Assembly (NCBI GenBank): GCA_963855995.1
Contig: OY979731.1
Location: forward strand, 1,885,001-1,949,000
Length of the DNA stretch: 64,000 bases
DNA from: Muricea muricata
Taxonomy: Eukaryota; Cnidaria; Anthozoa; Malacalcyonacea; Plexauridae
Reading direction: 5' to 3'
Shown here: positions 1 to 64,000 of the stretch, in pieces
How positions within the stretch are numbered: the first letter of the stretch is position 1
Layout: every line of letters begins with the position of its first letter
Position numbers and translations under genes: made by a program
Notes under the pieces: generated by a model
Seen by the model: only the letters and a program-made list of their open reading frames with translations
What the model was told of the DNA's origin: nothing
Databases searched by the model: none

Positions 1-760
1 AGCTTTAATTACACAGAAAATCAATGAATGATCACTGATATCTAAAGAATAGACTCCGCTTGCTACCACGCGATGAATATTATTTGGCAAAAATGAGATC
101 TATTGTTGTTTTACTGGATTGTGTTATTCTAGTTGCCGACGTGATGAGCTGTTCAAATGAAAACGCACGCGCAAGTGTTTGTAGACGTGATTTGGCAGTT
201 GATCTCTGTTGGTAGTCGACATTGAAATCTCCCATTAGAATGACTTCGGCATTTACTTGGATTTTTGACAAATCGTTCTTGAATTTTTCAATGAAAGTTT
301 CAATGTTAAAATCTGGTGGTCTATAGGCTGAACAAATAAACAGGGACTATGTTTTAGGACGTATGATTTCAATCCAAGAGGTCTCAATATGACTGCTTTG
401 CAATTCCCCGCGCGAGCAAAACGGTAGACCATTGCGAACATAAAATGCCGTTCCCCCACCGGTTTTATCTGTACGATCATTTCGAGTTAAAGAGTAATTG
501 GGAATGATCAATTCGGCAGTCGTAGTTGAAGGTTTAAGCCATGTCTCCGATATAGCAATTACATCAAACGGATTTTTACTGATAAATAGACGCAGACTGT
601 CAATTTTTGGAAGCAAACTTCTCACATTGAGATGGCATACCTTGAGTCCCCTTGTACGACATTCTTTTACTTCAAAGTTGAAAGGTCCAGGGTTAGTTTC
701 AACATCTCCAGACAAACGTATCAATACAGCAACCAGAGAAAAGTTTATAAAGATCCTCAT
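1..760 (-). mobile_element. 5' part of a non-LTR retrotransposon: 2A peptide plus AP-endonuclease, degraded
   Basis: Read on the minus strand from an ATG at 758-760. A short hydrophobic leader is followed by a 2A-type motif (DVETNPGP, codons ending at 683), and about 19 residues later by an AP-like endonuclease typical of CR1/L2-type elements. Motifs in order: LNVRSLLPK, ISETWL, GGGTAFYVRN, SAYRPPDF, GDFNVDY, then IDLIFAK and SDHSLIF. The endonuclease would nick target DNA for target-primed reverse transcription. The copy is dead: an in-frame TAG lies at 347-349, and the SDH motif is in another frame from IDLIFAK, so there is a frameshift near 80-90. The reverse transcriptase would lie beyond position 1. 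The open frame extends upstream to 997, but the first 79 residues look like untranslated sequence. Clade assignment is inference. Confidence 0.85.
683..727 (-). other. 2A-like ribosome-skipping motif
   Basis: The codons encode VLIRLSGDVETNPGP. The C-terminal part fits the 2A consensus D-V/I-E-x-N-P-G-P exactly. In known 2A sequences the ribosome skips the Gly-Pro bond. Skipping here would detach a 25-residue leader (from the ATG at 760) from the endonuclease polyprotein. Confidence 0.85.
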
Positions 761-1000
761 TCCAATAAGTAGTTTAGTGGAGGTTGTTAAATATTTCTGT
801 TTGACCGTTGACTTACGTAATTTTGCGTTATACAGTGGTTTCGCACCAGCGAGTTCTTTGGAGATGAAAATAATTGCCACGTTGCCTGCAGTATGAATTC
901 TTGCTTCATTTTTAATTGTAACATCACCAAGAATCAAATAAATATACAGTATATTCACTAAATTGTACGAGCGTAAAAATCCGCGGCCAACCGCCATTGC

Positions 1001-2630
1001 GGCGCGGGCTTTCTATTTCTAATTGCTTATCTAATCTGATTGTAGAAAAAATATGTTAGAGAATGTATTTTTAAATGTTAACATTTCGATTAATGTCATC
1101 ATGTGAACAAAGATTTTAAATGGAAAGCTCGGAATATTGTGATAGTAATTAGTATATGTACATGTATTTCCTTTAATAACTAAGTATTCACATTAAAAAC
1201 GTTTAAACAAATACCTTGTGTGTTCGATGCATCTCGCAAAGACGTTCCACGGCCTTCAAAAGAGGCGAACGAAGTTCGCTTATTTTATCGGCCGCCATCT
1301 TGTATAATCGTTATCATAATTAATTTGTATAATTCCGCATAATAATTTGCATAATCTCGGTTGCTAGGGCAAAAAGTTCAGCTATCGGGGGTATAACGGG
1401 TGGAATTGATTAACCGTTCTCTACCGTACTGAGTGAAAATTGGTGAATGGTTGAGCCCGCGCAGACGGTTCGAGATTGGATTGCGGTTGGAAGTTGGAAA
1501 TCGTAAATTACGATGTCCAATGATGAAAAGTAGGAAGTTGAATAGAGCGATCTGAAATGTTCAATTCTGGAAAAATGAAAAGAAATCCAAGAATCGTAAA
1601 CTTTACAATGTTCGATTATGAACAGGAATTGAATGTTGAATGTTGAAATGCAAACTTACACGTATATTGGAAGTACAATTGATTCAAGATTCACATTATG
1701 TGTTCTACACACAGTCTTGTCGTCCAAAGGACCCACGAATAGTCCACGGGTTTCGATATTTTATTTTTTTTTTATTTAGCTTAGCAATTGGGGCAGGGTC
1801 ACCACAACAGCGTGAGCCAATTACTGTGGGCCCGTATTACCTATCCCACCCTGTCGACTAGTTGTTTTGTTGTCTTGTCGTTGATTGTAAGACAGCGAAC
1901 TCATGAAAGTAAATTAAAGGTTGTGTTTATATTTTATTCACACTTACCGAGCTCCAGAAAAGGACAAGACGTTGGGGCTTTGTGCCACTTGCTTAGCGTT
2001 GCGATTGGTAACAGAATTCTAACCTACAATGCCCAACCTAACAAAAAACCTTTGATCGCGAGTGAACCAAAATATATCCAGGTTTTCCCAGCTCAAAGCG
2101 TCAGGAGGCCCTTGCAAAAGCATTGAGCAATATCAAAAACGAAACTGTGGCATCTGTGGATAGTGTAGGTAAGGTACAGCCCAAGTCTCGGGAAGTCAAT
2201 TGTACTGGTGCTGTTGAAGCCACTCATCTATAATCTGGTCATGCCGTTGTTTTGTATAAAGTAAGTATTTATTTAATGATCAATTTGAACTCGTCTCTAT
2301 TTGGATCAGTAAGATTTCGTTGTTTTTTTTGTCTATATTTCACTCAGTTCATTTCAGGATTATGTGATTTTTGAAAGGTGAAGTCTTACTGGAGTCCAAA
2401 CATCACTCCTTCAATGGCGGAGGTAGGAAATATTGGTGTATTTAATCATCCTGTGTAGTAATCTTTGTCCCGGTTCAACACGACATATTGAATTTTCTAT
2501 TGATAACACCAATGAAATTTAAATGTTTTAGATTGGGCTAAAGAAATAAATGACGTTTCAGATTGTGAAATATGCTAATTTTGCACGTGGCGTGACGAAG
2601 ATCCGATGTACTCGTTGTTCTTCCTGTGGT
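1001..2630. other. No recognisable gene
   Basis: AT-rich sequence with short open frames only (for example 1640-1861 and 1788-2126) that show no family resemblance. An ATGGCGGAG followed by GTAGG near 2414 could be a tiny first exon, but nothing supports it further. Confidence 0.5.
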
Positions 2631-2635
2631 CAGAG

Positions 2636-2854
2636 ATGGCGGACAATAACATCATTTTACAAAGCATCTCGAGTGATTTTGCTGCTATTCTGGCCGGAAA
2701 AGGTAAGCAGGGTAGATAGTTTTGTTTTGGTATTGCAGATTTGTTATATTTATTTCATATTTACGTTTATTTGGTTATGTATTTAGAGTTATATGGGTTG
2801 TTCAACATGAAGCGAAGTCATGATTGATTTACTGAGAATGGAGAAGTTTTATTG
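2636..2854 (+). CDS. Possible two-exon 5' end of an unknown gene
   Basis: Exon 1 (2636-2702) starts ATGGCGGAC and reads MADNNIILQSISSDFAAILA-GK, ending at AAAAG|GTAAGC. The first acceptor downstream (TTATGTATTTAG, exon 2787-2854) completes the split codon as Glu and continues ELYGLFNMKRSHD to a TGA at 2825-2827. The same frame then stays open (FTENGEVLL) to a second good donor, TTG|GTATGT. Either this is a 35-residue peptide, or the TGA is a nonsense change in a longer decayed gene. No later exon was found and no family is recognised. Confidence 0.35.
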
Positions 2855-2859
2855 GTATG

Positions 2860-4105
2860 TATACATTTGGTTAAAATATAATAGTGTTAAAAATAGATAG
2901 TTGGGCATATTTTGATTTGGGGCATAATATGGCAGAGGATGTGAATTTAGAGCACATGTGCTTCAAGTTTATTTTATGCTTCATACTGCCTTTCAAATAT
3001 GTGCTGGACCTGGGAAAGATGTAGATATTGTTAGGTTTACAAAAATGGTTACTGTAATGGGCAAAATGGCTGTAAATGTTTGATAGAAATATCGATAGGC
3101 CATTGCTTCCAGGAGGGGGGTCATGGTACCCTATATACCCGAAATTATGCTGCTAATTTAAAAAAATACCAGGGGTTAGGGTAGGGACCCTTTTTCATTT
3201 TACGACAAAAGCTTGTTAATTTATTTTTGCCTAAAGGTGACAAACAAAGCAAATATTGGTTGAAATTATGAGAGCAAATTGGCCAAATTAAAAATAATGA
3301 CAAATGATTTGAAATGACAACAGGGGCACATGCATTGACTAAAGAGATAACAAATTTTAGAATGAAATATCACAACATTAGGACTCCTCCAACAGTGTCT
3401 CTGTACAAAGCGAAACTTTGAAATATTAAAATTTCTTTTTATATGATTGTTAATTTCCAGTCTTTGAGATGTCTGCCTCTTTTTTGTACAGTAGAGCAGT
3501 GCCATATATTCAATTATTAGCTATTTGTAGGTGTAGCAATGTCTTTTTCGGCAATTTGAAATGCCCGCCTGAAACACTAACAACAAAATATTTATTTGGA
3601 GATATTGTGCGAAAGTAATTTGAAAAAGTTCTGATTTGATTAGACTTGCAGTAACGTGGGTTTTTTTTAAATGTGATATTTTAGATGCAAATCACATGTA
3701 AGATGTTTGTTCAAAGACATGGTTTGTCTTGGGGATGAGTGATGACTGCAGGTATTATGCTTATTTTGTTTGGATATAGATGTACTGTAGCTGTATAGTA
3801 GGATGTGCTTGGGGAAAATGATTTAGATTGGGCAAGAAATGAATTAAAGGGTTAATGGCAACAAAAAAGTCTGTTTATTGCTCAGCTTTTAAAATAACTA
3901 AGAAAGCCTTTTGTTACTGTTTCATATGTGGCTTGATTTTTGAGATATTTGGACTCAAACATGCTAGCTGTCTGCCATCTTGCATATATTCTTGATCTCA
4001 TTACATGATGTCACTAGTGGATAACCCTTGCAAAATCACTCGTAATAGAGTAAGAAACAATAGCTGGCCGAAATGTTGTTACTCATTAGATGATATCAAA
4101 TAGCA
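2860..4105. other. No recognisable gene
   Basis: AT-rich sequence. The open frame at 3266-3505 has no domain signature and low-complexity composition. No repeat structure was noticed. Confidence 0.5.
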
Positions 4106-4109
4106 ACTA

Positions 4110-5060
4110 GAAACAAGTTTCTGATTTGTCGTGATCATTGCTTGTTTGATCCTGTTTGTGATCAGATAGATGCGTATTAGCCATGAGCATTGGGATTGAT
4201 TGTTTAGGTACATATTAGTCATGTGCATGCATAAGCATGGGAATAAGCATAAGTATGTATTAGTTATGGGTTGGGGAGAGAATAATATTAGTGACCAAAA
4301 CATAAATTGATTACCTAGTTATGAGCATGGGGGTCGATCAGTTACGCATTGTGCGTGTATAAAAGAAGCATTGGGATATGTGTATGGATGAAAGAAGTAT
4401 AATGGGCGTGTACATGTACATAAGTATATTATTGGGGATGTACGTGTGCATATACACATAAAGTATATTATTGAGCGTGTACATGTGCATAGGCATAAGC
4501 ATAAGAAGTATATTATTGAGGATGTGCTTGGGCATAAGCAGTATATCGGGCCTGTACATGTAAATACGGAGTATATTATTTAGCATGTACATAAGAAGTA
4601 TATTTCTGCATCTCGGCCAGGATGAAATTTCTTGTGGTCTCTTGCCAACAGGTTTTTTGTTGATATTTCAAATTTAATTTTAGAAAGATGACTAACATAA
4701 GAAAGCTCAAAAAAAACTAGATATAAGTCATTTAAATAGTCTTATATGTAGTTTTTTACAAGCTTTCTGATCATCCAGGGTTTTTTTCTAAAATTGAACT
4801 TAAAATATCACTTTTTGACAGTAATACAGTTTTGTAGTAATACTAACCGAAAACATGTTGGCAAGAGCCCACAAGAAATTTGAACGTGGTCGACATGCAG
4901 AAACATACTTACTAACCTTAAAGGAACAAGATAAAAGCATGCTTTTTTTACCTCTAGCTACCGGACTAATAAAAACGAGCATGGGGATTGATTAGGTATG
5001 TATTAGTTATGAGCATGGGGATTGATTAGCTACATATTAGTCATGTGCATACATGAGGGA
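4110..5060. repeat. Diverged tandem repeat interrupted by a fold-back element
   Basis: Imperfect units of about 50 bp containing GAGCATGGGGATTGATTAGG and TATTAGTCATGTGCAT occur at about 4120-4330 and again at 4977-5050. Between 4380 and 4600 lies a related run with ATAAGAAGTATATTATTG and GTACATGTGCATA. The 5' edge grades into the large satellite starting near 5060. Confidence 0.6.
4624..4882. mobile_element. Fold-back (MITE-like) element
   Basis: The ends are inverted copies: GAAATTTCTTGTGG...CTCTTGCCAACA on the left and TGTTGGCAAGAG...CCACAAGAAATTT on the right. A second, inner inverted repeat (GAAAGCTCAAAAAAAACTA against TAGTTTTTTACAAGCTTTC) makes a nested hairpin. No coding capacity. It sits inside the 50-bp tandem repeat. 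Confidence 0.75.
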
Positions 5061-8000
5061 GCACTACAATACATGCATACATACATGCATGGACACGAGG
5101 CTGAACTAGAATACATACATGTGAATGGACACATAGGGCTGCACCGCATACATACATACCTGTGCATGGACATGAAGGCAAACTACAAGGCATATATACC
5201 TACATGGGCATCGACAATAAGGCCGCACTACAATGCATGCATATATAGATGCATACCTGTGCATGGACAATAAGGTTGCACTACAAGGCATATATACATA
5301 CATGGGCATCGACAATAAGGCCGCACTGCAATGCATGGATAGATAGATATATACATACATGGACATCGAGAATAAGGCTGCACTACAATGCATGCATACA
5401 TATATACCTACATGGGCATCGACAATAAAGCTGCAGTACAATGCATACATACATAGATACATACCTGTGCATGGACAATAAGGTTGCACTACAATATATA
5501 CCTACATGGGCATCGACGATAAGGCTGCACTACAATGCATGCGTACATAGATACATACCTGTGCATTGACAATAAGGTTGCATTACAATACATACATACA
5601 TGTGCATGGATATGAAGCCAAATTAGAAGGGATACATACATACAAGGATGAACTAGAATGAATGCATGCATGCATGCGCATGGACATGAAGCCAAACTAC
5701 AAGGCATATATACATACATGGGCATCGACAATAAGGCCGCACTACAATGCATGCATAGATAAATATATACATACATGGACATCGAGAATAAGGCCGCACT
5801 ACAAGGCATGCATACATACATACATGTGTATGGAGATGAAGTCAAACTACAAGGCATATATACATACCTACATGGGCATCGACAATAAGGCTGCAGTACA
5901 ATGCATGCATACATAGATACATACCTGTGCATGGACAATAAGGTTGCACTACAATACATAGCTACATGTGCATGGACATGAAGCCAAACTACAAGGCATA
6001 TATATATACCTACATGGGCATCGACGATAAGGCTGCACTACAATGCATGCGTACATAGATACATACCTGTGCATGGAGAATAAGGTTGCACTACAATACA
6101 TACGTACATGTGCATGGACATGGACAATAAGGCTGCACTACAAGGCATATATACATACATACATGGGCATCGACGATAAGGCTGCACTACAATGCATGCG
6201 TACATAGATACCTACATGTGCATGGACATGAAGCCAAACTACAAGGCATATATACATACATGCATGGGCATCGACAATAAGGCTGCACTACAATGCATGC
6301 ATATATAGATACATACATACCTGTGCATGGACATGAAGCCAAACTACAAGGCATATATACATACATACATGGGCATCGACAATAAGGCTGCACTACAATG
6401 CATGCATACATAGATACATACCTGTGCATTGACAATAAGGTTGCATTACAATACATACATATAAACATGTGCATGGATATGAAGCCAAATTACAAGGGAT
6501 ACATACATACAAGGATGAACTAGAATGAATGCATGCATGCATGCGCATGGATAATAAGGTTGCACTACAATACATACCTACATGCGTATGGACATGAAGC
6601 CAAACTACAAGGCATATATACCTACATGGGCATCGACAATAAGGCTGTACTACAATGCATACATACATACATAGGCATCGACAATAAGGCTGCACTACAA
6701 TACATACATACCTGTGCATGGACATGAAGCCAAACTACAAGGCATATATACATACCTACATGGGCATCGACAATAAGGCTGCACAGATAGATATATACCT
6801 GTGCATGGACAATAACGTTGCACTACAATACATACATACATGTGCATGGACATGAAGCCAAACTACAAGGCATATATACATACCTACATGGGCATCGACA
6901 ATAAGGCTGCTCTACAATGCATGCATAGATAGATACATACCTGTGCATGGACAATAAGGTTGCACTACAATACATACATACATGTGCATGGACATGAAGC
7001 CAAACTACAAGGCATATATACATACATACATGGGCGTCGAGAATAAGGTTGCATTAGAATACATACTTACATGTGCATGGACATGAAGCCAAACTACAAG
7101 GCATGTATACCTGTGCATGGACAATAAGGGTGCACTACAATACATATATACATGTGCATGGACATGAAGCCAAACTACAAGGCATATATACATACATACA
7201 TGGGCATCGACGATAAGGCCGCACTACGATGCATGCATAGATAGATACATACCTGTGCATGGACATGAAGCCAAACTACAAGGCATATATACCTACATGG
7301 GCATCGACGATAAGGCCGCACTACAATGCATGTATAGCTGTGCATGGACAATAAGGTTGCACTACAATAGATACATACATGTGCATGCAGATGAAGCCAA
7401 ACTACAAGGCATATATACATACCTACATGGGCATCGACGATAAGGCCGCACTACAATACATACATACATGTGCATGGACATGAAGCCAAACTACAAGGCA
7501 TATAGACATACCTACATGGGCATCGACAATAAGGCTGCACTACAATGCATGGACATGAAGCCAAACTAGAAGGCATATATACATACCTACATGGGCATCG
7601 ACAATAAGGCTGCACTACAATACATATATACATGTGCATGGACATGAAGCCAAACTACAAGGCATATATACATACATGGGCATCGACGATAAGGCTGCAC
7701 TACAATGCGTGTATAGCTGTGCATGGACAATAAGGTTGCACTACAATACATACATACCTACATGGGCATCGACGATAAGGCCGCACTACAATGCATGTAT
7801 ACCTGTGCATGGACATGAAGCCAAACTACAAGGCATATATACATACCTACATGGGCATCGACAATAAGGCTGCACTACAATACATACATACATGTGCATG
7901 GACATGAAGCCAAACTACAAGGCATATATACATATCTACATGGGCATCGACAATAAGGCTGCACTACAATGCATGTATACCTGTGCATGGACATGAAGCC

Positions 8001-10241
8001 AAACTACAAGGCATGTATAGCTGTGCATGGACAATAAGGTTGCACTACAATACATACATACATGTGCATGGACATGAAGCCAAACTACAAGGCATATATA
8101 CATACATACATGGGCATCGACGATAAGGCCGCACTACAATGCATACATACATGTGCATGCACATGAAGGCAAACTACAAGGCATATATACATACCTACAT
8201 GGGCATCGACAATAAGGTTGCATTAGAATACATATATACATGTGCATGGACATGAAGCCAAACTACAAGGCATATATGGATACCTACATGGGCATCGACA
8301 ATAAGGCTGCACTACAATGCATGCATAGATAGATACATACCTGTGCATGCACTACAATACATATATACATGTGCATGGACATGAAGCCAAACTACAAGGC
8401 ATATATACATACTTACATGGGCATCGATGATAAGGCCGCACTACAATGCATGTATACCTGTGCATGGACATGAAGTTAAACTACAAGGCATATATGGATA
8501 CCTACATGGGCATCGACAATAAGGGTGCACTACAATGCATGTATACCTGTGCATGGAGATGAAGCCAAACTAAAAGGCATATATACATAGATACATGGGC
8601 ATCGACGATAAGGCCGCACTACAATGCATACATAAATGTGCATGGACATGAAGGCAAACTACAAGGCATATATACATACGTACATGGGCATCGACAATAA
8701 GGCTGCTCTACAATGCATATATACATAGATACATGGGCATCGACGATAAGGCCGCACTACAATGCATGTATACCTGTGCATGGACAATAAGGCTGCTCTA
8801 CAATGCATAGATAGATACATACCTGTGCATGGACATGAAGCCAAACTACAGGGCATATATACATACATACATGGGTATCGACGATAAGGCCGCACTACAA
8901 TGCATGTATACCTGTGCATGGACAATAAGGTTGCACTACAATACATACATACATGTGCATGGACATGAAGCCAAACTACAAGGCATATATACATACATAC
9001 ATGGGCATCGGCGATAAGGCTGCACTACAATGCATGCGTAGATAGATACATACATGTGCATGGAGATGAAGGCAAACTACAAGGCATATATACATACATA
9101 CATGGGCATCGACGATAAGGCTGCACTACAATGCATGCGTAGATAGATACATACCTGTGCATGGACAATAAGGTTGCACTACAATAGATACATACCTGTG
9201 CATGGACATGAAGCCAAACTACAAGGCATATATGGATACCTACATGGGCATCGACAATAAGGCTGCACTACAATGCATGCATAGATAGATACATACATAC
9301 ATGGGCATCGATGATAAGGCCGCACTACAATGCATGTATACCTGTGCATGGACATGAAGCCAAACTACAAGGCATATATGGATACCTACATGGGCATCGA
9401 CAATAAGGCTGCTCTACAATGCATATAATACATAGATACATGGGCATCGATGATAAGGCCGCCCTACAATGCATGTATACCTGTGCATGCACTACAATAC
9501 ATATATACATGGGCATTGACAATAAGGCTGCACTACAATGCATGTATACCTGTGCATGGAGATGAAGCCAAACTACAAGGCATATATACACACCAACATG
9601 GGCATCGACAATAAGGCTGCACTACAATGCATGTATACACCCTGTGCATGGAGATGAAGCCAAACTACAAGGCATATATACATACCTACATGGGCATGGA
9701 CAATAAGGTTGCACTACAACGCATGTATACCTGTGCATGGGCATGAAGCCAAACTACAAGGCATATATACATACTTACATGGGCATCGATGATAAGGCCG
9801 CACTACAATGCATGTATACCTGTGCATGGACAATAAGGTTGCACTACAGTACATACATTACAGGTGCATGGACATGAAGCCAAACTACAAGGCATATATA
9901 CATACCTACATGGGTATCGACGATAAGGCCGCACTACAATGCATGTATACCTGTGCATGGACATGAAGCCAAACTACAAGGCATATATACATACCTACAT
10001 GGCATCGACAATAAGGCTGCACTACAGTGTGTGTATAGATATATACATACCTGTGCATGGACATGAAGCCAAACTACAAGGCATATATACATACCTACAT
10101 GGGCATTGACAATAAGGCTGCACTACAATGCATGTATACCTGTGCATGGACAATAAGGTTGCACTACAGTACATACATACATGTGCATGGACATGAAGCC
10201 AAACTACAAGGCATATATGGATACCTACATGGGCATTCGAC
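5060..10241. repeat. Compound satellite array, about 5.2 kb
   Basis: Tandem, related subunits of roughly 42-48 bp. One type carries GGACATGAAGCCAAACTACA then AGGCATATATACATAC. A second carries GGGCATCGACAATAAGGC then TGCACTACAATGCATG. A third carries GGACAATAAGGTTGCACTAC. They alternate to give about 90-bp dimers in varying order. All open frames here (up to 156 codons) are products of repeat periodicity. The right end is cut by an assembly gap. Confidence 0.95.
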
Positions 10242-10441
10242 NNNNNNNNNNNNNNNNNNNNNNNNNNNNNNNNNNNNNNNNNNNNNNNNNNNNNNNNNNN
10301 NNNNNNNNNNNNNNNNNNNNNNNNNNNNNNNNNNNNNNNNNNNNNNNNNNNNNNNNNNNNNNNNNNNNNNNNNNNNNNNNNNNNNNNNNNNNNNNNNNNN
10401 NNNNNNNNNNNNNNNNNNNNNNNNNNNNNNNNNNNNNNNNN
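10242..10441. other. Assembly gap (200 N)
   Basis: A run of exactly 200 N separates two unrelated satellites. A round number usually marks a scaffold gap of unknown real size, so the satellite boundary itself is not seen. Confidence 0.98.
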
Positions 10442-13400
10442 AAAGTGTGTAACAGTGTGTAAAAGTTATTGAATTAGCTGTATATGAGTACATAAAAGTA
10501 TAAGTATATATGAGTACGTAAAAGTATAAGTATATATGAGTACATAAAAGTATAAGTATATATGAGTACATAAAAGTATAAGTATATATGAGTACATAAA
10601 AGTATAAGTATATATGAGTACATAAAAGTATAAGTATATATGAGTGCATAAAAGTATAAGTATATATGAGTGCATAAAAGTATAAGTATATATGAGTGCA
10701 TAAAAGTATATATATGAGTACATAAAAGTATAAGAATATATGAGAATATATGAGTACATAAAAGTATAAGAATATATGAGTACATAAAAGTATAAGAATA
10801 TATGAGAATATATGAGTACATAAAAGTATAAGAATATATGAGTACATAAAAGTATAACAATATATGAGTACATAAAAGTATAAGAATATATGAGTACATA
10901 AAAGTATAACAATATATGAGAATATATGAGTACATAAAAGTATAAGAATATATGAGTACATAAAAGTATAAGAATATATGAGTACATAAAAGTATAAGAA
11001 TATATGAGTACATATAAGTGTAAAAGTGTGTAAAAGTGTGTAAAAGTGTGTAAAAGTGTGTAAAAGTGTGTAAAAGTGTGTAAAAGTGTGTAAAAGTGTG
11101 TAAAAGTTATTGAATTAGCTGTATATGAGTACATAAAAGTATAAGTATATATGAGTACGTAAAAGTATAAGTATATATGAGTACATAAAAGTATAAGTAT
11201 ATATGAGTACATAAAAGTATAAGTATATATGAGTACATAAAAGTATAAGTATATATGAGTACATAAAAGTATAAGTATATATGAGTACATAAAAGTATAA
11301 GTATATATGAGTACATAAAAGTATAAGTATATATGAGTACATAAAAGTATAAGTATATATGAGTGCATAAAGGTATAAGTATATATGAGTGCATAAAAGT
11401 ATAAGTATATATGAGTGCGTAAAAGTATAAGTATATATGAGTGCATAAAAGTATAAGTATATATGAGTGCATAAAAGTATGAGTTTATATGAGTGCATAA
11501 AAGTATAAGAATATATGAGTGCATAAAAGTATAAGAATATATGAGTACATAAAAGTATAAGAATATATGAGTACATAAAAGTATAAGAATATATGAGTAC
11601 ATAAAAGTATGAGAATATATGAGTACATAAAAGTATAAGAATATATGAGAATATATGAGTACATAAAAGTATAAGAATATATGAGTACATAAAAGTATAA
11701 CAATATATGAGAATATATGAGTACATAAAAGTATAAGAATATATGAGAATATATGAGTACATAAAAGTATAAGAATATATGAGTACATAAAAGTATAAGA
11801 ATATATGAGTACATAAAAGTATAAGAATATATGAGAATATATGAGTACATAAAAGTATAAGAATATATGAGTACATAAAAGTATAAGAATATATGAGAAT
11901 ATATGAGTACATAAAAGTATAAGAATATATGAGTACATAAAAGTATAAGAATATATGAGTACATAAAAGTATAAGAATATATGAGAATATATGAGTACAT
12001 AAAAGTATAAGAATATATGAGTACATAAAAGTATAAGAATATATGAGTACATAAAAGTATAACAATATATGAGAATATATGAGTACATAAAAGTATAAGA
12101 ATATATGAGTACATAAAAGTATAAGAATATATGAGTACATAAAAGTATAACAATATATGAGAATATATGAGTACATAAAAGTATAAGAATATATGAGTAC
12201 ATAAAAGTATAAGAATATATGAGTACATAAAAGTATAAGAATATATGAGTACATAAAAGTATAACAATATATGAGAATATATGAGTACATAAAAGTATAA
12301 GAATATATGAGTACATAAAAGTATAAGAATATATGAGTACATAAAAGTATAAGAATATATGAGTACATAAAAGTATAAGAATATATGAGTACATATAAGT
12401 GTAAAAGTGTGTAAAAGTGTGTAAAAGTGTGTAAAAGTGTGTAAAAGTGTGTAAAAGTGTGTAAAAGTGTGTAAAAGTGTGTAAAAGTGTGTAAAAGTGT
12501 GTAAAAGTGTGTAAAAGTGTGTAAAAGTGTGTAAAAGTGTGTAAAAGTGTGTAAAAGTGTGTAAAAGTGTGTAAAAGTTATTGAATTAGCTGTATATGAG
12601 TACATAAAAGTATAAGTATATATGAGTACGTAAAAGTATAAGTATATATGAGTACGTAAAAGTATAAGTATATATGAGTACGTAAAAGTATAAGTATATA
12701 TGAGTACATAAAAGTATAAGTATATATGAGTACATAAAAGTATAAGTATATATGAGTACATAAAAGTATAAGTATATATGAGTACATAAAAGTATAAGTA
12801 TATATGAGTGCATAAAAGTATAAGTATATATGAGTGCATAAAAGTATAAGTATATATGAGTGCATAAAAGTATAAGTATATATGAGTGCGTAAAAGTATA
12901 AGTATATATGAGTGCATAAAAGTATAAGTATATATGAGTGCATAAAAGTATGAGTATATATGAGTGCATAAAAGTATGAGTTTATATGAGTGCATAAAAG
13001 TATAAGAATATATGAGTACATAAAAGTATAAGAATATATGAGTACATAAAAGTATAAGAATATATGAGTACATAAAAGTATAAGAATATATGAGTACATA
13101 AAAGTATGAGAATATATGAGTACGTAAAAGTATAAGAATATATGAGTACATAAAAGTATAAGAATATATGAGAATATATGAGTACATAAAAGTATAAGAA
13201 TATATGAGAATATATGAGTACATAAAAGTATAAGAATATATGAGTACATAAAAGTATAAGAATATATGAGTACATAAAAGTATAACAATATATGAGTACA
13301 TATGAGTACATAAAAGTATAAGAATATATGAGAATATATGAGTACATAAAAGTATAAGAATATATGAGTACATAAAAGTATAAGAATATATGAGTACATA

Positions 13401-16264
13401 AAAGTATAAGAATATATGAGAATATATGAGTACATAAAAGTATAAGAATATATGAGTACATAAAAGTATAAGAATATATGAGAATATATGAGTACATAAA
13501 AGTATAAGAATATATGAGTACATAAAAGTATAAGAATATATGAGTACATAAAAGTATAAGAATATATGAGTACATAAAAGTATAAGAATATATGAGTACA
13601 TAAAAGTATAACAATATATGAGTACATAAAAGTATAACAATATATGAGAATATATGAGTACATAAAAGTATAAGAATATATGAGTACATAAAAGTATAAG
13701 AATATATGAGTACATAAAAGTATAAGAATATATGAGTACATAAAAGTATAAGAATATATGAGTACATAAAAGTATAAGAATATATGAGTACATAAAAGTA
13801 TAACAATATATGAGAATATATGAGTACATAAAAGTATAAGAATATATGAGTACATAAAAGTATAAGAATATATGAGTACATAAAAGTATAAGAATATATG
13901 AGTACATAAAAGTATAAGAATATATGAGTACATATAAGTGTAAAAGTGTGTAAAAGTTTGTAAAAGTGTGTAAAAGTGTGTAAAAGTGTGTAAAAGTGTG
14001 TAAAAGTGTGTAAAAGTGTGTAAAAGTGTGTAAAAGTGTGTAAAAGTGTGTAAAAGTGTGTAAAAGTTATTGAATTAGCTGTATATGAGTACATAAAAGT
14101 ATAAGTATATATGAGTACGTAAAAGTATAAGTATATATGAGTACGTAAAAGTATAAGTATATATGAGTACATAAAAGTATAAGTATATATGAGTACATAA
14201 AAGTATAAGTATATATGAGTACATAAAAGTATAAGTATATATGAGTACATAAAAGTATAAGTATATATGAGTGCATAAAAGTATAAGTATATATGAGTGC
14301 ATAAAAGTATAAGTATATATGAGTGCATAAAAGTATAAGTATATATGAGTGCGTAAAAGTATAAGTATATATGAGTGCATAAAAGTATAAGTATATATGA
14401 GTGCATAAAAGTATGAGTATATATGAGTGCATAAAAGTATGAGTTTATATGAGTGCATAAAAGTATAAGAATATATGAGTACATAAAAGTATAAGAATAT
14501 ATGAGTACATAAAAGTATAAGAATATATGAGTACATAAAAGTATAAGAATATATGAGTACATAAAAGTATGAGAATATATGAGTACGTAAAAGTATAAGA
14601 ATATATGAGTACATAAAAGTATAAGAATATATGAGAATATATGAGTACATAAAAGTATAAGAATATATGAGAATATATGAGTACATAAAAGTATAAGAAT
14701 ATATGAGTACATAAAAGTATAAGAATATATGAGTACATAAAAGTATAACAATATATGAGTACATATGAGTACATAAAAGTATAAGAATATATGAGAATAT
14801 ATGAGTACATAAAAGTATAAGAATATATGAGTACATAAAAGTATAAGAATATATGAGTACATAAAAGTATAAGAATATATGAGAATATATGAGTACATAA
14901 AAGTATAAGAATATATGAGTACATAAAAGTATAAGAATATATGAGAATATATGAGTACATAAAAGTATAAGAATATATGAGTACATAAAAGTATAAGAAT
15001 ATATGAGTACATAAAAGTATAAGAATATATGAGTACATAAAAGTATAAGAATATATGAGTACATAAAAGTATAAGAATATATGAGTACATAAAAGTATAA
15101 CAATATATGAGAATATATGAGTACATAAAAGTATAAGAATATATGAGTACATAAAAGTATAAGAATATATGAGTACATAAAAGTATAAGAATATATGAGT
15201 ACATAAAAGTATAAGAATATATGAGTACATAAAAGTATAAGAATATATGAGTACATATAAGTGTATAAGTGTGTATAAGTGTGTAAAAGTGTGTAACAGT
15301 GTGTAAAAGTTATTGAATTAGCTGTATATGAGTACATAAAAGTATAAGTATATATGAGTACATAAAAGTATAAGTATATATGAGTACATAAAAGTATAAG
15401 TATATATGAGTACATAAAAGTATAAGTATATATGAGTACATAAAAGTATAAGTATATATGAGTACATAAAAGTATAAGTATATATGAGTACATAAAAGTA
15501 TAAGTATATATGAGTACATAAAAGTATAAGTATATATGAGTGCATAAAAGTATAAGTATATATGAGTGCATAAAAGTATAAGTATATATGAGTGCATAAA
15601 AGTATAAGTATATATGAGTGCATAAAAGTATAAGTATATATGAGTGCATAAAAGTATAAGTATATATGAGTGCATAAAAGTATAAGTATATATGAGTGCA
15701 TAAAAGTATAAGTATATATGAGTGCATAAAAGTATAAGTATATATGAGTGCATAAAAGTATAAGTATATATGAGTGCATAAAAGTATGAGTATATATGAG
15801 TGCATAAAAGTATAAGAATATATGAGTACATAAAAGTATAAGAATATATGAGTACATAAAAGTATAAGAATATATGAGTACATAAAAGTATAAGAATATA
15901 TGAGTACATAAAAGTATGAGAATATATGAGTACATAAAAGTATAAGAATATATGAGTACATAAAAGTATAAGAATATATGAGAATATATGAGTACATAAA
16001 AGTATAAGAATATATGAGAATATATGAGTACATAAAAGTATAAGAATATATGAGTACATAAAAGTATAAGAATATATGAGTACATAAAAGTATAAGAATA
16101 TATGAGTACATAAAAGTATAAGAATATATGAGTACATAAAAGTATAAGAATATATGAGTACATAAAAGTGTAAGAATATATGAGTACATAAAAGTGTAAA
16201 AGTGTGTAAAAGTGTGTAAAAGTGTGTAAAAGTGTGTAAAAGTGTGTAAAAGTGTGTAAAAGTA
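10442..16264. repeat. 26-bp satellite in higher-order repeats
   Basis: The basic unit is about 26 bp (AGTATATATGAGTACATAAA then AGTATA). Three variants are ordered within each block: AGTATATATGAGTACA first, AGTATATATGAGTGCA next, and AGAATATATGAGTACA last. Each block opens with a GTGTAAAA octamer run and a unique spacer, TTATTGAATTAGCTG, at 10466, 11107, 12578, 14067 and 15310, giving block lengths of 641, 1471, 1489 and 1243 bp. Three 26-bp units equal 78 bp and the minus strand has no stops, which creates open frames of up to 930 codons. Confidence 0.95.
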
Positions 16265-18945
16265 TATTAGAGTATAAAAGTAGAAGTGTATAGAAGTGAA
16301 AAAATATATAAGTATATAAAAGTAAAAAAATATATAAGTATATAATTAAAAAAATATATAAGTATATAAAAGATTATAAGAGTATAAGTATATAAAAGTG
16401 TATAAAAGTATTAGTGTATATGACTATATAAAAGTATAAGTATATATGAGTATATAAAAGTATATGTGTATATGAGTACATAAAAGTATATAAATATATA
16501 AAAGTATAAATATATAAGTAAAAAATATATAAGTAAATAAAAGATTATAAGAGTATAAGTAAATAAAAGATTATAAGAGTATAAGTAAATAAAAGATTAT
16601 AAGAGTATAAGTAAATAAAAGATTAACAAAGTATAAGTAATTAAAAGAGTATAAGTAAATAAAAGATTATAAGAGTATAAGTAAATAAAAGATTATAAGA
16701 GTATAAGTAAATAAAAGTGTATAAAAGTATAAGTGTATAAAAGTATAAGTGTATAAAAGTAGAAGTGTATAAAAGTATAAGTGTATAGAACTATATAAAA
16801 GTATAAGTGTAAAAATATATAAGTGTAAAAATATATAAGTATATAAAAGTATAAGTATATATATGAGTATATAAAAGATTATAAAAGTATAAGTGTATAA
16901 AAGTAAAAAATATTCAAGTATATAAAAGTACAAGTATAAAAAGTACAAGTACAAGTATATAAAAGTACAAGTGCAAGTATATAAAAGTACAAGTGCAAGT
17001 ACATAAAAGTAAAAGTACAAGTGCAAGTATATAAATGTACAAGTATATATGAGTATGTAAAAGTATAAAAATATATAAGTAAAAAATATATAAGTATATA
17101 AAAGAATATAAAAGTATAAGTGTATAAAAGTATAAGTGTTTAAAAGTAAAAAAGTAAAAAAATAAATAAATACATAAAAGTATAAGTATAAAAATATATA
17201 AGTAAAAAATATATAAGTATATAAAAGAATATTAAAGTATAAATGTATAAAGTATAAGTGTATAAAAGTATAAGTGTATAAAAGTATAGGTGTTAGAAGT
17301 GAAAAATATATAAGTATATAAAAGTATAAGTATATAAAAGTTTATAAAAGTATATAAGTATAAAAGTACATAAAAGTACAAGTACATATGAGTATGTAAA
17401 AGTATAAGGATATATGAGTATATTAAAGTATAAGTATATAAAAGTATATAAAAGTATAAGTATATATGAGTACATAAAAGTATAAGTATATATGAGCACA
17501 TAAAAATATGTAAGTATATAGAAGTGTAAGTATATATATGAGTATATAAAAATATATAAGTATATAAAAGATTATGAAAGTATAAGTATATAAAATTATA
17601 AAAATATATAAGTATATAAAAGTATAAGTACATATGAGTATGTAAAAGTATAAGTATAAAAGTATAAGTATATATGAGTATATAAAAGTATAAGTATATA
17701 TGAGTATATAAAAGTATAAGTATATATGAGTATATAAAAGTATAAGTATATATGAGTATATAAAAGTATAAGTATATATGAGTATATAAAAGTATAAGTA
17801 TATAAAAGCAAAAGTATATATGAGTACATAAAAGTATAAGAATATACAAGTACATAAAAGTACAAGTATATAAGTATATAAAAGTATATAAGTATATAAA
17901 AGTATAAGTATACATAAGTACATAAAAGTATAAGTATATATATAAGTATATAAAAGTAAAAAAATACATAAGTATATAAAAGTGTATAAAAGTGTAAGTG
18001 TATAAAAGTATAAGTGTATAGAAGTGAAAAAATATATAAGTATATAAAAGTATGAGTGTAAAAATATATAAGTATATAAAAGCATAAGTATATATGAGTA
18101 CATAAAAGTACAAGTATATATGAGTACATAAAAGTATACGTACGTATATATGAGTACATAAAAGTATACGTATATATGAGTACATGAAAGTATACGTATA
18201 TATGAGTACATAAAAGTATAAGAATATACGAGTATATAAATGTATAAGTATATATAGGAGTATATAAAAGTAAAAAAATATATAAGTATATAAAAGATTA
18301 TAAGTATGTAAAAGATTATAAGTATGTAAAAGATTATAAGTATATAAAAGATTATAAGTATATAAAAGATTATAAGTATATAAAAGATTATAAGTATGTA
18401 AAAGATTATAAGTATATAAAAGATTATAAGTATATAAAAGATTATAAGTGTATAAAAGTATAGGTGTTAGGAGTGAAAAAATATGAAAGTATAAGTATAA
18501 AAATATATCAGTATAAAAATATATAAGTACATGAAAGTACAAGTACATGAAAGTACAAGTATATATTATGAGTATGTAAAAGTATAAGTATATAAAAGTA
18601 TAAGTATATAAAAGCATAGGTGTATAGAAGTGAAAAAATATATAAGTATATAAAAGTACAAGTATATAAAAGTACAAGTACATGAAAGTACAAGTACATA
18701 TGAGTACATAAAAGTATAAAAATATATAAGTATATAAAAGTATAAGTATATATATGAGTATATAAGAGTATAAAAATATATAAGTATATAAAAGATTATG
18801 AAAGTATAAGTATATAAAATTATAAAAATATATAAGTATATAAAAGTATAAGTACATAAAAGTATACAAATATATAAGTACATAAAAGTATAAAAATATA
18901 TAAGTATATAAAAGTATAAATAAAGTAAATATTATATACTCTGAT
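16265..18945. repeat. Degenerate AT-rich tandem repeats related to the 26-bp satellite
   Basis: A long stretch of AAAAGTATAAGTATATATGA-type units with irregular length. It includes a cleaner subarray at about 18290-18450 (18-bp unit ATTATAAGTATATAAAAG) and one at 16550-16700 (AAATAAAAGATTATAAGAGT). The stop-free minus frame of 545 codons at 17232-18869 is low complexity and not a gene. Confidence 0.9.
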
Positions 18946-19202
18946 ACGACAGCAATATTAAAGACTGTATACAGTACAAAAGGCTATACACAGAACTAAT
19001 ATAATGCCAATGTACAACTACAAGCTAATAATGCCAATATTGGCATTTATTAAGTTTAAGACCAACACTGACCACAAGACTAATACAAGACATATTAAGA
19101 CTAATTACACGACTAAAGATAATTCTCGTATAACTATCACAAGACTATAATATAATTGTAACCTAAAAAATTTAAGTAAATATAACTATAAGGAAGCTGT
19201 AC

Positions 19203-19250
<48 letters not shown>

Positions 19251-19463
19251 CTATATTGTAACTAACTATAAATGTAGAATACAAATGTCAATAAATAAGA
19301 CAGTTGTGCAAAGACAAATACAAGACATCTAAATACAAAACACTATTGGTCACATGCTTGATGGTCAACTTATGCATAAAGCCAGTAAAATTCACAACTT
19401 GCACGAAGAATATTATAATCAGACGTAAATAAAACAACAACTGTGACTTCTCTATAAAATATC
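18946..19463. other. AT-rich spacer with a (TA)n microsatellite
   Basis: Holds a pure TA dinucleotide run at about 19206-19249 and no coding signal. Confidence 0.8.
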
Positions 19464-19535
19464 AACCCCGACGAGGAATCGAACCCCGGTCACCCGCCTA
19501 ATAGGTGGGGATACTCACCACTATACTATCAGGGA
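19464..19535 (-). tRNA. tRNA-Asp-like sequence, probable pseudogene (anticodon reads ATT)
   Basis: The minus strand folds as a full cloverleaf: acceptor TCCCTGA/TCGGGGT (one mismatch at 1:72), A box TAGTATAGTGGTGAGTA, and B box GGTTCGATTCC. The D arm and layout match eukaryotic tRNA-Asp. The anticodon stem CCCAC/GCGGG has one mismatch, and the loop CTATTAG gives anticodon ATT instead of GTC. This suggests decay or a tRNA-derived repeat. No intron. Confidence 0.6.
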
Positions 19536-20380
19536 TGTCGGTTATCAAGTAGAGAATAAAACTCAAATACTATATAGCAAGACTACAATCAAACTACAAC
19601 CATAGTCCAGACTCGCATTGTTATTTGATTGTTCAACGCTTAAACATTTATAATTCTTTATGAAATGGGCGTGCACTGATAATATAGTTATCATATTCCG
19701 ATTGGAAAATGCGTATTTTACCCGCTTCATTCAAGCTTGGCATGAAGTGTGTTGGCTTCATTAAATCTGTGACAATCAGACTTACTGCAAATGTAATGCA
19801 AGTCTTAGTTGTTAATTTTCTCTATATGCAAGTCGTTTACCTATCAATTTTCTACATGCAAGTATTTCAACGGTTCGTTCTATCTAGAAAAGTCTTTTAG
19901 TTGTCGATCCTGTAGGTATATTGGATCTGTGTATGAAAACTCTATTAGCAGTTGATTCTCACTATAACTGTTTTAGATGTACATTCTCAAAAACAAGTCT
20001 TTTTGGGCCCACATAAAAAGTGTTTTTTCCCCTCTACTCTAAAATATTTTAATCAGGCTCTACCAAAACATTTCCAATCTATACGAAGTTAAAATGATAA
20101 ATGAAATATTGAATGCAGCAAAATTAGTTAATATAAACATAACAATGAGAATCGAACACCCAAAATGCAATTTAATAAACCTTTGCATTTAATATATAAT
20201 CTATAAAATTTTCAGACAAACTTCAGCAAGATTACAAAAATTTGTTACAAATAGCAGAAAAATACTTCCATATTTCCTGTACAAAACACACAGGTATCAC
20301 CCAAATAAGTGAGTAATGAAACTACAACTAAGTAAAACTACATGATGATAAAATTATATAAATATTAGATAGCTCAGCAA
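19536..20380. other. No recognisable gene
   Basis: AT-rich sequence. The short open frame at 19709-19900 is not supported by any motif. Confidence 0.5.
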
Positions 20381-20384
20381 CTAT

Positions 20385-21475
20385 AGAGATATTGAATAAT
20401 AATAACTATAAATACATTGACTAATAACTACAGATAAATGTAAACTAATAGTAACTACGAATACATGTAAACGAATAACTACAGATACATGTGCACTAAT
20501 AACTACTTGTATCCATATACATATATGTAGACCAATAATAACCATAGATATATCAACTAATTATGACTATAAATATATCAACCCATAATAACTACAAATA
20601 TATCGACTGCTAATGACTGTAAATATACCATATCAACCCACAATAACCATAAATATATCACCCAATAATAACCATAGATATGTCGACTAATAATAACTAT
20701 ACAGTAGATTTATCGAATAATAATAACTATAAATATATCCACCTATACTAGATAGTGTATTAACGGCCATACAGCTTAATTGTGTCATTTACAAATATAT
20801 AAGATATATAATGCATTAATTAGAATAATATAAATTTAAAATATACCTACAAATTGATGTTACAAAAGCTTAACACTAAAATTACATTGGCTTAAATTAG
20901 TAGTCCTAGAAATGAACATATTCTTAAATCTGTCAGTATTGGTTTCAAACCGTTCAAACATCCTAGTGTAGGAAACCTGAAAACCAGTACACAATATTCC
21001 AAGATGGGCCTGATAACTGTACAGCAGAAGTTTACAATATCTTTCAGACTGAATTTTGCACGCTTTAGTAAAATAATGAAATAAATACGTTTGTTAGCCT
21101 TTTTTATGACTTCGTTGATATGATCCGTCCATTTGAGGATACCGGAGTTAGTGAGGCTTAAGATTTTTGCGTTTTTGATGACCGACAATTTCCTCCCATT
21201 AACTGTCAGGGGGTGAAAGCTCTGTTTCGTAGTTTTAAAGTCGATTGGAGTTCTTTACATTTAAATGTAATGAGATGTAATCTGTTGGAACTTAACTATA
21301 GATATATCCAATAATAACGATAAATATATCAACTTATAATGGCTATAAATATATCCACATAAAATAACTATAGATATCTCATTAATAATAACTATAAATA
21401 TATCGACTAATAATAACTATAAATATATCAAACTATGATAACCATAGATATGTCAATCAATAATAACTACAGCTA
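20385..21475. repeat. About 28-bp AT satellite split by a retrotransposon fragment
   Basis: Units such as TAATAACTATAAATATATC fill 20385-20745 and resume at 21290-21475. The intervening 0.5 kb carries a reverse-transcriptase fragment. This order suggests insertion into an existing array. Confidence 0.75.
20892..21260 (-). pseudogene. Non-LTR reverse transcriptase C-terminal fragment
   Basis: The minus frame reads PIDFKTTKQSFHPLTVNGRK then SVIKNAKIL, WTDHINEVIKKANKRIYFI, LLKRAKFSLKDIV and VIRPILEYC. This is the familiar post-catalytic region of non-LTR reverse transcriptases (W-x-x-HI, K-A-x-x-R-x-Y, IRPxLEY). Sequence upstream (KCKEL) and downstream continues only after frameshifts, so the copy is dead. 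Whether it belongs to the same family as the element at 1-760 cannot be told, because the two pieces do not overlap. Confidence 0.8.
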
Positions 21476-21479
21476 ATTA

Positions 21480-22935
21480 CGTATGATCAGTCTGCAGAAA
21501 CCATGAACAAAACATGGAAACATTTTATGTTTCTACGACAACCAAACCAAGCCTCGTCGATGAAGAGATAACAACACTACACGTTCAGGGCAATCTTTCA
21601 ATATTTTAACACAAACTGGCACAACAAAGAAATACGTTTGTCTCCTATCAGAAGACAGAACATTATTTTTTATGTTAAAAGGCTCATGCCTTAACAACTC
21701 GAAAGTAAAGTCTGCATTCAGAAAATAGAACAAACCAGTCACTTTGTTTGTTTCTTTTCATTTTGTAATCTCACCATCTTGTTACAACATTTCATTAAAA
21801 TGCAGTGAGTATTTTGATAGGAAACAGATTTCTCTTCAATTTCTTTGCATCTTTTTTGGTAAATGGGGTGTGACCCGCGCAACTGAACTGTCTACAATGC
21901 TCTAACTACACATGCACTGTTCCACGCGAGCCCTAGCTGCTGCGCATTATAATACCCCTGAATATGGCATCTCATCATGCCCCTAACTTAACATAACACT
22001 TATGAGGCACCATAAACAGGGGTTGACCACTTACATCTTTCGTTGTTGTCTGCGTTGCCCCACGCCAAGAGAAACCTAGACACTGGTAGCGGACTTCGTC
22101 ATGAAGCTAGCCCAGCTAACCAATGTGCATGCTTTTACCTGCTACGGAAGATTCACTGAAAGGGCCCCCTCTTCTTCTTGTATTTTACACAGCTTCTCTC
22201 TTCTTACAGGTACCACTTGTACCCTCTACGCTATGGGTACCATTTGTACCCTCCTAACCCCAAGGAAAACTTTGCCAGTTCTTGACAAAGTGCCTGCCAG
22301 TCCAACTTCATTACTTCTGCATGGCACTCGCATCATTTCAAATGGTACAACATTCGTAGTTTTTGAATGGATCAAAATCTGGCAAAGCTTTGCTTGCACA
22401 CATCCTAGGTCTGATGATCCTGTCTAAACTAGGATGGCACGCCCTAACGCAGCTAAAGCCCATTTTCCAGCAGACAAATATGTTCACGCAAGCAAGGTGG
22501 AATAAAAAACAATCAGGTTGATAACATGGTGATTCTGTGTCACATGAACACACTCACCACATGAAAAATGACCTTTATGCACCTAAGCCTCAGAAAGAGC
22601 TTGTTTATTTGTCATAACAAAATAACGTAGGTCCAAAAATTTCGCCAGCCGAATTACTAACAATACGTAAAGTATTTAAATCAAACTCACTCAAGACCTT
22701 GGGGCCTTTTGAGGCCTTTTGAGGCCCCTTTCCATTATGACACCCCAGTCAACAAAAAAACCAGAAAAACAACTTTTATTCAAACATTTTATAAATTAAA
22801 ATATCATGGCCACAAATTTTGAAATATACTATGAATTTCATTCCCCAACGAACCACCTTCCCTCAAAATGCAAAAATTTATCATAGTTTGTGCAGTATTA
22901 ATAACCCAAGCCTTACTTTGATCGAATAAAACATG
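21480..22935. other. No recognisable gene
   Basis: Open frames at 21533-21742 (minus) and 22101-22427 (plus) lack motifs, splice context or family resemblance. Confidence 0.5.
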
Positions 22936-22939
22936 AAAG

Positions 22940-23560
22940 GTAAATCACCTTTTCCATCTTCACATTACAGTAAAAGCCAGCTATCAAGACGGCCACGTGG
23001 CGAGCCTTGTTCGAAATTTTTCATCTCCATTCTTCAATAAAAGATAAATTTACAATTAAACACACATTTCACACGAATTCTATTTTACGCATATTAAAAA
23101 AAGCTGCACACTACAAATACAAACTAGAACGAAAGTAAATTACCTTCGCAGACATCAGTCTTCACATTGAACGCCAACGACAATGTCAGTCGCTTCGTGC
23201 TGTATATTACAACAAATTCATCTTTCTAAAATAACATAAAATAAAAGCTAAAATAACATTTAAAACACATTTCAAACGCGACTACCTAAAAGTAAATTAC
23301 ATTTTAAGACGAATCTTCACCTCAAAAGCGAGCCACAAAGTCAACCGCTAGCGTACTGTACAACAAACGCCATACAAGGAAAACAAATTCAAACATGGCG
23401 ACTGCTGTTCCAGATTTGCCGTCTTCAATTGAGGCTTAAAACAACATTTACAAAAACAATTTCGCGACGAAACATTTCAAATTACCTTCGAACAACAACA
23501 ATCCACGTTCTACTTCGCTTTGAGAAGCCATAAAATCACAATTTTAAAACAAATATAAAC
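22940..23560 (-). repeat. Diverged tandem units, several with an exon-donor-like end
   Basis: About three or four related units of 150-200 bp on the minus strand, most ending in an AAG|GTAATTT-like donor at about 23144 and 23486, with a changed site near 23300. They share AAACACACATTTCA- and AAAGTAAATTAC-like flanks. The most gene-like copy is listed separately. Confidence 0.45.
23486..23531 (-). CDS. Possible first coding exon, unknown gene
   Basis: ATG at 23529-23531 opens MASQSEVERGLLLFE and ends at GAAG|GTAATT, a plausible phase-1 donor. Similar units lie downstream on the same strand, so these could be alternative or duplicated first exons. No second exon was identified, so the call is tentative. 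Confidence 0.3.
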
Positions 23561-23589
23561 TCTAAAGGAACCTTAGCGTCCTCTTACAT

Positions 23590-24170
23590 CAGCAGCAACA
23601 CGAGATGACCTGTCACGAGATCATCAAAAGGATTACCTGTGACGTTGGGAAGCACGTGACTTCATTTGCATTTCTCAAAAGAAATAATAAGATAACGGGT
23701 TGCCCTGTCCAGCCAACTTGCACCCCCACACCGGTGAGATTTGGACAATGACCTTGATTGGGGCTTGACCCAATGTAAGTAACGGGCCGCACCCCGCTCT
23801 CAGCCAGTGCCCTCCCACCCACACCTCAAGGTGATCAGTCCGTTGATGTAAGTGACTAGGCAACACACTGTATCAATGCGTATCGTATTTAACAACCTAT
23901 TACAGCAACACTCTGAAGATTGTGGGAGCCTCTTTGCGCTGACACCCGCATCATCATTAACAACACGCATGTGCAAACAAACAAACGGCAACTGCTCTAT
24001 ATACCAACGATGATTAATTACATTACATGAAGTTACAGTTTTTGGTAATATTTCCTAAAAACAACGAAACAAAAACCACAAGTCAAAACCAACAACTATA
24101 ACTTCAAGAAAACTTTTGGCAGAAAGCTCACAATTATATTAAAAAAAAAAGAAGAGAAAAAAAAAAGAAC
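23590..24170. other. No recognisable gene
   Basis: The overlapping minus-strand open frames at 23613-23991 resemble translations of a repeat rather than a protein family. Confidence 0.45.
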
Positions 24171-24177
24171 AGTGCTG

Positions 24178-24245
24178 CAAGCCCGGGATTCGAACCCGCA
24201 CCAAAAGCACGAAAGCAAATGCATCGCTCAATCACGAGTATGATT
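24178..24245 (-). pseudogene. tRNA-derived fragment
   Basis: The minus strand has a perfect B box (GGGTTCGAATCCC) with a T-stem, but the D arm and anticodon arm are poor. An A-rich tract lies beside it at about 24140-24170, as in a tRNA-derived SINE. Confidence 0.45.
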
Positions 24246-24715
24246 TGGCATTAATTGCACGACTTGATTCGTTCTATTACTTGTTAGTTGTGTACTGTAA
24301 CTGGATGTAGTAGTATACCGGATACTACTGTAATCAATTTGGTCAGACAAAATATAATTTAAAAGGTCAAAATTTTCAAAATCCCCAAATTCATCCATTT
24401 TGATAAATTTTACAGCAAAAACGAAAACAATTCATGATGGTTAAATCGCCTAAATGCTGATTGGCTAGTGGTAAATACTAGCGTGATTTTCATTGGCTGT
24501 GGGCAAGGCTGCGATTACAGCTCCCAGAGGGTGCGATTAATGCTCTAATATCATTTTTCTAATTTCTTTGTTTACTCGATTCTGATTGCCTAAGAACTGT
24601 GCGCCGATTAAAAATTAATCGGCACGGATCGCCAGCCCCACGGGGCATGGGACTTCTCAAAACTAAAAACATAAACAAATCGGTGAAATATTTTTTTTAA
24701 AAAATTTATATTAAT

Positions 24716-24852
24716 AGGCAATTACACTAGTCCTCGAAGTATCAATAAAAAATCACATTTGTGTTTGGCGAAATGTTTATAATATATTATAAGCATTTCG
24801 CCAAACACTCGTGTCACTTTTCATTAATACTTCGATGACCGTGTAGTTTCCT
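24716..24852. mobile_element. Fold-back (MITE-like) element
   Basis: The two halves are inverted copies of about 58 bp: CCTCGAAGTATCAAT...GTGTTTGGCGAAATG, and CATTTCGCCAAACAC...ATTAATACTTCGATG. A 16-bp AT loop (TTTATAATATATTATA) separates them. Confidence 0.8.
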
Positions 24853-25481
24853 ATAACAAATCGCACTCCTGTAAACCAATGAAATTGAAGTATTTGCCAC
24901 TGATTACAGTGGGATTATAAACTGTTTACTAATTTATGCAAGAATGTGTGGTAGAGCTTGATTTTATAATATGAACGAGAAATAAAGGGTTTCCTATGAA
25001 TTTTTAAATAATTAAACATACATCAAAAGTTCATTTGCTTTCTACACGGGAAAAAGCTTGGTATGTTTTCTTCTCAATTCAACCAAATATTATTGATTCA
25101 CAACTTAATTTCTTTCTGTTTTCGCAATTGATCTTTCCCCAACCAGTGTGCATTTAGAGTAGGGTTTTTTTCCTCTAGCCAGAGACGTAGAAGAAAATAG
25201 CTTGCCCTGTGGTGGGCAATTAGCCTATAATATTTCCAAATTGTTGGGGAGGGGCAAAGGTACGTCTGGAATTCAGTCATGGCCCACTTAGCAGTGTGAC
25301 ATTTATACTGGATAGTGCATCGTAATACAAAACCCTAATAAGACTGAAGCCGGAAACACGTCATATTTTGGGCACGCCCATAGTGAATGGCCCCATTCAA
25401 GGAGTGAATCGATGTAGTTTCTTTGAAAGGAACGCTTTAGAAAGCTTTCGCCTTAAAGCGTAAAATTTTTGTTTTTAAATT

Positions 25482-25700
25482 CGTCCTGTAATTGTTAAGT
25501 TTGGTTGTAAAATATTGTAAAATGGTGAAAATATAGTAATTCAAAGTTTGCAAATTTTGTGTATTTTTGTATTGCGTGGGAAAAAACATTTCCACATAGT
25601 GGTAACGCTTTTCCAAAATTTACAGGACTATTTTTTCCACATTTTATACTATTTTGCAACCAAACGTCACAATTGTATGAAATTTAGGATACTTTTTTTT
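25482..25700. mobile_element. Fold-back fragment, same family as 49740-50145
   Basis: Shares AAAATATAGTAATTCAAAG-like, GCAAATTTTGTGTA and TTTTGTATT sequence with the intronic element at 49.7-50.1 kb. GTTTGGTTGTAAAATATTGT at its left is matched by an inverted TTTTGCAACCAAAC at 25651-25664. Confidence 0.55.
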
Positions 25701-25759
25701 GATTTTCCGAATTCAAAATTTTGTCTAATAGGGAAATTGTCTATCAAGTTTTGAAGCTC

Positions 25760-27520
25760 GATCTCTTCTAAAGTGTTTAGCGCAATTAAAAAGAAGTTGT
25801 TTGAGTTCATTCATCATGGATATAAATGGATTTTTTAGCTGCAAATCCAGGAATTTTAAGAAAAATTGGCTTCAAACCACAAAACAAAAAAAAACTATGC
25901 AATAATGGGTCATATACAATGACCAGGACTCGTAGTTGTTTTCATCAATCATATCTTTTGAAGTTTACCTAAACTGAACCTTATTTGCAAAAAAAAAACA
26001 GACCCAAGGAAAAGCCCTGAAAACCCTTCTGAAATGAGCAGTGATAAAAATTCCTTAAAATTGACAAAAAATTCCTTACAATTTATTACGTAAATGTATG
26101 TTAAATTTAAACAATATTTTTGTTCTATTGTTGTCTCGCTTGCTTGACTCAAAATTTTTTCGTTCGGAAACTCAAATATTCCAATTTCAAAACCGACCTG
26201 TGATTGGCTGAACAAAAATACCTGAATGAAATCCTGTAGCTGATTGGACAAATTCTAGAGGAGTCAACAGCTATGTTTCGCTTTTTATGCTAATGTAACG
26301 AGTTCTGCTTTGTATCGTGTCCATGACTTATTTGCCAGTTTCAGAAACACAAATAACCACTTTTATAGGGAGGGTGGTTAAAATTTCCGAAAATTTTCCG
26401 CGCGCACGTTTAAACTTTCGTCATGTTTCCCGCATGTTGTAACATTTCACGACCATAGTTCACTTTGCTGCTGTCACAAATGATCGCCATCTGTTGTTTA
26501 CCTTACGACGCGAAGCAAAATGTTCAAGAGATAAAATCGCCCCAAAACTTTATTAAATTGTTACCACCTGTCAGACAAGTACTTAAATAACCGCTTCGGT
26601 ATTTTCGTATCACTGCAAAACAGCCAAGGCGATGAAAACTGATCCAATAAAAAATAAATTACAATACACGTACCTTACCAAAGCGCGAATGCAGTTTAGT
26701 TACCACAAAAACCGCCATCTTTTTTAATCCAATTGCTAAATGATCACAAGTCAATTGTATAAAATGATAACACAAACCTTAACTCTTCTCCTAGTTCCTT
26801 CCATAAATCTTCCAATTAAAAATTTAGCGTCGTCATGTTCGAAGCTCAATAATCCGTACCACGTTTAAAATTAGAAGAAAACGAAGCGAATTTTGCTCAA
26901 CATAGCATTGAATGACTATTGACTTCGCCATTCAATTTCAAACTTTATTTAATGTTTTACTTATATACATTGTTAACTATAATCTATAATATCCACATAT
27001 ACATAAAATGCAATTAAGCCAAATTCAATCTGACGCCTAATGGCTACAATTTCAATATGGCTACGTATCCATGAGTCAGGTTGGTGGCAGAACTGCAAAA
27101 CTGACCAAAGTTGGGCTGATTATTTTGCGCCTAAATTACGAAAGAGATTGGCGCGTCGAAATGTCTTTTGTTGTGACTGAACCGAATTATTTTCATAACC
27201 ATGTTAATGTGTTTTCTTAATCTCCTAATGCTTATTTTTGTTTCTCGAAATTGGAACAACGTGGCTCAGGAATACCCTTTAAACTTGGCCAAAAATACCC
27301 GCGCAGTCGGGATGAAAGTGTTTACATAAAAAAAACAACTGCTCACTTGAACCCCATCTCATGCGAAGCGACATCTTACCCACCACCAGACTTCAATGAA
27401 GGACAATGTCCGGCCCACAGGGGATGCTGTCACCCCACTCGTTCCAATATGGGCACGTTTTTTAACCAACGGGACCCATATGATCGCAAACTTAAGGACA
27501 CTCACATAAACATGCTGGTC
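25760..27520. other. No recognisable gene
   Basis: AT-rich sequence. The open frames at 25949-26251 (minus) and 27251-27538 (plus) show no domain, and no convincing splice structure was seen. Confidence 0.5.
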
Positions 27521-27527
27521 TCGCACC

Positions 27528-27670
27528 AGGGTTGGTAGATTGCCTGCACAAATAAGCCAAATTTTTAATAATGCTCATTGTTTTCCTTTGTAGTTCCCTT
27601 TCGTTCTCTTTCTCATTTTGATGGCACTAATGACGGTTTGGCTTATTTATTCATGAAATCTACCAACCCT
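27528..27670. mobile_element. Short MITE-like element
   Basis: The terminal inverted repeat is AGGGTTGGTAGATT...AATAAGCCAAA against TTTGGCTTATT...AATCTACCAACCCT (about 35 bp each, allowing gaps). The spacer is non-coding. Confidence 0.7.
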
Positions 27671-27800
27671 GTCTCGCATGGTCAGATAGACTCATAAAAA
27701 CATGACAATCTCACGCAATCAGCTGAACTCTTGTGAACCTACTGATATCACACAGGCAACTGGACTGAACTAAGCACATCTAAAGCACTCTATCAACATA

Positions 27801-28039
27801 CAGGGGTCGGTTATACTTATACGAATGATGGATAGCGCAATTCACCGGACAATGGTTTTTTAACCGCCATGGAAAGGCATAAAAAGCACCAGCGATATTG
27901 AACTCGCAAGAGACAAAAGTGCCTTCGACTAAAAACTGCTTTACTTTAATACGGGTTTTACCAGTTACTTAACACGCTTAAAAGAACCACTATTTAATTT
28001 GTGGACAGCGCTATTTACCTTTCGTACAACCGACCCCTC
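27801..28039. mobile_element. MITE-like element with CAGGGGTCGGTT ends, in the GPCR 3' flank
   Basis: Left end CAGGGGTCGGTTATAC; right end GTACAACCGACCCCTCA (inverted). It shares the internal ACTCGCAAGAGA motif with copies at 57985-58154 and about 60230-60375. It ends 28 bp beyond the GPCR stop codon, so it probably lies in the 3' UTR. Confidence 0.7.
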
Positions 28040-28067
28040 ATCTCTACCCGGTTAGGCGGACTTTCAA

Positions 28068-29750
28068 CTAAAAGCTCCCTTCTTCACAAGCGTTTTTCTT
28101 GTGATTTAAAGTTGTAAAAATTTCGCTCGTCTTTCGTGAAAGCATCGACTGTCGCAAGTTGCCATTTGCATCGCGACCGAGGCGTCTTTTTAAACCCAAA
28201 AAATGCATGAACGAACGTCGAAAGTCGGGGCTGACGATAGTGTATATTAAAGGATTCGCCGAAGAATTCGCGAGAACGCTGATGATGCTCGCGAAAAACA
28301 GCGTTCGCGTGTAACGATAACGCGACATGTCCGCGAAGACGATTGAAAGACGAAACGCGGTGAACGGCAGCATCGTAACGAAGAACACGATAACGACGGG
28401 CGTGAGAACGCGCAGGGCTTTCGCGTTTCGTTGTATTTGCTTCGTGAGGTCGTCCCGAAGTGCACTGCGCGATGAGGACTTTGTCATCTGCCGGTGGAAT
28501 CCGGAACTCGCCTTGAGGGACACCCGGATTCGAAGGTAGTAGTACAGTATCAAGGCCAGCGGCAGGACGTAGAATAACACGTTTAAGACTATGAAGTAGG
28601 CGATGTGAGTGGCATGGTTCGGCCAAACAACATCGCATACCTGAATTCTTGGTATCAGGCGCATGTACACCCATAAGGGAACAGAGATTATAACGACTGG
28701 GAGTAACCAAGTTGCAACTAGGATGTAGCGAGCTTTTTTTCGTGATAGTTGACTGCGCATTATGTAAACGATTCCTCGGTATCTAAACAAAAAGAACGAA
28801 ATGAAAACCATAAGTTATCATAATCATCATCCTTATCGATATATTCACCACTATCATCATCATCATCATCATCATCAGTACTTTTCCCAATACCATCATC
28901 ATCATCAATACTATCCCCAATATCACCATCATCATCAATACTATCCCCAATACCATCATCATCATCAATGCTATCCCCAATACCATCATCACCATCAATA
29001 CCATCCCCAATACCATCATCATCAACAATACTATCCCCAATACCATCATCATCAACAATACTATCCCCAATACCATCATCATCATCAATACTATCACAAA
29101 TACCATCATCATCATCAATGCTATCACCCAATACTATCATGGTAATCAATACTATCCCCAATACCATCATGATCATCGTCGTCGTCAGTAGCACCACAAT
29201 CAATATCATCATTAACAGCATCACAATCGATATCATCATTAACACCGCCACAATCACCATCATCTACTAACCTATGAAAAGATATGGCCACAATGGACAT
29301 GATGGACACACCATAAAACGAATCAGACAACGGGTAAATCACGCGACAAAAAAACTCTCCAAATGGCCAGACAAAATTCTTGATCTCCAGGCCCAATATG
29401 AATGTATGCGAAAGGGTAAGAACACCAATATCAGCGATCGCCAAATTCTGGATAAAAAGATTCGAAATCGACTTCTTCATATGTGGATTGCGACGAACAG
29501 AAAGGATGACCAAAACGTTTCCTAACAACCCGAAGACGACCAGTATGCATTGGATAATATAGAATAACACTTCTGCGTAGTAAGGAAATAAGAATTGTTG
29601 CGTTAACGAACCGTTCTGCGCCGGTTTCCCCATCTGAGGCGAGTTCACCACATCGCTTGAGTTTAAACTGACGTTCGTTGAATAGTTTTGAGCCATCGTG
29701 TTGTATGTCTCCCGTGGGAAAGCTTGAATGAATCTAGCTATTTTAGGCAA
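28068..29750 (-). CDS. Class A (rhodopsin-like) G-protein-coupled receptor, two exons
   Basis: Seven-helix membrane receptor, likely for a peptide or amine. Exon 1 is 29750 (or 29696)-29272 and exon 2 is 28782-28068. Donor AG|GTTAGT and acceptor TTTTTGTTTAG join a phase-2 split Arg codon. From the second Met (29696) the protein is 379 residues (397 from the first). N-terminal glycosylation sites NYS, NVS and NSS favour an outside N-terminus. Landmarks: N60 (GNVLVI), D89 (LAIAD), C117 and C191 disulphide pair, H141-R142-Y143 in place of DRY, W167, P216, P281 and N318-PLIY. The usual TM6 Trp is Met279 (TMLPF). It ends in a Lys/Arg-rich tail. The ligand cannot be inferred; the general look is of a neuropeptide-type receptor. 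Confidence 0.9.
28783..29271 (-). repeat. GPCR intron filled with a GAT/ATC minisatellite
   Basis: The 489-bp intron is mostly ATC/GAT triplets. A roughly 30-bp secondary unit (CCATCATCATCATCAA then TACTATCCCCAATA) repeats about eight times between 28889 and 29160. Open frames in it rich in Asp, His or Met are artefacts. Confidence 0.9.
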
Positions 29751-29759
29751 GAAATCTAG

Positions 29760-31375
29760 AAATTCCGATCACACAAACGGTCTCCAAGACTGAAACTCCA
29801 GATAAAATGTTGTCAATTCACGATGGCTGTCCACGCCTGCCCAAAACAGACAGGAACCTTTAAGCCTAATGCACAGCAAGTATCAGAGGTAATCTTCCCC
29901 GACAATCTCCTTAAAACACCTAAATTCCTAATAAATCTTTTACTACGAATGAAAAATCGTCCCCTTCAAAAGCCCACGTTCAATTGACTGCTTTACACCG
30001 CGTGATTTCGAAGCTAACTGCTCTTTCAGAAATAAATCTTTCAACAGAGCACTCGTAATGAACTTTTGACAACAAATGAAAAATAGTTACTCAAAGTGCA
30101 CTGTTTAAAATGCCAAACGTCGACAGTCGCAGGGATATTTTTAAGATAACCCCGCTCGAATCTTTCAACAAAGCACTTTAATGTTCCAGATAAGCCTCTT
30201 GAAATAAAAGCAATTCTTTTTGAAATATTGGACCGGTACTTGTGAAACAACTCGATTAGTCAGGCACTGTGCGAAACCAGATGGCTTTGAGATACAACGT
30301 TCGATAAAGGCCGTCTAAAAATCGGGAAATCTTTTTCAATTACCGTTCATAAGTTGCCTAAAACAACGGCCGCCCTAGTCTATGTCGAAATGCCAATATT
30401 ATAACGATGAAATCCCAAACCAGTCTATCAGCACTGATCCTAAAGAGACGAAGAATAAGGACTTTAAAATGTGGGGCAACTACAAAACCTTTGATTTTGG
30501 CGAGACTTGCAGTCAGTTGGATGTTCAGGCGAGACTTGTTTCATGTGATGTCAACATTGGACGAATTGTGCATTTCTAACGCAGTTCATATCTCATTGAA
30601 AATGCAAAGTACTTAGCAGAAAAGGTTTCGAAAAAGGGCAAGCAAGATATAGCAAACACAGTTCACTGAAATTAAAAGTAGAAATCCTAGCTCACTCAAT
30701 AAAATGAAACACAATTTTGCCAACAATTACGAAATGCAAAGTGACAAAACAAATCACATCGAAAATTATAAACACTGATTTCACCCACGAAAACACCCCA
30801 TATGGCTAGAATTAAAAATTCTTGATAATTGCGCGCTATCTTGTTTCAAGCATATTGTTTGCCAAGACGCATTAGTCTCTAATAGCCTCTTTGTTATGGG
30901 TGGCATAAATTATCTTCACGAAAGAAGAAAAATGTGGTTTCAATCAGGAATTTCTTAATCAACCCATTTCTGCAAATTTTGGATGGCAACGAGACATGAA
31001 AGGCATCAAACCAAAAGGCGGTAATCTCATTATTCAACAATGTACCTAAGCACTTACAGTGAGTAGTAGAATTCTCTCGAACAGTCGATCGAACTTTTAC
31101 ACAACTGCACCTGACATGTATATAGCTAACTAAATTTTGCATGTATAAAATTGGAACTTTAATGCGAGGACTTTTTGACAGACAATCAGTAAATTACCGA
31201 CTCAATTTATTTTAAAATGCATTTCCATTTGCGCTGGTCTGGTGTTACCACAGATGAAAAACGAAACTAAACCAAACTTTAAAACTATTCTTCCAAGAGG
31301 TCCTGTATCGAACATCTCCGTCACTAAAGAACAGTGTTACTAAAGGAAGAAACGTAAACTTATTCTTATCGTATC
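29760..31375. other. GPCR upstream region, no other gene seen
   Basis: Unique-looking AT-rich sequence 5' of the receptor. The short frames at 30041-30250, 30382-30616 and 30894-31142 have no recognisable content. Confidence 0.5.
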
Positions 31376-31379
31376 TCCA

Positions 31380-31745
31380 GGAAGAACAGTCTAGAACTGA
31401 AGAGCTTGTAGAGCTATCCCCTATAAATAAAGTTAGTTTAGTTTAGGTTTCCTCCTGTAGTAACACTGGATCAATAAGAGACGATCCTTACTGGACCTCT
31501 AGGAAGAACAGTTTAGAACTGATAGAGCTATCCAGTATAAATAAAGTTAGTTTAGTTTAGGTTTCTTCCTGTAGTAACACTGGGTCAATAACAGATGATC
31601 CTTACTGAACCTCTAGGAAGAACAGTTTAGAACTGATAGAGCTATCCAGTATAAATAAAGTTAGTTTAGTTTAGGTTTCTTCCTGTAGTAACACTGGATC
31701 AATAAGAGATGATCCTTACTGAACCTCTAGGAAGAACAGTTTAAA
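31380..31745 (+). repeat. 114-bp minisatellite array (about 3 units)
   Basis: Unit landmarks: AGGTTTCCTCCTGTAGTAAC, ACTGGATCAATAAGAGATGA, TCCTTACTGGACCTCTAGGA, AGAACAGTTTAGAACTGATA, GAGCTATCCAGTATAAATAA, AGTTAGTTTAGTTT. The spacing measured at 40161-40275 is 114 bp. The unit contains the short hairpin GGATCA(n)TGATCC. Confidence 0.9.
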
Positions 31746-32574
31746 ATTTATGCACTTGACCCCTGTTCAGGCTCTTCCCTTTAAGGTAAGACCCATACAG
31801 TTACAAATGTAATATATCCCTTGAATCCTGTAATAGCCAGCAACTACATATCCGTTTTGAAATGTCACCTCGTATATAAAATCTCAAATCCAAAATCATA
31901 TTGCCTAAAGACGTCAAATTACTTTTCGTATAAAATACCACAGAAAACTCGCATACCTGAACGAGACAAAACCTGTATATAGTCCACCAAGGTCGCGGGA
32001 GAACTTCCCAAAATGGACAAGACTTCTAATTCTCTCCAAACTTTAGCCCTTAAAGATCTTCTCAAAGAAAACAGCGTCTTTTTAAGCCAATATTTGGGAA
32101 GTACTCTTCAGAACACGCGTCATCTACAACGCAAAACATCCTAATGAACATTCTTCCATTAGCGCCTGTCTACAGATATTTGCTTATCTCGTAATTACCG
32201 GCCGCTTGGAGGGAAAATAAAATTATAAAAATATTTGCCCTCGTCTCAAAACTACAAGCAGATGCGCGCAATTATTTTTTCAAATCCGCTACGTCCATGA
32301 TAACTTTAGTGATGTCGTCTTGGGACGCGCTTTAACAAACCCTGTCAGAGCCTGCATGACCATTTGTGGTTTGGTTTTCTGCTTTATCACAAACTGCGTG
32401 AGATAAAGAACTGCGGAAAAACGTCAGAGCTGCGCAATATATTTCCCCGCATTTCCTGAATGTGCAGATAGATTGCGATAACCCGATCGCTCCCACTGGT
32501 TGGGCTACTGATGTTTCCGTGATATTGCTAACACAAAACATCTCTAGACAACTAGACCTGTTGGAACATTAGTT

Positions 32575-33345
32575 TATGAGAATTGATAGAGCTATCCAGC
32601 ATGAAATAAAGTTAGTTTAGTTCAGGTTTCTTCCTGTAGTAACACTGGATCAATAAGAGATGATCCTTGCTGGACCTTTAGGAAGAACAGTTTAGAACTG
32701 ATAGAGCTATCCAGTCTAAATAAAGTTAGTTCAGTTTAGGTTTCCTCCTCTAGTAACATTGGATGAATAAGAGATGATCCTTACTGGACCTTTAGGAAGA
32801 AGTAAACTCTATAAAAGTTAGTTTAGTTTACGTTTCTTTCTGTAGTAACACTGGATCAATAAGAAATGTTCCTTACTGGACCTCTAGGAAGAACAGGTTA
32901 GAACTGATGGAACTATCCAGTATAAATAAAGTTAGTTTAGTTAAGGTTTCCTCCTGTAGTAACACTGGATCAATAAGAGGTGATCCTTACTGCACCTCTA
33001 GGAAGAACAGTTTAGAACTGATAGAGTTATCCACTACAATAAAGTTAGTTTAGTATAGGTTTTCTCCCGTAGTAACACTGGATCAATAAGATATGATCTT
33101 TACTGGACCTCTAGAAAGAACAGTTTAGAGCTGATAGAGGTGTCCAGTATGAACAAAGTTAGTTTAATTTAGGTATCCTCCTGTAGTAACGCTGCATCAA
33201 TAAGATATAATCCTTACTGAACCTCCAGAAAGAACAGTTTAGAGTTGATACAGCTGTCCAGTAAAAACAAAGTTAGTTTAATTTACGTTTTCTCCTGTAG
33301 TAACACTGGATCAATAAGAGATTATCCTTACTGGACTTCTACGAA
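32575..33345 (+). repeat. 114-bp minisatellite array (about 7 units, diverged)
   Basis: Same unit as 31380-31745, with more substitutions and a truncated unit near 32800. Confidence 0.9.
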
Positions 33346-33852
33346 CAACCACGCCCTGTCAGACCTGCCACAAAATCTGGTGCCAAGAGGTAATTATTTT
33401 GACTCTAATGTTTGCTCATTGTCAAGATGTTTACTTTTGTTTGTTTTGCCTTGCCTTCAAAATTTCATTTTTCGAATAGCATTTCAGAATTAGAACAAGT
33501 GGGTGTCCACCAATCATCCAAACGTGTAGCCGACAGCCAAACTAAATGATGGCTAAACAAAGAAAACGCCAATGCAATTTGAACCAGGGCGCCAGGGAAC
33601 AGAAAGAAGAAAGCGATAGGTCACAAAAATAACAGTTCTTTAACTGTTGAAACAATATACTGCGCGGAATTCAACGTTCGGAGAGATCTTTATCGGAAGT
33701 TTATAGAGATTATATCGAAAAGTTATAAATCGTTTAGGGTAGCAAAAGATCCTATGTTTTCGATCGTTCTGCGCGCAGTAACGAAGTCAGTCAGACAGTT
33801 TCGTCATGTCATGTAAATTTCAGATATTGCATACTAAACCGGCTTATATTAT

Positions 33853-34310
33853 CAGTGTAGGTAGTGCAGTTAATAGTACACGAAAGGTATAGGTTCTTTT
33901 GCTACCTGAATACTAACTTCACTAACGTTGTCAGTGTAGGTAGTGCAGTTAATAGTACACGAAAGATATAGGTTCTTTCACTGCCTGAATACTAACTTCA
34001 CTAACGTTGTCAGTGTAGGTAGTGCAGTTAAAAGTACACGAAAGGTATAGGTTCTTTCACTACCTGAATACTAACTTCACTAACGTTGTCAGTGTAGGTA
34101 GTGCAGTCAATAGTACACGAAAGATATAGGTTCTTTCACTACCTGAATACTAACTTCACTAACGTTGTCAGAGTAGGTAGTGCAGTTAATAGTACACGAA
34201 AGGTATAGGTTCTTTCACTACCTGAATACTAACTTCACTAACGTTGTCAGAGTAGGTAGTGCAGTTAATAGTACACGAAAGATATAGGTTCTTTCACTAC
34301 CTGAACGCTC
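33853..34310. repeat. 79-bp tandem repeat (about 6 units)
   Basis: Starts of CAGTGTAGGTAGTGCAGTTA at 33853, 33932 and 34011 give a 79-bp period. Each unit also carries ACACGAAAGGTATAGGTTCT and ACTAACTTCACTAACGTTGT. Units are nearly identical, pointing to recent amplification. Confidence 0.92.
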
Positions 34311-34860
34311 GTTTTTCGTCTTAGACGGTGAGAATACGAAGCATTCATTCGTTATTATAGGGAGCTGTCTTGAATTCAACCCAGGACGACGAAGGAAGGA
34401 AACGTGAGAATTAATAAAAAAATTTCATTACTCGGCCCCTGCTTGTGCTATGCTTCCACGGCCCTTCCAAATGTATACATTTGGTTTCCTTATCCATAAT
34501 CACAAAAACATCTCCACCAGCTCCTTGAACAATTTGTCTCGAAATGAACGTTGATTTACGCTTAGATAGCATCCACTATGCATGGACAAGTACAGAGTAA
34601 ACATTAAGTGTACACTCGCAATCGTTTCATGCATCACACGCATATTTAACTGATTTTCCTTTTAGCCCCAAAAAATTTCCAATGCTTGTTTCATGGCTCG
34701 CTTCCCGAGTGGAATTTACAAATGGCTACCTAAATAACAAACTGAAATAGAAATCTTGCGGTCGTACTCCTCGTTAAAACTCCGTATAAAGGGGGAAAAC
34801 GCTGTTTATCGATTTAGGTAGTGAAATAACCTCTATAACTCAATATCGAAGTGTTTATAT
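34311..34860. other. No recognisable gene
   Basis: Unique AT-rich sequence without repeat or coding signal. Confidence 0.5.
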
Positions 34861-34863
34861 TAC

Positions 34864-35057
34864 CTCGGGGCAACTTTCAGACACATTTAGCGCGTTACCA
34901 CAAATTATCCGAAATGCCACAGCATGCACGGCAGGTTTTCCGTAACCTTCGCTGAATTTGATAAAATCATCGCAGTTCAAAGTGCACAAGAAATATCGCC
35001 TAGCACTCCGACACGAAGATGCGTAGATATATTTATTATATAGTTGACAGTAAGATA
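34864..35057 (-). CDS. Possible internal exon, unknown protein
   Basis: The minus frame between acceptor GTATTTTCAG and donor GAG|GTAATA is open for 64 codons plus 2 nt. It reads CTLNCDDFIKFSEGYGKPA then VHAVAFRIICGN and VSESCPE. Composition is protein-like, but no family is recognised. The exon borders a palindromic repeat (35079-35101), so it may belong to a transposable element. No partner exon was found. Confidence 0.35.
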
Positions 35058-35078
35058 CTGAAAATACACCGTAAGATA

Positions 35079-35101
35079 TTTTCCATATCTTCACTAGTGA
35101 A
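35079..35101. repeat. Perfect short palindrome ATATCTTCACTAGTGAAGATAT
   Basis: A 22-bp perfect inverted repeat centred on ACTAGT, probably the remnant end of a fold-back element. Confidence 0.7.
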
Positions 35102-35381
35102 GATATCGAACACGTGATCATTTCCCGCCAATAATTCTGTATTTTCAAAATGGCGATGTTTGTAAGAGCAGCGAACCAATTTTCACCTTTGTTTAAAGAA
35201 AAAAACTGCATGTTTGTGCCGGAAAAAATGGAAATAATACGAGAAAACACTAAAATGATGAACAGGTATTGTTTTAATTTAAATAATATTGAAATAAAGC
35301 CATGTTTTTAGCATTATTGATCGAAAATTAATATTACTGACTTGGGTCTTAAATTGTTTACAACAATATAATAAACAGAAC

Positions 35382-35519
35382 ATTACACGGCGGTTTGAAG
35401 ATATGAATTTTATCTTCTCGTGGTGAAAACAATATTTTACTCACTCGCTGCGCTCGTTCGTAAAACATTGTTTTAACCACTCGAAGATAAAATTCATATC
35501 TTCGCACCGCCGTGTAATA
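35382..35519. mobile_element. 138-bp fold-back element (ACGGCGG ends)
   Basis: ATTACACGGCGGTTTGAAGA...AATTTTATCTTC is mirrored by GAAGATAAAATT...TCTTCGCACCGCCGTGTAAT. A diverged copy lies at 52630-52790. Confidence 0.85.
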
Positions 35520-35634
35520 TCCTCTATATATACAGTATTTTATCATAATCGACAGATATCGTATCTCTTGCAGTGCCGCCACTTATATAAGCTGGTTCGG
35601 CTGTCCATTACTGGAAACGCGAGTGTGCTACACC

Positions 35635-36030
35635 GTAATACGACCTGATACGCTTTATTTTGGTACCCTGTAGCTTCACTTAAAATATATTCCAGTACTT
35701 TGTATTTACATATTTTAAACAAGAACAGCAATGCCTATAAAACTATCGACTTTCAAAAATTCTTTTGTTTATGACAAAGCTGAAAACCAACGCTGAATGT
35801 TTGCGTTATTTTTGACATCAGAAACATCACTATTGCATGTTGGTTAAAAAGTTTTACCAAAACATTCTTCGATGATGATTTTCAGCCTTGTTTACCCCTG
35901 AAAAAGTTTTAAAAGTCGATAGTTCCATAGACATTGCTATTCTTGTTTAAAATATGTAATTACAAAGTCCTGGAATATATTTAAAGTGAAGTTACAGGGT
36001 TCCAAAGTAAAGCGTATCAGGCCGTATTAC
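35635..36030. mobile_element. 396-bp MITE with about 118-bp terminal inverted repeats
   Basis: The left arm (35635-35753) and right arm (35912-36030) match as reverse complements with few differences: GTAATACGACCTGATACGCT, CCCTGTAGCTTCACTT, TTTTAAACAAGAACAGCAAT, AACTATCGACTTT. Non-coding core. A second copy lies at 41792-42140. Confidence 0.88.
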
Positions 36031-36415
36031 GGATGCCATTGTCGCTTTCCAGTTCATGTTTCTAGCCAATTCCATTGTATATACGGAGATACTCATTCTA
36101 GCTAAAACTCAACATTTAGAAAAGCACTTGAAACAGCAGAGATAAGAAAACTACCTAAAATATGCTCCCTTGCGATCAAATATCCATTTATCATCCGTCG
36201 AAAGTACTAGACAATATCAAAGCAGAAATCAGCCGCACTATTTTAATGGAGCGATACAGAAATACATTAGACCTTCTGACGTCATAACACGTTATGTATA
36301 AGCAGTGCAACATGGGATTACTGAGTTAAGAGGCCGCCAAAAAACTATATGAATATAGCGATTAATAGAATGTCATATCATTTCATATAGTGCTACCATA
36401 TGAAACATATGTAGT

Positions 36416-37285
36416 TTTGTTTAGGTTTCCTCCTACAGTAACACTGGATCAATAAGAGATAATCCTTACTGGGCCTCTCGGAAGAACAGTTTAGAACTGA
36501 TAAAGCTATCCAGTATAAATAAAGTTAGTTTTGTTTAGGTTTCCTCCTACAGCAACACTGGATCAATAAGAGATAATCCTTACTGGGCCTCTCGGAAGAA
36601 CAGTTTAGAACTGATAAAGCTATCCAGTATAAATAAAGTTAGTTTAGTTTAGGTTTCCTCCTGTAGTAACACTGGATCAATAAGAGATAATCCTTACTGG
36701 ACCTCTGGGAAGAACAGTTTAGAACTGATAGAGCTATCCAGTATAAATAAAGTTAGTTTAGTTTAGGTTTCCTCCTGTAGTAACACTGGATCAATAAGAG
36801 ATGATCCTTACTGGACCTCTCGGAAGAACAGTTTAGAACTGGTAGAGCTATCCAGTATTAAAAAAGGTAGTTTAGTTTAGGTTTCCTCCTGTAGAAACAC
36901 TGGGTCAATAAGAGATGATCTTTACTGGACCTCTAGGAAGAACAGTTTAGAAGTGATAGAGCTATCCAGTATAAACAAAGTTAGTTTAGTTTAGGTTTCC
37001 TCCTGTAGTAACACTGGATATATAAGAGATGATCCTTACTGGACCTCTAGGAAGAACAGTTTAGAACTGATAGAGCTATCCAGTATTAAAAAAGGTAGTT
37101 TAGTTTAGGTTTCCTCCTGTAGAAACACTGGGTCAATAAGAGATGATCTTTACTGGACCTCTAGGAAGAACAGTTTAGAACTGATAGAGCTATCCAGTAT
37201 GAATAAAGTTAGTTTAGTTTAGGTTTCCTTCTGTAGTAACACTGGATCAATAAGAGATGATCTTTACTGGACCTCGAGGAATACT
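36416..37285 (+). repeat. 114-bp minisatellite array, forward (about 7-8 units)
   Basis: Same unit as 31380-31745, in plus orientation. It faces an oppositely oriented array 230 bp downstream. Confidence 0.92.
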
Positions 37286-37517
37286 ATAAACACAACATTT
37301 AAGACATCTTTTTAAGCAGTTCACAAACTACGACAGCTTTATGAAGCTTAATGCTTCAAGGAGGGTCTGGCAGGAACCCCGTTGCGAACTATTAAATATT
37401 GAAGTCGAGAAACATGGATACGGGTAACGACTAATTTTGCCATGAAAAAATGCAATTGTCTTTAACGTATAACTGCAAGAGTCGTGCCATAGCCCCTTAT
37501 CCGTCTAAATTTGTTCC

Positions 37518-38275
37518 AGTAGAGGTCTAATAAGGATTATCTCTTACTGATCCAGTGTTACTACAGGAGAAAACCTGAACTAAACTAACTTTATTTATAC
37601 TGGATAGCTCTGTCAGTTCTAAACTGTTCTTCCTGGAGGTCCAGCAAGGATCATCTCCTATTGATCCAGTGTTACTACAGGAGAAAACCTAAACTAAACT
37701 AACTTTATTTATACTGGATAGCTCTATCAGTTCTAAACTGTTCTTCTTAGAGGTCCAGTAAGGATCATCTCTTAGTGATCCAGTGTTACTACAGGAGGAA
37801 ACCTGAACTAAACTAACTTTATTTATACTGGATAGCTCTATCAGTTCTAAACTGTTCTTCCTAGAGGTCCAGTAAGAATCATCTCTTATTGATCCAGTGT
37901 TACTACAGGAGGAAACCTAAACTAAACTAACTTTATTTATACTGGATAGCTCTATCAGTTCTAAACTGTTCTTCCTGGAGGTCCAGCAAGGATCATCTCT
38001 TATTGATCCAGTGTTACTACAGGAGGAAACCTAAACTAAACTAACTTTACTTATACTGGATAGCTCTACCAGTTCTAAGTTATTCTTCCTAGAGGTCCAG
38101 TAAAAGTCATATCTTATTGATCCAGTGTTACTGAAGTAAAGGAGGAAACCTAAACTAAACAAACCTTATTTATACCGGATAGCTCTATCAGTTCTGAGTT
38201 ATTCTTCCTAGAGGTCCAGTAATGATCACCTCTTATTAATCCAGTTTTACTACAGGAGGAGACCCAAACCAAACT
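37518..38275 (-). repeat. 114-bp minisatellite array, inverted (about 6-7 units)
   Basis: Reverse-complement units (TCCAGTGTTACTACAGGAGG, AAACCTAAACTAAACTAACT). With 36416-37285 it forms an inverted repeat of about 0.8 kb per arm. Confidence 0.92.
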
Positions 38276-38389
38276 AGCGCGTAGAAAAGCACGCTATCAA
38301 ATGTGCAAAATGAACGCCGCAGACATATTACAAGGGAAAATCATTACGGCATAAAACTGCATTTAGCCGTGGGATGCGATAAGACTCAC

Positions 38390-38551
38390 CTCTTGTGACT
38401 TTGAATTTAATTCCAGATGTATGCCAAATCACTTTTCCTGGTGGGTATGGAACCTCCAGAAAGGAGTTCAAAACCAATTGAGTCCCCTCGAAGCGATTGC
38501 TTTCAACACAGATGAAGAAGAGCAGAATTCCTGACACGTCAGATAACCGCT
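38390..38551 (-). CDS. Possible phase 1-1 exon, perhaps part of an Ig-like module
   Basis: Acceptor GCGTTTTAG and the strong donor AGAG|GTGAGT bound a 162-bp exon, open in one frame. It reads SDVSGILLFFICVESN, RFEGTQLVLNSFLEV, PYPPGKVIWHTSG and IKFKVTR. Symmetrical phase 1-1 exons are usual for extracellular modules, and the P-P-x-x-W-x-x-SG pattern resembles an Ig C2 strand B-C region, although the expected Cys is absent. No neighbouring exon was found. Confidence 0.4.
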
Positions 38552-38639
38552 CTAAAACGCACGAAGACAAACAAAATCATCAATTGTACAATACTCATTA
38601 TCAGATTCGTTTTAACCCTTTTAATTGCTTTTCGCTCTA

Positions 38640-39110
38640 AACACAATATAAACACAAATATTAATTTGCCCGACTCGTTCAAACAAGTTTTTTTTTCTCA
38701 CAAAACGCCAACCTTGTAGGCGTCTTATATTGCCTTTAAAAAAAAGCAATTTTACTGGGCGCTCGCACTTCATTGGAGGAAGAGTATTAGCAGCCTGGAA
38801 ACGGAATGAACGACTCTTTTGTGCGGAATGAGTTTTTTGTCGGCAAGACAGCAGTCTGGCAAAGCAATTTGTGGCTGGTCCTACAGCTTAAGTATGAAGC
38901 GTTATGGGCAGTTCATATGACGGACTTAATCTTAATCATATAAATGTCCTATTGAAGAGAGTTTCTTTATAATTGAACTCATGAACAATGCAAAATTTGA
39001 AGCATCGCCTCCAGCAACTCCAATAGGATATGTTGTTCCTTTTTCTCTGCTAGCAATAGCTAAGATATAGCTGTGTGCTAGTAATTCATGCAAGCTTGCA
39101 GCTGAAAGGT
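38640..39110. other. No recognisable gene
   Basis: Unique sequence with no repeat or domain signal. Confidence 0.45.
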
Positions 39111-39115
39111 TAACT

Positions 39116-39400
39116 GAATTGCGAAGGACGCAGCTCGGCCAGTCGAAGGCTTTCTAAGGACGCTTCTGACAGCCACCGTCTGATCACGAAGCACAGCTAC
39201 GATGGAAGAATCAGTTAAGAGTTAATCGCAGCCCAGCCTGTCAACATTCCCTGTAAGTGGAAACCAGAGTACCTGCAGAAAACCAACGACTTTCCGGAGA
39301 GCGTTGACTAACTCTTTTCACTCAAGTGTTACGAGTCTGAAGTGAGGATCAAACCCACGATCTCAGAGTTGAAAGACGCTTGCTCTGACGATTGCGTCAC
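39116..39400 (-). repeat. Dispersed SINE-like repeat
   Basis: Contains CAGCCTGTCAACATTCCCTG, GAAACCAGAGTACCTG and GAGGATCAAACCCACGATCT. On the minus strand the last motif reads as a tRNA B-box-like GTGGGTTTGATCC. Copies lie at 43095-43270, 49305-49610 and 50545-50700. Confidence 0.65.
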
Positions 39401-40069
39401 CGCCCAATGTGTATTTCTTGTACTTAAAAGCTTTTCGTCGTCTGCATTTCAAAAGCGCTGCCGTAAGGTTCAATTTCATTTTTTAAACTTACTTATTGAA
39501 ATCGCTGGCGTTAACTCGCGAAAAACCAATTTGTCGCCATGTGGCTAACCGTCAATTACCGAAGCTCGTTTAAGCACACAAAACGAAAGGCAATCACGTT
39601 TTTCTTATCAGAAAACATATGCTTTGACAGTTTTGCCGAAAGCGAACGACCCGAGACGAAAAACCATGGAAATATACAATGTCCATAAATCATTTTGTCA
39701 TTCCCCTCAAATGGTCACACTTAAGTCTTGATCTGTTTACGTAGAAATTAATACAAAAATATTGTATACACAAATGTATAATTAAAATTCAAAAGCTCTG
39801 CTTTGTACGAGAAACGCGAGTCGAGCGACAGCTTTTGAAAGAGAAAATCAGTTCTGAGTCGTAATTTAGTCTTTTGAAGTCGGGATTAACGCAAATTTCA
39901 ACAGTTCGACAAATCACCTCATGTAATTGCTTTTCAATTTACTTACGGTCAAATTTTTTAACATGTCTGTCTGTGAAGAAGAATTAAACGAAATCAAAGA
40001 TGTTGCGACACACGGCTTAAAAAACTGAACTGCTAAACTGGAATTCTTTTAACTGTTCTTTGTTGCAGA

Positions 40070-40465
40070 ACTCCAATAAGAGATGATCCTCACTGGACCT
40101 CTAGGAAGAACAGCTTAGAACTGATAGAGCCATCTAGTATAAATAAAGTTAGTTTAGTTTAGGTTTCCTCCTGTAGTAACACTGGATCAATAAGAGATGA
40201 TCCTTACTGGACCTCTAGGAAGAACAGTTCAGAACTGATAGAGCTATCCAGTATAAATAAAGTTAGTTTAGTTTAGGTTTCCTCCTGTAGTAACACTGGA
40301 TCAATAAGAGATGATCCTTACTGGACCTCTAGGAAGAACAGCTTAGAACTGATAGAGCCATCCAGTATAAATAAAGTTAGTTTAGTTTAGGTTTCCTCCT
40401 GTAGTAACACTGGATCAATAAGAGATGATCCTTACTGGACCTCTAGGAAGAACAGTTTAGAACTA
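40070..40465 (+). repeat. 114-bp minisatellite array (about 3.5 units)
   Basis: The most uniform copy of the 31380-31745 unit. The exact 114-bp period is measured here. Confidence 0.93.
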
Positions 40466-40949
40466 CAGTATCCTTAAAATTCGGGGTCCTTGCTTACGAC
40501 AGTGTATATAAGCAACTGAAAACGTTAAGCATACCTCAACAAGACTCCAGTTATTACTCTATATATGCCAGTCTTGCTTCATATCTGAGTCCAAGCTAAT
40601 CCTCAAGTTTTGAAGCTTCTGTTGTCTTACCCCGCAACGCAAACTTCTGCCGTCGGACAGATAGTCCAGGAAAATCTGGAAAATGAATTAGGCACACGCT
40701 TTCTAAGCCTAAACACACGTACTGTTTGTTTTGGTAAAAGCAAATACCAATATTTCTCCCATTTATTAAAGAGGCACAGGAACAATGATACGCCTCTGAC
40801 AGATATCTCCAATGAACTGCAGTAGAAATACAAGTAATTTGTGTGTAATTAAAAGGTATTAATAATTAATAAATGGTTTGATTGTTGCCTTAAAAGTGGC
40901 AAGAGAAATTTTAAACTTTAATCAACATCTCATGCAACTCTTGTTTTCA

Positions 40950-41405
40950 TTTAGCCATGCAGGACATGAGTGTTGAGAAAACTCTCAGACAAACTCTCAC
41001 TTGTCAACTCTCATCAACTCTCATACAACTCTTGTTCTCGTTTAACCAGGACATGAGAGTTGAAAAAACTCTCATACAAACTCTTGCTTGTCAACTCTCA
41101 TCAACTCTCATGCAACACTTGTTCTCGGTTGACCAGGACATGAGAGTTGAGAAAACTCTCATACAAACTCTTGCTTGTCAACTCTCATCAACTCTCATGC
41201 AACTCTTGTTCTCGTTTGACCAGGACATGCGAGTTGAGAAAACTCTCATGCAAACTCTCGCTTCTCCACTCTCATTAACTCTCATGCAACTCTTGTTCAT
41301 CAACTCTCATGCAACTCTTGTTCTCGTTTGACCAGGACATGCGAGTTGAGAAAACGCTCATACAAACTCTCGCTTGTCCACTCTCATTAACTCTCATGCA
41401 ACTCT
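40950..41405 (+). repeat. 87-bp minisatellite (about 5 units)
   Basis: Unit: CAACTCTTGTTCTCGTTTGA, CCAGGACATGAGAGTTGAGA, AAACTCTCATACAAACTCTC, GCTTGTCAACTCTCATCAAC. It contains a short hairpin (GAGAGTTGAGAAAACTCTC). Because 87 bp is 29 codons the array stays open, but the frame is not a gene. Related arrays are at 44373-44660 and 60646-61315. Confidence 0.9.
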
Positions 41406-41791
41406 ATACGAACTAATCTAATACATTCTACATTATACCCAGCAACCCTTCTAACACTTTCAAAAGACTTTCTGCGAAATTACAAACTACAATCACAAGA
41501 ACTTTAAACGATTTCGATTTCAAATTTGATATAATTCCAAGTATTTTAACTCTTACATTACAAAGTTGAATGCATTAAAAACTTTCTAATGATCAAGTTC
41601 CACATCAGACTAGATCAGCTGCGTCTCGTTAGCAGTTTACAATCCAGTCGTCATTAACAAAGAATTATCACTTTCAAACATGACTTAATTTAAAACTACA
41701 AAAGGCCCATTGCATCTATCTACTTTACAATCGTAGATTACTTTAATTACACAGAATGAAAAGAATGAACTGGAAAATGATAACGACATCC

Positions 41792-42140
41792 GTGATACCG
41801 TCTGAAACGCTTTACCTTGGAACCCTGTAACTTCACTTTAAATACATTCCAGGACTTTGTAATTACATATTTTAAACAAGAACGGCAATGTGTATGGAAC
41901 TATCGACTTTTTCTGCGGCCAAACAGGCCAAAATCACAATTGAATGTTTTCGTGAACATTTTTCGTGAAAGGCGAACATTCAGCGTTGATTTAAAGCATT
42001 TTTACACTCAAAGGAAGTTTTAAAGTCTTTAGTCTTGAAACATTGTTGTTCGTGTTTAAAATGTGTAAATACGAAGTCCTGGAATATATTTAAAGTAAAG
42101 TTACAGGGTTCCACAGTAAAGCATATCAGGCTGTCACGTC
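41792..42140. mobile_element. Second copy of the 35635-36030 MITE
   Basis: Shares GGAACCCTGTAACTTCACTT, TTTTAAACAAGAACGGCAAT and the inverted right arm ending CATATCAGGCTGTCACGTC. More diverged in the core. Confidence 0.85.
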
Positions 42141-42149
42141 AACAACATT

Positions 42150-43090
42150 AGCCGCTTTAGCCCGTATTTCGAGACCATTTAATAGACAGTCCGTAATTTT
42201 GGCGTTTTAACATTATTCGTATGTAACTACAAATGAAAAATTGAAACGATCGTATTGACATACAAAATACAAGTCACTTTACGCCTGCAAAATCCCACCT
42301 CGATTTTTGCTGTTACAGTTAGGTACAAAGCGGGAAGGCAATCCTCTAAATGATTCGCTCATGTATGGAATATTCTATGTCTTTGCTGTGTGTTCTTTCT
42401 GTGTGTTATATTGGCCACGAGGGCAAACGACGGAAGGTATCAAATATTGAGAACGGATGTCTGGCTGTTAGCTGAATGAAAAGCTTTCAAAAATATATGT
42501 TTCGAGTTGCGCAAAGTGTACCTTAACATTTTATATTTTGAAACAAAAACCATGTACAAAGCCTTCTTTTAGACAAGTATCAGACATGATTTATCCCTGG
42601 ACCGTATATAATCAGACAGACTCCGCTACTTCAGCGACCTAGGCAGGAAATAACCCTTCTAAAATGTTTACATTGCATACTTGGTGCCAAAACCTGATCA
42701 ATGGCCGAGCAGTGCAAAGCGAGAGGAACGCTTAATAAGATATTTGACAAAACAAACTTACCCCAAAGAGTTTTCGGGAGCTGTATTGAAGCTTTTTCGA
42801 TAGCTTGGCTTTCTCGTGCAAGATGTGAACGAACACCTGGCCTCGTTAAATGGCAAAACACTGCAGTGGCCAGAGGCGTGAAATACTATACCTCGTGTCG
42901 AAATAGCGTAAACTAAACAGACATTTCCACAAAAAGATTTTTGGCGTATATCATGCACGTTATTCGAGTCACTCTAATGAGGAAGCGTTTATCGAACTTT
43001 CATTGTTTGCAAAAATTTTCTATACCTTGTCACTGATTTGTGTTCGAAAAAACTCCCAAAAAAACCAAATTTCCAAATCGAGGGCTGGTA
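42150..43090. other. No recognisable gene
   Basis: Overlapping short frames on both strands (42631-42958, 42989-43195) do not show a family signature. Confidence 0.45.
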
Positions 43091-43094
43091 AAAC

Positions 43095-43270
43095 TTTACA
43101 TGCTCCACCCAGCCTGTCAACATTCCCTCACTCCACGTAGGAAGAAACCAGAGTACCTGGAGAAAGCTCACGAGTTTCGACACAACTCTTTTCAAAGTGT
43201 CACGGAGTCTGAAGTGAGGATCAGATCCACGATCTCAGAAGTGAAAAGCACTTGCTCTGACGATAGTGTT
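43095..43270 (-). repeat. SINE-like repeat copy
   Basis: Same family as 39116-39400 (CAGCCTGTCAACATTCCCTC, GAAACCAGAGTACCTGGAGA, GAGGATCAGATCCACGATCT). Confidence 0.6.
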
Positions 43271-43429
43271 AAATTTCTTCCTAGAATGACTCAAATAACA
43301 CATGATCCAAAAAGGTTAGAGGGTTGTTTTGTCAATGCTATCACGAACATAAGTTCAATTAAGTTCTTAGTGATCTGCAACCAAGTTCTAAAACGTTTTT
43401 TGTCAAGCTGATGTCAGGATTTGTTCCCA

Positions 43430-44000
43430 CTTCTTGTGACAACGCTGGAACACTTGTTGTCATCTTGTTAGAAGGTTGATGATGGTACCATACTTACAAG
43501 CTACAAGTTATTCCAACAAGACTAATACAGACTATTCATAACAAGCTTTTAACAACTTGTTGAGAATATCAGACTTGCCGGAACAACTTGTTGAGAATAT
43601 CAGACTTGCCGGAACAACTTGTTGCAATCATGACTTATACAGGTGGGTGTCGTTGTGTCATGTTATGTACTTATCAGGTGAAAATAATGTTTGTGATGTT
43701 ACTCTGAGTTTATATCCACACCGGGCAGCCTGAAAAATATGCCTGACCAAGGTGGGAATCGAACCTACGACCTTTGGAATACTAGCCCGATGCTTTGCCA
43801 ACTGAGCTACGCGGTCAGGTCGGTTCGAGTACGTGATATTTCCAAACTGAGTCTAGTTCATTCGGTATCTATGTTATCATCCGCGTAGCTCATTTGGCAA
43901 AGCATTGGGCGGGCATTCCAAAGGTCGTAGGTTCGATTCCCACCGTGGTCAGGCAAATTTTTCAGCTTGCCTGGTTTGGATATAAACTCGGAGTGACACC
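43430..44000. mobile_element. Composite repeat ending in an inverted pair of tRNA-like sequences
   Basis: A leading segment (43430-43690) rich in AACTTGTTG motifs is shared with 61850-62050. It is followed by a 303-bp fold-back (43698-44000). The arms run from GTTACTCTGAGTTTATATCC to GATATAAACTCGGAGTGAC. Each arm contains a 73-nt tRNA-like unit pointing towards its own end: 43744-43816 on minus and 43879-43951 on plus. The two are separated by about 60 bp. Confidence 0.75.
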
Positions 44001-44099
44001 AATTGCAGCAAGTCCGTCAGCTCCACCAATCTTGTTACAAAATAATGAGCTATACCTAAGTTACCCCAATTTTACGGATTCTCGCGGTTGCCCAACCAA

Positions 44100-45177
44100 T
44101 TATCGCGATGTTGTTTCACGTTTTAAACACTCTTCGACCAATTCCTTGATGTCGTCTTGAATGTTCAGCGGTTTCACGGATGGCCGGTATCTCTTTCTTG
44201 GGCGTCCTCTGTGGTCGATCAAAAATTTCTCAAAATTCCACGTGACGTCTGTCGTGCGCAGAGGTGTATAGAACAATTTGTGTGGGTCTCCGATTAAGGT
44301 ACCAGGATTTGGACAAACGGACTAAAAAGAATGGAAAATGATCTAGAGATAACTGAAATATTTTTCGAAGCATTAGCTAAACTGGGACGAGAGTTTGTAT
44401 GAGAGTTTTCTCAACTCTTTTATATATGTCCTGGTCAAACGAGAACAAGAGTTGCATGAGATTTGATGAGAGTTGACAAGCGACAGTTCGTACGGGAGCC
44501 TTCGGAACTCTCATGTCCTGGTCAAACAAGAACATGAGTTGATGAGAGTTGACAAGAGTTGACAAGCGAGAGTTTGTATGAGAGTTCGCTCAACTCTCGT
44601 ATCCTGGTCAAGCCAGAACAAGAGTTGCATGAGAATTGAGAGACGAGAGTTTGCATGAAAAGAAGCCCAAACTATATGGCTGAAAAATCCCCATAAATTT
44701 CTACAAATCCTTCATTCCTACCTTGAGCCACGTGAAGAGCTGATCTTCTTTGGCACCATTCACGGCTCTTTTGACGAGCAAATCAAAACTTGGTTGAAAT
44801 CCACCCCCAGGTTTAACGTACTGCACACAATGTAAGATTTCAATACCATCACCAGGCTCTTGTAAACCAAACTGATTACAAGGAACGCCATATACTCTTA
44901 ACGGACAACGCTTCGTGTTAAACTTTTTTATCAATGCATTCAATTCTTTATACTGTTCAACAGTTAGACCTCAGAACGTCGCCACGTTTGTGACGAGGAC
45001 TATTTGGCCCTTGTTCTGAGCGAAAGTAAATTTTCCACCCAACAGAAACTCGTCTTCAAATTCGTGTAGACTCTTCTCCGTTTTCGTACAATTCGAGCTC
45101 AAAGCAGAATCGTTTCTCGACAACACGCAAACAAAGTTAGCAGTTAGCACTGCAGCTAAAAAGCTGAGCGAAACCAT
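44100..45177 (-). CDS. GPX: Glutathione peroxidase, selenocysteine-containing, secreted type
   Basis: Reduces peroxides with glutathione or another thiol. Exon 1 is 45177-44722 and exon 2 is 44321-44100; donor AAG|GTAGGA and acceptor CTTTTTAG join in phase 0, giving 225 residues. The start Met opens a hydrophobic signal-like segment ([20 protein letters not shown]), so secretion is likely. The active site is LVTNVATF-U69-GLTVEQY, where U is an in-frame TGA at 44971-44973 followed by undisturbed coding. The rest of the catalytic set is Q102 (GVPCNQFG) and W180-N181 ([11 protein letters not shown]). Exon 2 opens with [20 protein letters not shown] and ends RETTSR-stop. Length and layout match the GPX3/plasma group. 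A SECIS element is required in the 3' UTR; I could not locate one. Confidence 0.92.
44322..44721 (-). repeat. GPX intron with 87-bp-type minisatellite
   Basis: The 400-bp intron holds about three irregular, inverted-orientation copies (44373-44660) of the GAGAGTTG/CTCTCATC repeat seen at 40950 and 60646. Confidence 0.8.
44971..44973 (-). other. UGA selenocysteine codon of the glutathione peroxidase
   Basis: TGA lies between NVATF and GLTVEQY, exactly where the peroxidase family has its catalytic Sec or Cys. Confidence 0.93.
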
Positions 45178-45199
45178 TTCAATAAGACGAATATACCGG

Positions 45200-46110
45200 A
45201 AGGATTTGTCGAAAGGACACGTCGGTCTTGTATATAACAGCCAGTAATTCAAACGCTCCAATAGCTATACTGGAGCCCTGTATATGACACCCTAAGTTGC
45301 TAGAGCAAGCGACCTGATAATTAAAGCGCTTCGATGATTCTTTTCAAAAGAGCTACTGATGATGTCTGCGCGATACAAAAGCTTCAAAAGATTATATCAA
45401 AGCACCCTTGTTGACATAACACATAAACTACTTAACTCTTCAGTCTGTGAGGCCAATATCCTATGTTTCATTTCCGTTATGAATGTTAAATTAATAACGA
45501 TTTTCCTTCCCTTTTGGGAGCGAATTTTCATGAACTTTGTAAATCTATAATATTCAGATAACGCCGTTCCGGTGTTTTCACGTTAAACTCCGCCAAGCCA
45601 CGTTAACAATCAGTAGAAGTTTATGCGATAAACATCGGAAAAAATATTCTAAAGACAATGGAACCTGTTTCAAAGTTTACTTAGTGTCTGACTTTGCCCA
45701 ATAAACAATGTTGTTGAATGTAATGTACCAACTACAAAGACCACAATTGTTCAAGTTGCTTACTGCGAAGAAGAACTTTTAGCTAACAAGCCAACGTGGA
45801 TAAAATTAGAAAGACTACTGTTTCAATTCTTTTTATAATTCAACGAACCATGAGCAATTTGGTTACACTTCGTAGAGAGCTATTACCGCTGCTGTGTTGT
45901 TACAATAGGTAACCTGCCCTCGTTTAAGACTGTTCTTTCTTTAAGAAAGACACGAAAGCAAACAAATTTTTATTTTCTTAGTAATCGAGGGAGCTTTCGA
46001 TGCTCTCATTATATTTGTGCTGCGCGCTCGGGCGATATTTCAGCTTCGATCTTACGCTAATTACGACGTTACCTGTCGCGATGGCATATTTTGACAGCTG
46101 CAATCACTGA
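45200..46110. other. GPX upstream region, no other gene seen
   Basis: Unique AT-rich sequence. The short frame at 45359-45550 is not supported. Confidence 0.5.
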
Positions 46111-46249
46111 AACATACAACTGGAACACAAAAGTTCACTTATTGGTTGAAGCCAAATTAGTTTTTCTGAGTTTTAAGCCGAAATACAAAGATCAGGCCTG
46201 ATATAAAAAAATAGATTCATATTAATAATCAATCTGACACTGCAGAGAA

Positions 46250-46318
46250 CAAAAAATTCGTTGTCTCGAGCGGGATTTGAATCGTGCACCGCTCTACCAA
46301 TTGAGCTTTCGAGCCAAC
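46250..46318 (-). pseudogene. tRNA-derived fragment lacking a normal anticodon arm
   Basis: The minus strand shows AGCTCAATTGGTAGAGCGGT (A box) and GATTCAAATCCCG (B box) only about 10 nt apart. This is too short for an anticodon arm, so it is not a working tRNA. Confidence 0.55.
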
Positions 46319-46323
46319 TGGGA

Positions 46324-46476
46324 TTGGTAGCGAGTCTTATCCAATTTAAGAGCACGAAATATTTTTGTGACGACTTAACGCTAGTCTTTGAGGATACACT
46401 GCGCGTGCTCAAACACAAGCGTTATGTCGTCACAAAAATATTTCGTGCATTTAAATTGGATAAGACTCGCTACCAA
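46324..46476. repeat. Near-perfect 59-bp inverted repeat (hairpin)
   Basis: TTGGTAGCGAGTCTTATCCA...TTGTGACGACTTAACGCT (46324-46382) is matched by its reverse complement at 46418-46476 with few mismatches. The 35-bp loop contains CGCGTGCTC. Confidence 0.88.
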
Positions 46477-47227
46477 GGAAATTTAACCTTTAGAATTGGA
46501 AAACACACAACATCGAGTAAACAGCAGCTAAATGACATAAACTATTTGACTTTACACTAAAGTCGAATATATTTTTTGCAAATTTGCACCCAAATTTTGC
46601 CACAACAAAGTACAAAATCAATTTATAACACAACTTTAACGCTATGGGTCAATTATTTCGCCCATACTAAAATATCTCTCTTCAACGTCTATGCATTGAA
46701 CTATAAGTAAACTGGAACGATAAGTCAGGGGGGGGGGAAATTGAAGCCAATTTGATTCAGTTTTTCTGAGTTTTGAGTTGAAATACTAAACGTGACAAAA
46801 TTGGCCGTATATCAAATGAAAACTATTAAAAAGTTGTATTGGTGTAAAAATTTCGAGGCTTTAGGTGAAAAACAAACACCTTAAGCTTTGAAGGGAAATT
46901 TGCCGTACTTTGCAAAATTGCAGTTGTTTTTGTATTTTTAAGGCATTTCTTTTTTGTATAAGGTCTTGAATTTTTTATATTAAATGTAACTTTTTAATAG
47001 CTTCAATCTGATCTTTGGCGATAAGTATTTCAAAACTCTCAAAACTCAGAAAAACTAACTTGGCTTCAACCATTAATTGAACTTTTGTATTGAGTTAGCG
47101 TTCCAGTTGCATTACAGTTCACTGCGTCTATGTACATATTGATACGCAATTTTGCCTCAGCCCCAGGGTTGTTGCCCGCGAACAGGCTGGAGCATAATTA
47201 TATACAAGTTCGGTAATCATCACTCAC

Positions 47228-47299
47228 CATTTGAGATCCGATCTTACCGCTAGTATCCATAAGGATTCGTCATTATCTCTGTGTGTCTCCCTGCGCAAC
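47228..47299 (-). CDS. Possible orphan exon
   Basis: Acceptor TTGACAG and the strong donor ATG|GTGAGT bound 72 bp open in one frame, reading LRRETHRDNDESLWILAV then RSDLKW. An alternative donor, GCG|GTAAGA, lies inside. It sits between the pseudokinase stop and the GPX start on the same strand. No family is recognised. Confidence 0.3.
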
Positions 47300-47390
47300 C
47301 TGTCAATGGTAAAAACAAGCTTACTTCTGATTTCTATTGTACCTTGGTCAGTGTTTAGCAACGTACTCAAAATTTTACTCGAAAAGTAAA

Positions 47391-47584
47391 GGCCTGTTCA
47401 AACGAAGCTAACATCATGCATCATTGTTGGCCCAATAATGTTGCATGATGTTTGACGAAATTTTAAGCAAGTTTCAAATTAAGCCAACATCTTCCAACAT
47501 GGTGTTCAAACGACGCCAACATGTTACATCCAACAATGTTGGGTGATGTTGGACCAACATGTTGGCTTCGTTTGAACAGCCCTT
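47391..47584. mobile_element. MITE-like element (GTTCAAACGAAGC ends)
   Basis: GGCCTGTTCAAACGAAGCTA at the left and TTGGCTTCGTTTGAACAGCC at the right are inverted copies. The inside is rich in inverted AACATGTTGG/CCAACATG motifs. Confidence 0.8.
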
Positions 47585-47589
47585 AACAA

Positions 47590-47940
47590 GTAACATTGCA
47601 ATTTTTACTGAAGTAGAAGTCAAAGTACAGACTGAAAATTTTGCTTAAGTAAAAGTAAAAGGTAACACCTCAATTTTTACTTAAGTAGAAGTCAAAGTAC
47701 TGACTGAAAATCTTACTCAAAAAACTATCGAGAAAATATACTTAGATTAAAGTACAACTGAAATAGAAATTTAAAAGAATAGAATTTATTTGGCCGTTAG
47801 TAAACTGGAGGTAACAGCTCTGAGCCACAACCTGGCTGAGCCAAGCACATTCTCTCTAGTCTGCTCACCGCTCACTTCGCTTCGAGGATAGCTTTGAACT
47901 TTTTTACTTCCCCAAAGTATAACAAAAGTAAGCAAGTAAA
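47590..47940. repeat. AAGTAGAAGTCAAAGTAC-rich sequence
   Basis: Two or three imperfect copies of ACTTAAGTAGAAGTCAAAGT ACTGACTGAAAAT are seen at 47605-47760. The rest is unique. Confidence 0.5.
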
Positions 47941-47946
47941 TTTGGT

Positions 47947-48192
47947 TTTACTCAGTTTATCTCTACACTGGGGAAGCTGAAAAATATGCCTGACCAAGGT
48001 GGGGAATCGAATCTGCGAGTTTTGAAGTGCTAGCCCAATGTTCTTTTAAGAAATTAAAAAAATTAATACCACGTAACTCAGTTGGCAGAGCACTGGGCTA
48101 GCATTCCAAAGGTCGTAGGTTCGATTCCCAGAAATATTTGTCAGACATATTTTTCAGCTTGCCCGGTGTGGATATAAACTCGAAGTAACACC
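47947..48192. mobile_element. Second inverted tRNA-like pair
   Basis: Same layout as 43698-44000. A left arm with a degraded tRNA-like unit (47990-48055, minus) is joined through about 15 bp of AT to a right arm, whose unit at 48067-48139 (plus) keeps the A box AACTCAGTTGGCAGAGC, the loop CTAGCAT and the B box GGTTCGATTCC. Ends TTACTCAGTTTATCTC / GATATAAACTCGAAGTAAC. Confidence 0.75.
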
Positions 48193-48262
48193 ACAGACAT
48201 CACGATAACCACTGATCTCAAAAGTTGACACTGGATTGTGAGTTTAGTATCAAGCATTCACC

Positions 48263-48874
48263 TTAATTTCCATTTTGCAACGTGTTTTCCTGCGCAACGC
48301 TCTCATCACGATCATTGTTTGGCGCCTCGGTAATTTTCAAATAATTTTCAGCTAGCAATGGTTTCCGTTGCGTCTGGCTATATTCCACTGGTAACGCCTC
48401 CTCCTCCATTGAGGGCATTTCATCCGGTACAATTGTTGCTACCACTGCCTTATTCGCCGATAACGGTTGCACACCGGTATCCGAACTTTCGTCCAATGGA
48501 GCACGTTCTTCTGGTACAGTACTCGCTGCCGGTGGGGCAATATCTTCCGATAGGGAACTTTCTTCCGGTTCGGTATTCACCTCCAACGGGGTGCTTACCT
48601 CGGGTTGGGTATTTACTTCCGACAGGGAACTTTCCTCGGATAAGGTATTTTCTTCCGGTGGGGTATCTTCTGCCGGTAGGGTAATTTCATCCGGTGTTGT
48701 ATTTTTCTCCCCGGTTTTTTCAGGTGTAATTTCGTCGTGTGGCGCGGTTTTGTTCATGATATCCAAATAGTTTTCGTCGGTAAAGAACGGGTGCTGGATC
48801 AGTTGGCTAGTCGTGGGTCGTGTGCCACCGTTTAACGCCAGAATGTAGGTCAATATGAGGGATACGGCCTTGTT
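48263..48874 (-). CDS. Last exon of the STK31-like gene: end of kinase fold plus acidic repeat tail
   Basis: Acceptor CACTTTCCAG starts NKAVSLILTYILALNGGTRP. After HPFF the remaining 170 or so residues are Glu/Pro/Ser/Thr-rich and built from imperfect 10-residue steps (PPEENTLSEE, SSLSEVNTQP, EVSTPLEVNT). At DNA level this is a degenerate coding minisatellite of about 27-30 bp at 48480-48700. The exon stops at TAA, 48263-48265. The tail is probably disordered. Confidence 0.8.
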   Translation of the reverse strand, partial: NKAVSLILTYILALNGGTRPTTSQLIQHPFFTDENYLDIMNKTAPHDEITPEKTGEKNTTPDEITLPAEDTPPEENTLSEESSLSEVNTQPEVSTPLEVNTEPEESSLSEDIAPPAASTVPEERAPLDESSDTGVQPLSANKAVVATIVPDEMPSMEEEALPVEYSQTQRKPLLAENYLKITEAPNNDRDESVAQENTLQNGN

Positions 48875-51800
48875 CTGGAAAGTGAGGAGAGGATACATAA
48901 ACTTCACAGACTTGCTGCAATTGGACGGGCTTGTTGCGACTTGTCAAAAAATTGCAACAAACTTGTCAATTTCATCAAGTTGCAACAAGTCTGTTAAAAT
49001 CAGGCTTGTTGCAACTTGTCATTTGCAAATTTGTTATAACTTGTTGAAACAACTTGCAGCAAGCCTGTGGATAACAAGTTTTGGCACAATCAACTTGCAA
49101 CAAGTCTGTTGAGTGTTGACAACTTGCAACAACAAGCCTGTCGTCAACGAGCTGTCACAAGCCATGCGAACGCATCCTGATATCGGCTTGTTGATAACAA
49201 GTCTGTTGCAAGATCTTAACAAAATTGTTCAAAGTTGAGAGCGTTTTTGGCTGCGACCACAGCAACATACGAAACCACTGTGGTTCGTGCAGTGTCGCGT
49301 AAACCACCCTGTCAACATTCCCAGTGAGAGGAAACCCACGACTTTCGGCAGAGGGTTGACAAACTCTTTTCGAAGTCTTTCTAAGGACGCCTCTGACAGC
49401 CACCGTATGACTCATATCTGATCACGGAGCCCAGCTACGATGGAAAAATCAGTTAGGAGCTAATCTCAACCCAGCCTGTCAACATTCCCTGCGTGAGGAA
49501 ACCAGAGTACCCGGAGAAAACCAACGACTTTCGGCAGAGCATTGAGTAACTCTTTTCACGTAAAAGTCATGAGTCTGAAATGAGGATCACACCAACGATC
49601 TTAGATCCCGTTGGTGATTTATTTACGAAATCTTTCATACCTGAGAATGCTTCTGCAGCGACGTCAAGTCTCTTGGCATCGCCTCGTCCCCGAGAAAAAA
49701 CTGAAAAATTTACAAAATGACTTCAGGCCGTGCTTTAAATGGGCTTTTAACCTTTTAGATGAAATTTTGAAAATAATTCCAAACAGGCAAAAATATTACC
49801 ACATCTGGAAAGAGCATCCTAAACTTAGTAAAATTGCAAAGTTTGGTAGTAAAATGTTGTAAACTATAGAAAATATAGCGTTGCGCAGTTAGCAAATTTT
49901 CTGTAGTTTTGTATTATTCGTGAGCAATGAATACCCAAGGGTATCAACTGGGTATTATTTCCCACCCATAATACAAATGTACACAAAATTTGCCAAATTC
50001 GCACAAGGCTATATTGTCTACAGTTTACAACATTTTACAACCAAACTTTGCAATTTTACTAACTTTAGGATGCTCTTTCAAGCTGTAGTAACATTTTTCC
50101 TATTTCGATTTTTTTCAAGATTTCGTCAAAAAGGTTAAAGGTCCATTATACTTTGTGCACAATGAAGAATCTCATGTACCCACCAGCCACGCGATTTCGC
50201 CAAGACAGAACATATCAAACACAGGAGATGTATCGCAGGACACTGGGGCAGAATTTTGTAGCAACATTTCTGCAGTCAATGACACCCGCTGTTGCTGAAA
50301 GATAAAATAAGAGTAGTTTAACAAATTTACTTGGATCAATATCTATATATATACAAACATGCTAAAAAGCGAATATTTACATGGTGAAAAACAGACAAAA
50401 AGATCCAAAAAGGCAAAAACAGCGTGATAGCAATAGGATTGGCTTGGAAAGTTCAAAGGCAGATTGTTTTAACCTTAGTTTAACGTCAAATTCAAACGAG
50501 ATTTCCCAGAGGTTTGTTAAAAATCTTTCTTCAAAACAGCCACAATGGACAACATTCCCTGTGGGAGGAAACCAGAGTACCTGGAGAAAGACTTTCGGCA
50601 GTGCGTTGACTAACTCCTTTTCGATAAGTGTCATGCGTCTGGAGTGAGGATCAAACCCACGATCTCAGAGGTAAAAGGCGCTTGCTAGCTCTGATGATGG
50701 TGCCATTCAAACCTTCTTGTTAGGAAATACATTTTTGCAGGTTGTTTTTATCCAGAGAACAAAAGTTTCAGCTACATTGGGAGATTTGACACAATGCTCT
50801 AAAGACTTTAGACAAGTATATTTTCACCGCTTTGTCGTAACTTTTTACAACACAAAATGAAACAAAACTGAACGATTGTTCACCTCAATGGATGCTGTTT
50901 TTGTATCTGCTTTATAATATAGATGACATTAAGAGAAATAAAAATATCCACGTATTCATCTGGTAAAATAAAAACTTTCCACTGAGACCTGAATGGAAAC
51001 ATTCCTTATTATCTCAATTGAGAAGAGTCTAGCTGATAAAGGACACTATATGGCATGGCCTAGCTAAATCTCTGTCTTATGTCACACATTAATGTTAAAG
51101 AGTTTTTTACCGTATCGTGGAGAAAACTATATTCTCCCAAAATTCCTTTGCCGTTCACGTCCACGTAAATATTATCCATCACAACGGAACCATGAGTGAT
51201 ACCAGCTTTGTGTAACGCGAACAAAGCTCGCACAATGTCACACAACACATCACGTTTTGCCTGGAAATAAAACGGTAATTCTTAATTTAAGTCCTTCAAT
51301 TTGCCCACAAAATAACTAAGCAATATTTACAGAATCCAAAAGGGACAATTACATTGTGTAAGGAGAGACAGACAGTGGCGAAATACAAACGAGACTGGGG
51401 CCCCGTGCAAGGCGATCCCCACTAGACAAGAAACAAAGACAAGAAACAGTAGGAAGATGGAATGAAAAAGATAAAGAATCAGAGTTGTTTGGATAGAAGT
51501 CCTCGATGGTATTTAATTCATCGAGTCAAGATAAGTTACGAGAGCTTGATAACTCTGGAGTATAGGAAATATTAGTGAGACATAGAGCTAAATCTTGCGC
51601 AAGTACGAAGAGAAGACAGCACTATAACAATCTGAAGGAGCAGATTTACAAATATACTTTTCCACATTTAATTGTCCGATCATAACTGTATCTGACTTTT
51701 TAGAACAACCTTGCAACAAGTCTAATAGTCCCATCAAGCTTGTTATAAGTTGTCAACAGCTTGTTCCAAACTTGTACCAACAACTTGGTACAATTAGTGC

Positions 51801-54800
51801 AAACTCAACTAGTTTACAGGCTTGTTGCAACTTGTAACAAACCGTGTGAAAAAACCTATACCCTTCGTGTACTATAGAAGAAAATACCACACCTTGTCCG
51901 AAGGATTGCTTTCCAACCAGTGCTTCGATTTTTCTTCACAACCAAGCTGAATAAAGGCTTTTCTGTGAGTCTAAAATGCAATTAAAAACCAACAATTCAG
52001 CTGTAATCGTACAGGGCTTGAACTAAGATTCCTAAAGTTCCCGCTTTTGAGGATCGACAGCCATGACTCTGATGGCCAGGAGCGTTTTCCTGAGCTTATT
52101 GATGACATCAACAGCCCCATGACCGCTGAAGCATATGAAGTTGCTAGTAAATACACATCGGTACAAGAGCAACAATTTTGTTTGAGAAAAGCAAGAGTAG
52201 GGACACAATTGTTGTCGACAGCGATGCAATGAGTTCAAATGCATGCATGATACACCAGTATAGCACAGGGGCCGGTTGTGTCAAAGGCGTTTAGCTTAAA
52301 CGGTGGATAAGTGAAATTCAAAAATCACTTTTACACCTAGTACGGAGCCGAAATTATGAGTTTAATAGAATAAATATTGAGTGTTATATATAATTGTTCT
52401 TCTCAGGTCAAATAACTTTAGCTGGTTTGTTAATGCAACATGCAAACTTGTTTTATATTTTGACTTATCCACCGATTAACCTAAACGCCTTTCACACAAC
52501 TAGCCCCTGAAGTATAGGACAAACATTAGATTATTTTTGCAAAGGTAAAGAATTGATTTGATCACATCGGCCAGAAGAAGCCATCCCCAGTGCGAACCAG
52601 GCTCAAATTCTTCACGACTTTATAGTAAACATAACATTGCATGGTGTTTTGAAGACATAATTTTATCTTTCATGAATTTTATACAATATATGTTACTCAT
52701 TCACTGCGCTCGTTCATGAAATAATCTTCATTACTCGAAGATAAATTCATATCTTTGCACCGCCGTCTAACATCCTCTACTTAGTATAAACTCCTTACCT
52801 TGTCATAAAAAAGAGAGTCGAGTCTCATCAAGTTCGGATGTTCAACGCGACTGTATGCCACCGCCCGAGCTTCGAATGAGTCGATGTCGCTTATATCTTC
52901 AAGACTAAACTCCTAAAAGATAGAAAAATTTATTATTCAGCTGGAAACTTTAATCAGCAAGAGGGAATTTGCCACAAAGAACGTGCATTTCAAGATCATG
53001 ACACCGCCGAAAAAACGCAACAAGTTTGTTAAAATCTTGCAACAGACTTGTTATAAAACAGCCGATATCAGGATGCGTTTGCATGGCTTGCGACAGCTTG
53101 TTGACGACAAGTCTACTGCAAGTTGTCAACAGACTTGTTGCAAGTTGATTGTCAAAACTTGCTGTCCACAGGCTTGCTGCAAGTTGTTTCAACAAGTTGT
53201 AACTAGTCTACAAATGACAAGTTGCAACAACTCTGATAAAAAGTTTGTTGCAACTATAGTTGACAAATTATAGCAGGCTGGTAAAATTCGCAACTTGCAA
53301 CAAGTCGGTGGCGTTCTCAAAATCACTTCTATGAGAAACGCAACATTACCTTAAGAAGACATTTCTTGCCATTGAACTCTGTCACGAAAGCAACCTCGCC
53401 CTGTGCAGACGTCGTAACTTTCTCCATCTCGCCGTGAGAATAATATGTGAGTTCCCAGCCTTGTTTGATGAGACCATTGCTTGCCTGAAAAAATATGTGT
53501 AATTCAATAATTAATTGTTGAAACCTTGGGTGTTACTACAGAAGGACACCTAAACTAAACTAACTTTATTTATACTGGATAGCTCTATCAGTTCAAAACT
53601 GTTCTTCCTAGAGATCCAGTAAGGATCATCTCTTATTGATCCAGTGTTACTACAGGAGGAAACCTAAACTAAATTAACTTTATTTATACTGGATAGCTCT
53701 ATCAGTTCAAAACTTCTTCCTAGAGGTTCAGTAAGGATAACTCTTATTGATTCAGTGTTACTACAGGAGGAAACCTAAACTAAACTAACTTTATTTTTAC
53801 TGGATAGCTCTATCAGTTCTAAACTGTTCTTCCTAGAGGTCCAGTAAGAAATTACTCTTACTGATTCGGTGTTACTACAGGACGAAACCTGAACTAAACT
53901 AACTTTATTTATACTGGATAGTTCTATCAGTTCTAAAAAGTGTTCTTCCCAGAGATCCAGTGAGGATCATCTCTTATTGATCCAGTGTTACTACAGGAGG
54001 AAACCTAAACTAAACTAACTTTATTTATACTGGATAGCTCTATCAGTTCTACACTGTTCTTCCTAGAGGTCCAGTAAGAATCATCTCTTATTGTTACTAC
54101 AGGAGGAAACCTTTACTAAACTATATGTTTCTGGCGTTTACTACACACAAAGATATGGAGAAATCCTTGCATGTGAAAAGATCCAGACTTTAATCTTCCT
54201 TGCGTTACTTGAGACCATACAAACATTTGGAGATCTCGTTCACTTATAACACAAGGCCATCGTTGCAATGAAGCTTGGAGAAAGACTTTGACTTACACTA
54301 AAACCTACCACACGCATAAAAATCTCACAATTTGCAGCAAGCCCGCAAACAAGCCGTCAACAAGTTGTTGGCAGGACGCGTTAACAAGTTTGGAACAAGT
54401 TTAGTGGCATCATCAAGTTATCAGGTTGTTCTACTAAGAATGACACAGGCCTGTCGTAACGAGATTGTCACAAAGTTGACAACACAAGGCTGCATGTAAC
54501 AATATTGTTATATCATGACTGTATTTGTTGAAACAATCTTGTAACAAGTCTGATAATATCCACAAGGTCGTTACAAGCTGTCAACAATTTGTTCCAAACT
54601 CGTTGTCAACATAGGACAAGCCTTGCTAGCACAACTGGTTGACGGCGTGTTTACACAGAGCAATACTACGGTAATGGCCAGATATACATACGGTAAACTT
54701 CTGCAGACCAAATTCTGGATACTGCACAGCTAATTCGGGAAAATTTTCAACTGAAACTTCGGCAAGTTCATTCTGTGATGACATAAAAGAAGAACTATAT

Positions 54801-57800
54801 CAGTTCAAACAACGCTTACACAATAAATTTTTGTGCGACAATTTTCTATAACAATGCCACTGCCAGTGTGTATTGTACAACACATATTTCTCTTTATGCC
54901 AAAGCCTGACACAAACGAGAGCTATCGCCTGAGCAAAACGTACTCGTGTGTCTTAGCTCAGCCTATAGCTCCCCGTGTGCGGCTGGATTTTACTGAGTTT
55001 TATTCCTCATGTAACCTTTTCCCGCGCATCAAACATGTTTGATATGAAAGAAAACGTTGGACGAGGCATAAAACTCGTAAAATCCACCAACATACTTTGG
55101 GCTATCGGCTCAATTAGTGGCAACCGATAGCTCTCGTGTAAACGTGCTTTAAACAGCGCGATAACACGGACGAATTTGGCACACAAAATTTGCCTGCGTG
55201 TAGGAAGGACTTTAGGATTTAAAATGATATACATATATGTTTTCACGCACCAACGCCATCTTCTCTTCGACAAGGAGGCCATGTAACTGCGTTCGTAATT
55301 CTTTGAGATCAGTTTCTACCTGAAAGATGTACGTCATTGTTAAATCATACTTTAAGCTTAGTCGAACAAACAAGTAATCGTTATTTCTCGAAGCCTAAAC
55401 AAGCCTAAATATCAAAAATGATTACTTGTTTGAGTTCCGTCTCGTCTATTCCTTCATCACTCTGAAATTAAAAACAACACTGACAATAGAAGATTGGAAT
55501 GCTTAACAGGGGTCAACAAGGTACAGAAACACCTACCATTTGACAAATTTATAAAATATAATTGTAATAATGGTCACATTCTGGCACTACATCTTCTAAA
55601 GGCACTACTGTCACACGCTGCAATCTTTCATGCAATTTACAACGCAATTTTACTCTTAAGAGATGTAAAATTAGCAAATACGCCTCTTCATTACAATTTG
55701 CTAATGTCTTCTTCACATATCAAACATTCTTCACCAATCAACATACATCTCTTAAGAGTAGAACTGCGTTGCAAGTTACAAGAAAAACTACAGCGTGTGA
55801 CACTGCTAAAAGCATACTAAAATACAGGTAATAATTCTATGTTCTCTATTAAATTTTAATCCAAGCCCTAAATCTAATCAAATCTTTAAATCTTCAATCC
55901 ATCAAAGTTAAAACATGACAAATAAAACGTTGGTTAGGGTTAGGGTTTGGGCTTGGATTAAGATTTATATTCGCCATACTGAGAACATGGAATTATTACC
56001 AAAATACACACCTCTTCCAAATCTTTCTTGTCGGCCAATTTGTGTCGGAATTTCGACTTTACAGCTTTCATATTCTTGCGTACTTCGAGGACCTTGGAAA
56101 CATCTGGTTCCGCGTTCATCAATGTTTCTAAATTTTCCTGAGCAAAACAATTAGCGAGCTTTACACGTATTATCTGTTGTACATAACCAAAAACGCAACA
56201 GACTTGTTGCAAAATGGTGATTTTTTGCAGGCTTGTTGCAACTTGTCATCAAGTTGCAACTAAATTGTCAATTTCCATGAAGTTGCAAGAAGTTTGTTAA
56301 AATCACGCTTGTTGTAACTTGTCATTTGCAGATTTGTTACAACTTGTTAAACAGCAAGCCTGTGGATAAAATGTTTATACAATAAACTTGTAAACAAAAC
56401 AGTTGACAACTTGCAACGGTCTTGCTTGCACTAAGATGTCGCAAGCCATGCAAACACATCCTTGCATCGGCTTGCTGATAACAAGTCTGTTGCAAGATGT
56501 CATTAGACTTGTTGCAACTTGGTTAGCTGTGTTGGATGTGTTTCACTTTCTTTAAAGTCTAACGCCACAGATTTGATACAATTTGTAGATTTTATCGGCT
56601 TCTCCAAATTTGCCATCAAGTTGCACCAAGCCTGTGAAAATCAGACTTGATGTAACTTGATATTTGCAGACTTGCTGCAAGTTCTTGAAACAGCATGCAT
56701 TAAGCTTGTGCATAAAAAGTCTTGACAATTCAACTTACAGTAGACTTGTTATCATCAAGCCGGAGCAAGCGATGCAAACGCATCCTAATATCAGCCGGAT
56801 GATTTCGAGGTAACAAGCATGCAGCAGACTTCCTGCAACTTTGCATGACATCTCTGCTGTGCCAACTTGCATCAAGTTTAGGAGCGCAAGGAGAATGTTC
56901 GCTACAAAAATAACATCCCCGTTTCACATACCTGAACCTTACTACATTCTTCCACCTTCGACCTGAAATATAAAAATTAGTAAGATTAACTTAAACTAAT
57001 TCTTGATCGTGATGAAAGAACATGATGAAATTGGTAAACTTGCAAAGTTTGGTGGCAAAATGCCTAAAATTGTGAGAAATATAGCTTTGCAAACTTTCGC
57101 TATGTTCTTCCTAGCTGTGATGGTTAATTTTTTTAAATTGAACAGATTAAAAATCTCGGTTGAAACGCAAATTGTCCGTTGAGATTAATTTTCGTTAAAA
57201 AGCCTTTTTCTATGGGTAGTTAATCTACCTTAAAACAGAAAGATGATTTTACCTCAGCTGCCTGACGTCTGTGATTTCCTGTTGCAATTCTTTCTTTAGA
57301 CATTTTATAAGTGGTGCAAGTATTTCGATTTCTTCCGTATCATCGCCTTCCTAAAACAAACATAAGAAATGATGAACCCAACGACGGTTAGGAATCCAGG
57401 AACAACAGTGTAGAACTGATAGAGCTATCCAGTGTAAACAGGGTTAGTTTAGTTTAGGTTTCCTCCTGTAGTAACACTGGATCAATAAGAGATGATCCTT
57501 ACTGGACCTCTAGGAAGAACAGTTTATAACTGATAGAACTATCCAGTATAAATAAAGTTAGCTTAGTTTAGGTTTCCTCCTGTAGTAACACTGGATCAAT
57601 AAGAGATGATTCTTACTGGACCTCTAGGAAGAACAGTTTAGAACTGATAGAGCTATACAGTATAAATAAAGTTAGTTTAGTTTAAGTTCTCTGGCGTTTA
57701 CTACATACAAAAGTAGATGTCTTTGCATGTAAAGATCTAGAATTGATTGAATGGACACCGACCTGATTCTGTTCAACTTCTGCAGTCACAGCTGCGCTGT

Positions 57801-60800
57801 ACTGGACAGCCAACGAGTTCACATCAATCGTTTCACAATCTTCCACGGCGAGATCATCATCAGGATTTAACAGCTAGTTAAAAAAATTAATAACAAATAT
57901 TAAGTTTTTTGCTGCTCACATTGTTCACATTTATCAACAACATTGAACAATATTGTCGAGCTTGAATGACATGTAACAATACTTGGGTCGGTTGTACGAA
58001 AGGGCGATAGCGCTATTAACTGGATGGTGATTTTTTCAACTGTCGCAAAGAAAAAGCAATGACACTAAAGATATTTAACTCGCAAGAGATGAAAAGTTAC
58101 TTTAACTCGACAATGCTGAACTATTAGCGTTATTCACGGTTTACACAACCGACCATACACTGGCGGTTTGTGCTGGAGTTAATGGAGATATGGAGCATGA
58201 ATTCAAATACTAAACACTTTACCTTTGAAAGTTTGAGAAATTCTCCAGCGATTTTCCTAGAAATATCGTCAGTTTTTAATCGTGCAGACTTTGCATCGTT
58301 TTGTTTCGGTTTTCCCTGGAAACGGCGAACAAGTATCAGTTATTTGTGGCTTTAATCCTTGTAAAAATTTGAAAAAGAAGTCAATCAACACGAGATCACT
58401 CCTGATGAAGACACAAGACCGCGGAGTGTCAAAACGTTGGGTCATTAATGCAATTCGTTCAGGCTTCGCATTCATGTAAACATGACCAGAGTAGCGAACA
58501 AAACATGATTATTACACCTGGTTGCCGTGAACAAAACTAACTTCAGGATTCATGTTAGCTACCAAACAATCTCCAATGTAAACTTTGAGGTTAAGTACCT
58601 TCCAGTCATTATATTTCTTAACAGCCTCCTCAAGCGATCCTTCGCCATCAACTAGGAATTAAACGATTCATGAGAATAAGCGAACACATAAGGATGATAG
58701 CAAAAGTAAACTTGATGAAGCTCACTAGAATTAACAAAACTGCATCAAAATAAAGACAGATAATACATCAGGTAAAAAAAGACAAGTTGGATGACAAACG
58801 CGGCGTCAAAGTTTCGGCAATGCAATCTCAACACAATACTTTTTACACGAAGAACATCCTGGTATATCAAAGTTACACGAAAAAAATACGCAAGGAAAAA
58901 TTAGCTCAACTTACATCGATGATGGAATACGCTTAGGTTCTTAAGTGCTTCCTAAGACAAAAAGAAATATTCTGTTGTTTAAATAATGCTGGATCAACAA
59001 GAAATGATCCTTATTGAACCTTAGGAAGAACAGTTTAGAACTGATAGAACTATCCAGACTAATCCAGTATAAAAAAAGTCAGTTTAATTTAGGTTTTCCC
59101 CTGTACTAACACTGAATCCATAAGAGATGATCCTTACTGGACCTCTTGGAAGAACAGTTTAGAACTGATAGAGCTATCCAGTATAAATAAAGTTAGTTTA
59201 GTTTATTTACTGTAGGTTTCCTCCTGTAGTAACATTGGATCAATAAGAGATCAAGAAGTGTATGTCAAAATAATTACGTGATGTCTCAGGCGTTTACTAC
59301 ACACAAGGACATGGAGAAATCTTTGCATGTGAAAAGATCCAGACTTTAATTTTCTCGTTTTTAGGAAGCCATACAAAATGAACTGGTCTGCAGACTTTTT
59401 CAAAACGAGGAAGCCTAAGGCCTGCTTTTCATACATCGCAATTCATCGCCGATCTATTACGGGAGATGACTGAAGAAGAAAATGATTCCAGAAACACAAA
59501 AGATTTTATCCATCACTGACCACTGACAATAAAACCACAAGGACACCGCCGATGAATTACGATATATGAAAACCAGGCCTAATAATGACTATAATGGACT
59601 ACAATGAAATGAAATGTTAGGACTATAATGAAATAAACATAACTTAGTTTAAAACATGCCTCGAGTTTTTGTTCACGACCCTCGACATTCAGTGATGAAA
59701 TTTCCTGGAAAAATTTTTTTCTATTTTCCAGTAGCTCTTGTCTTGCAAAGTTTCGCTGCTCGATAATTTCTTTCAATTTCACCTAAAAAATCAAAACTCG
59801 TAAAGTTAATGGAGCCATCCAGCACATCCGATGATCCTTACTGGATCTTTACGAAGAACAGTTCAGAACTGATAGAGCTATCCAGTCCAAATAAATTTAG
59901 TTTAGGTTAGGTTTCCTTCTACAGTAACACTGGATCAATAAAAGATGATCCTTACTGGACCTCTAGGAAGAACAGTTTACAACTGATAGAGTTATCCAGT
60001 ATAAATAAAGTCAGTTTAGTTTAGGTTTCCCCTGTAGTAACACTGGATGAATAAGGGATGATCCTCTTTAGAACTGACAGATTTATTGAGATACTGATAG
60101 ATAGATTTCAAAGCTTACTTTATCTTCACAGGTCTTTATGGAATCTTGGGCTAGTCGTAAGGCATCCAGAGTTGAACACAGCTAAAAATATAAAACAATG
60201 AAATAGAACTCCCTAAATCCTAGTGCTCCAGGCTCGGTTGTACGAATTATAAATAACGCTATCCACCGGATAGTAATTTTATCAAACTTTCTAAACATGT
60301 TCAGTAACTGGTAAAACCCATATTAAAGTTTAAGGTTTTTGAGTTAAAGTCACTTTTTATCTCTTGCGAGTTCAGACCAGGTATTTACTCAAACAGTATA
60401 CATATGAAGGAAGGTTAAAACATGTTCAACATGAACGTTAGTGGAGTCATGCCTTAATCTATACACGGTGGGGGAAATTATAAGAAATCACCTGTTTGAA
60501 ACATTCCACTCGATCTAACGTAAGACGCTTCTCAGTGTCTGCAACAAACGAGATGGCCAAGTCGATATTTGCCGTTCTGTCTTTGCTGCAAGCCGTAGCA
60601 GATCTAAACGAGGGAAATAAATATCGACGAGACAATTATATAGTGGTGACACGAGAGTTGAGAAAACTCTCGTACAAACTCTCGCTTGTCAACTCTCATC
60701 AACTCTCATGCAACTCTTGTTCTCGTTTGAGCAGGACATGAGAGTTGAGAAAACTCTCACACAAACTCTCGCTTGTCAACTCTCATCAACTCTCATGCAA

Positions 60801-62834
60801 CTCTTGTTCTCGTTTGACCAGGACACGAGAGTTGAGAAAACTCTCACACAAACTCTCGCTTGTCAACTCTCGTCAACTTTCATGCAACTCATGTTCTCGT
60901 TTGACCAGGACATGAGAGTTGAGAAAACTCTCATACAAACTCTCGCTTGTCAACTCTCATCAACACTCATGCAACTCTTGTTCTCGTTTGACCAGGACAC
61001 GAGAGTTGAGAAAATTCTCATACAAACTCTCGCTTGTCAACTCTCATCAACTCTCATGCAACTCTTGTTCTCGTTTGACCAGGACACGAGAGTTGAGAAA
61101 ATTCTCATACAAACTCTCGCTTGTCAACTCTCATCATCTCTCATGCAACTCTTGTTCTCGTTTGACCAGGACATGAGAGTTGAGAAAACTCTCATACAAA
61201 CTGTCGCTTGTCTACTCTCATGCAACTCTTGTTCTCGTTTGATCAAGACATGAGAGTTGAGAAAACTCTCATACAAACTCTCGCTTGTCAACTCTCATCA
61301 ACTCTTGTTGTTTTCGAACAACATTTTAGTACATACAACATCAGTATTCGCAATACCTTGACTGTTGCAATTCAGTCGCTGCTGTTAAAATAGTCTTCAG
61401 CTAAAAAACAAGTACAGTACTAGAGATTAATTACAGCATTACATTTTACATTATAAGCGAGCGCTGATATGTCTACAAACCTGTTTATCTAACTGCAAAT
61501 AAAGTTAATGTCGCAACTTTGTGTTGTCACAGCCTTGTAACAATATTGTTACATCGTGACTGTATTAGTCTTGTTGGAACAACCTTGTAACAAGTCTGAT
61601 AGTCCCACCAAGCTTGTTACAAGTTGTTAACAGCTTGTTCAAAACTTGTTCCAACAACTTGGTACAAGCGGTGCGAACAGAACTCGTGATCAGCTTGTGA
61701 ACCGACTTGTAGGATTCTTGTCACTGCATGGTGTTATGTTCTCAAGTAAGAATCATGTTTGTGGAGTTACATGTTTGTTTTGTCAAGCTGACGACAGGAT
61801 TTGTTTGTACGTCTTGTTCCTAGTTCTTGTAACAATACTGGAACACTTGTTGTCATCTTTTTACAAGGTTGATCACGGTAACAGACTTACAGGCTACAAG
61901 TTGTTCGAACAAGACTAATACAGACTATTCATAACAAGCTTTTAACAACTTGTTGACGATATCAGACTTGTCGGAACAACTTGTTGCAATTATGACTTAT
62001 ACAGGTAGGTGTCTTTGTGTTATGTTATGTACTTATCTCATGAAAATATGTTTGTAGTGTAACTCTGAGTTTAATTCATATCCACACCGGGCAAGTTGAA
62101 AAATATGCCTGACCACGGTGGGAATCGAACCTACGACCTTTGGAATGCTAGTCCAATGCTCTGCCAACTGAGCTACGCGGTCATGTCGGTTCAAGTATGT
62201 GATATTTCAGAACTGAGTCTAGTTCTTTCAAAATAAGTCAGGCACATTTCTTCACATATCGATGGCTTACTAACATTTATGTCTAATTCAATTTTGGCCT
62301 GTTGGGAGAGTTCATACAAGTGTATGAGAGTTTATGAGACATTTGCACTAAAATCTCCTAACCGACCAAAATTGACTTATAATTAGGCAGATATGTTACC
62401 AAGATGACGATATAAACACACACACTAATACCACAAACATTAATGAGCAAAGTTTTTGATACCTTAATAGCCTTGTCCAGTTCCAAACATAGGTCATCGT
62501 TCTGTTGTTTCACCGTTTCAAACAGTTTGTTCAAGTTGCAAATGGTTTCGGACTGGAACTAAAAATAGAAACATTACGTCATTTCTCGTGCATACAAAAA
62601 CACAAACAAACAGCGGGGCTATTCGTCTTCATTCTTCATGTCTTCCAGCACTATTTTTGCACTCTTCAGTACTTCATGTAAGCGTTAACGTGCCTTGACC
62701 GTCATTTTTAAGCTTTCCACATTGGGCGATTGGCTATCTTTTGGGGGCGATTTTTGAGGACTTGTGCCCGTGTTATATTCGTTCAGCGGTTTCTCGGCCA
62801 CACTCTTTTCAATTCTCCCCATACCGCTTTGGGG
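48263..62834 (-). CDS. STK31: STK31-like pseudokinase gene, 22-23 exons, 5' end outside the window
   Basis: The exons were joined by splice sites and phase. Order on minus: 62834-62700 (uncertain), 62558-62463, 61400-61357, 60603-60492, 60181-60119, 59782-59660, 58951-58915, 58651-58518, 58315-58223, 57873-57763, 57350-57253, 56962-56932, 56137-56012, 55461-55426, 55319-55251, 54772-54692, 53484-53350, 52912-52799, 51970-51893, 51260-51111, 50294-50184, 49700-49641, 48874-48263. From 62558 this gives 837 residues in one unbroken frame. The product has a long helical/coiled-coil part, a kinase-like domain and an acidic tail, the order seen in STK31 (Tudor-kinase protein of germ cells). A segment reading FPELAVQYPEFGL fits that family. 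The Tudor part would lie beyond 64000. The family name is inference from layout and short resemblances. Confidence 0.75.
48935..49235. repeat. AACTTGTTGCAACTTG-type dispersed repeat
   Basis: Many inverted and direct copies of ACTTGTTGCAACTTGT with AGCCATGCGAACGCATCCTG and ATATCGGCTTGTTGATAACA. Longer parallel copies lie at 52985-53310 and 56195-56540, all next to exons of the STK31-like gene. Confidence 0.8.
49305..49610 (-). repeat. SINE-like repeat copy
   Basis: Same family as 39116-39400, with a partial duplication (CCTGTCAACATTCCC occurs twice). Confidence 0.6.
49740..50145. mobile_element. 406-bp MITE with about 137-bp terminal inverted repeats, filling an intron
   Basis: Left arm 49740-49878 (GAAAGAGCATCCTAAACTTA, GTAAAATTGCAAAGTTTGGT, AAAATGTTGTAAACTATAG) is inverted at 50009-50145. 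It occupies most of the 483-bp intron between the exons at 49641-49700 and 50184-50294. Confidence 0.88.
50545..50700 (-). repeat. SINE-like repeat copy in an intron
   Basis: GGGAGGAAACCAGAGTACCT and GTGAGGATCAAACCCACGAT match the 39116 family. Confidence 0.6.
51690..51850. repeat. AACTTGTTGC-family repeat fragment
   Basis: AACAACCTTGCAACAAGTCT and CAAGCTTGTTATAAGTTGTC resemble the segments at 54325-54660 and 61510-61680. Confidence 0.65.
52266..52509. mobile_element. MITE-like element with CAGGGGCCGGTTGTG ends
   Basis: Left CAGGGGCCGGTTGTGTCAAA and right CACACAACTAGCCCCTG are inverted, as are the subterminal AAGGCGTTTA / TAAACGCCTTT. The ends resemble the 27801 family but the inside differs. 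It lies in an intron of the STK31-like gene. Confidence 0.8.
52630..52790. mobile_element. Diverged copy of the ACGGCGG fold-back
   Basis: CACTGCGCTCGTTCATGAA and GAAGATAAATTCATATCTTT then GCACCGCCGT match 35382-35519. Confidence 0.7.
52985..53310. repeat. AACTTGTTGCAACTTG-type dispersed repeat
   Basis: A copy of the 48935 family in opposite orientation (GATATCAGGATGCGTTTGCA, TTGCAACAGACTTGTT), in an intron. Confidence 0.8.
53520..54115 (-). repeat. 114-bp minisatellite array in an intron
   Basis: About five reverse-orientation units of the 31380 family lie between the exons at 53350-53484 and 54692-54772. Confidence 0.92.
54325..54660. repeat. AACTTGTTGC-family repeat
   Basis: Contains AACAAGCCGTCAACAAGTTG, ACAATCTTGTAACAAGTCTG and related segments. 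Confidence 0.65.
55610..55801. mobile_element. Fold-back element, about 57-bp arms
   Basis: GTCACACGCTGCAATCTTTC...TACTCTTAAGAGATGT is mirrored by ACATCTCTTAAGAGTA...CTACAGCGTGTGAC. Confidence 0.8.
56195..56880. repeat. AACTTGTTGC-family repeats, two diverged copies
   Basis: 56195-56540 parallels 48935-49235. 56600-56880 is a further decayed copy (GATGCAAACGCATCCTAATA). Confidence 0.75.
57395..57690 (+). repeat. 114-bp minisatellite array in an intron
   Basis: About 2.5 forward units lie between the exons at 57253-57350 and 57763-57873. Confidence 0.9.
57985..58154. mobile_element. Copy of the CAGGGGTCGGTT MITE family
   Basis: GGGTCGGTTGTACGAAAGG at the left and TTTACACAACCGACC at the right, with internal ACTCGCAAGAGATGAAAAG. 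Confidence 0.75.
58980..59250 (+). repeat. 114-bp minisatellite array in an intron
   Basis: About two diverged forward units with an extra short insertion near 59200. Confidence 0.85.
59830..60075 (+). repeat. 114-bp minisatellite array in an intron
   Basis: About two forward units lie between the exons at 59660-59782 and 60119-60181. Confidence 0.88.
60230..60375. mobile_element. Partial copy of the CAGGGGTCGGTT MITE family
   Basis: CTCGGTTGTACGAAT, CACCGGATAG and TATCTCTTGCGAGTT match 27801-28039. The right end is missing. Confidence 0.6.
60646..61315 (+). repeat. 87-bp minisatellite array (about 7.5 units) in an intron
   Basis: Same unit as 40950-41405. ATGCAACTC starts at 60708 and 60795 fix the 87-bp period. 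The 181-codon open frame is a repeat artefact. The array lies between the exons at 60492-60603 and 61357-61400. Confidence 0.93.
61510..62109. repeat. Composite repeat shared with 43.4-43.8 kb
   Basis: AACTTGTTGC-type sequence, then CAAGACTAATACAGACTATT, AACTTGTTGACGATATCAG and GTTATGTTATGTACTTATCT. From about 61850 it parallels 43440-43740. Confidence 0.8.
62110..62182 (-). tRNA. tRNA-like sequence with intact cloverleaf, anticodon AGC; repeat-borne
   Basis: The minus strand gives 73 nt with complete pairing: acceptor GACCGCG/CGTGGTC, D arm GCTC...GAGC, anticodon stem TTGGA/TCCAA with loop CTAGCAT (anticodon AGC), and T arm GTAGG-TTCGATT-CCCAC (one mismatch), then A73. AGC would be Ala, but the family's G3:U70 identity pair is absent (C3-G70 here). 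Copies at 43744-43816, 43879-43951 and 48067-48139 share flanking sequence, so this is the tRNA-derived part of a repeat family. Whether it is transcribed or charged is unknown. Confidence 0.6.
62685..62834 (-). CDS. Most upstream exon in the window, with an in-frame TAA near its end
   Basis: Acceptor TTTCTTTTTCAG starts PQSGMGRIEKSVAEKPLNEY, then SPQKSPPKDSQSPNVESL and KMT. A weak phase-0 donor (ACG|GTCAAG) at 62700/62699 would join directly to FQSETIC. If it is not used, the frame reads VKAR and meets TAA at 62687-62685, after which it continues RLHEVLKSAKIVLEDMKNED before a TAG. The text past the TAA looks coding, so a nonsense change, sequencing error or alternative exon must be considered. 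Confidence 0.5.
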   Translation of the reverse strand, partial: PQSGMGRIEKSVAEKPLNEYNTGTSPQKSPPKDSQSPNVESLKMTVKAR

Positions 62835-62839
62835 CTGAA

Positions 62840-64000
62840 AAAGAAATGGCGCACAGATCTATCAGTTGCACTGGACTGTTAAAAAGCACAGAATAGGAAG
62901 TAAGCAGAAGTGCCATTGGCCAGTTCAACATTCCACCCTCCCCACCCCCTACTGGCCAGAATAATGGCGGAACAGCCAGTTCAGGATTCCTATTGGCCAG
63001 AAAAGGCAATTGACTAGGCAGAACCTGCATAATGTACATGCCTACTACGGCATGCGTCGGGACACAAACTTCAGAAGTTCCGACTCAAGCATTGACTCAA
63101 GTAGCACATCTGTTTAATTCCTTTTCTGTGATCAAACGTTTTCAGAACGATATTTTTGGGTGATTGAGAAGTGTGCTTGTGTCGACTGATGACAATGATA
63201 TTTCCAAATAACACAACAAGCGACATTACGTTGCATAATGTATCTTGAAAAAGCTTCATTTGTTTCGAGTAGACAAACTATTGCACACAAATAACGAGGT
63301 CGAGCGACTAATCATAGCGTACGCACAGAGTAGCAAAAAAGCCACGGGTATGCAGGTATTACCCGCGAGGAAGGTTTGCAAAATGGGCAGTCAGTGAGGA
63401 AGGTTTCAAGTCAACACACTACATAATTTATCCTAAACACTAACATAGCAAAAATTAATAGACGATGATCTATTCCAGAAATCATGCCTTCTTTGTGAAA
63501 AAATATTAATCAAATTTATTCTCATCTTCAGTTTGGAAAGGCGAACTTTACAGCATTTTGAGGTTCATGCAAACTTTGAAAATTCTCCCAGCTTTTTGCC
63601 ACTCTGTACGCACATACAAGTACAGTTTTAGTTATTTTCTATTGTTATATGTTACAAAATAAGCAATCTCATACACACTCATTATGCAATGTGATGCCAC
63701 AATGTGAGGATTGCATATCCAATAAAGTCGAATATCTCGAAAAAGAATACAGTTACAAAAATTCTAGAAAAGAAGTTATTATTTATTGAAAATATTTTAG
63801 GAGTTTTGATTGGTTAAAAGCTAAAGGTGAAATCGTCATATCCGCTTGGTAGTTGCCCAAATTTGGGGTTGAAAATAAATATACGACATTATGACTCATT
63901 TCGTCGTATATTGACTGACCTTGTGACAATTGTTTTAAGAATGATTTTTTTCGTAGTCTGATCGGCTTATTAAAGTTTCCGAACAATTTCATGCTGTTCC
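62840..64000. other. No recognisable exon
   Basis: Presumed intron of the STK31-like gene. The open frames at 62809-63039, 63071-63259 and 63783-63992 have no family signal or matching splice phase. Confidence 0.45.

What the first reader, a model, noticed from the sequence alone, without database searches (positions are those of the whole stretch)
683..760. 2A motif fused to a hydrophobic N-terminal leader in a non-LTR retrotransposon
From the ATG at 760 the predicted product begins MRIFINFSLVAVLIRL, running straight into SGDVETNPGP, with the endonuclease starting about 19 residues later. 2A-like motifs are known in some non-LTR elements, and N-terminal 2A sequences with signal-peptide-like leaders have been described in other marine invertebrate proteins. 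The combination suggests that skipped and unskipped products could go to different places.
Basis: partly seen in the sequence, partly recalled or inferred. Interest (0 to 1): 0.75.

Follow-up and report, generated by a model that had tools for sequence, protein, structure and literature searches.

The report
Retrotransposon leader peptide ended by 2A
The window holds the broken front end of an animal jumping gene whose protein carries a known ribosome-skipping signal just before its DNA-cutting domain; relatives suggest that the signal ends a leader of about 100 amino acids, not the 26-residue leader first proposed.

Summary
On the minus strand, DVETNPGP (706-683) follows a hydrophobic tract and runs in frame into an APE-type endonuclease; 0 of 100 shuffles gave it. 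2A motifs in non-LTR retrotransposons are already known, so this is a new member of a known kind. This copy is dead: an in-frame TAG at 349-347 and a later frameshift break the endonuclease. The proposed start is probably wrong. The frame is open to 1012 with a strong-context ATG at 997 (28 of 5000 shuffles as open). Of 12 relatives with a 2A-like motif, 10 have an in-frame Met before it, all first at 84-108 aa; here it is 105; none has one at 26. In one mussel-assembly pair the leader looks under purifying selection (dN 0.33, dS 1.88). Best reading: a leader of about 100 aa released from endonuclease-RT by skipping. The hydrophobic tract fits the exit-tunnel context that 2A needs. Dual targeting is possible but unproven: a signal peptide is unsupported from ATG997 (score 0.7) and borderline from ATG760 (3.1; recalled cut-off 3.5).

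The parts
683..997 (-). Leader of 105 aa from ATG997 to the last P of NPGP (probable true N-terminus of the ORF)
   Evidence: Frame open from 1012 (28 of 5000 dinucleotide shuffles as open); start context; length within the 84-108 aa of 10 relatives. Coordinates checked.
995..997 (-). Probable start codon ATG997, context gccgcaATGg
   Evidence: First in-frame ATG after the upstream stop
758..760 (-).
713..760 (-). Hydrophobic tract MRIFINFSLVAVLIRL directly before the 2A core
   Evidence: The 12 residues before SGD average 2.05 on the Kyte-Doolittle scale, rank 3 of 94 windows of the leader
683..712 (-). 2A core SGDVETNPGP; predicted skip between the last G and P (P codon 685-683)
350..631 (-). 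N-terminal part of the APE-type endonuclease domain
   Evidence: Pfam PF03372, E 1.8e-6, residues 123-212
347..349 (-). In-frame TAG stop that breaks the endonuclease
83..346 (-). Continuation of the endonuclease in the same frame after the stop (YRPP, GDFN), ended by TAA at 82-80
   Evidence: Pfam PF14529, E 4.9e-9
1..87 (-). Further endonuclease sequence with SDH in another frame (frameshift); the rest of the element, with the RT, is off the window

Best explanation
This is the 5' part of a decayed copy of an APE-type, CR1/L2-like (clade name recalled) non-LTR retrotransposon from an unidentified animal. In intact copies a single ORF would start at the equivalent of ATG997 and encode a hydrophobic leader of about 105 aa whose end is a 2A (StopGo) sequence, then endonuclease and reverse transcriptase. 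Shown here: motif, frame, endonuclease homology, open upstream frame, the same leader-2A layout in relatives, and purifying selection on the leader in one relative pair. Inferred: the ribosome skips the G-P bond, releases the leader and goes on to make endonuclease-RT with an N-terminal proline. The hydrophobic tract next to the core probably serves first as the exit-tunnel context that 2A needs. What the released leader does is unknown; association with membranes is the likeliest guess.
For: Motif, frame and endonuclease. Upstream frame open: 28 of 5000 shuffles, 8 of 2000 sampled real stretches nearby. First-Met-to-NPGP lengths: window 105; relatives 107, 90, 95, 86, 86, 97, 84, 84, 108, 108 (10 of the 12 relatives). 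None of these ten has a Met at 26. The L082/L084 leaders align without gaps over 84 codons, 50 identical, dN 0.33, dS 1.88; without the last 30 codons 28 of 54 are identical, reached by 1 of 3000 column shuffles. The nearest relative in the endonuclease tree is L027 (84/89), an open leader-2A-EN-RT ORF with a 90-aa leader. Viral variants with N at position 12 or H at position 14 of the core skipped at about 90% or more in rabbit lysate (PMC12846837, section 9); that covers 4 of the 6 non-canonical cores among the 12 relatives, not the D-T-E core of L081 or the D-I-S core of L085.
Against: Only one copy in the window and no genome to collect others. No leader alignment for the window was tested, and its leader has no Pfam hit. 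Two of 12 relatives have no in-frame Met: L012 has 38 aa between a stop and its NPGP, L037 is open for 94 aa to the contig edge. L029's frame also runs to the contig edge, so its start is unsure. Five of the ten relatives do have some Met within 40 aa of the motif, at 11, 16, 19, 36 or 37, so a short product is not excluded for them. In L027 and L029 an open leader frame is not improbable (908 and 172 of 2000 shuffles). The L079/L080 leaders give weaker evidence upstream of the 2A (99 of 3000). Skipping was not tested.
Confidence: 0.66

Rival explanations
1. One reading: translation starts at ATG760 and the 26-residue leader is both signal sequence and 2A, so skipped product stays in the cytosol and unskipped product enters the secretory pathway.
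For: The same 26-aa length as the sea urchin NLR sequences, and the same VET/NPG stretch where SignalP placed a cleavage in the tested one (PMC4981915). From ATG760 the recalled von Heijne matrix also puts its best site at VET/NPG, score 3.1.
Against: ATG997 is in frame, upstream and in better context; two more ATGs lie between. The upstream frame is open beyond chance. 0 of 10 relatives have a Met at 26. The score is below the recalled cut-off of 3.5, and 1 of 7 control N-termini passes that cut-off. The tested precedent is an NLR protein, not a retrotransposon.
Confidence: 0.15
2. The hydrophobic tract is nothing but the upstream half of the 2A peptide. Neither leader nor tract has a targeting role; 2A merely trims an N-terminal extension.
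For: A hydrophobic stretch next to the core (mean 1.35 or more over 12 residues) occurs in the window and in 11 of 12 relatives, L037 being lower at 0.67, whatever the N-terminus. In the F2A ribosome structure such residues form a hydrophobic cluster in the tunnel, and mutating them lowers skipping (PMC12846837, passages). In SpNLR2A6, changes near the core cut recoding; the same changes in a skip-dead background did not alter localisation (PMC4981915).
Against: It does not explain a leader of 84-108 aa or the selection seen upstream of the 2A half in L082/L084, nor why 8 of 11 leaders but 0 of 7 N-termini of elements without 2A have a hydrophobic stretch in their first 35 residues. That contrast is weak, however: the cut was chosen afterwards, and within leaders the stretch exceeds composition shuffles at p below 0.05 in only 3 of 11.
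Confidence: 0.3
3. Chance or decay: a dead copy whose upstream frame is open by accident and whose 2A no longer means anything.
For: The copy has a stop and a frameshift in the endonuclease. The N-terminal hydropathy peak of the window leader is not unusual for its composition (p 0.17).
Against: The 2A core is intact and the upstream frame is open at about 0.5% by chance; relatives share the layout.
Confidence: 0.1

Closest known systems
[quoted passage not shown] 2013, PMC3708506; not held here, seen only as a citation in PMC4981915, PMC12846837 and PMC11512398)
   Same: APE-type endonuclease, in-frame D(V/I)ExNPGP upstream of it
   Different: This copy is broken and its RT is off the window; whether that paper describes a leader of about 100 aa could not be checked
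N-terminal 2A signal sequences of Strongylocentrotus purpuratus NLR proteins (Roulston et al. 2016, PMC4981915; sections 2 and 9 and the first part of section 3 read)
   Same: Hydrophobic residues running into a VETNPGP end; 26 residues if ATG760 were the start
   Different: There the 2A is at the N-terminus of an immune receptor; here an in-frame ATG 79 codons upstream is the likelier start and the cargo is endonuclease-RT
Leader-2A-EN-RT elements found here as contaminants of prokaryote assemblies (L027, L079, L080, L082, L084) and leader-2A-PHD-EN-RT elements (L081, L085, L086; PHD-like by eye)
   Same: Leader of 84-108 aa, hydrophobic tract, NPGP, endonuclease
   Different: Their ORFs are open; the MGN-type leaders of L080, L082 and L084 lack a hydrophobic stretch in the first 35 residues, the others have one
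L1Tc of Trypanosoma cruzi (Heras et al. 2006; citation only)
   Same: 2A in frame with a non-LTR element's proteins
   Different: Protist element; details not checked here

Membership tests
2A-bearing APE-type non-LTR retrotransposon | APE-type endonuclease domain | tested here: met
   Pfam PF03372 and PF14529; profile of the window protein with three relatives matches L1 endonuclease 8sp5 at 3.4e-12
2A-bearing APE-type non-LTR retrotransposon | 2A core D(V/I)ExNPGP in frame upstream of the endonuclease | tested here: met
2A-bearing APE-type non-LTR retrotransposon | Reverse transcriptase downstream | not testable with these tools
   Outside the window, no genome held; present in the relatives L010, L027, L029, L037, L079-L082, L084-L086
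2A-bearing APE-type non-LTR retrotransposon | Intact ORF | tested here: not met
   TAG at 349-347 and a frameshift near 87: a dead copy, which does not bear on family membership
2A / StopGo | Hydrophobic upstream context next to the core | tested here: met
   2.05 mean hydropathy, rank 3 of 94 windows
2A / StopGo | Skipping activity in translation | not testable with these tools
   needs in vitro translation
N-terminal 2A signal sequence (SpNLR2A type) | 2A within about 26 aa of the start codon | tested here: inconclusive
   ATG760 gives 26 aa, but ATG997 is in frame upstream and favoured
N-terminal 2A signal sequence (SpNLR2A type) | Predicted signal peptide | tested here: inconclusive
   Recalled von Heijne matrix: 3.1 from ATG760, 0.7 from ATG997; SignalP not available
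N-terminal 2A signal sequence (SpNLR2A type) | Dual localisation of skipped and unskipped product | not testable with these tools
   needs cell experiments
CR1/L2-like clade of non-LTR elements | RT phylogeny | not testable with these tools
   RT off the window; the endonuclease tree joins it to L027 at 84/89 only; the clade name is recalled

The most novel reading that the evidence does not exclude
Animal non-LTR retrotransposons carry a mobile leader-2A cassette: a hydrophobic leader of about 85-108 aa, in some signal-like at its N-terminus, made 1:1 with the replication proteins. Unlike the 26-residue NLR case, such a leader is long enough for its first hydrophobic segment to leave the ribosome before the 2A is read. 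SRP or translocon docking would then come first and could set whether skipping happens, sending a docked fraction of endonuclease-RT to the ER as a fusion and the rest to the cytosol. In artificial polyproteins with an N-terminal signal sequence, some upstream proteins inhibit the 2A reaction when translocated, and the fusion enters the ER (PMC2978324, abstract).
Probability: 0.22. Interest if true: 0.72.

Novelty: new member of a known kind. Interest (0 to 1): 0.42.

Why it matters
By itself the window element is one more decayed 2A-bearing retrotransposon. The comparison it prompted matters more: related elements share a leader that ends in 2A, in one pair with signs of protein-level selection, and the label (2A or none) needs at least 4 changes on an RT tree of 20 elements. 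If the leader is a membrane or secretory peptide, a class of retrotransposons makes a product outside the usual ORF1/ORF2 scheme, and it would be a natural case for asking whether SRP docking or ribosome skipping comes first.

Tried and rejected
Viral contigs: a protein search and an RT alignment search confirmed no relative. The exact 2A pattern gave 0 hits and the wider one 2, both without endonuclease and judged chance by reading. Plasmid and phage tblastn with the endonuclease gave no match. No second copy in the window. The RT alignment matched 0 of 250 genomes of the family of G003, and the 2A pattern matched 1 of 83 in the family of G002, the known one. Of the 11 leaders, 7 were given to Pfam: 6 had no match and 1 had an E 0.21 match. 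The recalled von Heijne score does not separate leaders (4 of 11 at 3.5 or more) from controls (1 of 7), p 0.60, so I do not claim signal peptides from it. The hydropathy contrast (8 of 11 against 0 of 7, p 0.004) uses a cut of 1.6 chosen after seeing the values, with L029 just above it at 1.61; within leaders the N-terminal stretch beats composition shuffles at p below 0.05 only in L010, L027 and L086. A first RT tree missed L037, L085, L086, L093 and both L1-like elements and was replaced, which still lacks L091 and the second element of L082; L090 and four partial matches of G056 were not used. Of the 43 loci, I judged 6 to be non-LTR elements by reading translations: L010, L011, L012, L027, L029, L037; one search printed 41 of the 43, as L025 and L034 gave no in-frame V/I motif. 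In a first count of relatives with a Met within 40 aa I had 4 of 10; a recount gave 5 of 10. Chance for the motif was rejected, and a host gene on the endonuclease match.

Full report
What is there. On the minus strand, 760-683 encodes MRIFINFSLVAVLIRLSGDVETNPGP, in one frame with an endonuclease domain. Pfam gives Exo_endo_phos for the first piece (E 1.8e-6) and Exo_endo_phos_2 for the piece after the stop (E 4.9e-9). A profile of the window protein with three relatives matches L1 endonuclease structures (best E 3.4e-12). The 2A pattern has one exact match in 64 kb and 0 matches in 100 shuffles with up to three mismatches; the only other hit in the real window has three mismatches and overlaps a predicted tRNA. 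No whole genome is held.

The copy is dead. The endonuclease is cut by TAG at 349-347, continues in frame to TAA at 82-80, and the SDH part lies in another frame near 87-1. The reverse transcriptase is off the window. So nothing can be said about what this copy makes; the argument is about its family.

Where translation starts. The frame does not begin at ATG760. It is open from 1012, with an in-frame ATG at 997 (gccgcaATGg); two out-of-frame ATGs (924, 909) lie between 997 and 760. The 84 codons upstream of ATG760 contain no stop; 28 of 5000 dinucleotide shuffles and 8 of 2000 stretches sampled from 1020-3500 on the same strand are as open.

Relatives. No named animal genome was at hand, but apparent eukaryotic contamination in prokaryote assemblies served. 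A pattern scan of GTDB contigs gave 43 loci; reading their translations, I judged six to be non-LTR elements. An RT alignment then found 14 matches in assembly G002, the Bathymodiolus brooksi symbiont assembly that holds L011, 4 partial ones in G056 that I did not use, and 4 in two further assemblies of the phylum of G005, the Poribacteria assembly. Eighteen contigs of G002, G121 and G122 were fetched and read. In all, twelve distinct elements carry a 2A-like motif: L010, L012, L027, L029, L037, L079 (same as L011), L080 (same as L055), L081 (same as L053), L082, L084, L085, L086. Ten of the twelve have an in-frame Met before it. Distances from the first Met to the last P of NPGP are 107, 90, 95, 86, 86, 97, 84, 84, 108 and 108 aa; the window has 105. 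L012 has 38 aa after a stop and no Met, L037 has 94 aa open to the contig edge and no Met, and L029's frame also reaches the contig edge. A Met at exactly 26 occurs in none of the ten; some Met within 40 aa occurs in five (L010, L027, L029, L080, L084).

The leader is a protein in at least one pair. The L082 and L084 leaders align over 84 codons without a gap, 50 identical, with 32, 15 and 45 differences at codon positions 1, 2 and 3, dN 0.33 and dS 1.88, while their 150 upstream bases align only with many gaps. Leaving out the last 30 codons, 28 of 54 are identical against 18.1 expected (1 of 3000 shuffles). L079 and L080 both begin MGNDI and align ungapped over 86 codons, but outside the 2A half the support is weaker (99 of 3000). 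dS is near saturation in the five pairs compared. The open frame of the leader itself is improbable by shuffling in eight of the ten relatives (20 to 75 of 2000) but not in L027 or L029 (908 and 172 of 2000).

Composition of the leaders. A hydrophobic stretch directly before the core (12-residue means 1.35 to 2.93) is present in the window and in 11 of the 12 relatives; L037 is lower, 0.67. A hydrophobic stretch in the first 35 residues (11-residue mean at least 1.6, a cut chosen after the fact) is present in 8 of 11 leaders and 0 of 7 N-termini of elements without 2A (p 0.004); L094 among the seven lies at a contig edge. Against this, the stretch exceeds composition shuffles at p below 0.05 only in L010, L027 and L086, and a recalled von Heijne matrix passes 4 of 11 leaders and 1 of 7 controls, which is no difference. 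The window leader itself scores 0.7 from ATG997 and 3.1 from ATG760, and its N-terminal hydropathy peak is ordinary for its composition (p 0.17). A signal peptide is therefore possible but not shown. On both measures the clearest signal-like N-termini are those of L010 and L027.

History of the 2A. On an RT tree of 20 elements, the 2A label needs 5 changes, of which supported branches force 4 (shuffled labels need 6.8 on average); L029, with 2A, sits among four elements of G121 and G122 in which no NPGP was seen, one of them (L094) at a contig edge. So the leader-2A unit seems to come and go. In a separate endonuclease tree the window joins L027 (84/89), which has a 90-aa leader and an open EN-RT frame; long branches make this tentative.

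How it most likely works. The window's core is canonical, and variants found among the relatives (N at position 12; H at position 14) are classes of which natural examples skipped at about 90% or more in rabbit lysate (PMC12846837, section 9 read); the D-T-E core of L081 and the D-I-S core of L085 are not among those listed. The inferred outcome is release of the leader and continued synthesis of endonuclease-RT. A hydrophobic upstream tract is expected in 2A: in F2A it packs in the exit tunnel (PMC12846837, passages). With 26 residues the leader is still inside the ribosome when the 2A is read (a tunnel of roughly 30-40 residues is recalled), so skipping would be decided first, as one would expect for the NLR case (PMC4981915, sections read). 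With about 105 residues the first hydrophobic segment would already be outside, so docking could come first, and in some artificial polyproteins translocation inhibits the 2A reaction (PMC2978324, abstract).

What is known. 2A in non-LTR elements and N-terminal 2A signal sequences are both in print (PMC4981915; PMC5972666, passages; Odon et al. 2013 by citation only). In the listings and passages of the searches I ran I saw no description of a leader of about 100 aa, but the two most relevant papers are not held, so this is not a claim of novelty. Verdict: real, a new member of a known kind, start site probably misread; interest 0.42.

Noticed in passing
window 10481-18910: A very AT-rich, strand-skewed minisatellite of about 8.4 kb (26-bp unit TATATGAGTACATAAAAGTATAAGTA, GC near 0.2, GC skew up to 0.77) produces long ORFs that look spurious.
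   Followed up: no
window 31409-60065: A 114-bp tandem repeat recurs as arrays at nine listed starts (31409, 32579, 32814, 36412, 37520, 40074, 53530, 57398, 59830), in both orientations.
   Followed up: no
window 40914-41405, 44388-44639, 60648-61309: An 86-87-bp repeat present in three places; the last stays open for 181 codons.
   Followed up: no
window 28068-29750 (-): Two pieces of a rhodopsin-type GPCR (Pfam 7tm_1) with a 30-bp minisatellite (28864-29177) between them and reaching into the second ORF.
   Followed up: no
window 5289-10152: A second long, complex tandem-repeat region next to a 200-base gap of N (10242-10441).
   Followed up: no
window 19463, 43743, 43879, 62109: Four predicted tRNA genes, all four above the Rfam tRNA cut-off.
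   Followed up: no
L030 (5271 bases) and L041 (5384 bases): Two bacterial assemblies hold a contig with a P2A-linked antibody-like coding sequence, apparently laboratory vector contamination.
   Followed up: no
L004, reverse-strand positions 3557 and 6185: A Planctomycetota MAG contig with two GDVEPNPGP motifs in long open frames, one after a stretch that looks like the end of an LTR/DIRS-type polymerase (judged by eye).
   Followed up: no
G002 (L079-L091): The Bathymodiolus symbiont assembly carries 14 non-LTR RT matches, a sign of host contamination.
   Followed up: partly
L079, L080, L082, L084: Four leaders from this assembly share an N-terminal pattern MGN(D/S)xxxxRxxIGxF of unknown meaning.
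   Followed up: partly
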